Source: Giesbergeria sp. (lineage in GTDB: Bacteria > Pseudomonadota > Gammaproteobacteria > Burkholderiales > Burkholderiaceae_C). From it: a DNA stretch of 34,137 nucleotides. A model generated the notes under the pieces. It saw only the letters and a list, made by a program, of their open reading frames with translations. It did not search any database and had not been told where the DNA came from. How positions within the stretch are numbered: the first letter of the stretch is position 1; every line of letters begins with the position of its first letter. This document shows, in pieces, positions 1 through 34,137 of the stretch. Made by a program: the position numbers and the translations under genes. The stretch is from the NCBI GenBank assembly GCA_023150295.1, contig JAKLLE010000038.1:1-34137 (forward strand), written 5' to 3'.

Positions 1-42
1 GATTTGGTATCGTTCTTCTCGGGTCAAGTGGGTATAGGTCAT
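1..42 (-). CDS. IS30-family transposase, N-terminal fragment (runs off window)
   Basis: Reading the minus strand from position 42 gives an ATG followed by MTYTHLTREERYQI, the typical opening of IS30-family transposases (helix-turn-helix start of a DDE transposase). Only 14 codons are inside the window; the rest lies to the left. The match to the family opening and the IS30-like terminal inverted repeat about 70 nt upstream (113-140) support each other. The gene would be transcribed leftward, away from the chromosomal J-domain gene. Family assignment is from recognition of the N-terminus, not from an alignment. Confidence 0.75.
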   Translation of the reverse strand, partial: MTYTHLTREERYQI

Positions 43-140
43 GGTGCAACGTTTGGGACTGGCTGGTCACAAAAATGCATCCTATGCACTCTTGGCCCAA
101 CTCGGTTTACTTGTGTTGCACTTCGTACTTGAATCCGCCC
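1..140 (-). mobile_element. Right part of an IS30-family insertion sequence, with terminal inverted repeat
   Basis: Positions 113-140, read on the minus strand, resemble the IS30 terminal repeat: GGATTCAAG, then a short variable stretch, then GCAACA, matching the GATTCAA...GCAACA layout of IS30. Together with the transposase start at 42 this marks the outer end of an IS near position 140. The exact terminal base and any target duplication cannot be fixed because the other end is outside the window. Confidence 0.6.
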
Positions 141-264
141 TTCAAAAAATGGCTGGTTGATGCCGAGGGACGGTTCGCCCGCCACGGCGGACATGGGCAC
201 AGAGTGTATCGGCCCTGGCAGGGCACCGGCATTCCGGGCGAGGACTTGCACTACAGTACGGCCC

Positions 265-1485
265 ATGACTTCTACCAACGACCTTTTTGCCGACCAGGGG
301 CCCGCGTTTGCCCCGCAGCCTGACCGACTGGAAATCGTGGCGGGCAAGGTGGTGGCCAGCATGGGCAAGCCCAGTGCCGCCCAGAAGCGCTTCAACACGC
401 TGATGGCGCGCATCGATGCCGAGCAGCAGCGCCTGCAGACGCTGCGCCACGCCATGGACACGCATGTCTCGGCGCATGCACAGGCAGTGCACCAACTGGG
501 CGAACAGAGCGTGGAACTGTGCAAGCGCATGGTGGTGTACCTGGACCAGCGCCTGCAGGACCCGGCCAAACCCAAGGGGCTGACGGCCAACCAGCGCCAG
601 CAGGCCTCTCGCATGCTGCTGATGCTGTGTGAGCAGGTGCAGGCGCAGCAGGACGATGCGCAGATCGACGCCATCGTCCAGCGCTACGCCCCGCAGGACG
701 AGGACGAAGGGCGTGAAAACGATGACCAGGACATGATGCGCGCCATCCTGGAGTCCTTTGTCGGCAAGGACTTTGCGCAGGGACGCGAGTTCGACTCGCC
801 CGAAGACATGCTGCACGCCGCCATGGAGCACGAGCAGCGCAAGCAGGCCGCCGCCCAAGCCAAGCGCGACGCCAAGCGCGCAGAGCGCAAAGCCGCCAAA
901 GGCCCCAGCGCGCGTGAGCAGGCTGCTGCGCAAAAAGCGCAGGACGCACAGGCCGCCCTGCGCACCGTGTACCGGCAACTGGCCAGCGCCCTGCACCCCG
1001 ACCGCGAGAGCGACGCGCAACTGCGCGCACGCAAGACCGCCGTGATGAGCGAGGTGAACGCCGCCTACGAGCGCAACGACCTGAGCACCTTGCTGCGCAT
1101 CCAGTTGCAGGAAGAAATGGTGGACGCCACCAAGGCCGCCAGCCTGTCGCAAGACCGGCTCAAGGCCATGTGCGATCTGCTGGCAGAGCAGGTGCGCGCG
1201 CTGGAGCAGGACAACGCGCAACTGCGCATGGCCATGGAACACCAGCTGGGCTACCCGTCCTGGCAGCGCTACGACGAAGCCACCTTGCTGGCGCTGATGC
1301 AGGAAGAACGCGCAGGCCTGGAAGAAGACATCGCCCACATGCGCGCCGACCTGCAGCGCGTGCAGGACGACAAGGAGCTCAAGGCCTGGCTCAAGGAGCA
1401 ACTGCGAGAAAGCAAGGCCAACCGCCGCAGCGCAGACATGCTGGACATGGACGACATCCTGCACGCCATGATGGCCCGGCGCTGA
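265..1485 (+). CDS. J-domain-like coiled-coil protein (DnaJ-related)
   Basis: 406-aa protein rich in Ala, Gln, Glu and Arg with long predicted coiled coils. A J-domain-like stretch lies in the middle rather than at the N-terminus, at about residues 230-280: a helix ending in the diagnostic HPD tripeptide (LASALHPDRES), then a helix with NAAYERNDL, as in truncated J-domains. J-domains stimulate the ATPase of Hsp70 (DnaK). No Gly/Phe region or zinc finger is present, so this is a specialised co-chaperone or J-like protein, not DnaJ itself. The ATG at 265 (MTSTNDLF) is preferred over an in-frame start at 157, because the extra 36 residues are low-complexity and the IS30 boundary lies just upstream. 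The gene is convergent with the next one (28-bp gap). Confidence 0.65.
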   Translation: MTSTNDLFADQGPAFAPQPDRLEIVAGKVVASMGKPSAAQKRFNTLMARIDAEQQRLQTLRHAMDTHVSAHAQAVHQLGEQSVELCKRMVVYLDQRLQDPAKPKGLTANQRQQASRMLLMLCEQVQAQQDDAQIDAIVQRYAPQDEDEGRENDDQDMMRAILESFVGKDFAQGREFDSPEDMLHAAMEHEQRKQAAAQAKRDAKRAERKAAKGPSAREQAAAQKAQDAQAALRTVYRQLASALHPDRESDAQLRARKTAVMSEVNAAYERNDLSTLLRIQLQEEMVDATKAASLSQDRLKAMCDLLAEQVRALEQDNAQLRMAMEHQLGYPSWQRYDEATLLALMQEERAGLEEDIAHMRADLQRVQDDKELKAWLKEQLRESKANRRSADMLDMDDILHAMMARR

Positions 1486-1513
1486 CCTCCCACCTCAAGG
1501 GCCGCGCGGTGCC

Positions 1514-2170
1514 TCAGCGGGGTGTCCTCAAATACAAATCATCAGACCAGGTGGCCAGCCACTCGGGCTTGAAGGCCACAAAAACGGCGGCCAGCATGCC
1601 GGTGACGATGGCGTCGCCCCAGGCCATGAGCCAGTGCGCCACCAGCGACAGGCCCGGCGCCACGCCCGGCAGGCCCTGGCCCAGCGCCTGCGCCAGCACC
1701 GAGGCGGCAAAGCCGCACAGCGCCGTGCCGATGAAGGCGCGCCCCAGGATGTACACAAACATGCGCTCGCCCGTGAACCGGCGCAGCAGCGTGCCCAGCA
1801 GCAGCGCCAGGGTGGCAGGCGCCAGGCCCAGCCACACGGTGAGCGCCAGCGCGGGCTCCCAGCCCATGTCGGCGATCAGGCCCGCCAGCGCGCCCACGGC
1901 CAGCAGCACCAGCACGGCCAGTGGCCAGCCCAGCATCAGCACCACCAGGCAGGCGCCGGACCACTGCAATTGCAAGGGCATGGCATGCAGCGAGGGCAGC
2001 GCCCACAGCCAGGGCAGCAGCACCAGGGTCGCCAGCAGCGGCGTCCACAGCGCGGACGGGGTGCCGTGGCGCTCATGCACCAGCGGCTTGCGGCTGGTCA
2101 GCATGCGCCAGGGCTGCGCCGCCAGGGCGGCACCCAGCGCTACCAGGAGGAGGGTAGCTTCGAGCCACAT
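1514..2170 (-). CDS. CbiM/COG3235-like integral membrane protein
   Basis: 218-aa, strongly hydrophobic protein with about six membrane segments (Leu/Ala/Val-rich stretches across most of its length). The C-terminal part has a conserved-looking block, WGDAIVTGMLAAVFVAFKPEW, split by polar residues. It resembles energy-coupling-factor/cobalt-transport permeases of the CbiM type (COG3235), where a C-terminal acidic/Gly motif is typical. No ATPase or EcfT gene is next to it, so transport of a metal is only an inference from the family. Start MWLEATLL at 2170. It follows mfd on the same strand with a 74-bp gap that holds a dispersed repeat. Confidence 0.45.
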   Translation of the reverse strand: MWLEATLLLVALGAALAAQPWRMLTSRKPLVHERHGTPSALWTPLLATLVLLPWLWALPSLHAMPLQLQWSGACLVVLMLGWPLAVLVLLAVGALAGLIADMGWEPALALTVWLGLAPATLALLLGTLLRRFTGERMFVYILGRAFIGTALCGFAASVLAQALGQGLPGVAPGLSLVAHWLMAWGDAIVTGMLAAVFVAFKPEWLATWSDDLYLRTPR

Positions 2171-2174
2171 GGCA

Positions 2175-2222
2175 AAAACGCTATTATTTTGATAGCTGCT
2201 TGCGCTTGCTGCATAAGCGTTT
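2175..2222. repeat. Dispersed Comamonadaceae-type short repeat, copy 1 (intergenic)
   Basis: A 48-bp unit with inverted ends (AAAACGCT ... AGCGTTT) and an inner core TGATAGCTGCTTGCGCTTG. It matches the unit at 9817-9863 at most positions (AAAA.GCTAT.A...TGATAGCTG.T.GCGCTT). I recall such units as scattered through Comamonadaceae genomes; genome-wide copy number cannot be seen here. It sits between the mfd stop and the start of the membrane-protein gene, so a transcript of these two genes could fold it into a hairpin. Confidence 0.6.
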
Positions 2223-2244
2223 CATGCCAATTTGACTTGATAAC

Positions 2245-5200
2245 TCATGCGGCAGCCATGGGCTGGCCCAGGCTGCGCAGCACGTCGCGCACCATGTGCG
2301 CGCGGGCCTGGGGGTCGGGCAGGGCGCGTTCGATGCGCAGCTTCTCGTTGCCCGCCAGCTTGATGTGCTTGTTCTTCTGGATCAGCCCGATGATCGCCAT
2401 GGGCTCCACCGGCGGCTGGGGCCTGAAGGTGATGTGGATGACGCCAGGTGCCGCGTCCACCTTCACCACGCCGTAGGGCTGGCTCAGGCAGCGCAGGCGG
2501 TGCACGTCGATGAGTGTCTGTGCCTGGGCGGGGAGCTTGCCGAAGCGGTCCACGATTTCTTCGAGCAGGCCGTCGATCTGCTCGCTGGTACGCGCCGTGG
2601 CCAGCTTCTTGTAGAACGACAGGCGCAGGTGCACGTCGCCGCAGTAGTCGTCGGGCAGCAGGGCGGGTGCGTGCAGGTTGATGTCGGTGGTGACGGACAG
2701 CGGTGCCAGCAGGTCGGGCTCCTTGCCCGCCCTGAGGCAGCGCACGGCCTCGGCCAGCATCTCGTTGTAGAGCTGGAAGCCGATCTCCATCATGTTGCCG
2801 CTCTGGTTCTCGCCCAGCACCTCGCCCGCACCCCGGATCTCCAGGTCGTGCATGGCCAGGTAAAAGCCGCTGCCCAGCTCCTCCATCTGCTGGATGGCGT
2901 CCAGCCGCTGCTGGGCCTGCTTGGTCAGGCCCTCGGTGTCGGGCACCATCAGGTAAGCGTAGGCCTGGTGGTGGCTGCGGCCCACGCGCCCGCGCAGCTG
3001 GTGCAACTGCGCCAGGCCGAACTTGTCGGCGCGGCTCATGATGATGGTGTTGGCCGTGGGCACGTCGATGCCGGTCTCGATGATGGTCGAGCACAGCAGG
3101 ATGTTGAAGCGCTGGGCCACAAAGTCGCGCATCACGCGCTCCAGTTCGCGCTCGGGCATCTGGCCGTGGGCCACGGCGATGCGGGCTTCGGGCAGGATTT
3201 CTTCAAGCTTCTGGCGCCGGTTCTCGATGGTTTCGACCTCGTTGTGCAAAAAGTAGCACTGTCCGCCGCGCTTGAGTTCACGCAGCACGGCCTCGCGGAT
3301 CACGCCTGTGCCCTCGTTGCGCACAAAGGTCTTGATGGCCAGGCGCCGCTGCGGCGCGGTGGCGATGACCGACAGGTCGCGCAACCCTTCGAGCGCCATG
3401 CCCAGCGTGCGCGGGATGGGCGTGGCGGTGAGGGTGAGCACGTCCACCTCTGCGCGCAACTGCTTCATCTGCTCCTTGTGGCGCACGCCGAAGCGGTGCT
3501 CCTCGTCGATGATGAGCAGGCCCAGGTTGTGGAACTTGGTGGATTCGGACAGCAGCTTGTGCGTGCCGACCACGATGTCCACCGTGCCGTCGGCAATGCC
3601 TTTGATGGCGGCGGTAATCTCCTTGCCCGAGCGGAAGCGCGAGACCTCCGCAATCTTCACCGGCCACTTGCTGAAGCGATCTACCAGCGTCTGGTAATGC
3701 TGCTCGGCCAGCAGCGTGGTGGGCGCGAGGAAGGCCACCTGTTTGCCACCGGTCACCGCCACAAAGGCCGCGCGCAGGGCAACCTCGGTCTTGCCAAAGC
3801 CCACGTCGCCGCAGACCAGGCGGTCCATGGGGCGGGGCGAGATCATGTCCTGGATGACGGCGTGGATGGCGGCGTTCTGGTCGGCTGTTTCTTCAAAGCC
3901 GAAGTCGTTGGCGAACTGCTCGTAGTCCTGCGGTGCATAGCGGAAGGCATGGCCTTCGCGTGCGGCGCGGCGGGCGTAGATGTTGAGCAGCTCGGCAGCG
4001 CTGTCGCGCACCTGCTCGGCGGCCTTGCGCTTGGCTTTCTCCCACTGGCCGCTGCCCAGCTTGTGCAGCGGCGCTTCGTCGGCACTCACGCCGGTGTAGC
4101 GGCTGATGAGCTGCAACTGGCTCACGGGCACGTAGAGCGCGGCTTCGCCCGCGTACTCCAGGTGCAGAAACTCCTGCAGCGCGGGCGTTCCGTCGGGGTT
4201 GAGGTTGCCCACGTCCATGTTCACCAGGCCCCGGTAGCGGCCAATGCCGTGCTGGCTGTGCACCACCGGGTCGCCCACGTTGAGCTCGGCCAGGTCCTTG
4301 ATCAGCGCCTCGACGTCGCTGGTCTGCTCCTGCTTCTTGCGCCTGCGCGTGGTGGGGCCTGCGGCGAACAGTTCGGTCTCGGTGACGAAGTCCAGGCCTT
4401 CTTCCACCCACCGAAAACCTGTGGTGAGCGCTGCGGTGGCAATGCCGACTTTTTCGTCCGTGCTGGCCTGGAACTCGACCAGCGAATCGAAGGCGGGCGG
4501 GTTGAGCTGCGAGGCGCGCAGGAAGTCCAGCAGGCTTTCGCGCCGGCCATCGCTCTCGGCCAGCAGCAGCACGCGCTGAGCGCTGCTGCGGATGTGCGCG
4601 TTCAGCCGCGCCAGCGGGTCTTCGGCGCCGCGCACCACGGCCAGGTCGGTCAGGGGCTGGAACAGCGCACTGTCGGGCACGTCCTCCACCCCAGAGCGCA
4701 GCGCGAGCTGGGCGTGCGGCTTGCCCAGGGTGTAGAACTGCTCGGCGCTCAGGAACAGTGCCTCGGGCGGCAGAATGGGGCGGTCCGGGTCGCCCTGCAG
4801 CAGGCGGTGGCGCTCGCGTGTGTCCTGCCAGAAGCGTTGGAACGCGGCTTCCAGGTCACCATGCAGCACCACCGTGGCGTCGTCGCCCAGGTAGTCGAAC
4901 ACCGTGGCCGTGTCTTCAAAGAACAGGGGCAGGTAGTACTCGATGCCCGCCGTGGCCACGCCGTTGCCCATGTCCTTGTAGATGCGGCTGCGCGTGGGGT
5001 CGCCTTCGAGCAGCTCGCGCCAGCGGCTGCGAAAGCGCGCGCGGGCCGCGTCGTCCATGGGAAACTCGCGGCCCGGCAGCAGGCGCACCTCGGGCACGGG
5101 GTACAGGCTGCGCTGGCTGTCGGGGTCGAAGGTGCGGATGCTGTCGATCTCGTCGTCAAACAAATCCACGCGGTAGGGCTGCAGCGAGCCCATGGGGAAC

Positions 5201-5721
5201 AGGTCGATCAGCCCGCCGCGCACCGCGTACTCGCCAGGGCTCACCACCTGCGTCACATGCTGGTAGCCCGCCAGCGTGAGCTGGGCGCGCAGCTGCGCCT
5301 CGTCCAGCTTTTGCTTGACCTTGAAGTGAAATGTGTAGCCCGCCAGAAAGGCGGGCGGCGCCAGCCGGTACAGCGCCGTGGTGGCAGGCACCAGCACCAC
5401 GTCGGCGCCTTGGGCGGCATCCTTCTGGCCAATGCGCCACAACGTGGCCAGGCGCTCGCTGATCAGGTCCTGGTGCGGCGAGAACTGGTCGTAGGGCAGC
5501 GTTTCCCAGTCGGGAAACAGCGCGCAGCGCAGCTCGGGCGCAAAAAAGGCCATCTCGTCGATCAGGCGCTGCGCGTCGCTCGCGTCGGCGGTGACGATGG
5601 CGGTGCGGCGCTGCCCGTCCTTTTCTCGCTCGGCCAGCCGGGCGAGCAGCAGCGCATCGGCGCTACCAGGGGGGCGGGGCAGGGTGAAACGTTTGCCGGG
5701 GGAGAGTTTGGGGAGATCCAT
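2245..5721 (-). CDS. mfd: Transcription-repair coupling factor Mfd
   Basis: 1158-aa translocase that removes stalled RNA polymerase at DNA lesions and recruits UvrA for nucleotide-excision repair. Visible landmarks in order: N-terminal UvrB-like domain (PDWETLPYDQFSPHQD near residue 70), RNA-polymerase-interacting domain (NVGDPVVHSQHGIGRYRG near 480), Walker A (GDVGFGKTEVA near 637), DEEH box (IDEEHRFGVRHKE near 740), motif III TATPIPRTL, helicase motifs QLRGRVGR, and a C-terminal TRCF domain. Full family length (about 1150). The ATG at 5721 is used; a TTG two codons upstream is possible. It is divergent from ispD with about 76 bp between. All key motifs are intact. Confidence 0.97.
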   Translation of the reverse strand: MDLPKLSPGKRFTLPRPPGSADALLLARLAEREKDGQRRTAIVTADASDAQRLIDEMAFFAPELRCALFPDWETLPYDQFSPHQDLISERLATLWRIGQKDAAQGADVVLVPATTALYRLAPPAFLAGYTFHFKVKQKLDEAQLRAQLTLAGYQHVTQVVSPGEYAVRGGLIDLFPMGSLQPYRVDLFDDEIDSIRTFDPDSQRSLYPVPEVRLLPGREFPMDDAARARFRSRWRELLEGDPTRSRIYKDMGNGVATAGIEYYLPLFFEDTATVFDYLGDDATVVLHGDLEAAFQRFWQDTRERHRLLQGDPDRPILPPEALFLSAEQFYTLGKPHAQLALRSGVEDVPDSALFQPLTDLAVVRGAEDPLARLNAHIRSSAQRVLLLAESDGRRESLLDFLRASQLNPPAFDSLVEFQASTDEKVGIATAALTTGFRWVEEGLDFVTETELFAAGPTTRRRKKQEQTSDVEALIKDLAELNVGDPVVHSQHGIGRYRGLVNMDVGNLNPDGTPALQEFLHLEYAGEAALYVPVSQLQLISRYTGVSADEAPLHKLGSGQWEKAKRKAAEQVRDSAAELLNIYARRAAREGHAFRYAPQDYEQFANDFGFEETADQNAAIHAVIQDMISPRPMDRLVCGDVGFGKTEVALRAAFVAVTGGKQVAFLAPTTLLAEQHYQTLVDRFSKWPVKIAEVSRFRSGKEITAAIKGIADGTVDIVVGTHKLLSESTKFHNLGLLIIDEEHRFGVRHKEQMKQLRAEVDVLTLTATPIPRTLGMALEGLRDLSVIATAPQRRLAIKTFVRNEGTGVIREAVLRELKRGGQCYFLHNEVETIENRRQKLEEILPEARIAVAHGQMPERELERVMRDFVAQRFNILLCSTIIETGIDVPTANTIIMSRADKFGLAQLHQLRGRVGRSHHQAYAYLMVPDTEGLTKQAQQRLDAIQQMEELGSGFYLAMHDLEIRGAGEVLGENQSGNMMEIGFQLYNEMLAEAVRCLRAGKEPDLLAPLSVTTDINLHAPALLPDDYCGDVHLRLSFYKKLATARTSEQIDGLLEEIVDRFGKLPAQAQTLIDVHRLRCLSQPYGVVKVDAAPGVIHITFRPQPPVEPMAIIGLIQKNKHIKLAGNEKLRIERALPDPQARAHMVRDVLRSLGQPMAAA

Positions 5722-5785
5722 GCGCAAAGGGAGGGCAAGGGCTGCCCATCATGCGCCAAGCAACGGCGGCGCAGAGATGGGATTC

Positions 5786-5791
5786 TAGAAT
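5786..5791 (+). promoter_or_regulatory. Candidate -10 element of ispD (possibly leaderless)
   Basis: TAGAAT lies with its last base 7 nt before the ispD ATG at 5798. This places the expected transcription start at or next to the start codon and leaves no room for a Shine-Dalgarno sequence. No good -35 hexamer is visible 17 bp upstream. The site is supported only by its match and position. Confidence 0.3.
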
Positions 5792-5797
5792 GCCCCC

Positions 5798-6631
5798 ATG
5801 ACCGACCCACAGATTCCCCCCCTGGCCTCGGCCCTGGGCCTGTCGCCTGCCACGCCTGGCAACTACTGGGCGCTGCTGCCCTGCGCGGGTACGGGGTCGC
5901 GCGCCGTGGTGGGGCCAGCCACGGTGGCTGCGCTGCCCAAGCAGTACCAGAACGTGGCGGGCCAGCCTATGGTGCTGCACACCCTGGCGGCATTTGCCGG
6001 GGTGTCGCGCCTGCGCGGCACCCTGGTGGCGGTGGCGCCGGGCGACCATTTTCTGGACGCTTACCCCCATGCCACCTACTTCACCGTCGATTGCGGCGGC
6101 CCCACGCGGGCCGATACCGTGCTGGGCGGCCTGCGTGCCCTGCAGGCGCGCGGTGCACGGGCGCAGGACTGGGTGCTGGTGCACGACGCCGCGCGCTGCC
6201 TGGTCATGCCCGAACAGATCGACGCGCTGATCGACGCCTGTGCGCATGACAGCGTAGGCGGGCTGCTGGCCCACAAGCTGGCCGACACGCTCAAGACCGC
6301 CACCGCAGGGCCGGGCGGCGTGCGCGTGGCGTCCACGGTGGACCGCAGCGACAAATGGCTGGCGCAGACGCCGCAGATGTTCCGCATCGGCGCGCTGACG
6401 GCTGCGCTGGAGCACGTGGGCAGCACTGTGACCGACGAGGCCAGCGCCATGGAGGCCATGGGCCTGCACCCGCGCCTGGTGGCGGGCAGCGCACTCAATT
6501 TCAAGGTGACCTACCCCGAGGACTTTGCGCTGGCACAGGCCGTGCTGGCGCAGCGCGGGCACGGTGCCACGCTGGAACGTTTTGGGGGCGCGCGGCAACA
6601 CAGCGCTCCCGCAAAGGAACAGAACCCATGA
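5798..6631 (+). CDS. ispD: 2-C-methyl-D-erythritol 4-phosphate cytidylyltransferase
   Basis: 277-aa enzyme of the MEP isoprenoid pathway: MEP + CTP gives CDP-methylerythritol + diphosphate. The nucleotide-binding P-loop-like motif PCAGTGSRA is followed, after a short insertion, by LPKQY. Other family motifs are [39 protein letters not shown] and [15 protein letters not shown]. The N-terminus is about 20 residues longer than E. coli IspD, as is the tail. The stop codon overlaps the ispF start (ATGA), so the two are translationally coupled. Consecutive MEP-pathway genes in one operon are common in proteobacteria. Confidence 0.95.
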
Positions 6632-7107
6632 ATTTCAGGATCGGAGAAGGCTGGGACGTGCACGCGCTGGTGCCGGGGCGGCGTCTGGTGATTGGCGGGG
6701 TGGAGATTCCCCACACCCTGGGGTTGCTGGGCCATTCGGACGCCGACGTGCTGCTGCACGCCATCACCGACGCGCTGCTGGGCGCGGCCGGGCTGGGCGA
6801 CATCGGCACGCATTTCCCCGATACGGACGCGCAGTTTCGCGGCGCCGATTCAGCCGTGCTGCTGCAGGAGGCCGCACGCCGCGTGCGTGCGCAGGGCTGG
6901 ACGCTGGGCAACATCGACACCACCGTGGTGGCCCAGGCCCCGCGCCTGGCGCCGCACATTCCCGCCATGCGCGCACGCATCGCCCAGGTGCTGAACCTGG
7001 CGCCCGACCAGGTGAACATCAAGGCCAAGACCGCCGAACGCCTGGGCCCTGTCGGCCAGTGCCTGGCCATCGAAGCGAGGGCCGTGGCCTTGTTGTTCAA
7101 GGCCTGA
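6628..7107 (+). CDS. ispF: 2-C-methyl-D-erythritol 2,4-cyclodiphosphate synthase
   Basis: 159-aa trimeric enzyme of the MEP pathway that cyclises CDP-ME 2-phosphate to MEcPP with loss of CMP. The metal ligands are clear: Asp10 and His12 (GWDVHAL) and His44 ([11 protein letters not shown]). Further signatures are [18 protein letters not shown] and the C-terminal [11 protein letters not shown]. Length is exactly that of the family. The start is fixed by the ATGA overlap with ispD. IspE, which acts between IspD and IspF, is not in the window. Confidence 0.97.
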
Positions 7108-7225
7108 TACAGGCCCGTGGGCTCTTGGTGGCCAAGGGGGGCTTTGCACTGTTCTTGGTCTTTGAAACTGGCGCGTCCCAGGCCAGGGCCGCCGTGCAAG
7201 GGCCGCCCCGCCGCACCGGCGGCGT

Positions 7226-7264
7226 CCCCCTTCCCGGCTCGCGTAGCGAGAAGAGAGAAGGGGG
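7226..7264. terminator. Hairpin between convergent ispF and the histidine kinase gene
   Basis: An 8-bp outer stem CCCCCTTC (7226-7233) / GAAGGGGG (7257-7264) encloses a 5-bp inner hairpin CTCGC-gta-GCGAG (7238-7250). It lies in the 183-bp space between two convergent genes, where a bidirectional terminator would be expected. There is no T-run on either strand, so it may instead be a dispersed palindromic repeat with no direct termination role. Confidence 0.4.
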
Positions 7265-7290
7265 AAGCGGCGCAGCCGCACAGGGGGATG

Positions 7291-8772
7291 TCACCCCATC
7301 TTCCGGGGCAGGTTGCGCTTGACCAGCGGGCGCTGCAGGCGTTGCGGCGCTTCGGTGCCAGGGGGCTGGTTGCTGGTGCGCTGCAATTGCACATGGGCTA
7401 CCAGGCCGCCCGAGCTGGAGTTGGCCAGCGCGAAGATGCCGCCCATGCGCTGGATGGTCTTGTCCACGATGGACAGGCCCAGGCCTGCGCCTGCGGCGGC
7501 GGTGCGGGCCGAGTCGCCCCGGAAGAAGGGCTTGGTCAGGTTGGCCAGTTGCTCAGGCGGCACGCCGGTGCCGTGGTCGCGCAGCTTGATGAGCACCCAG
7601 TCCTCGCGCGCCTTGGCGGCAATCTCCACGCGGGTGCTGGCGGTGTCGGGCGTTTTGCCGTAGCGGCGTGCGTTTTCCAGCAGGTTGGAGATGACGCGCG
7701 CCAGCTCCACTTCGTCGGCCAGCACGTTCAGGTCTTCGGGCACCTGCATGGTGATCTGTAGTTCGCGGTGGTCCTGCACGGCGTACACGCACGAGGAGAT
7801 GACGGCATGCAGGTTCACCGGGGTGAGCGTTACATGGTCGGGGCGTGCGTAGTCCAGAAACTTGTCGATGGTGGCGTCCAGCTGCACGATGTCGGCCACC
7901 ATGTGCTCGCGGGCAACTTCGTCGCTCACGCTCATTTCGGTTTCCAGGCGCAGGCGGGCCAGGGGGGTGCGCAGGTCGTGCGAGATGCCGGCCAGCATCA
8001 CGGCGCGGTCCTGTTCCAGCTTGGCGAGCTTTTGCGCCATGCGGTTGAAGCTGATGTTCACCTCGCGGATTTCGCTGGTGACGACTTCCTCGTCCAGATG
8101 GCTGGCGGCAAAGTCGCCGTCGCGTACGCGGTTGGCGGCGTAGGAGAGTTGCTTGAGCGGCTGGTTGATGAGCCGCGCAATGACGGCTGCGCCTGCCAGC
8201 GACAGGGCGCCTGCGGTGACCAGCCAGATCAGCCAGGTCTTGCCGCCGGCCGGGCTGAAGCGTGAGCGATCCATCAGCAGCCAGTTGGGGTCGCCGTTGA
8301 TGGAGAAACCCACCCACAGGCCCTTTTCGCCGTTCACGCTTTGCGCGACGATGGTGTCGGGCCCCAGGCGCAGGGTGAGCTGCTCGGTCAGGCGCAGGCC
8401 CAGGGCCGAGCGTTCCAGCGGCTCGTAGCGGTCGCCGGGCTCGCGCGGCACGATGCGCACGCCTTCCTGGTCGGCCATGGTCTTGATGAGCGAGACGCGG
8501 GCAATGCCGTCGGCGTGCAGCAGCGCCGCGCGGCTGAGGTTGACGAGCGAGGCGATCTGCTGCGCCGTGTGCAGTGCACGCGGCTCGAACTCCAGCGCCC
8601 GCAGCGTCTGCAGCCAGGCCAGGATGCTGCCCACCAGCAGCACGCACAGCAGGAAGAAGGTGCGCCAGAACAGGTTCAGGCCTACGCGCTTGCGCGGCTC
8701 GCGCCGCCGCTCGGTGGCTTCCAGGGGTGCGGGGCTGGTGGCGTCAGGGTCCGCGCGACGCGGCTTGGGCAT
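7291..8772 (-). CDS. OmpR/EnvZ-type sensor histidine kinase (RisS-like)
   Basis: 493-aa inner-membrane sensor. N-terminal basic cytoplasmic stretch, first membrane segment (LFWRTFFLLCVLLVGSILAW), a periplasmic domain of about 130 residues, second membrane segment (TWLIWLVTAGALSLAGAAV), HAMP (ARLINQPLKQLSYAANRVRDG), H-box GISHDLRTPLARL with the phosphorylated His near residue 264, N-box NLLENARRYG, G1 DHGTGVPPEQL and G2 GAGLGLSIV. Partner of the OmpR-like regulator immediately upstream on the same strand. The ATG at 8772 is preferred, giving a 28-bp gap to the regulator; an in-frame start at 8829 would overlap it by 29 bp. EnvZ in enterics or RisS in Bordetella are the closest named analogues; the stimulus is unknown. 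Confidence 0.85.
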   Translation of the reverse strand: MPKPRRADPDATSPAPLEATERRREPRKRVGLNLFWRTFFLLCVLLVGSILAWLQTLRALEFEPRALHTAQQIASLVNLSRAALLHADGIARVSLIKTMADQEGVRIVPREPGDRYEPLERSALGLRLTEQLTLRLGPDTIVAQSVNGEKGLWVGFSINGDPNWLLMDRSRFSPAGGKTWLIWLVTAGALSLAGAAVIARLINQPLKQLSYAANRVRDGDFAASHLDEEVVTSEIREVNISFNRMAQKLAKLEQDRAVMLAGISHDLRTPLARLRLETEMSVSDEVAREHMVADIVQLDATIDKFLDYARPDHVTLTPVNLHAVISSCVYAVQDHRELQITMQVPEDLNVLADEVELARVISNLLENARRYGKTPDTASTRVEIAAKAREDWVLIKLRDHGTGVPPEQLANLTKPFFRGDSARTAAAGAGLGLSIVDKTIQRMGGIFALANSSSGGLVAHVQLQRTSNQPPGTEAPQRLQRPLVKRNLPRKMG

Positions 8773-8800
8773 GGAAAGGGCTACCACAAGGGGTGCTGTA

Positions 8801-9595
8801 TCAGCTTGTGCCGTCCGGCACGAAGACATAGCCCACGCCCCACACGGTCTGGATGTAGCGCGGCGATGCGGGGTCGTCCTCGATCAGCTTGCGCAGGCGC
8901 GAGACCTGCACGTCCAGGCTGCGGTCGAAGGGCTCGAACTCGCGCCCGCGTGCCAGCAGTGCGAGCTTTTCGCGCGACAGCGGCTGGCGCGGGTGGCGCA
9001 CCAGGGCCTTGAGCATGGCGAATTCGCCGGTGGTCAACGGCAGTTCTTCGCCGTTTTTCTGCAGCACGCGCGTGCCCAGGTCGAAGGTGAAGGGGCCAAA
9101 GCTGGCCACCTCGTTCTCGCCCGAAGGGGCGCCGGGGGCTTCCTGTGGCGGGCGGCGGCGCAGCACGGCGTTGATGCGGGCGAGCAGTTCGCGTGGGTTG
9201 AAGGGTTTGCCCAGGTAGTCGTCGGCGCCCACTTCCAGGCCCACGATGCGATCCACGTCCTCGCCCTTGGCGGTGAGCATCACGATGGGCGTGCGGTCGT
9301 TGGCGGCGCGCAGGCGGCGGCAGATCGACAGGCCGTCTTCGCCGGGCATCATCAGGTCCAGCACGATCAGATCGACCGTGTCGCGCAGCAGGATGCGGTT
9401 GAGCGCCTTGCCGTCTTCGGCCAGGATGACTTCCAGCCCCTCTTGCGTGAGGTAGCGGCGCAGCAGGTCGCGGATGCGGGCGTCGTCGTCCACGATCAGG
9501 ATCTTGTCCGGACGGCTGCCCACCGGGCGCTTGGGTGCAGGCACCTCGGTGTCGGTGGTGCTGCCGGGCGGGGGAGGGGCGGTCAGGGTGGCCAT
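8801..9595 (-). CDS. ompR: OmpR-family response regulator
   Basis: 264-aa DNA-binding regulator. A proline-rich N-terminal extension of about 28 residues precedes a receiver domain with the acidic pocket Asp36-Asp38 (IVDDD), phospho-acceptor Asp80 (VLDLMMPGEDG), Thr in MLTAKG and Lys in GKPF. A winged-helix effector domain follows (LTTGEFAMLKALV ... DVQVSRLRKLIEDD ... IQTVWGVGYVF), as in OmpR. It is first in an operon with the histidine kinase. A perfect palindrome GTAACA-N8-TGTTAC starts 21 bp upstream of the start codon and may be an autoregulatory site. Symbol by family resemblance; Bordetella RisA is an equally good name. Confidence 0.88.
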   Translation of the reverse strand: MATLTAPPPPGSTTDTEVPAPKRPVGSRPDKILIVDDDARIRDLLRRYLTQEGLEVILAEDGKALNRILLRDTVDLIVLDLMMPGEDGLSICRRLRAANDRTPIVMLTAKGEDVDRIVGLEVGADDYLGKPFNPRELLARINAVLRRRPPQEAPGAPSGENEVASFGPFTFDLGTRVLQKNGEELPLTTGEFAMLKALVRHPRQPLSREKLALLARGREFEPFDRSLDVQVSRLRKLIEDDPASPRYIQTVWGVGYVFVPDGTS

Positions 9596-9615
9596 GTCAG
9601 TCCTCGGTCCAATTT

Positions 9616-9635
9616 GTAACAGGCGCCATTGTTAC
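9616..9635. promoter_or_regulatory. Candidate operator upstream of the OmpR-like gene
   Basis: Perfect inverted repeat GTAACA (9616-9621), 8-bp spacer, TGTTAC (9630-9635). A further half-site GTTACA is at 9683-9688. The region is the 217-bp space between divergent genes for the regulator and the SIMPL protein. Position and symmetry suggest binding by a regulator; binding by the OmpR homologue itself is an inference. Confidence 0.45.
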
Positions 9636-9812
9636 CACTTTGCGGCCCAAAAACCGTGCGGCCCCCCGAGGCTTGACCAATGGTTACAAGTTTTGCCGCC
9701 TGTAGGCAGTTCGGCTGTGGGGCGCAGGCGCACTTGCGGCCTTGGCTGACACGCATGGTGTGCTTGTTTGCGCTATGTTGAGCGTTCTCAACCCGAGTCA
9801 GGACAACACACC

Positions 9813-10526
9813 ATGCAAAATGCTATAAAAATGATAGCTGTTAGCGCTTTATTGATGGGCGCTGCACCCGTTTTTTCTCAAAATCAAGCTGTGCCGGAGC
9901 CACGCAATGTGGTGCAACTGTCCTCCAGCGGGGCGGTGGAAGTGCAGCAGGACGAACTGGTGCTCACGCTCGGTGCCAGCGCCGACGGCAAGGATGCTGC
10001 CGCCGTTCAGGCGCAGTTGCGTCAGGTGGTCGATGCCGCGCTGACGGTGGCGCGCAGCCAAGTGGCCGCGCCGCAGATGGAAGTGCGCACCGGGCAGTTC
10101 AGCCTGTACCCGCGCCATGGCAAGAGTGGGGAGATCACCGGTTGGCAGGGCCGTGCCGAGTTGGTGCTGCACGGGCGGGACTTTGCCCGCATCACGGGCA
10201 CGGCGGCGCGCATCCAGGGCATGCCCATCGCCCAGGTGGGCTTTGGGCTGAGCCGCAGCGAGAGCCAGCGCGCCGAGCGCGAAGCCCAGGCCCAGGCGAT
10301 CGAAGCCTTCAAGGCGCGTGCGGCCACGCTCACCCAGGCCTTTGGCTTTGCGGGCTACACGCTGCGCGAGGTGTCGGTCAGCAGCCAGGGGCAGATGCCT
10401 GTGCCCCGGCCCCGCATGATGGCCATGGAGGCCAAGATGTCGTCCATGTCCGACAGCGCATTGCCGGTGGAGGCGGGCAAGAGCACGGTGGAAGTCACCG
10501 TGTCCGGCTCTGTGCAGATGCGCTGA
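9813..10526 (+). CDS. SIMPL-domain (DUF541) periplasmic protein
   Basis: 237-aa secreted protein. Residues 1-22 form a signal peptide (basic Lys6, hydrophobic MIAVSALLMGAAPVF). The mature part has the SIMPL/DUF541 layout: VVQLSSSGAVEVQQDELVLTLGASADGKDA early, GWQGRAELVLHGRDF in the middle, then KARAATLTQAFGFAGYTLREVSV and a C-terminal STVEVTVSGSVQ strand. SIMPL proteins (e.g. E. coli YggE) are linked to oxidative-stress tolerance, with no defined enzymatic activity. The ATG at 9813 has AGGA 10 nt upstream and gives a good signal peptide, so it is chosen over 9768. Oddity: codons 2-17 are a copy of the dispersed repeat also seen at 2175-2222. Convergent with bdhA, 8 bp apart. Confidence 0.85.
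   Translation: MQNAIKMIAVSALLMGAAPVFSQNQAVPEPRNVVQLSSSGAVEVQQDELVLTLGASADGKDAAAVQAQLRQVVDAALTVARSQVAAPQMEVRTGQFSLYPRHGKSGEITGWQGRAELVLHGRDFARITGTAARIQGMPIAQVGFGLSRSESQRAEREAQAQAIEAFKARAATLTQAFGFAGYTLREVSVSSQGQMPVPRPRMMAMEAKMSSMSDSALPVEAGKSTVEVTVSGSVQMR
9817..9863 (+). repeat. Dispersed repeat copy 2, coding for a signal peptide
   Basis: Same unit as 2175-2222, sharing AAAA.GCTAT, TGATAGCTG and GCGCTT in the same order and spacing. Here it lies wholly inside the SIMPL gene and encodes residues 2-17, including the hydrophobic core of the signal peptide. The reading frame is open through the repeat. Confidence 0.6.
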
Positions 10527-10534
10527 AAACCGGT

Positions 10535-11323
10535 TTACTGCGCCATCCAGCCGCCATCCATGTTCCAGGCCACGCCACGGACATTGTTGGCGGCGCTGGA
10601 GCAGAAGAACACCGCCAACTCGGCCAGTTCTTCGGGCGTGGTGAACTGCATCGACGGCTCCTTTTCGCCCAGCAGTTGCCGGGTGGCCGCCTCGATCGAG
10701 ATGCCCTGGGCCGCCGCCTTGGCGTCCACCTGCTTTTGCACCAGCGGGGTGAGCACCCAGCCGGGGCAGATGGCGTTGCAGGTCACGCCCGTGGTGGCGG
10801 TCTCCAGCGCCACCACCTTGGTCAGGCCCACCACGCCGTGCTTGGCGGCCACATATGCGGCCTTTTGCGCCGAGGCCACGAGCCCGTGCACCGAGGCCAC
10901 GTTGATGATGCGCCCCCAGTTGGCGGCCTTCATGGCGGGCAGCGCCAGGCGCGTGGTGTGGAAGGCGCTGGAGAGGTTGATGGCCAGGATGCTGTCCCAG
11001 CGCTCGACCGGGAAATCCTCGGTGTTGGCCACATGCTGGATGCCCGCGTTGTTGACCAGGATGTCCACGCGGCCCAGTTCGCGGGCGGCAAAGGCCATCA
11101 TGTCCTCGATGTCCGCGGGGCGGCTCATGTCGGCGCCGTGGTATTCCACACGCACATCGTGTCCGGCCTGGGCCGCGGCGGCGCGCACTTCGGCACAGGG
11201 GCCTTGCGAATCGCCAAAGCCGTTGAGCACCACATGGGCGCCCTGGCGCGCCAGTCCCTTGGCGATCCCCAGGCCGATGCCGCTGGTGGAACCGGTAACG
11301 AGGGCCGTCTTGCCTTTGAGCAT
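10535..11323 (-). CDS. bdhA: 3-hydroxybutyrate dehydrogenase
   Basis: 262-aa short-chain dehydrogenase that interconverts 3-hydroxybutyrate and acetoacetate with NAD, used in poly-hydroxybutyrate turnover. Rossmann glycine motif TGSTSGIGLG at residues 10-19, NNAG motif (LVNNAGIQHV), catalytic Ser (NVASVHGLVAS) and YxxxK (AAYVAAKHG), and the BDH-like CPGWVLTPLVQKQV and C-terminal VRGVAWNMDGGW. Length matches the family (about 260). The gene is divergent from the alpha/beta hydrolase gene with about 71 bp between and convergent with the SIMPL gene. PHB metabolism is common in Comamonadaceae. Confidence 0.9.
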   Translation of the reverse strand: MLKGKTALVTGSTSGIGLGIAKGLARQGAHVVLNGFGDSQGPCAEVRAAAAQAGHDVRVEYHGADMSRPADIEDMMAFAARELGRVDILVNNAGIQHVANTEDFPVERWDSILAINLSSAFHTTRLALPAMKAANWGRIINVASVHGLVASAQKAAYVAAKHGVVGLTKVVALETATTGVTCNAICPGWVLTPLVQKQVDAKAAAQGISIEAATRQLLGEKEPSMQFTTPEELAELAVFFCSSAANNVRGVAWNMDGGWMAQ

Positions 11324-11394
11324 GAGTCAATCTCCGAATGAATTACGATGCGACAAACAAGAATTATCGAGCACCGATATTGCAAGGCGCATCC

Positions 11395-12321
11395 ATGATT
11401 GAACCTAGGCTGAACTACGTATCCTGCCCCGGCCCCGCTGCTGTAAGCCAAGGCCAGATTCCCGCGCAGGAACACCGCATGGCCTGGTGGGAATGGAATG
11501 CCACCGGCAACCCGCAGCACCCGCATGTGGTGGTCTGCGTGCACGGCCTCTCGCGCCAGGGGCGCGACTTCGACACCCTGGCCCGCGCACTGTGCCACCG
11601 CGTGCGCGTGGTCTGCCCCGACGTGGTGGGCCGCGGTCACAGCAATTGGCTGGCCGACCCCATGGGCTACCACGTGGGCCAGTACGCTGCCGACATGCTG
11701 GCCTTGCTGCAGCACCTGCACCAGCAGTCCCCGTTGGACGCGCTGGATTGGGTGGGCACCAGCATGGGCGGGCTCATTGGCATGGCCCTGTGCGGTCAGC
11801 CGGGTCTGCCGTTGCCGGTGCCTGTGCGCCGTTTGGTGCTCAACGATGTGGGGCCGGCCATCCAGTGGGAGGCCCTGGTGCGCATTGGTCAGTACCTGGG
11901 GCAGCCGGTGCGGTTTGAATCAGAGCAGCAGGCGGCCGACATGTTGTGGGCGCTGTCCACCGGCTTCGGGCCGCACACGCCGCAACAGTGGATGGATCTC
12001 ACACGTCCCCTGTTGCGTGCGCTGCCAGGCGGTGGCTGGGGCCTGCACTACGACCCGGCCATCGCTGTGCCTTTCCGTGCGCTCACCCAAGAGGCCGCCG
12101 CTGCGGGCGAATCCGCGCTGTGGCAGTGGTACGACCAGATCCAGGCGCGCACGCTGCTGTTGCGTGGCGCGCAGTCTGACCTGCTCTCGCGTGCCACGGC
12201 CCAGGCCATGGGCCAGCGCGGCCCGCGTGCGGCGCTGGTGGAGTTCGAGGGCGTGGGCCATGCGCCCACGCTGGTGGCAGACGACCAGGTGGCGGCAGTC
12301 GCCTCCTTTTTGCTGGACTGA
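11395..12321 (+). CDS. Alpha/beta-fold hydrolase
   Basis: 308-aa cytoplasmic serine hydrolase. Oxyanion loop HGLSRQGRDF after a hydrophobic strand (VVVCVHG), nucleophile elbow GTSMGG, a probable acid near LLLRGAQSDLLS and the catalytic His in EGVGHAPTL, in the order expected of the fold. Substrate cannot be inferred; similar genes are annotated as esterases or lipases. The ATG at 11395 (MIEPRLNYV) is chosen because it is preceded by AAGGCG and starts the conserved part; an in-frame ATG at 11338 would add 19 residues. It ends 14 bp before relA on the same strand, so the two may be co-transcribed. Confidence 0.8.
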   Translation: MIEPRLNYVSCPGPAAVSQGQIPAQEHRMAWWEWNATGNPQHPHVVVCVHGLSRQGRDFDTLARALCHRVRVVCPDVVGRGHSNWLADPMGYHVGQYAADMLALLQHLHQQSPLDALDWVGTSMGGLIGMALCGQPGLPLPVPVRRLVLNDVGPAIQWEALVRIGQYLGQPVRFESEQQAADMLWALSTGFGPHTPQQWMDLTRPLLRALPGGGWGLHYDPAIAVPFRALTQEAAAAGESALWQWYDQIQARTLLLRGAQSDLLSRATAQAMGQRGPRAALVEFEGVGHAPTLVADDQVAAVASFLLD

Positions 12322-12335
12322 GCCGGGACTGCTGC

Positions 12336-14567
12336 ATGAAAAGCCAGACGATGCTCCCGGTGGCACCGCCCTCCGGCGGGGCAGGCATGGAGAGCGTGCC
12401 CCAACTGATCACCGCTACCGCGCACACCCTGCCCGAGCAGCGCAATGCGCTGGAGCGTGCGCGCAGCTTTGCCGAGCCCCTGATCGGCGGTGAATGCCTG
12501 GATTCGGGCGAAAACACCCTGGACCACGCCGATGCGGCGGCAGCCATCCTCAAGTCCATTGGCGGCTCCGAGGCCATGCAGGCCGCCTGCTACCTGGTGC
12601 ATGCCTGCGAGCACCTGAACAAGCCGCAGGAAGTGATTGCCAAAGCCTTTGGCGACAACTTTGCCACCCTGGCGGTAGAGACCACGCAGCTCATGCGCGT
12701 GCAGTACCAGACGCGCATGGCCCAGGCCGCAGGCCAGCAGGTGGACGATGTGGCTGCGCAGACCGAAACCGTGCGCAAGATGCTGCTGGCCTTCTCGCGC
12801 GATCTGCGTGTGGTCATGCTGCGGCTGGCGTCGCGCCTGCAAACCCTGCGCTACTTCGCGGCCAGCAAAAAGCCTGTGCCCCCCGGCCTGGCGCGCGAGT
12901 CGCTGCATGTGTTTGCACCGCTGGCCAACCGCCTGGGCATCTGGCAGATCAAGTGGGAGATGGAAGACCTGTCCTTCCGCTTCCTGGAACCCGACACCTA
13001 CCGCGAGGTGGCCCGCCTGCTGGACGAAAAGCGCACTGAGCGCGAAGTCAACATGGCGCAATTGCGCGAGCGCGTGGAGTCGCAGTTGCGCGCCCAGAGC
13101 ATCAGCGCCACGGTCTCCGGGCGGCCCAAGCACATCTACAGCATCGTCAAGAAGATGCGTGGCAAGTCGCTGCCGTTCGACCAGGTGTTTGATGTGCGCG
13201 CGCTGCGAGTCATCGTGCCCAGCGTCAAGGATTGCTACTCTGCGCTGAGCTGGGTGCATTCGCGCTTCACGCCGCTGGTGGAGGAGTTCGACGACTACAT
13301 CGCCAAGCCCAAGCCCAACGGCTACCAGTCGCTGCACACCATCGTGCGCGACGATTCGGGCCGCCCGGTGGAGATCCAGATCCGCACCCAGGCCATGCAC
13401 GACCACGCCGAGCATGGTGTGGCTGCGCACTGGGCCTACAAGGAGGCGGGCAGCAAAGGCTATGCGGGCGTCACGGCCGGGGGCGACTACGACTCCAAGA
13501 TCGCCGTGCTTCGCCAGTTGCTGGCCTGGGAGCGTGACCTGGCGGGTGCGCCGCAGCATGCCGGCCTGTTCGACGACCGCATCTACGTGCTGACCCCCAA
13601 CGCCGCCATTGTGGAACTGCCCAAGGGTGCCACGCCCGTGGACTTTGCCTACACCGTGCACACCAGTGTGGGGCACCGTTGCCGCGGTGCGCGCATCGAT
13701 GGCGCCATGGTGCCGCTCAACACACCGTTGCAAAACGGCCAGACGGTGGAGATCACCACTGCCAAGGAAGGCGGCCCCTCGCGTGACTGGCTCAACGCGG
13801 AGCTTGGCTACCTGGGGAGCCACCGGGCGCGTGCCAAGGTGCGCGCCTGGTTCAATGCGCAGCAGCAGCACGAAACCATTGCGCGCGGCCGCGAGGCGGT
13901 CGAAAAACTCCTGCAGCGCGAAGGCAAGACGGCCATGCGCCTGGAAGACCTGGCCAGCCAGCTCGGCTTCAAGTCGGCCGATGCGTTGTTCGAGGTGGTG
14001 GGCAAGGACGAATTTTCGCTGCGCAACATCGAAAACCTGCTGCGTCCGCCAGAGCCCCCACTGCCGCCCGATGACTACCTGCTGCTCAAGAAGTCGCGCA
14101 ACACCGACAGCACCCCCAAAGGCGGCGTCCTGGTGGTGGGGGTTGAATCGCTCATGACGCAGTTGGCCAAGTGCTGCAAGCCCGCACCGCCCGACGATAT
14201 TCGGGGCTTTGTCACGCGCGGCAAGGGCGTCAGCATCCACCGCGCCGACTGCAGCAACTTCCGTGAAATGGCCGCACGCAGTGCCGAGCGCGTCATCGAC
14301 GTGGAGTGGGGCGTGCCCAAGGGTGCAGCGGGTTCGGTATACCCGGTGGACGTGTCCATCGAGGCCGCAGACCGCCAGGGCCTGCTGCGCGACATCTCGG
14401 AAGTGTTTGCCAAGGAGAAGATGAACGTGATCGGCGTGCAGACGCAATCGGTCAAGGGCACGGCCTGGATGACCTTCACCGTCGAGGTGGCCGATTCTGG
14501 CCGCCTGAACAAGGTGCTGGGCATCGTGGCCAGCGTTCCCGGCGTGCGGTCCGCACGCAGGCGCTGA
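12336..14567 (+). CDS. relA: GTP pyrophosphokinase, RelA type
   Basis: 743-aa stringent-response enzyme that makes (p)ppGpp from GTP/GDP and ATP on ribosomes with uncharged tRNA. The N-terminal hydrolase-like domain (residues ~60-170) lacks the catalytic His-Asp pair: the place of HDxxED reads VHACEHL, so hydrolysis is probably lost, as in RelA. The synthetase domain is intact (RPKHIYSIVKKM, EFDDYIAKPKPNGYQSLHT near 316-335, EIQIRTQAMHDHAEHGVAAH). A TGS domain follows (DRIYVLTPNAAIVELPKGAT near 411), then a helical/zinc-finger region with CCKPAPPD and HRADCSN, and a C-terminal ACT domain (from ~665). Length is that of RelA (744 in E. coli). Confidence 0.93.
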   Translation: MKSQTMLPVAPPSGGAGMESVPQLITATAHTLPEQRNALERARSFAEPLIGGECLDSGENTLDHADAAAAILKSIGGSEAMQAACYLVHACEHLNKPQEVIAKAFGDNFATLAVETTQLMRVQYQTRMAQAAGQQVDDVAAQTETVRKMLLAFSRDLRVVMLRLASRLQTLRYFAASKKPVPPGLARESLHVFAPLANRLGIWQIKWEMEDLSFRFLEPDTYREVARLLDEKRTEREVNMAQLRERVESQLRAQSISATVSGRPKHIYSIVKKMRGKSLPFDQVFDVRALRVIVPSVKDCYSALSWVHSRFTPLVEEFDDYIAKPKPNGYQSLHTIVRDDSGRPVEIQIRTQAMHDHAEHGVAAHWAYKEAGSKGYAGVTAGGDYDSKIAVLRQLLAWERDLAGAPQHAGLFDDRIYVLTPNAAIVELPKGATPVDFAYTVHTSVGHRCRGARIDGAMVPLNTPLQNGQTVEITTAKEGGPSRDWLNAELGYLGSHRARAKVRAWFNAQQQHETIARGREAVEKLLQREGKTAMRLEDLASQLGFKSADALFEVVGKDEFSLRNIENLLRPPEPPLPPDDYLLLKKSRNTDSTPKGGVLVVGVESLMTQLAKCCKPAPPDDIRGFVTRGKGVSIHRADCSNFREMAARSAERVIDVEWGVPKGAAGSVYPVDVSIEAADRQGLLRDISEVFAKEKMNVIGVQTQSVKGTAWMTFTVEVADSGRLNKVLGIVASVPGVRSARRR

Positions 14568-14614
14568 ACCACATGGATGATTTTTGGCTTTTCGCCAAAG
14601 TGCCTGGAATTTAC

Positions 14615-14623
14615 TGCTACAAT
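14615..14623 (+). promoter_or_regulatory. Extended -10 promoter element for tRNA-Val
   Basis: TGCTACAAT is an extended -10 (TGnTAnAAT) that ends 20 nt before the first base of the mature tRNA. No strong -35 is visible, which is acceptable for an extended -10 promoter. It lies between the relA stop and the tRNA. Confidence 0.5.
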
Positions 14624-14643
14624 CCCATCTCTCGAACAAACAC

Positions 14644-14720
14644 AGGCGCGTAGCTCAGCTGGTTAGAGCACCACCTTGACATGGTGGGGGTCGTTGGTTC
14701 GAGTCCAATCGCGCCTACCA
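14644..14720 (+). tRNA. tRNA-Val (anticodon GAC), CCA encoded
   Basis: A 77-nt cloverleaf: 7-bp acceptor AGGCGCG/CGCGCCT, D-stem GCTC/GAGC, anticodon stem CCACC/GGTGG with loop TTGACAT (anticodon GAC, Val), 5-nt variable loop, T-stem GTTGG/CCAAT with loop TTCGAGT, discriminator A and encoded CCA. All stems pair (one G-T in the T-stem). It is the last chromosomal-type gene before the integrated element; its 3' half is a typical attachment site for tyrosine integrases, though no second copy of it is seen in the window. Confidence 0.95.
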
Positions 14721-15009
14721 AACATTGCAAGCTAAACCAGGGCTTGCAGCAGAAGTGCCCGCTAACAAGCGGGCATTTTTGTTTACCCATACGGAAAAAG
14801 TACGGAAACAAGATTGGCCTTGCGAGGGGCTTTTGTGTTCGTGTTTCTGGTGCCTTCATGGCACTAGAGTGCTTTGCCTACTGGCTCTGTCGGCGCGGGC
14901 ATTTGTGTGGGTTTGTGGTTCACACGCCCTCGTTTCGGCTTTCTAGCGCGGCGGTGAGCAGACATGGTGCGGGCATTCGACAGCCCGTTGGCCGCAGTTC
15001 GTATTCCCG
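14721..15009. other. tRNA-proximal junction region, no gene
   Basis: 289 nt without a convincing gene. It holds the tRNA terminator, then two direct copies of TACGGAAA at 14790-14797 and 14801-14808 (11-bp period, about one helical turn). Such repeats resemble arm-type integrase or excisionase sites, and a third TACGGAAA occurs at 22212-22219. No integrase reading frame or fragment is visible in either strand of this stretch. Base composition drops from here into the following gene. Confidence 0.45.
14756..14784 (+). terminator. Rho-independent terminator after tRNA-Val
   Basis: Stem TGCCCGCT (14756-14763), loop AACA, stem AGCGGGCA (14768-14775), followed by TTTTTGTTT. This is a textbook intrinsic terminator 35 nt after the tRNA. 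Confidence 0.9.
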
Positions 15010-16203
15010 ATGCGTCATCTGCCGATCTATAAAGCTGAGGCCCGTACCGCGAAAGGCTGGATTGAGGAGCCGTTGCTGATGATGGAGCATGACGAGGAAG
15101 AGGTAAACATCGCGATATGGCTGCCGGCGGACTTTCCGATGGATGATCTGCAACTGGTTTGCGGCCTGCTCACGGAGGCAGATTTTTGCGTTCCAGGCTA
15201 CATCCCAGCGCCTGTTGGCCTCTACCACCGAGATGGATTCTTCTACGAACACCACGTTGAGGGCATCAAAACCGTCGTGCTGCCTGACCGCAACGTAGTC
15301 TCAAGGCTTGCGCAACTGGCTCAGGGCAAAGTTGTGCGCCAAGATGAGCAACTCAGGCTATCTGCTGGCCTGCTGGCATTCGCTCAATGTCTGGATATAG
15401 ACGTTGAGCCATCTATTGCGTTCCATGAACTGGCCCACAAACAAGGCAACGAGGAGGCATGGTCCGAGTTGGCGTGGTTTCGTGCTGCTGACAACGCCAG
15501 ACCCCAGGACCTGCTTGATCTCGCGCTCAGTCGGCAGAATGCGCTCGCAGGCCAATACAGCGCCCATAAAGATGTGCCCAGACACGACATGGGTAAGCCC
15601 ATCAAGCGCTGGAATCGAAACTACATCATTGCGCTCAAGATGGTGGAGTTGGAACAGCAGGCTCAACTTCGACCAGTGGATCGCGCCCTCCGTCTCTTCG
15701 ACTGGATGCGGGATGAGTTCATGTTTGGTGGCCCGGCGGCCTTGATGGCGAGCGTGTACTTCGCGCCGAACTCGCCCCCTAAGCGGCGAGTATTCAAGGA
15801 TAAAAACTCCCTGGATCGGGAGGCCGCCATAGCAGGGGTGCGCAATGCCGCTTGGGATCTAACGCACCTGAGCGAATTTGTGCGACGGGTTGCTGAGGAA
15901 GGCCACGAAGGGAAAACGCGGTATCTGTTCGCCAGCTTCGATAGGCATCTGCGTAGCATCGCGAAGCTCCTGATTGACTACGGTACTGATCGGGCAGCAG
16001 ACGACCCATTGCCGCAGGCGCTCTCTCAGTGGTGGGGACGGACTGACGCGGAGCGGATCGTTGCCAGCTTGCGTGCGAATCTTGAACGCATTCAATCGCC
16101 TGCTTGGAAGGCGAAAGTCTTTCCGCGGCCTGATTTCATTGGTGAGTTGATTCGTGAAGGTGAACAGCGCGTTCGGGATGCGTCTCCGGGCAAGGCTGTG
16201 TAG
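15010..16203 (+). CDS. Unrecognised protein with PIN-like nuclease motif pattern
   Basis: 397-aa protein I do not recognise as a named family. It has four acidic residues in PIN-domain-like settings: Asp93 at a strand end (TVVLPDRNVVSRL), Glu140 in a helix (SIAFHELAHKQG), Asp283 (NAAWDLTHLSEFV) and Asp311 (YLFASFDRHLRSIAKLL), the last closely resembling the strand-Asp-helix end of PIN domains. PIN proteins are metal-dependent RNases, often toxins or defence factors; activity here is an inference. Residues 1-85 are acidic and unassigned. No signal peptide, membrane segment or antitoxin-like neighbour is seen. Codon use is less GC-biased than in the flanking genes, suggesting separate acquisition. 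It stands alone, bounded by a terminator region upstream and a long leader downstream. No clear Shine-Dalgarno precedes the ATG at 15010. Confidence 0.6.
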   Translation: MRHLPIYKAEARTAKGWIEEPLLMMEHDEEEVNIAIWLPADFPMDDLQLVCGLLTEADFCVPGYIPAPVGLYHRDGFFYEHHVEGIKTVVLPDRNVVSRLAQLAQGKVVRQDEQLRLSAGLLAFAQCLDIDVEPSIAFHELAHKQGNEEAWSELAWFRAADNARPQDLLDLALSRQNALAGQYSAHKDVPRHDMGKPIKRWNRNYIIALKMVELEQQAQLRPVDRALRLFDWMRDEFMFGGPAALMASVYFAPNSPPKRRVFKDKNSLDREAAIAGVRNAAWDLTHLSEFVRRVAEEGHEGKTRYLFASFDRHLRSIAKLLIDYGTDRAADDPLPQALSQWWGRTDAERIVASLRANLERIQSPAWKAKVFPRPDFIGELIREGEQRVRDASPGKAV

Positions 16204-16384
16204 CGCTGCACGGCAACTGATGGGTGTGCAGCCCATTCCCAAACGTACATTGGTCGACGCGATGGTTCAGGGAATAGGCAGTGCGATACGCCTGTCGGAT
16301 ATCGACGCATTTTTGATGTGTTGGTACCTGCACTGCCATGAGTGACGTGCTACTTCAAATACATTGCGCCCAAATATTTTCCTG

Positions 16385-16616
16385 GCGTCTCCGGCCAGAT
16401 CTGGCCGACCGCGCTGTCGTGCTTGCGCATCGAGCCACCTGCGGCGTCTCGCCCCCTACGGGCTTCCATCATTTCCTCGCCTTGCATGGCTGATGCCTTC
16501 GACCCGGCTCGTTGACCCGGGCCTGCGCGCTGCGCTTGCCTCCAGGGGATCGGCTGTGCAGCCCATCCCCGCCGCGCTGTGCTTGGCGCCCCTTTGATAC
16601 CGCCGAACCGGCCTTG
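16385..16616 (+). repeat. Leader repeat, copy A
   Basis: Shares ordered words with 22367-22566: GCGTCTCCGGCC, GACCGCGCTG, CGAGCCACC, GGCGTCTCG, CGGGCTT, GCTTGCCTCC, GCCCATCCCCGCCGCGC (16561-16577 vs 22508-22524), GCTTGGCGCCCC and GATACCGCCGAACCGG (16596-16611 vs 22544-22559). Identity is high over about 200 nt with small indels. Both copies lie upstream of element genes in the same orientation. Confidence 0.75.
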
Positions 16617-16746
16617 CCAGATCGGCCTTCGCGCCTGCGGCGCTGCGCGCTTTCGCTTGCGTGGGGTCGGCGTGAAGAGCGGGCTGTTGCCTGTCCAGCC
16701 ATCTTTCCTGAATCCATCACCTTGCTCACGACTGTAGCCCGCAGCC

Positions 16747-16831
16747 GGGTGCCGTCAAGGCGCGCAGGGCCGTGTCCTCGGCTGCGCCTGCGGGCCGCAC
16801 CCACCCTGCGCTTGTTTCCTTGACGGCACCC
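16747..16831 (+). ncRNA. Candidate structured RNA: nested 14-bp + 8-bp inverted repeats
   Basis: GGGTGCCGTCAAGG (16747-16760) pairs perfectly with CCTTGACGGCACCC (16818-16831). Directly inside, GCGCAGGG (16762-16769) pairs with CCCTGCGC (16804-16811). The 34-nt apical part is also GC-rich. The structure lies 164 nt before the DUF932 start and has no T-run, so it is not a simple terminator. It may be a regulatory RNA, a protein-binding site or a single-strand origin; function is unknown. Confidence 0.5.
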
Positions 16832-16995
16832 ATCCGCGCGCTCCTGACCGTCGCGGGCGATGAACTCAGGAAAGACGGTGGCAACGAGGCCAACCGGGTT
16901 CTTCGTGCCGCCCCCACCGGAAGCCCGAAGAGGGCTCTGAATCTAGGAATCCGGTGAGGCTTTTTCAACAGCCAACATCGTCAGGAGAAATCACC

Positions 16996-17823
16996 ATGCA
17001 ACTCGCATCCCGTTTCGCGCCGCAATCGCCGGTGCTGCGTTCCGAGCATCCCTTGTCGGATGACCAGATCAGGGTCGTGGCCCCGTCCATCTTCGCGCAA
17101 GCACCGCACGGCAGCCGCTCCGAGCGGTATAGCTACATCCCTACGGCCACCGTGCTGCAGGAACTGAGAGGGGAAGGCTTTCAACCTTTCATGGTCTGCC
17201 AGACCCGTGTGCGCGAGGAAGGGCGGCGCGATTTCACCAAACACATGATCCGGCTGCGCCACGCCAGCCAAATCAATGGCCGGGAGGCCAACGAAATCAT
17301 CCTGCTCAACTCCCATGACGGGACCAGCAGCTACCAGATGCTGGCGGGCATGTTCCGCTTCGTCTGCCAGAACGGGCTGGTGTGCGGCGACACCGTGGCC
17401 GATGTGCGCGTGCCCCACAAGGGCGATGTGGCGGGGCAGGTCATCGAGGGCGCGTATGAAGTCCTAGATGGCTTCGGTCAGGCGCAGCAGTCCCGCGAAT
17501 CCATGCAGGCGATCACCCTGGACGCCGGGGAGTCGGAGGTGTTCGCCCGCGCAGCTCTGACCCTTAAGTACGACGACCCGGCCAAGCCCGCACCCATCAC
17601 GGAAACGCAAATCCTGATGCCGCGCCGCACGGACGACGACGGGCGCGACTTGTGGAGCGTGTTCAACCGCACCCAAGAAAACCTCATCAAGGGCGGCCTG
17701 CGCGCCCGCGCCGCCAACGGGCGCCGCCAGAGCACCCGGCCCGTGCAGGGCATTGACCAGAACCTGCGCCTGAACCGCGCCCTGTGGCTGTTGGCCGATG
17801 GCATGCGCCAGCTCAAGGCCTGA
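16996..17823 (+). CDS. DUF932 (phage/plasmid-like) protein
   Basis: 275-aa protein of the DUF932 family, common on plasmids, ICEs and phages, with no established biochemical role. Visible family features: HGSRSERYSYIPTATVLQEL, EGFQPFMVCQTRVREEGRRDFTKHMIRLRH, EIILLNSHDGTSSYQMLAGM, FRFVCQNGLVCGDTVADVRVPHKG, and the C-terminal NRTQENLIKGGLRARA with RPVQGIDQNLRLNRALWLL. Length is typical. Start at 16996 with AGGAG 8 nt upstream. It is followed 96 bp later by the ParB-like gene, a pairing often seen in such elements. It sits behind an unusually long leader. Confidence 0.85.
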   Translation: MQLASRFAPQSPVLRSEHPLSDDQIRVVAPSIFAQAPHGSRSERYSYIPTATVLQELRGEGFQPFMVCQTRVREEGRRDFTKHMIRLRHASQINGREANEIILLNSHDGTSSYQMLAGMFRFVCQNGLVCGDTVADVRVPHKGDVAGQVIEGAYEVLDGFGQAQQSRESMQAITLDAGESEVFARAALTLKYDDPAKPAPITETQILMPRRTDDDGRDLWSVFNRTQENLIKGGLRARAANGRRQSTRPVQGIDQNLRLNRALWLLADGMRQLKA

Positions 17824-17919
17824 GCTTCGTCCGGAGGGGCGCAGCCCCTCCTGCCATTCCTTGTTTGTCTGACTTCCCATTTTTCTCTTTCCCTTTCTTT
17901 GACCGATAGGAGCTTCATC

Positions 17920-19968
17920 ATGAACACCGCTACCTTTCAAGAAACCAACACCAAACTCACGGGCAGCGCTGCCGCCGCCATGGCGGCTTCGCCGGAACTG
18001 CTGCTGATTCCGTTGTCCAGGCTGCGGCCCTCCAGCCGCAATGTCCGCAAGAGTGGCGGCACTTCGATCCCCGAACTCGCATCCAGCATCGCCCGTGTGG
18101 GCCTCCTGCAAAACCTCACCGTGGTGGCCGCGCCCGATGGCGAGCATTACGAGGTGGTGGCCGGGCGCCGTCGTATGGCTGCCCTCAAACTGCTGGCCAA
18201 GCGCCGCAAACTGGCGAAGGACTACGAGGTCCATTGCCTGCTGGTGCAGGATGATGCGGCGCGCACCGTGAGTCTCACCGAGAACGTTCAGCGCGAGGCC
18301 ATGTCCCCCATCGAGGAACTGTTCGCCTGGAAAGACCTTGTGGCCGAGGGGCGGCCCGTGGAGGATATTGCAGCCGATTTCGGTGTGACACCCTTGGTGG
18401 TGCAGCGGCGCCTGAAGCTCGCCAACGTATCGCCCCGGCTGCTGGCGGACTTCGGTAAGCAGATCGTGACGCTGGAGCAATTGATGGCGCTGGCCATCAC
18501 TGACGACCATGCAGCGCAGGAGGCGGCGTTCTACGAATCACCGCAATGGCAGCGCAACCCGGACGCGCTGCGCGACCACCTGACCAGTGAAGAGATCGAC
18601 GCCAGCCGCGATGCGGTGGCGCACTTTGTCGGGCTGGAGGCGTACGAACAGGCAGGCGGCGGCGTGCGCCGCGACCTGTTCGCGGATGATCACAACGGCA
18701 TCTTCCTGACTGATGGCGCGCTGCTGGACACCTTGGCGCGGGACAAGCTCGTTCCACTGGCCGAGCAGGTGCGTGCCGAAGGCTGGGCCTGGGTGGATGC
18801 CGCTTCGCGTGCCACAGCATCTGACCTGTACCAATTCCAGCGGGTGCGCAGCACACGCCGGGAACCCACCAAGCCCGAGGCCAAGCGCATTGCCAAGCTG
18901 GAAGACCAGCAGGCGAAGCTGCAGGAGCAACTGGACGAAGATAACGATGACATGACCGACGGGCAGGCGCAGGCGCTGCATGACGCCCTGGACGCACTCG
19001 GCAACGAACTGGAGGCCATGGAGCGCCAACTGGTGGAGTACCCGCCTGCCGTGGTGGCGCTGGCCGGTGCCATCGTGTCGGTCGATTCCATGGGCGGGGT
19101 CGTGGTGCACCGTGGCCTGCTGCGAGAGGAACAAGTCAAGGCCCTGCGGGAACAGGCGCGGCAGGAAGAGGACGGGGCGGGCGGCAACCCGGATACCGGC
19201 ACCGACGAGCCTGCCAAGTCAGGACTCTCGGAGAAGCTGGCCAAGCGCCTCAGTGCGCACCGCACGGCAGCGCTGCAGGCCGAGGTGGCTCGGCATCCCC
19301 GCGTTGCGCTGGTGGCTCTGGTGCATCGCCTTGCGCTGCGGGTGATCGTGGAGAGTTATGGGGCGGGAGATTCGGTAGTCAATATTTCTGCGACACCACA
19401 GGATGGGCTTGGACTGCATGCGCCCGACATGGCAGATGCCCCAGCAGCCGTTGGCATGCGCAAGGTGCGGGAGGCCTGGGCCCATCGCCTGCCCAGCGAC
19501 TCGGACGCGTTGTTCGCGGAACTGCTGGCTTTCCCGCAGCAGGAGCTGGTGTCATTGCTGGCGGTGTGTGTGGCTTCCACGGTCAGCGCGCTGGCTTCGC
19601 AGGAAGGAGAAATCCCCGCCACTGCGCTGGCGCAGGCGGTGGACCTCGACATGCACGACTGGTGGACCCCGACCGCTGCAGGCTACTTCGAGCATGTCTC
19701 GAAAGCCAAAGCGCTGGAAGCGGCGCAGGTGTTTGCGCCCGATCAGGTGAACCGGCTGGGCAAGCTCAAGAAGGCCGAGATTGCGACCGAGGCCGAGCGG
19801 CTGGCTGCGGGGACGGGGTGGCTGCCGGTGATGCTCCGGGGGCAGGAATCGGCTGTCGAAGTCGAAGCGGAGGCGGGGCGCGAGGTCGGGGGTGATGCCG
19901 ATGTCTGTGCCGATACCAGCGGCAGCGTCGATTCGAAGGTCCACGAGGACGCACACGCTGAGGCGTGA
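17920..19968 (+). CDS. parB: ParB/RepB/Spo0J-family protein (large, plasmid/ICE type)
   Basis: 682-aa protein. Residues ~25-110 form the ParB nuclease-like (CTPase) domain: PLSRLRPSSRNVRK, HYEVVAGRRRMAALKLL, and box LTENVQREAMSPIEE, followed by an HTH region (VEDIAADFGVTPLVVQRRLKLANVSP). The rest is a long tail with a coiled coil (AKLEDQQAKLQEQLDED, ALDALGNELEAMERQL) and an acidic, repetitive C-terminus. Canonical ParB is about 300 aa, so this is the enlarged form seen on conjugative elements, where it likely acts in maintenance or regulation rather than simple segregation. It is not next to parA (6.4 kb away). Start ATG 17920 with TAGGAG upstream. A strong terminator follows immediately. Confidence 0.85.
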   Translation: MNTATFQETNTKLTGSAAAAMAASPELLLIPLSRLRPSSRNVRKSGGTSIPELASSIARVGLLQNLTVVAAPDGEHYEVVAGRRRMAALKLLAKRRKLAKDYEVHCLLVQDDAARTVSLTENVQREAMSPIEELFAWKDLVAEGRPVEDIAADFGVTPLVVQRRLKLANVSPRLLADFGKQIVTLEQLMALAITDDHAAQEAAFYESPQWQRNPDALRDHLTSEEIDASRDAVAHFVGLEAYEQAGGGVRRDLFADDHNGIFLTDGALLDTLARDKLVPLAEQVRAEGWAWVDAASRATASDLYQFQRVRSTRREPTKPEAKRIAKLEDQQAKLQEQLDEDNDDMTDGQAQALHDALDALGNELEAMERQLVEYPPAVVALAGAIVSVDSMGGVVVHRGLLREEQVKALREQARQEEDGAGGNPDTGTDEPAKSGLSEKLAKRLSAHRTAALQAEVARHPRVALVALVHRLALRVIVESYGAGDSVVNISATPQDGLGLHAPDMADAPAAVGMRKVREAWAHRLPSDSDALFAELLAFPQQELVSLLAVCVASTVSALASQEGEIPATALAQAVDLDMHDWWTPTAAGYFEHVSKAKALEAAQVFAPDQVNRLGKLKKAEIATEAERLAAGTGWLPVMLRGQESAVEVEAEAGREVGGDADVCADTSGSVDSKVHEDAHAEA

Positions 19969-19973
19969 ACATG

Positions 19974-20002
19974 AAGCCCCGGCCGTTGGGCCGGGGCTTT
20001 TT
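19974..20002 (+). terminator. Rho-independent terminator after parB-like gene
   Basis: AAGCCCCGGCC (19974-19984), loop GTTG, GGCCGGGGCTT (19989-19999), with the T-run continuing to 20002. An 11-bp perfect stem starting 5 nt after the stop codon. Confidence 0.95.
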
Positions 20003-20013
20003 GAATAGGCGCG

Positions 20014-20041
20014 ACGCGCGCGGCAGGTCTGCCGCGCGCGT
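20014..20041. repeat. Perfect 28-nt inverted repeat
   Basis: Thirteen-bp arms ACGCGCGCGGCAG (20014-20026) and CTGCCGCGCGCGT (20029-20041) separated by GT. It starts 12 nt after the preceding terminator and has no T-run. Its perfect symmetry suggests a dimeric protein site or a second, extremely stable hairpin. Confidence 0.8.
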
Positions 20042-20204
20042 TGGAACTTCCGAAGTGCCAAGTCTGCTGCGCTCAGAGCGACGGGGTACGCCAGAACTTG
20101 CTGCGGTGGGTGGGAAGAGTCTGCGGGACACGAGAGCATCGAGCAGCACCGATCACCCGGAATACCGCGCTGATCAGGCTTGTGACAACCCACCCGGACA
20201 ACCC

Positions 20205-20669
20205 ATGAACCACCAAGGCGTCAGCGAGATTTTCTTTGAAGAGTCCTACACCGTGCCGGCAGACCAGACGGCGAAGTCGCTCTTTGCCCGGCTGCCACAC
20301 GGCAGCGGCTATGCGGAGCGGTTGATTGAATGCCTTGCCACGGGGTACCTGGTGGCGGTGGTCGAATCCATTTGCATCCGTGAGATGCAGCAGCACGTCG
20401 ATGCGGCCGAAGTGGTGGTTGGCCGAACGATTCGCATCGACCACCGAGGACCTATCCCGCCAGGATCCTCTCTGCGGCTGCGCGGATGGCTGGAACGGAT
20501 GGGGGAGCGGAGCGCGACGTTCCGTGTGCAGGCCTGCGACACGGACGAAATCGTGTGCGAAGCCACTGTCACGCTGGTGGCGGTGCAGCGGACGGCCATC
20601 GAGACGCGCATCGCGGCCAAGGTTGAGGCGCTGCAGCGTGAGCATCAGCCTATGGGAATGGCGCGATAG
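20205..20669 (+). CDS. FlK-like hotdog-fold thioesterase
   Basis: 154-aa hotdog-fold protein resembling fluoroacetyl-CoA thioesterase FlK. The FlK catalytic triad appears conserved in position and context: Thr46 and Glu54 in CLATGYLVAVVESICIREM, and His80 in IDHRGPIPPG, followed by the family-like VQACDTDEIVCEATVTLVAV. FlK hydrolyses fluoroacetyl-CoA; most relatives have unknown acyl-CoA substrates, so detoxification is only one possibility. The ATG at 20205 starts the conserved part. It ends 15 bp before the methyltransferase ATG (3 bp before an alternative GTG), so the two are likely one operon. A thioesterase is unusual among element maintenance genes. Confidence 0.75.
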   Translation: MNHQGVSEIFFEESYTVPADQTAKSLFARLPHGSGYAERLIECLATGYLVAVVESICIREMQQHVDAAEVVVGRTIRIDHRGPIPPGSSLRLRGWLERMGERSATFRVQACDTDEIVCEATVTLVAVQRTAIETRIAAKVEALQREHQPMGMAR

Positions 20670-20684
20670 CCCGTGGATGCGAGG

Positions 20685-21422
20685 ATGCGTCCATACTACC
20701 AGGACGACTTCGTTACCTTTTACCACGGCCGCGCTCAGGACGTGCTTCCGCGCCTGCCCAAGGCCGACGCCATTGTGACCGATCCCCCCTATGCGGAGAC
20801 CAGCCTCCAATGGGACCGGTGGGCCGACGGACGGCCTGCGTTGGCGGGCAAAGTGGCGAACCAGATGTGGTGCTTTGGTTCGACGCGCATGTTCATGGAG
20901 CGTGCAGCGGAATTTGAGGGGTGGCATTTGTCGCAGGACATCGTGTGGGAGAAGCACAACGGCTCGAACGCTTTTGCGGACCGGTTTCGGAGGATCCATG
21001 AACTGGCCCTGCACTTCTACCGGGGCAACTGGCGGGACATCTACAAGGAACCCCAGTTCAGCTACGAGGCCACGGCCCGCTCCCTGCGCCGCAAGAGCCG
21101 CCCCACGCAATGGGGCGGCATGGGGCCCAGCGCCTACACCAGCGAAGATGGCGGGCCGAAGCTCATGGAGAGCGTCATCTATGCGCGCAGCTGCCACGGC
21201 TACGCGGTCAACGAGACGCAGAAGCCCGAGGCCATCGTGGCCCCGCTCATCCAGTACAGCGTGCCGCCAGGCGGACTGGTGGTGGATTGCTTCGCAGGAA
21301 GCGGAACCACCCTGGCAGTGGCCCGCAAGACAGGGCGGCGCTCCATCGGCATCGAGCTTCGCGAGGATCAATGCCAGCGCATCGTGGAGCGGCTGTCACA
21401 ACGCGAATTGCCTGACGCTTGA
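20685..21422 (+). CDS. DNA methyltransferase, beta-class (N6-adenine or N4-cytosine)
   Basis: 245-aa SAM-dependent DNA methyltransferase. Catalytic motif IV DPPY at residues 33-36 (DAIVTDPPYAETSLQWD) comes before the SAM-binding motif I (VVDCFAGSGTTLAVA, near 205), the order that defines the beta class; RRSIGIELREDQC follows. Between them lies a variable region likely to hold target recognition. No restriction endonuclease gene is adjacent, so it is an orphan methyltransferase, possibly protecting the element from host restriction or regulating its genes. The ATG at 20685 (MRPYYQDDFVTFYHG) fits the family start better than the GTG at 20673. Target base and site cannot be read from sequence. 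Confidence 0.9.
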   Translation: MRPYYQDDFVTFYHGRAQDVLPRLPKADAIVTDPPYAETSLQWDRWADGRPALAGKVANQMWCFGSTRMFMERAAEFEGWHLSQDIVWEKHNGSNAFADRFRRIHELALHFYRGNWRDIYKEPQFSYEATARSLRRKSRPTQWGGMGPSAYTSEDGGPKLMESVIYARSCHGYAVNETQKPEAIVAPLIQYSVPPGGLVVDCFAGSGTTLAVARKTGRRSIGIELREDQCQRIVERLSQRELPDA

Positions 21423-21812
21423 GCGTCGGTGACGGCTGGCGTGAGTCGCCTCGGGCGCTGTGCCCAACTGCTGCGCGACGGTGAGGCGGACCGGCGCCGG
21501 GGGCCATGAATCCTTTCTGTACAGGATCACCCCCACAGCGGCCTTGTATATGCCGTGAATCCTGGCTCGGGCACGGCGGTGCTGCACTTCGTTTGCGCCG
21601 CCTCGAGCTTGTTCGCCGCAACCGTCCGGCCCGACAAATTTCCCCTCCGCTGTGCGGATTCCTCGCGCGGCAAATTTCTCGGGCCTCCCGGTCCTTCGCT
21701 GCGCTGCGGCCCCTGTGCTTCGCTGCGGGATGCGGCGCGCCCGACCCTCGCCCATCGGATCACGCCAAGGCCGCGATGGGCGCGACCTGGACAACCTCGA
21801 AAGGACTTCATC
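21423..21812 (+). other. Long structured leader C upstream of the DUF736 gene (no gene)
   Basis: 390 nt with no supportable gene. It holds an inverted repeat GGCCCGA/TCGGGCC around paired ACAAATTTC-like words, two copies of CTTCGCTGCG (21694-21703 and 21718-21727), and a 9-bp perfect inverted repeat CGCCCATCG (21749-21757) / CGATGGGCG (21774-21782) that ends 30 nt before the DUF736 start. It resembles leader A in style, but I see no clear homology to it. Confidence 0.5.
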
Positions 21813-22121
21813 ATGGCCAACATCGGCACCTTCACCACACAGAACGGCAGCTACACCGGCACGGTTCGCACCCTGACGCTCAACGTCAAGGTCCGGCTCG
21901 TGCCCAGCGACAAGGCAAGCGAGAACGCTCCGGACTACCGCGTCGTCGCCGGCAACGGACTGGAGATCGGCGCTGCGTGGAAGAAGCTCAGCAAGGCGGA
22001 GCGTCCCTACCTGTCCGTGACCCTGGACGATCCATCCTTCCCTGCCACCCTCTATGCCCGCCTGGTCGAAGGCGAGGATGGTGCGCACAACCTGATCTGG
22101 TCACGCAGCAAGGGCGACTGA
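21813..22121 (+). CDS. DUF736 family protein
   Basis: 102-aa protein with the full DUF736 signature: MANIGTFTTQNGSYTGTVRT at the start, LNVKVRLVPSDKASENAPDY, GAAWKKLSKAERPYLSVTLD, and a C-terminal HNLIWSR. DUF736 genes are near-constant companions of conjugative transfer and relaxase genes on alpha- and betaproteobacterial plasmids and ICEs; molecular function is not established. Small basic size and the element context suggest a DNA- or RNA-associated role (inference). ATG at 21813 with AAGGA about 9 nt upstream. It is monocistronic: a long leader precedes it and a strong terminator follows. Confidence 0.92.
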   Translation: MANIGTFTTQNGSYTGTVRTLTLNVKVRLVPSDKASENAPDYRVVAGNGLEIGAAWKKLSKAERPYLSVTLDDPSFPATLYARLVEGEDGAHNLIWSRSKGD

Positions 22122-22132
22122 CGTCGCCCTCG

Positions 22133-22158
22133 GCGCCCCGCTCAGCGGGGCGCTTTTG
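22133..22158 (+). terminator. Rho-independent terminator after the DUF736 gene
   Basis: GCGCCCCGCT (22133-22142) pairs with AGCGGGGCGC (22144-22153), followed by TTTTG. Twelve nt after the stop codon. Confidence 0.9.
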
Positions 22159-22785
22159 TCTCAGTGCTTCGGAGGGGAGGGCGGTACGCGAGCTGTTTCG
22201 CCTTTCGGCAGTACGGAAATGCGTGAAAGCGTTCATCCGTATTTGCGGATGGGTGCATTGTTGGATCTGTGTATTTGCTGTTTTGCGGGTTTCCGTGAAT
22301 CCGTCGTGATGGGTTCATGGGACTGCGGTTTTGCGTCAAGGTGTCTTTGTGGCTCTACTGAGTTGTGCGTCTCCGGCCTGGCCGGACCGCGCTGGCGTGC
22401 TGTGCACCGAGCCACCGGAGGCGTCTCGTCCCTGCGGGCTTTCATCGCTGACGCCTTCGCCCCTGCGGTGCTGCGCGCTGTGCTTGCCTCCTAGGGATCG
22501 ACCTGCGGCCCATCCCCGCCGCGCCGGGCTTGGCGCCCCCTCCGATACCGCCGAACCGGCTTGCCGGATCGGCAGGGAGGGCAGTGTCTCCGATGACCGG
22601 CCTGTGTGGTGGACGGACTGGCTTGCTGTTCCCTTCACCGTATCACGCCGATCTCGTCGTCAAGGTCTGCGCGTGCTGTGCACGCTGGCGTCCTGGCGGC
22701 CGTCTTCGAACCCTGACGCCTGCGCTGCGCCGTGCTGCTTCCGGTCTCGGGCAATCCCGCCCTGATTCCTTCCAAGGAGAAGACC
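22159..22785 (+). other. Long structured leader B upstream of the first DUF2958 gene (no gene)
   Basis: About 630 nt with no supportable gene. It includes a hairpin CATCCG-TATTTG-CGGATG near 22235-22252, the leader repeat copy B (22367-22566), and a small stem GCGTGC-TGT-GCACGC near 22670. AAGGAG lies shortly before the ATG at 22786. Short open frames here are Arg/Pro/Ala-rich and look like noise of GC-rich DNA. Confidence 0.5.
22367..22566 (+). repeat. Leader repeat, copy B
   Basis: Homologous to 16385-16616 in the same orientation, with the longest exact words at 22508-22524 and 22544-22560. About 30 nt shorter than copy A through small deletions. It lies 220 nt before the DUF2958 start, against 380 nt before DUF932 for copy A. 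Confidence 0.75.
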
Positions 22786-23133
22786 ATGACGAAGCTCATC
22801 ACGGACGAACAGCGCGCGCAACTGCTGGCCAATGGCCGGCAATCCCTCGAACAAGAAGATTTTGACCCTGCTCCAGTGCTCAAGCTGTTCACCCCGGACG
22901 CCGGTGCGACCTGGCTGCTGACCGAGATGGACCCCGACGGTCACGACCACGTGTTTGGGCTGTGCGACCTGGGGCTGGGCTATCCCGAATTGGGGTGGGT
23001 CAGCCTGGCAGAACTTGCAACTGTGCGTGGCCGGCTGGGACTTCCGGTGGAACGGGACCGGCACTTCACTCCGCAGAAGCGTCTGAGTGTCTACGCACGT
23101 GAGGCGCGTCTTGCGGGGCGGATTGTGGCGTAG
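22786..23133 (+). CDS. DUF2958 family protein (paralogue 1)
   Basis: 115-aa protein of the DUF2958 family, found mainly on plasmids and ICEs; function unknown. It opens with MTKLITDEQRAQLLANGRQS, then PAPVLKLFTPDAGATWLLTE, GLCDLGLGYPELGWVSLAEL and ends with RDRHFTPQKRLSVYAREARL. ATG at 22786 preceded by AAGGAGAAG. A clear paralogue lies at 23669-24010 (roughly 40-45% identity by eye), with a divergent XRE regulator between them. Aromatic and acidic positions of the central block are conserved between the two copies. Confidence 0.85.
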   Translation: MTKLITDEQRAQLLANGRQSLEQEDFDPAPVLKLFTPDAGATWLLTEMDPDGHDHVFGLCDLGLGYPELGWVSLAELATVRGRLGLPVERDRHFTPQKRLSVYAREARLAGRIVA

Positions 23134-23229
23134 CAGTCCCGGGCGCCGCTTCGGTGGTGCCCTTCACTGTGACATAGGCGGTCGCTTCAGTGCTTTGTTC
23201 GGGGCCGACGCGTTCGCAATGAGGAACAG

Positions 23230-23484
23230 CTAAATACCCGCAGTGGCTAAAAGGGTGGATGGGCGAACCTCGAGCGCCTCGGCGATCTTGCTCAGGTTGA
23301 TCACTGCCACGTTGTGCTCGCCTCTCTCGATTCCACCCATGTAGGACCTGTCAATGCCAGCGAGGTCCGCCAATGCTTCTTGAGAAATGTTGCGAGTGGC
23401 ACGCGTACGTCTGATCGCATCGCCTATTGCGATGAGGATCGGGTCTTTTGCGAAAGACGGAGACGGTTTGGCCACAACCGTCAC
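23230..23484 (-). CDS. XRE-family helix-turn-helix regulator
   Basis: 84-aa Cro/C1-type repressor-like protein. The HTH spans residues ~18-70: IGDAIRRTRATRNISQEALADLAGIDRSYMGGIERGEHNVAVINLSKIAEAL (shown here only as landmarks: SQEALADLAGIDRSYMGGIE is the recognition region). The start is a GTG at 23484 and is uncertain; a second GTG is three codons downstream. It is divergent from the second DUF2958 gene with 184 bp between, where it probably binds. Small single-domain XRE proteins in ICEs often control maintenance or transfer genes. Confidence 0.8.
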   Translation of the reverse strand: MTVVAKPSPSFAKDPILIAIGDAIRRTRATRNISQEALADLAGIDRSYMGGIERGEHNVAVINLSKIAEALEVRPSTLLATAGI

Positions 23485-23668
23485 TGTCTCGGGTGACGGG
23501 AAATAACACCACGGGATAAGATACCCAGAAAGGAGTGCTACTGAAATCCACTGGTACTACAGGCCGGACGCAGGTGGCATGCGATGGCGGCTACGGAAGC
23601 CCTTAAACGGAATGCCCGTTGGAGTGTTTGCGTTCTGTACTAGGATGTAACTCTTGGATACGACCACA

Positions 23669-24010
23669 ATGCCCTTTCTTACCAGCGAGCAGCAAAGCCA
23701 GATGTTGACCAACGGCGCAGCGCGTGCGCGTGGTGAGGCATTGGATCCCCTGCCAGTCGTCAAGCTCTACACGCTGGATGCTGGGGCCGTGTGGTTGCTG
23801 ACGGAGCTGGATGTCGACGGAGACCGAGCGTTCGGGCTGTGCGATGCTGGCACGGGGTGTCCCGAACTGGGGCATGTCAGCCTCTCGGCCCTGGAGGGTG
23901 TGCGGGGCCCACGCGGCATGCGCATCGTGGCCGACCCGCATTTCAAGCCCCGCCAGACGCTCTCGGGCTACCTGTCTGATGCGCAGCGCGACGGCTCGAT
24001 CAACGACTGA
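23669..24010 (+). CDS. DUF2958 family protein (paralogue 2)
   Basis: 113-aa paralogue of the protein at 22786-23133: MPFLTSEQQSQMLTNGA at the start, PVVKLYTLDAGAVWLLTELD, GLCDAGTGCPELGHVSLSAL and DPHFKPRQTLSGYLSDAQRDG. The ATG at 23669 aligns with the start of paralogue 1; a TTG at 23654 would add five residues. The two copies differ enough that the duplication is not recent or came from different elements. It may be under the control of the divergent XRE gene. Confidence 0.82.
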   Translation: MPFLTSEQQSQMLTNGAARARGEALDPLPVVKLYTLDAGAVWLLTELDVDGDRAFGLCDAGTGCPELGHVSLSALEGVRGPRGMRIVADPHFKPRQTLSGYLSDAQRDGSIND

Positions 24011-24041
24011 TTGACACAGTCCTTTCTCGATCGCCCAGTGC

Positions 24042-24056
24042 GCGACGTGACGTCGC
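24042..24056. promoter_or_regulatory. 15-bp palindrome upstream of the DUF2285-type gene
   Basis: GCGACGT-G-ACGTCGC, perfect arms around one base, 63 nt upstream of the GTG at 24119. A dimer-binding operator is plausible; nothing else supports it. Confidence 0.35.
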
Positions 24057-24118
24057 CGAGATAGCGACCCTGTAACTTTCCCTCTGTGGCAGGTTTCCCC
24101 TTTTTGCTGGAGGATTCC

Positions 24119-24917
24119 GTGACCACACCCACCCCTGAAGATCTTCCCCATGCCCCGTGGGGTGTGTCGGCCGCCTATCTGTACGTGCTGGACCTCGACG
24201 ATTCAGCCCTCGCTTGGGAGTATCTGCGTCGCCATCCCGGCTACCGTGCGGATTGGGCTCGTTGCAAGCGCGTGGTGTCCTTTGCCCGCTGGGGGTTGCG
24301 ATGTCGCCGAAGATCCTGCGTTGGACGGACGGGTTGCGCAACCGTTGTGGCTGTCGTCCTCTGCCGGACTGCTGCATGTGCGTGCCGTGCGTGCGCACGG
24401 TGCTGCAACCCGCCGGTTCGATCTGTGGCGCATCCCCGGGCGCAAGAGCCTGGCGATGGACGGCCACGACCTGGCACTCACCGCAGATCTCAGCGCGCTG
24501 CGCATGCGCTTGTCGCTCTCAGGCACTCTGGAGGATGGCTGCGCCTATGTGGGCGCCGTGCCGCTGAGTCCAGGGCTTCGCGGTCAGCTCGACGGGTACC
24601 GAGAACAGGCACAGGCCCTTGAAGGCCATGCGCCTCAGATCTCGCCCGTGCGGTCGGCCACCCGTGCCGCTTTGCTGCACCTGCGCGCCCTGCAGGCGCT
24701 CGATGCTTCACAGTCGGGAGCGTCGCATCGCGACATCGCCCAGGCCTTGTTCGGCCTCGAAGCCGTCGTCCTGCGCTGGCACGAGGATGGCGAACTCCGC
24801 GCGCAGGTGCGCCACCTGCTGCGGCGGGCCGAATCTTTCATGAACGGCGGGTACCTGTCCCTGGCGGGTGTGCTGGATCCCGCTGCAAAGCCCCCCGGAG
24901 ACGAACCGGTGCGCTGA
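24119..24917 (+). pseudogene. DUF2285-type regulator gene with a frameshift
   Basis: Residues 1-60 read in one frame (GTG start with GGAGG 5 nt upstream): TPEDLPHAPWGVSAAYLYVL, DDSALAWEYLRRHPGYRADW, VVSFARWGLR. The rest reads in another frame: VAEDPALDGRVAQPLWLSSS, then RRFDLWRIPGRKSLAMDGHD and ALFGLEAVVLRWHEDGELRA. Joining at the shift (about 24298-24303, one extra base near TGCGATGTCGCC) restores a smooth DUF2285-like protein of about 265 aa: an N-terminal transcriptional-regulator-like domain and a C-terminal DUF2285 half. The total span is 3n+1, consistent with one inserted base. It could be a true pseudogene, a sequencing error or a frameshifting site. DUF2285 genes usually lie near AlpA/repA in such elements, as here. 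Confidence 0.7.
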
Positions 24918-24964
24918 GTCTCTCCCTGCCTGGATTGGGCCCGATTTCCGAGACTGCCTCCATA

Positions 24965-24987
24965 GGGCCGCGAATGGTTTGCGGCCC
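24965..24987 (+). promoter_or_regulatory. Hairpin in the leader of the HTH gene
   Basis: GGGCCGC (24965-24971), 9-nt loop, GCGGCCC (24981-24987), ending 22 nt before the ATG at 25010. No T-run. It could be an operator or affect access to the ribosome site (GGAG at 25000-25003). Confidence 0.4.
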
Positions 24988-25009
24988 ATCGACAGCGATG
25001 GAGTCCGTC

Positions 25010-25312
25010 ATGGCCGTTGGCAGTTCTTTTCCGTTCCGTGCAGCTGAAGCGGCTGCGCCGCAGTCCTCTGCGGGTACTGTCCCCGCAGCGTCTGCAAATC
25101 CTGAGTTTCTCACCACCGAAGAAGCGGGCGCCTTTCTGCGGCTCTCTCCGCGCACCTTGGAGAAGCAGCGCGTTCTGGGTGGTGGCCCGCGCTTCCGCAA
25201 GTTCGGCGCACGGGTGGTCTATGCGGCTACCGATCTGCGTGCCTGGGCCGATGGTCGTGCCTATGGCATGACTTCGGATCCCGGCTACGTACAGCGTGAC
25301 TCCGTTCGTTGA
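25010..25312 (+). CDS. AlpA/MerR-like helix-turn-helix protein
   Basis: 100-aa protein. A disordered Ala/Ser-rich N-terminus (~35 residues) precedes a compact winged HTH: FLTTEEAGAFLRLSPRTLEK, then GGGPRFRKFGARVVYAATDL, the pattern of excisionase/AlpA-type DNA-binding domains (helix 17 family). In ICEs these act as excision or transfer activators. The ATG at 25010 has GGAG 6 nt upstream; an in-frame ATG at 24998 is possible. It ends 26 bp before repA, so the two are likely co-transcribed. Confidence 0.8.
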   Translation: MAVGSSFPFRAAEAAAPQSSAGTVPAASANPEFLTTEEAGAFLRLSPRTLEKQRVLGGGPRFRKFGARVVYAATDLRAWADGRAYGMTSDPGYVQRDSVR

Positions 25313-25338
25313 TTGGCTCGGACCAGGTGGCACCACCG

Positions 25339-26343
25339 ATGTCAAAGCGCCCGAACGAACGCGAGCAGCTGTCGCTGTTCCGTGCACTGCCGGGCAGCGA
25401 CATGGCGCTGCGCGACGCGCAGGACCTGATGGCCTATCCGTTCTTCTCGCTCGCCAAGTCGCCGCGCATTGTGCCGATCCGATTTGAAGCAGGGGGCATT
25501 TCTCTCACGGTGGAGGGGGTGCCCGAGCACGGCATCGCCACCATCTGGGATGCCGACGTGCTGATTTGGGCGGCGAGCCAGATCATCCAGGCCAAGAAGG
25601 AAGGCATTGCGCCTTCGCGCCTGATGGTTGCCACGCCCTACGAGATCCTGCGCTTTGCTCGGAGGGGCACCGGTCGTAGCGACTACCTGGCACTGCGCGC
25701 CGCGTTGGACCGATTGCAGTCCACCACCGTCGCCACGACGTTGCGCCAGCGCGAGCGACCGAACGGTGCCATGCGCGTGCACCGCTTCTCCTGGATCAAC
25801 GAGTGGAAGGAGTATGTCCAGCCCGGGGGGCGTTCCGACGGCATCGAACTCATTCTGGCCGACTGGTTCTTCACCGGTGTGATGGATGAAGGGCTGGTGC
25901 TCACGCTCGATCCGACGTATTTCCGGCTTTCCGGGGGGATTGAGCGTTGGCTGTACCGGCTGGTGCGCAAGCATGGTGGCCGACAGCAGGCGGGATGGCG
26001 CTTCGACATGCGCCACCTGCACCTGAAGTCGGGAAGCCTGCAGCGCCCCTCCGACTTTGCCATCCAGGTACGCCACCTGGCACAGCGCCAGGCGCTGCCG
26101 GGCTACTGGTTGTCCATTGAGCGCAGTGGCGGCATCGAGTGGTTGGCCTTCCTGCCCGACCCGGACAACCGACCCCGGAGCGACTTGTCCACAGATCCTG
26201 TTGATGAACCTGTGGATGGTTTGGGGATGGGCTCGGTGGATCGCCCGCACGACCCTCGGGGGATCACCCGCAGAAGTATCGGTGGAACGCCCGCACCGAT
26301 CGACCGGAAAGCCACGTCCAGTAACGGTTTGGGCACTCCCTAA
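25339..26343 (+). CDS. repA: Replication initiator RepA (RPA family)
   Basis: 334-aa plasmid-type replication initiator. Recognisable blocks: NEREQLSLFRALPGSDMALR, DLMAYPFFSLAKSPRIVPIR, WDADVLIWAASQIIQAKKEG, LMVATPYEILRFARRGTG, DYLALRAALDRLQSTTVAT, LSGGIERWLYRLVRKHGG and HLKSGSLQRPSDFAIQVRHL, as in the RPA family of broad-host-range plasmids and Tn4371-like ICEs. The C-terminal ~55 residues are variable. ATG at 25339 (MSKRPNEREQ) with AGGTGG upstream. It lies just before parA. A self-replicating intermediate of the element is therefore plausible. The 3' end contains inverted DnaA-box-like sites (see separate entry). Confidence 0.88.
   Translation: MSKRPNEREQLSLFRALPGSDMALRDAQDLMAYPFFSLAKSPRIVPIRFEAGGISLTVEGVPEHGIATIWDADVLIWAASQIIQAKKEGIAPSRLMVATPYEILRFARRGTGRSDYLALRAALDRLQSTTVATTLRQRERPNGAMRVHRFSWINEWKEYVQPGGRSDGIELILADWFFTGVMDEGLVLTLDPTYFRLSGGIERWLYRLVRKHGGRQQAGWRFDMRHLHLKSGSLQRPSDFAIQVRHLAQRQALPGYWLSIERSGGIEWLAFLPDPDNRPRSDLSTDPVDEPVDGLGMGSVDRPHDPRGITRRSIGGTPAPIDRKATSSNGLGTP
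26185..26219. promoter_or_regulatory. Inverted DnaA-box-like pair inside the repA 3' end
   Basis: TTGTCCACA (26185-26193) differs from the DnaA box TTATCCACA at one base. TGTGGATGG (26211-26219) is a weaker inverted copy. They form a perfect inverted repeat TCCACAG-N15-CTGTGGA (26188-26216). The location in the variable tail of the initiator gene would suit an origin, but codons for a Ser-Thr-Asp/Val-Asp-rich tail could give the same words. Confidence 0.3.
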
Positions 26344-26363
26344 ACATCTAAAGGGATACATAA

Positions 26364-27125
26364 ATGGAAGTCACGCGCGCGCGAACAGCAGCTGCTCAAA
26401 ATTTGGGCAATGATTCTGCGATGGCAAATCAGGCAGGTACAGAACCGCAGAGCCTTCCCTCAGGAAAGCAAGGCAACCGCCCCGGCAAGGTTATCGCCCT
26501 GCTCAACCAGAAGGGCGGGGCAGGGAAGACGACGCTTGCCACGCACCTGGCGGGCGAGCTGGCCCTGCAAGGCAGCCGCGTCACGCTGCTGGATGCCGAT
26601 CCGCAGGGCTCCGCCCTCGACTGGGCGCAGCGGCGGCTCCAGAGCGGCCAGGAGCGGCTTTACGGGGTGTTCGGGCTGGCCCGGGGCTCATTGCACCAGG
26701 AAGCGCCGCAAATCGCCTTGCAGGCGGATTTCGTGGTCATTGACGGGCCGCCCCGGGTCGCAGCGCTTGCGCGCTCCGCGCTGCTGGCTGCCGACCTGGT
26801 GCTGATCCCGGTGCAGCCCAGCGCCTACGACGTGTGGGCGAGCCATGAGATGGTGCAGCTCATCACGGAGGCTCGGGTGTTCCGACCGCAGCTGCGCGCG
26901 GCCTTTGTGATCAACCGGCGCGTGGTGGGCACGGTGATCGGGCGCGAAGCGCGTGCAGCGCTCGCGGACCAGCCATTCGCTGCGCTGGAGACTGAAGTCT
27001 CGCAGCGCATCGTGTTCGCCGACAGCGTGGCTGCGGGGCGGCTGGCGTGCGAAGTGGCGCCGCAGTGCGCGGCCGCACGTGAGGTCGTGGCTCTCGCGCA
27101 GGCCGTGCGGGAGGTGCTGCGATGA
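26364..27125 (+). CDS. parA: ParA-family partition ATPase
   Basis: 253-aa Walker-type ATPase for DNA segregation. Deviant Walker [12 protein letters not shown] near residues 49-58, switch region [17 protein letters not shown], Walker [10 protein letters not shown], and [10 protein letters not shown]. The first ~40 residues are a disordered extension; the ATG at 26364 has AAAGGGA 8 nt upstream, and a second in-frame ATG is at 26421. It overlaps the next gene by 4 bp (ATGA), which encodes a ribbon-helix-helix protein, the usual centromere-binding partner of small ParA proteins. It is thus probably the partition operon of the element, distinct from the large ParB upstream. Confidence 0.92.
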
Positions 27126-27385
27126 CGGCACTCCCTCCAGCAGTGACGCCGCACAGGGTGCCGATCGGACGCAGGCCCGGGGCAGATCCTGCATCAACCT
27201 GGGTGCGGCAGGCGGATGCTCCCGAGATCCCCGCCAAGGCATCCATCTACACCGCGCGGCTCACCATCGATGTGACACCGGCGCTGCGCGGGCGCATCAA
27301 GGTTGTAGCGTTCCGGCGTGGCATCACAGCGGCGGACATGCTGCGCGAGTTGTTGGAGCGCGAGTATCCGGAGGACGGGACATGA
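27122..27385 (+). CDS. Ribbon-helix-helix protein, ParG-like partner of ParA
   Basis: 87-aa basic protein. The N-terminal ~40 residues are Pro/Ala/Arg-rich and flexible. The C-terminal part ([20 protein letters not shown], then [20 protein letters not shown]) has the strand-helix-helix pattern of ribbon-helix-helix centromere binders such as ParG. It overlaps parA and the following gene by 4 bp each. Role as centromere-binding protein and autorepressor is inferred from domain and position; no iterated centromere repeats are obvious upstream of parA, where only 20 bp separate it from repA. Confidence 0.75.
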
Positions 27386-27912
27386 TGGCGCCGTTATCCC
27401 ATCTGGCGCCAGCCGTCTGGCAGACTCCGCTGCAGGCGAGGGTGCCGCAGAGGCCGACCCGCATGCGCGTTTCGCTCGCTTTCGTCGAGGATCGGGTGAA
27501 CGTCTGGCTGCGGTTTGGGCAGCCGACGGCGGAGATTGCGCTGGACCGCTGGCGGCGCGTGGCCATGTTCATGCCGGGTACCGTGTGCTGTCGTGTGAAG
27601 TGGATCGACAACATCTATGGAACGGTGCTCTGGCAGCTCCTGGTGATGCAGGCGCCGACACCCTTTGAGGGTGCGCAGCGCGTGGCGGGTGTGCTGCCGG
27701 GCGCGCGCATACTGCTGCGTGCCGATGGCGAGATGCAGGTCAAGGCGGTGCTTGCGGCCATTGATGCCATCGAGGTATCGGGCATCAACCCGTGCACCGT
27801 TGCCGCCACCTACTGGCGCACGGTGGGTAACCGGTTGGCTGCGCGGCAGCCGCTGCCGGTCTATACGGCCGTGCGGCATGCGGCGCATCTTGCGCGCGAG
27901 GCCTTGCGATGA
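27382..27912 (+). CDS. DUF2840 family protein
   Basis: 176-aa protein of the DUF2840 family, found between parA and traF in ICEs and plasmids of this type. Landmarks: TRMRVSLAFVEDRVNVWLRF, EIALDRWRRVAMFMPGTVCC, VKWIDNIYGTVLWQLLVMQA and PGARILLRADGEMQVKAVL. No signal peptide or membrane segment is evident; function is unknown. Start ATG 27382 overlaps the previous stop (ATGA), with a second ATG directly after. It overlaps traF by 4 bp, so a single message is nearly certain. Confidence 0.8.
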   Translation: MMAPLSHLAPAVWQTPLQARVPQRPTRMRVSLAFVEDRVNVWLRFGQPTAEIALDRWRRVAMFMPGTVCCRVKWIDNIYGTVLWQLLVMQAPTPFEGAQRVAGVLPGARILLRADGEMQVKAVLAAIDAIEVSGINPCTVAATYWRTVGNRLAARQPLPVYTAVRHAAHLAREALR

Positions 27913-28421
27913 ATCGCCGCATGCTTGTGGCGAGCATGAGCATCGGCGTCGCTGTGCTGTGTGCGCCAGCGGTGGTGCAGTTCCCCGCGCGGTTGGTCTA
28001 CAACCCGAGCGACAGCGTTCCTCGTGGCTGGTACAGCATTGGATCGCCTAACTCGCTGCATGTCGGTGGCGTCGTTTTGGTCCGCCTTCCGGCGGGTGTG
28101 GCGGCCCTCGCGGCGCAGCGCGGATACCTGCCTGCGGGCGTTCCTTTGCTCAAGCGGATTGGTGCTGTGGCGCCGCAGTCGGTGTGCGTGGGGGAGGGGG
28201 CCGTGCGCATCGATGGCGTGGCCGTGGCGGCGGTGCTTGCGGAGGATGGTAGGGGCCGGCTGCTGACGCCTTGGGCGCAGTGCCGAGCGCTTGCCGTTGG
28301 GGAGCTTTTCCTGCTCAGCAATGTCCATCCGGCGTCGTTCGATAGCCGCTACTTCGGTCCTGTCGATGAGTCAGCAGTGATTGGCTGCGCGCATCCGTTG
28401 TGGACCCGGGGTACGCCATGA
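27909..28421 (+). CDS. traF: TraF, S26-family conjugal transfer peptidase
   Basis: 170-aa membrane-anchored serine peptidase related to signal peptidase I; the TraF of RP4 cyclises the pilin TrbC. N-terminal membrane segment (residues ~5-25), catalytic Ser36 in YNPSDSVPRGWY, catalytic Lys82 in PLLKRIGAV, and the C-terminal FDSRYFGPVDES with GCAHPLW. Length is close to RP4 TraF (178). Because TraF matures a conjugative pilin, its presence implies trb/virB-type genes that are not in this window. It is the last gene of the overlapping parA-RHH-DUF2840-traF cassette; a non-coding region follows. Confidence 0.9.
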   Translation: MNRRMLVASMSIGVAVLCAPAVVQFPARLVYNPSDSVPRGWYSIGSPNSLHVGGVVLVRLPAGVAALAAQRGYLPAGVPLLKRIGAVAPQSVCVGEGAVRIDGVAVAAVLAEDGRGRLLTPWAQCRALAVGELFLLSNVHPASFDSRYFGPVDESAVIGCAHPLWTRGTP

Positions 28422-28874
28422 ACGGTACTATTTCTCGAGTCTGCGCAGATTGCGTAGTGCGTCCACGCCTGGTGCGGGACTGTACTCAGCCTGCATTGCG
28501 AGCGTGCTCTGTACTACGCCGCCGATGCTTCGGAAATGCACCGACGCATGTGCGCGGGCTCTATTCCACCGTGCAGACTTTTTGCCGCCAGCGTGCAGCA
28601 CCTGCTGCACCTTCGCTGCCTTTGGGGCAGCGCTTCGCACTCGGTGCGTGGCTGGCGGCGGGTCGGAGCCGGGAGCGGATGCGGGGGGCGAAGACGGAGG
28701 GCAAGATAAAAGGGGCGGCACGTGCCGGCCTGCGAAGTCAGTCTGCACGTGGGTTTGGGACAGCACCGCGCTTGCAGCGCTGGGTGCTGTGTAGGCACAC
28801 AACATCGCTAGGCGCCAATGCCTGCCGCGTGCCGCGTTCGATTTGCTGCGCTGCGTTTCTCTGGAGCTTGAGAC
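28422..28874. other. Candidate oriT region between traF and the relaxase gene (no gene)
   Basis: 453 nt. It holds a perfect inverted repeat GTGCAGCA-CC-TGCTGCAC (28593-28610), a 12-bp palindrome CGGCACGTGCCG (28716-28727), and GTGCAGACTTTTTGCC near 28571 with an inverted GTCAGTCTGCACG near 28737. An open frame starting at 28418 is Cys/Arg-rich with no family resemblance, and frames on the other strand are similar in quality, so coding is unlikely. Relaxase genes commonly sit next to their oriT. The nic site cannot be assigned. Confidence 0.45.
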
Positions 28875-30851
28875 ATGGTTTCGCGTAGGGGAGCGCAGGA
28901 TGGGGAGGGGTTTAGGGCACGGCCGGGAGCACCGAAGGCACGCTCAGGTCGGGAGTCGAAGCGCTTTGTCGCGGAGGTGCTGAAGGCCGTTTCGAAGTCC
29001 GGCGCGAAGGCTTCCGGTGCCAAGTGCGCACGGCATGCGTCGACATTTGGAAGGGGCAGAGTCGCTGCAGGTGTAGTGGGGAGCAAACAGGGTGCGAATG
29101 CTCGGCGCGTAGTCATTAAGTCGCGCTTCGTCGTGCTCAAGAGGGCCGGGGCCCAGGCGGTGGCTACGCATCTGCGCTACATCGAACGCGAGGGTACCAC
29201 TCGTGACGGGCAACGCGGGCAGGCCTATGGGGCCGACACGGATACCGCAGACCTGAGGGACTTTGAAGAGCGGGGGCGGGGCGACCGACACCAGTTCCGT
29301 TTCATCGTCTCGGTCGAGGACGCCGCAGAGCTTCAGGATTTGCGCGGCTACACGCGGGAACTGATGGCGCGGATGGAAGTAGACCTTGAAACTCGCCTGG
29401 ACTGGGTGGCCGTCGATCACTGGGATACCGATAACCCGCACACGCACATCGTGTTGCGTGGCAAGGTGGGGCAGGGCAGGGGCGCGAGGGATCTGGTGAT
29501 CGCCCCGGATTACATGGCCCATGGCATGCGCCTGCGCGCGAACGCCTTGGCGAACGAGTGGCTGGGGCCGCGCACCGAGCTGGAAATTCAGCAGGCTCAG
29601 CGGCGTGAGGTGGAGCAGGAACGCTGGACCAACTTGGACCGCACGCTCCAGCGTGAGACCGTGGATGGTCGGCTGGGTGTTGCACGGTTGAATGAGCCGC
29701 GGCTGCAGCGCCAGCGGCAGCTCTTGGTGGGCCGCCTGCAACGTTTGCAGCGCATGGGGCTGGCGAATCAGGTGGACCCGGGCACCTGGTCGGTTTCTGC
29801 AGATGCGGAGAAGACCTTGCGCGCGTTGGGTGAGAGAGGAGACATCGTCCGCACCATGCATCGAGCATTGAAGGATAAGCAGCGTGAGATGGTGGTGTTT
29901 GAAGCTGGCCGAGGCGACCAGGTTGTGGTCGGCCGCGTGGCTGGCAAGGGTCTTGGCGGAGAGTCTCACGACAAGGGGTACCTTGTCGTCGATGGCATTG
30001 ATGGGAGAGCCCACTACGTTGTACTCACTGCTCACGCCAACTTGGAGGACTACCCCACTGGGGCGGTGGTTGAGCTTCGGAGCCTGAACAAGCTACGGGT
30101 GGCAGATCAAAGCATTGCGGCGCTGGCGAGTGATGGGCTGTACCGAACAGATCGCCACCTCTCTGTTGCTCGACGCCAGGCTAAGGCTGGACTCGATCCA
30201 CAGGAGGTTGTTCAGGCTCATGTCCGAAGGTTGGAAGCCTTGCGGAGGGCTGGTGTCGCGGAGCGGGTGACTGAAGGGCTTTGGAAGGTGCCCAATGACT
30301 TGGTGGAGCGTGGTCGGCGGCATGACGCGGATCGATCTGGGGGCATCGTCGTTCAGCTGAAATCGCACTGGCCTATCGAGAGGCAGGTTCGGGCGATTGG
30401 TGCGACATGGCTGGATCAGCAACTGATCGATGGGGGCAAGAGCGTTGGCGATGTTGGGTTTGGACGTGAGGCCGGCAGAGCGATGCGGAGGCGGGCCGAT
30501 TTTTTGGTTGCGCAAGGGTTGGCGAAGCGGGTGGGCATGCGCGTTACCTTTGCGTCCGACGTGTTGGGTACGCTACGCAGCCGGGAGCTCGAGCAAGTCG
30601 CAAAGGACATTTCCGCTGAAACTGGACTGAAACCTCGGCGTGTTGCAGATGGGCAATCAGTGGCGGGAGTTTATCGACGCCACTTGGTGCTTGCGAGCGG
30701 GAGGTTTGCATTGGTAGAAGATGGCACAGGATTCAGCCTGTTGCCTTGGAAGTCCGTCATCGAGCAGCGGGTTGGTCAACAAGTTGTCGGAACGCTGCGA
30801 GGCGGCGATGTTTCATGGAACGTTGGAAGGAGGCTGGAGCATGGACGCTGA
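28875..30851 (+). CDS. VirD2-like relaxase with DUF3363 (RlxS type)
   Basis: 658-aa conjugative relaxase that nicks oriT and stays bound to the transferred strand. A basic N-terminal ~75 residues, then the relaxase core: THLRYIEREG (candidate tyrosine near 100), RHQFRFIVSVEDA, and the metal-binding histidine motif WVAVDHWDTDNPHTHIVL near 178-195. The C-terminal half (from ~300) matches DUF3363 (RLQRMGLANQVDPGTWSV, HVRRLEALRRAGVAERVTEG, WPIERQVRAIGATWLDQQL). Full length for the family. ATG at 28875 with GGAG 9 nt upstream. In relatives it is followed by traG and trb genes, but here catabolic remnants follow within 170 bp. Confidence 0.9.
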   Translation: MVSRRGAQDGEGFRARPGAPKARSGRESKRFVAEVLKAVSKSGAKASGAKCARHASTFGRGRVAAGVVGSKQGANARRVVIKSRFVVLKRAGAQAVATHLRYIEREGTTRDGQRGQAYGADTDTADLRDFEERGRGDRHQFRFIVSVEDAAELQDLRGYTRELMARMEVDLETRLDWVAVDHWDTDNPHTHIVLRGKVGQGRGARDLVIAPDYMAHGMRLRANALANEWLGPRTELEIQQAQRREVEQERWTNLDRTLQRETVDGRLGVARLNEPRLQRQRQLLVGRLQRLQRMGLANQVDPGTWSVSADAEKTLRALGERGDIVRTMHRALKDKQREMVVFEAGRGDQVVVGRVAGKGLGGESHDKGYLVVDGIDGRAHYVVLTAHANLEDYPTGAVVELRSLNKLRVADQSIAALASDGLYRTDRHLSVARRQAKAGLDPQEVVQAHVRRLEALRRAGVAERVTEGLWKVPNDLVERGRRHDADRSGGIVVQLKSHWPIERQVRAIGATWLDQQLIDGGKSVGDVGFGREAGRAMRRRADFLVAQGLAKRVGMRVTFASDVLGTLRSRELEQVAKDISAETGLKPRRVADGQSVAGVYRRHLVLASGRFALVEDGTGFSLLPWKSVIEQRVGQQVVGTLRGGDVSWNVGRRLEHGR

Positions 30852-30914
30852 AGCGCTGTGCGACTTGGCCGAACCGATTCCTGCTCAATACATGTGAATC
30901 GAGGGCAAACCCTT

Positions 30915-30960
30915 GTTTTGATTTGCGTGAAATCTGATCACGCTCATAGGGCATCAAAAC
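30915..30960. repeat. Nested inverted repeats just after the relaxase gene
   Basis: Outer arms GTTTTGAT (30915-30922) and ATCAAAAC (30953-30960); inner arms GCGTGA (30925-30930) and TCACGC (30938-30943). Lies 64 nt past the relaxase stop, in AT-richer DNA, at the switch from element backbone to degraded cargo. No T-run follows. Confidence 0.6.
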
Positions 30961-31020
30961 CTATCGTCCAGTCATCGCGAGGCGCAATCGAGGCGCCACC
31001 GACTTTTACCTCTGGACTTT

Positions 31021-31544
31021 ATGACACTCTCTTACCCCTCGCTGGCCTTGCATGTGGCCGGCCAATGGATTGACCGCACCAGCGGCGGCTCACGCCCTGT
31101 CCTCAACCCGGAAACCGCCATGGAAATCGGGTTGCTTCCGCTGGCCGGCCCAACCGAGCTCTCAGCCGCCGCCGAATCGGCGCAACGCGGCTTTCGGGTC
31201 TGGCGCACGGTGCGCCCGCTCGACCGCTATGTGATCTTGCGCCGTGCTTCCGACCTGTTGCGACAGCGGGTCGAAGCAATAGCCAGCGTGCTCACCCTGG
31301 AGCAAGGCAAGCCGCTGAGCGAGGCTCGGCGAGAGGTTTCGCTGTCGGCGGACATCATCGATTTCCAGGCGGAAGAGGCCAAGCGCCTGTATGGTCGGGC
31401 GGTGGCGCCCGGGTGGAGAGCATCCTGCCGCACACCGTCACGCGGGTGGCCGCCGGACCGGTGGCGGCCTTCACCGCCTGGAACTTTCCCGTCAACTTGC
31501 CCAGCCGCAAGCTGGGCAGCGCGCTCGCTGCAGGCCGCAGTGTC
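31021..31544 (+). pseudogene. Aldehyde dehydrogenase, N-terminal remnant with frameshift
   Basis: The first ~130 residues resemble NAD(P)-dependent succinate-semialdehyde-type dehydrogenases: HVAGQWIDRTSGGSRPVLNP, LRRASDLLRQRVEAIASVL, LEQGKPLSEARREV, IIDFQAEEAKRLYGR. At about 31408-31411 the frame is lost; reading resumes in another frame as VESILPHTVTRVAAGPVAAF, TAWNFPVNLPSRKLGSALAAG. Adding one C to the C-run restores the gene. After about 31540 the dehydrogenase stops and IS3-transposase sequence begins, so NAD-binding remainder and the catalytic Glu and Cys are missing. Not functional. Likely cargo of the element broken by an IS. Confidence 0.85.
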
Positions 31545-31745
31545 AGGCAGCTGCGCCTTGAGCAGGACCTCTTGAACAGGGCCAATGAACTGCTAAAAAA
31601 AGACCTGGGTGTCGATCTGCAGCTCCTGTCCAACCGGGAGAAGACACTGCTGATGGACGCCCTCAGGGAGCACTATGGCCTGCCAGAGCTCCTTGCACAG
31701 TCGGGTCTTGCGCGTAGCTCGTACTTCTACCATCGGGCCCGCGCG
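31545..31745 (+). pseudogene. IS3-family transposase, internal fragment
   Basis: RQLRLEQDLLNRANELLKKD, LSNREKTLLMDALREHYGLP and ELLAQSGLARSSYFYHRARA match the end of OrfA (leucine-zipper) and start of OrfB of IS3-family (IS150-like) transposases. The catalytic DDE domain is absent, as is the OrfA N-terminus. It is joined in frame to the preceding aldehyde-dehydrogenase fragment. Confidence 0.75.
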
Positions 31746-31806
31746 GCATGTAAACCCTTGAAGTTTGTCCAACCTCTGGGGGCCAGTTCAAACCAGGGCC
31801 AGTTCA
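31545..31806 (+). mobile_element. Remnant of an IS3-family insertion sequence
   Basis: After the transposase fragment, 31766-31790 resembles an IS150-type terminal repeat (on the minus strand TGAACTGGCCCCC then GGTTGGACA). GGGCCAGTTCA occurs twice, at 31780-31790 and 31796-31806, so the true terminus is one of the two. The left end and most of OrfB are deleted. The element is dead. Confidence 0.55.
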
Positions 31807-31838
31807 TGCTTTCAAGTTTGAGAGGCCTTATGTGCAAC

Positions 31839-33266
31839 TTAGCTCTCGTAACCGAACATAGATTTGGTCTCCAGATACTCTTCAAATCCGATGCGCCCCC
31901 ATTCGCGCCCGTTGCCCGACCGGCGGTAGCCGCCAAACGGCGCCGCATGATCGGCGCGTGCGCCGTTGAGATGCACCATGCCGGCGCGCAGGCGCCGTGC
32001 GATGCGCTGCGCATGGGCCAGATCGGGCGCGCTCACATAGGCCGAAAGGCCGTAGACCGTGTCGTTGGCCATCGCGATGGCCTCTTCCTCGCTGCCGTAG
32101 GGAAGGATGCAGAGCACGGGCCCGAAGATCTCCTCGCGTGCAATCGCCATGGTGTTGGCCACGTGGGCAAAGACCGTGGGCTGCACGAAGTAGCCCTCGG
32201 CCAGGCCCTCGGGCCGCTCCAGGCCGCCGGTGGCGAGCTGTGCGCCCTCGCGCAGGCCGGTGGCGATGCACTCGCGCACCTTGGCGTACTGCACGGCATT
32301 GGCCACGGGCCCGAGCGTGGTGGCCGCGTCGCGCGGGTCGCCCAGGCGCAGCGACTGCGCCGCTTCCACCGCGATGGCCGTGGCGGCAGCGTGCAGGTGT
32401 GCGGGCACCAAGAGGCGCGTGGGTGCGTTGCACGACTGGCCGCTGTTGCGAAAACACTGCAGCGCCGCCTGGCGCACGGCGGCCGCTAGGTCCACGCCGT
32501 CCACCACGATATGGGGTGACTTTCCGCCCAGCTCCTGCGCGACGCGCTTGACGGTGTCGGCCGCTGCCTTGGCCACGGCCACGCCGGCCCGCGTGGAGCC
32601 GGTGAAGGACACCATGTCAATGTCCGCATGCGCGGCCATGGCCGCGCCCACGCCCGGCCCGTCGCCGTTGACCAGGTTGAACACCCCCGGCGGTACGCCG
32701 GCCTCGTGCAGCACCTGGGCGAACAGCAGGGCCGACAGCGGCGCCGTCTCGCTGGGCTTGAGCACCACGGTGCAGCCCGCGGCCAGGGCCGGTGCCACCT
32801 TGCAGGCGATCTGGTTCAGGGGCCAGTTCCAGGGCGTGATCAGGCCGCACACGCCAATCGGCTCGCGCGTGATGCGCGTGCGGTTGACCACCTCGTCGAA
32901 GGCATAGCCGGCCAGCACCTGGGCCGCCTGCTTGAGGTGCGACAGGCCGGCCACGGCATGGGCCTGGCGCGCCAGCGTGAGCGGGGCGCCCATCTCCAGC
33001 GAGACCGCCATGGCGATGGCGTCCATGCGCGCTTCATAGGCCGCGATCATGGCCTGCAGCACCGCCAGGCGCTGCTCCCGGCTTTGCGCGGCCCAGGCCG
33101 GGAAGGCACGGCGGGCCGCGGCCACGGCCTGGTCCAGGTCACGCGCATCGCCCAGGGCGATGCGCGCCACGGGCTGCTCGGTGAACGGGTCGATCACGTC
33201 CTGCGTGCGCGCACCCTGGGCGGGCCCCCAGGCGCCATCGATGTAGAAATTGAGGTGTTGCTGCAT
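31839..33266 (-). CDS. NAD(P)-dependent aldehyde dehydrogenase
   Basis: 475-aa enzyme oxidising an aldehyde to the acid. All family motifs are present: ITPWNWPLNQIACKVAPALAA, VVLKPSETAPLSA, SFTGSTRAGVAVA, catalytic Glu in QELGGKSPHIV, catalytic Cys in FRNSGQSCNAPTRLLV, EEIFGPVLCILPYG, and C-terminal PFGGYRRSGNGREWGRIG. Length is normal. Downstream of an omega-amino-acid aminotransferase on the same strand (9-bp gap), which would supply a semialdehyde, so a malonate- or other omega-semialdehyde is a reasonable substrate; this is inferred from context. The upstream gene is truncated, so expression from the original promoter is probably lost. Confidence 0.93.
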   Translation of the reverse strand: MQQHLNFYIDGAWGPAQGARTQDVIDPFTEQPVARIALGDARDLDQAVAAARRAFPAWAAQSREQRLAVLQAMIAAYEARMDAIAMAVSLEMGAPLTLARQAHAVAGLSHLKQAAQVLAGYAFDEVVNRTRITREPIGVCGLITPWNWPLNQIACKVAPALAAGCTVVLKPSETAPLSALLFAQVLHEAGVPPGVFNLVNGDGPGVGAAMAAHADIDMVSFTGSTRAGVAVAKAAADTVKRVAQELGGKSPHIVVDGVDLAAAVRQAALQCFRNSGQSCNAPTRLLVPAHLHAAATAIAVEAAQSLRLGDPRDAATTLGPVANAVQYAKVRECIATGLREGAQLATGGLERPEGLAEGYFVQPTVFAHVANTMAIAREEIFGPVLCILPYGSEEEAIAMANDTVYGLSAYVSAPDLAHAQRIARRLRAGMVHLNGARADHAAPFGGYRRSGNGREWGRIGFEEYLETKSMFGYES

Positions 33267-33275
33267 GGCGCGTGC

Positions 33276-33997
33276 TCAGGCGATGTGCTGCAGCGCTGTG
33301 CGGATGCTGTGCGCCATCTCGCCGATCTGCGCCTCGCTGATCACCAGCGGGGGCGAGAGCACCAGCGTGTCGCCCGAGTTGCGCACCAGCACGCCCGCCT
33401 CGAAGCAGGCGGTGTGCACAGCCTGGGCACGCGCGCCAGCGGCTCCCGGGCGCGGTGCCAGGTCCACGGCGCCCAAGAGGCCGACGTTGCGCACGTCCAC
33501 CACGTGCGGTGCATCGCGCAGCGCATGCAGCGCGGCCTCCCACACCGGGGCGATGGCCTGCACGCGCGCGGCCAGGCCCAGTTCCTCGTGCACGTCCAGC
33601 GTCGCCAGGCCGGCCGCGCAGGCCAGCGGGTGCGCCGAGTAGGTGTAGCCGTGGAACAGCTCGATCACGTTGGCCGAGCCCTGCATGAAGGCCTCGTACA
33701 CGCGGTTGCCGACGACCACGCCGCCCATGGGCACGGCGCCGTTGGTCATGCCCTTGGCGCAGGACATCAGGTCCGGCGTGACGCCGAAAGCCTGGGCGGC
33801 GAACGGCGCGCCCACGCGCGAGAAGCCGGTGATCACCTCGTCGAAGATCAACAGGATGCCGTGCTGCGTGCACAGTTCGCGCAGGCGCTGCAGGTAGCCC
33901 ACGGGCGGCGGGTACACGCCGCCCGAGCCGGTCACGGGCTCCACGATCACGGCCGCGATGGTGGCTGGGTCGTGCACCACGAACAGCTGTTCTAGCG
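33276..33997 (-). pseudogene. Class III omega-amino-acid:pyruvate aminotransferase, C-terminal half
   Basis: About 240 residues homologous to the C-terminal half of beta-alanine/omega-amino-acid:pyruvate transaminases: IAAVIVEPVTGSGGVYPPPV, LLIFDEVITGFSRVGAPFAA, the PLP lysine in DLMSCAKGMTNGAVPMGG, FHGYTYSAHPLACAAGLATL, and the C-terminal SGDTLVLSPPLVISEAQIGE. The N-terminal ~200 residues (of about 440) are missing: similarity stops near 33997, where IS sequence begins. It keeps the PLP lysine but lacks half of the fold and is presumably inactive. It lies 9 bp before the aldehyde dehydrogenase in an operon. Confidence 0.88.
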
Positions 33998-34137
33998 CCA
34001 ATACTGTTCAGATACGAAGCACCGGTGTTGGGTGGTGCTTTCGATGAAGGTTTTCCCCACGATGGCGTACGTTGAAGTTACTCATTTTGCGCTTGACGCC
34101 ACGAGGGTTGCTGTGGCCGCGACTGCTGACGCATAGG
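33998..34137 (-). mobile_element. End of an insertion sequence that truncates the aminotransferase
   Basis: Homology to the aminotransferase stops at about 33997 and a transposase C-terminus starts within 15 bp. The terminal inverted repeat cannot be defined without the other end. Confidence 0.5.
34008..34136 (-). CDS. Probable IS4-family transposase, C-terminal fragment (runs off window)
   Basis: The minus strand reads 42 codons ending in TGA at 34008-34010: RGHSNPRGVKRKMSNFNVRH, then a basic tail. The NPRGVKRKMSNF block resembles the C-termini of IS4-family transposases; the rest is to the right of the window. The IS end must lie between this stop and about 33997, where the aminotransferase begins. 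Family is tentative because so little is visible. Confidence 0.45.
   Translation of the reverse strand, partial: LCVSSRGHSNPRGVKRKMSNFNVRHRGENLHRKHHPTPVLRI

What the first reader, a model, noticed from the sequence alone, without database searches (positions are those of the whole stretch)
16385..22566. Two homologous ~200-nt non-coding leader blocks in front of different element genes
16385-16616 and 22367-22566 share a long ordered series of identical words (e.g. GCCCATCCCCGCCGCGC, GATACCGCCGAACCGG) with small indels, yet lie upstream of unrelated genes (DUF932 and DUF2958). Conservation without coding suggests a shared regulatory module (long 5' leader, promoter or RNA) spread through the element. 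The two copies are also in direct orientation and could recombine to delete about 6 kb.
Basis: seen in the sequence. Interest (0 to 1): 0.7.

Follow-up and report, generated by a model that had tools for sequence, protein, structure and literature searches.

The report
Promoters that fold from single-stranded DNA
Two repeated non-coding leaders in a mobile DNA element look like parts of promoters that work only while the element is entering a new cell as a single DNA strand, which would let its first genes be switched on before the second strand is made.

Summary
The repeat is real: 16385-16626 and 22367-22573 align with 182 identities in 205 aligned positions. It is probably not an RNA leader. 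Beside each copy lies an element on the MINUS strand, the strand predicted to be transferred (T-strand): a Tn4371-type oriT lies near 28700 with its nick-like motif on the minus strand. On the folded T-strand, hairpin arms carry -35/-10 boxes pointing at DUF932 (16758-16731) and, less firmly, DUF2958 (22663-22637); as duplex DNA they point away. Evidence: covariation, including relatives on MOBF plasmids; promoter-like sites 118:3 in favour of the T-strand in 81 related sequences; GNA-loop mini-hairpins 361:16; consensus folding stronger on the T-strand than in coding controls. The block is distantly similar to part of the F plasmid's Frpo1/Frpo2 repeats, proven single-stranded DNA promoters, and the window's DUF932 is 53% identical to an F protein encoded next to Frpo1. 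Against: a strand-neutral wobble count does not favour either strand clearly, and nothing was tested at the bench. Best reading: Frpo-like leaders of a Tn4371-type element; the block's own job is open.

The parts
16385..16626 (-).
   Evidence: core GCAAGCGCAGCGCGCAG at 16523-16539 and GAGAC hairpin at 16431-16451 on the minus strand
16704..16873 (-). Class I T-strand promoter hairpin of DUF932
   Evidence: ssDNA fold of 16690-16900 z = -7.4; model R1 189.6 bits on minus, 54.2 on plus (the window is one of the model's own sequences); covariation
16731..16758 (-). -35 TTGACG (16753-16758), 16-nt spacer, -10 TACAGT (16731-16736) on the 3' arm of the hairpin
   Evidence: also returned by the general sigma-70 scan
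16996..17823 (+). DUF932 gene, 53% identical to the F plasmid DUF932 protein encoded after Frpo1
17920..19968 (+). Large ParB-like gene, 30% identical over a 638-column alignment to the ParB-like F leading-region protein
20673..21422 (+). N6_N4 DNA methylase gene of the same leading region
21500..21812 (-). T-strand hairpin leader of DUF736 (class III; no clear -35/-10)
   Evidence: z = -4.2; consensus fold T-strand -35.3, plus strand -10.3
21813..22121 (+). DUF736 gene
22367..22573 (-).
   Evidence: core variant GCAAGCACAGCGCGCAG at 22471-22487, GAGAC hairpin at 22408-22428
22620..22758 (-). Class II T-strand promoter-like element of DUF2958
   Evidence: Model R2 146.3 bits (own sequence of the model); the only match listed in the own genome (150 of 8294 candidates scored)
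22637..22663 (-). -35 TTGACG (22658-22663), 15-nt spacer, -10 TACGGT (22637-22642) preceded by TGA
   Evidence: that TGN before the -10 is an extended -10 is recalled
22786..23133 (+). DUF2958 gene, ATG 123 nt after the first base of the -35
28668..28753 (-). Conserved oriT core; nick-like TATCTTG|CC at 28700-28708 and inverted repeat at 28717-28726, read on the minus strand
   Evidence: 22 of 81 sequences matched and aligned, coordinates; [quoted passage not shown]
28875..30851 (+). RlxS-like relaxase (lagging side)
   Evidence: Best match relax_RlxS, 643.6 bits, below its curated cut-off of 850; DUF3363

Best explanation
The two blocks are parts of Frpo-like single-stranded DNA promoter leaders. 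Steps: (1) the relaxase nicks oriT near 28702 on the minus strand and this T-strand enters the recipient 5' end first, so DUF2958, DUF736, the methylase, ParB and DUF932 are leading-region genes whose template is the T-strand (gene order shown; nick place and polarity inferred). (2) While single-stranded, the T-strand in the leader folds into a long imperfect hairpin whose 3' arm supplies -35 and -10 boxes as non-template strand and whose 5' arm is the template (pairing shown by covariation for the DUF932 type; folding in the cell inferred). (3) Host RNA polymerase starts there and transcribes DUF932-ParB and DUF2958 before complementary-strand synthesis (inferred from F Frpo). (4) In duplex DNA the hairpins are gone and the boxes point the wrong way, so expression stops (inferred). 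The block lies 3' of the promoter hairpin on the T-strand and is a second structured ssDNA module, similar to part of the F Frpo repeats; it probably helps SSB, RNA polymerase or a primase act there (inferred, weak).
For: Promoter-like TTGAC-N15-19-TA[CT][AG][GAC]T: 118 on the T-strand, 3 on the plus strand in 81 sequences of 1.47 Mb; two in the window. Class I spacer is 16 nt in 67 of 67 regex hits near DUF932 and in 27 of 28 members of A5, each wholly on the 3' arm in its own fold. Covariation on A5: 26 of 66 pairs and 145 of 1807 cells changed on both sides, score 0.246 against 0.134 shuffled and at most 0.079 slid. Consensus energy -22.4 T against -10.1 plus for class I and -35.3 against -10.3 for the DUF736 leader; the same difference (T minus plus) in 21 windows of the DUF932 coding sequence is +3.3 on average, lowest +0.6. 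GNA triloops 361 T, 16 plus in 78 leaders; 344 against 69 in shuffles. Block core 236 T, 4 plus at up to 2 mismatches, only the GNA apex base varying freely. 17 of 17 matches of F Frpo1 in the 81 sequences fall in blocks (within 60 nt), in the same orientation. DUF932 53% identical to the F protein. The sigma-70 scan of 16204-23150 gave two sites, both on the minus strand.
Against: No transcription or conjugation data. The 80 loci were chosen by DUF932 similarity, and A5 holds 5 hairpins of one plasmid, so counts are not independent. The strand energy difference comes from G.T pairs: with G.T forbidden it vanishes for class I (-7.0 T, -8.5 plus), and departures counted on strand-neutral structures are few or undecided (G.T against A.C on the T-strand: class I 8:5, class II 1:0, DUF736 15:9, A5 9:2; on the window's own Watson-Crick structure 138:126, 24:163, 413:516, 90:45; union of both strands' structures 247:297 and 49:91). 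The promoter hairpins show no similarity to the F leading region (best E 0.038 class II, 0.54 class I). The block match to F is short with large bias (15.2 bits, bias 9.8) and absent from ColIb-P9 (E 0.95). Class II single-sequence folding does not differ by strand and its window copy folds no better than shuffles (z -0.6); its 15-nt spacer is short. The window blocks barely out-fold shuffles (z -1.8, -0.3). GNA loops in the window leaders: DUF932 4 T, 0 plus; DUF2958 1 and 1; DUF736 none. 122 of 236 cores have no recognised promoter within 400 nt; 14 of 81 sources lack an exact class I match at 180-420 nt. The DUF736 hairpin has no clear boxes.
Confidence: 0.8

Rival explanations
1. Structured 5' leader RNA (riboregulator or attenuator) transcribed from a plus-strand promoter in front of DUF932 and DUF2958.
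For: Leaders are conserved, non-coding and in front of genes. The plus strand of the DUF932 leader also scores with model R1, 54.2 bits. Base-pair covariation alone fits either strand, and wobble departures do not decide.
Against: The class I consensus fold is about twice as stable on the minus strand with DNA or RNA parameters, the opposite tilt of the coding control. GNA loops lie mainly on the minus strand, 361 to 16. The sigma-70 scan gave no plus-strand site in 16204-23150. The only Rfam gathering match in the window is a tRNA.
Confidence: 0.09
2. The T-strand hairpins and blocks are mainly priming sites (ssi or primosome assembly sites) for complementary-strand synthesis, with transcription secondary.
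For: Several copies per locus on one strand. Frpo is reported to serve transcription and primer synthesis (title of Masai and Arai 1997 in the reference list). The block core contains AAGCGN, near the recalled primosome motif AAGCGG.
Against: Near-constant -35 to ATG distance (116-126 nt, 46 of 48) in front of unrelated ORFs, and conserved boxes with fixed spacing, argue for gene expression. AAGCGG alone is also frequent on the other strand (791 T, 448 plus).
Confidence: 0.25
3. Duplex-DNA operators: palindromes bound by the element's ParB-like or other regulator, with minus-strand antisense promoters.
For: Class II has a near palindrome between the boxes (seen in the alignment); as duplex the boxes would fire into the block.
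Against: Class I stem sequences diverge while pairing is kept; one-strand GNA loops are not expected for a duplex operator.
Confidence: 0.06
4. The blocks are mobile repeats (REP-like or transposon debris) without function.
For: Many dispersed copies; GC-rich hairpins; 122 of 236 cores have no promoter-like site nearby.
Against: 222 of 222 copies are on the strand of DUF932, 106 of 118 promoter-like sites have a block core within 400 nt upstream, and 88 of 137 unique contexts keep a stem of at least 5 bp after the core, 2.3% in shuffles.
Confidence: 0.05

Closest known systems
Frpo1 and Frpo2 of the F plasmid (Masai and Arai 1997, cited in the papers, not read; PMC9849209, passages read)
   Same: Repeated non-coding leaders in the leading region; by gene order in front of a DUF932 gene (Frpo1) and of ssb and a ParB-like gene (Frpo2); T-strand is the template; ssDNA is reported to fold into a stem-loop with -35/-10; a stretch within positions 50-122 of the 554-nt Frpo1 repeat is similar to the block.
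   Different: Promoter hairpins are not similar in sequence; boxes and spacing differ; the host element is MOBP/Tn4371-type; no activity has been measured here.
Frpo-like (ssi) sites of ColIb-P9 (IncI1)
   Same: Leading-region sites similar to F Frpo1, two of them before ssb and another gene.
   Different: No match to the block or to the class I or II profiles in the stretch searched.
Phage N4 virion RNA polymerase promoters
   Same: ssDNA hairpins whose 3-nt loop holds a sheared G:A pair and which need SSB (PMC4496689 passages).
   Different: Recognised by a phage polymerase; the class I boxes here look sigma-70 like and the GNA hairpins lie beside them.
Single-strand origin (sso) of ICEBs1 (PMC4595007, title and abstract start in a listing)
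   Same: An ICE element that acts on the transferred single strand.
   Different: A replication origin of a Gram-positive ICE; not compared in sequence here.
Tn4371-family ICEs (ICEKKS102Tn4677)
   Same: Relaxase, TraF, RepA, ParA and an oriT-like core between traF and traI.
   Different: Leading-region promoters are not mentioned in the passages read; the words leading region do not occur in that paper.

Membership tests
Frpo/ssi single-stranded DNA promoters | Lies in the leading region in front of genes whose template is the T-strand | tested here: met
   oriT core at 28668-28753 with minus-strand nick-like motif; the leading genes are plus-strand, apart from a HTH regulator at 23230-23484; similar layout in L154 and L155. 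Nick place and polarity are inferred.
[quoted passage not shown]
   Class I: z -7.4, 27 of 28 members, covariation.
Frpo/ssi single-stranded DNA promoters | Same for the DUF2958 leader (class II) | tested here: inconclusive
   Consensus structure pairs parts of -35 and -10, but single-sequence folding is weak and the strand difference small (-4.4).
Frpo/ssi single-stranded DNA promoters | Sequence homology of the promoter hairpin to known Frpo | tested here: not met
   Class I and II profiles against the F leading region: best E 0.54 and 0.038; ColIb-P9 stretch best E 0.12. Other published candidates were not compared.
Frpo/ssi single-stranded DNA promoters | Sequence homology of the block to the F Frpo repeats | tested here: met
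   Block profile hits the F stretch only inside the two Frpo repeats (E 8.8e-5 and 0.0022); F Frpo1 hits window block B at E 3e-5. Short and weak.
Frpo/ssi single-stranded DNA promoters | RNA polymerase initiates on ssDNA, stimulated by SSB; early transient expression in recipients | not testable with these tools
   No expression data.
Tn4371-family ICE | RlxS relaxase, TraF, RepA/ParA and traF-traI oriT | tested here: met
   RlxS and TraF are the best family matches but below their curated cut-offs.
Tn4371-family ICE | Integrase at the left end | tested here: not met
   ORF 15010-16203 has no family match and is not similar to two related integrases; only distant integrase matches on other contigs. 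The copy may be incomplete.
Cis-regulatory RNA family | Match to a known RNA family, or structure favoured on the transcribed strand | tested here: not met
   Rfam gathering search found only a tRNA in the window; energy tests favour the other strand, wobble counts are undecided.

The most novel reading that the evidence does not exclude
The leaders belong to a wide, unrecognised class of DNA elements that are selected to work as single strands: modular T-strand sequences built from GNA-loop mini-hairpins, a promoter hairpin with fixed box spacing, and a separate docking or priming block. The class would be shared by MOBP elements and MOBF plasmids including F, and would form a coordinated early-expression regulon for establishment in the recipient.
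Probability: 0.43. Interest if true: 0.86.

Novelty: new variant of a known kind. Interest (0 to 1): 0.73.

Why it matters
Work on leading-region genes has covered few plasmids, and two surveys seen in passages found Frpo by BLAST with known or candidate sequences, one adding a box search in a few islands. The promoter part described here shows no match to the F leading region, yet the leader occurs on many elements of beta- and gammaproteobacteria. If true, Tn4371-type elements also switch on establishment genes before the second strand exists, and DUF932 and the large ParB become early genes shared with F. The T-strand-only boxes and GNA loops would give a homology-independent way to find such promoters and to infer the transferred strand from sequence alone.

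Tried and rejected
Peptide coding: five tested overlapping ORFs have no Pfam match and 8 of 10 gaps between the copies break frame. Known RNA: none but a tRNA. The R1 search of 398 genomes of the phylum gave 8 with a match, three of them weak or partial, so it added little diversity; the exact pattern GTCAGSGATGGAAGCCCG gave 2 of 398 genomes. The ATCCTGY nick pattern alone was uninformative (17 window matches, 8 expected). Alphaproteobacterial, Aeromonas and P. aeruginosa plasmid hits (L156-L160) share only the apical loop with other stems, and their layout was not shown to fit; they are not counted as members. A loose box scan of F intergenics found no box pair in the Frpo1/2 regions, so it is no positive control for the box search; there the T-strand folds somewhat better than the plus strand (-88.8 against -82.2, -89.1 against -82.5). 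GNA counts in F leading intergenics were 8 T and 4 plus, not decisive. GNA triloops over the whole 81 sequences were 3055 T and 1949 plus.

Controls mended on review: 15 of the 25 coding windows had energies within 0.5 of zero on both strands and say little; a gap-trimmed control on the DUF932 coding sequence (58 sequences, 21 windows) gave +3.3 (sd 1.5, lowest +0.6). The strand-neutral wobble counts do not support my strand reading; because of them I lowered the best explanation from 0.84 to 0.80, the novel case from 0.45 to 0.43, and raised the RNA rival from 0.06 to 0.09 and the operator rival from 0.05 to 0.06.

Rows dropped before counts: A1 used 58 unique hairpins of 68 class I hits, A2 43 unique of 48 class II hits; A5 used 28 chosen sequences. 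Of 14 of 81 sources without an exact class I match at 180-420 nt, L087 has it at 169 nt, some are cut by contig ends, several have a one-base variant, and L114 has no such leader. The ORF rule found an ORF for 18 of 48 class II sites; I loosened it after seeing this, and one search then found 46 of 48.
Full report
Observation. The two blocks align as described (16385-16626, 22367-22573; 182 of 205 aligned positions identical; score 187 against at most 50 in 300 shuffles), and a search of the own genome with the first leader listed these two places only (40 of 112 candidates scored). Further conserved non-coding DNA follows each, then DUF932 or DUF2958. The wider leader was found in 303 plasmid records, in 9 of 26 genomes searched in the genus and in 95 of 299 in the family at E up to 0.001, some of these weak.

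Setting. The window carries the core of a Tn4371-type element: DUF932, ParB-like, thioesterase-like, DNA methylase, DUF736 and DUF2958, then RepA, ParA, TraF and an RlxS-like relaxase with DUF3363, all on the plus strand, with a HTH regulator at 23230-23484 on the minus strand. For ICEKKS102Tn4677 of this family oriT was mapped to the traF-traI intergenic region, and the paper notes that oriTfinder did not detect it (PMC11448139, passages read). 22 of 81 sequences, window included, match the core of the corresponding window region (many fetched loci may end before it). On the minus strand it reads inverted repeat, then a pyrimidine-rich stretch and TCTTG|CC in 22 of 22; in the window TATCTTG|CC is one base from the MOBP nick consensus YATCCTG|Y (recalled), most others differ at two. 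I infer that the T-strand is the minus strand and that the genes left of oriT form the leading region with the T-strand as template.

Hairpins on the T-strand. The DUF932 leader folds as single-stranded DNA on the minus strand into a long imperfect hairpin (z -7.4); the DUF736 leader also folds (z -4.2); the DUF2958 leader does not fold better than shuffles on its own (z -0.6). On the 3' arm of the DUF932 hairpin lies TTGACG-N16-TACAGT. Read as duplex DNA this promoter points away from DUF932; in the folded strand it points at it. A general sigma-70 scan of 16204-23150 on both strands returned two sites, both on the minus strand, and one is this site.

Test on relatives. 80 loci were fetched by DUF932 protein similarity. 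The pattern TTGAC-N15-19-TA[CT][AG][GAC]T, written from the two window sites, occurs 118 times on the T-strand and 3 times on the plus strand in these loci plus the window (1.47 Mb). 67 are class I sites near DUF932 with a spacer of 16 in all; 48 are class II sites of the DUF2958 type with a spacer of 15; 3 are others, one of them a class I site at another distance. Class II sites precede three unrelated gene groups, RadC-like (31; one member tested with Pfam), a 131-residue protein (12; the member tested has no Pfam match) and DUF2958 (3), with 116-126 nt from -35 to ATG; 2 of 48 had no ORF by the rule used, which I had loosened.

Because these loci are related, divergent members matter more. 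The class I profile gives 13 hits on four plasmids of Paraburkholderia, Burkholderia and Pandoraea (L161-L164; three typed MOBF and MPF_F, one MPF_F without a typed relaxase), all on the minus strand relative to the genes and each before a plus-strand gene, among them DUF3560, methyltransferase and ParB-like genes. Their stems differ in sequence but remain paired. On the 28-sequence alignment A5 with the window's own structure, 26 of 66 pairs and 145 of 1807 cells change on both sides; the covariation score is 0.246 against 0.134 shuffled and at most 0.079 when slid (relatedness can inflate the first comparison and a window-derived structure the second). In 27 of 28 sequences folded singly, the -35, spacer and -10 lie wholly on the 3' arm with 16-nt spacing.

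Which strand. The class I consensus fold is -22.4 on the T-strand and -10.1 on the plus strand; the DUF736 leader -35.3 and -10.3; class II -18.4 and -14.0. In 25 windows of adjoining coding sequence the difference averages +1.2, but 15 of these are near zero on both strands; a better control, 21 windows of the DUF932 coding sequence in 58 sequences, gives +3.3 (sd 1.5, lowest +0.6). Single-sequence energies agree for class I (-69.5 against -56.3) but not for class II (-46.8 against -47.6). The difference rests on G.T pairs: with them forbidden it disappears for class I (-7.0 and -8.5). Departures counted on strand-neutral structures are few and at best tilt to the T-strand (8:5, 1:0, 15:9, 9:2); on the window's Watson-Crick structures they are mixed, and for class II and DUF736 they go the other way (24:163, 413:516), as do the union counts. 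So wobble counting does not decide.

The stronger strand test uses loops: GNA triloops on 3-bp stems number 361 on the T-strand and 16 on the plus strand of 78 DUF932 leaders of 640 nt. Among 3-nt loop types GNA is the most frequent, 344 in 74 leaders against 69 in shuffles and 68 per equal length of coding sequence, while its complement TNC is depleted, 14 against 42. In the window alone the counts are 4:0 (DUF932), 1:1 (DUF2958) and 0:0 (DUF736). GNA loops are known as unusually stable in DNA (recalled); a sheared G:A pair in the loop is described for N4 promoter hairpins (PMC4496689 passages).

The block itself. A profile of the block finds 222 copies in 80 of 81 sequences, all on the strand of DUF932. 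Its best-conserved part on the T-strand is GCAAGCGNAGCGCGCA (236 T, 4 plus, at up to 2 mismatches). N varies freely (A 90, C 59, G 34, T 3 of 186); each other position is at least 95% conserved, as expected for a d(GCGNAGC) mini-hairpin (recalled). It is followed by a stem of at least 5 bp in 88 of 137 unique contexts, against 2.3% in shuffles. Further on lies a hairpin of the form GAGA-stem-loop-stem-GCTC, 57 T and 1 plus by an exact-pair rule; the two window copies contain a G.T pair and fail that rule. 106 of 118 promoter-like sites have a block core within 400 nt upstream, but 122 of 236 cores have no recognised promoter nearby.

Link to F. In 19.5 kb of the F leading region the block profile hits two places at E up to 10, at F 58101-58172 and 63501-63560 (E 8.8e-5 and 0.0022). 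Both lie in a repeat, 58070-58621 and 63458-64011, that by position is Frpo2 (before ssb) and Frpo1 (PMC9849209 passages). Reversed or complemented controls gave nothing below E 2.1. In the other direction F Frpo1 matches the 81 sequences 17 times at E up to 0.01, all 17 inside blocks (within 60 nt) and in the same orientation, including the window at 22402-22454 (79.6%, E 3e-5). The scores are low and composition bias is large, so I call this probable homology. The ColIb-P9 stretch shows no block, although sites there match F Frpo1. The window DUF932 protein is 53% identical to the F DUF932 protein, which by gene order is YgeB behind Frpo1 (inference); the ParB-like protein is 30% identical to its F counterpart. 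Deleting Frpo1 lowered F transfer, and Frpo1/2 were needed for early expression (PMC9849209 passages).

Verdict and limits. The anatomy fits Frpo-like single-stranded DNA promoters well for DUF932, less firmly for DUF2958, and as an unassigned T-strand hairpin for DUF736. Activity, timing and the role of the block are inferred. Searches of the held open-access library listed no paper that by its listing joins Tn4371 elements or DUF932 leaders with single-stranded DNA promoters; none of the 17 papers contains the word Tn4371. Samuel et al. (PMC11541004, passages) and a 2026 survey (PMC12826799, passages) searched for Frpo mainly by BLAST. Supplementary files and most subscription papers were not seen.

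Noticed in passing
15010-16203: The ORF after tRNA-Val (14644-14720) has no Pfam or NCBIfam match and is not similar to the integrases of two related elements; only distant integrase matches lie on other contigs. The left end of this element may be incomplete or of another type.
   Followed up: partly
16940-16968: A second sigma-70-like pair (TTGAAA-17-TAGATT) lies on the minus strand in the highly conserved stretch between the DUF932 hairpin and the gene.
   Followed up: no
L161 (Paraburkholderia phytofirmans pOLGA2) 3069-16734: Six class-I-type hairpins in about 14 kb of one MOBF plasmid, each in front of a plus-strand gene: a possible multi-unit early regulon.
   Followed up: partly
L156-L160: The apical loop (near GGTGCGGCCCGCAGGCGCAGCCGAGGACACGGCC) alone recurs on alphaproteobacterial, Aeromonas and P. 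aeruginosa plasmids with other stems; its role is unknown.
   Followed up: partly
L166 8343-8755 (F plasmid 56342-56754) and around F 52700: Two more leading-region intergenics of F fold strongly on the T-strand (about as strongly on the plus strand) and hold a TTGCAT-N15-TAAnnT-like pair; they may be further ssDNA promoters.
   Followed up: no
20205-20669: A thioesterase-like gene (best Pfam match FlK, fluoroacetyl-CoA thioesterase) sits between ParB and the methylase; unusual cargo for a leading region.
   Followed up: no
L165 7232-7408 (Comamonas antarctica plasmid): The DUF932-type hairpin is kept, but the next annotated gene is a TnpB-family gene on the other strand; no DUF932 gene is listed in the stretch shown.
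   Followed up: no
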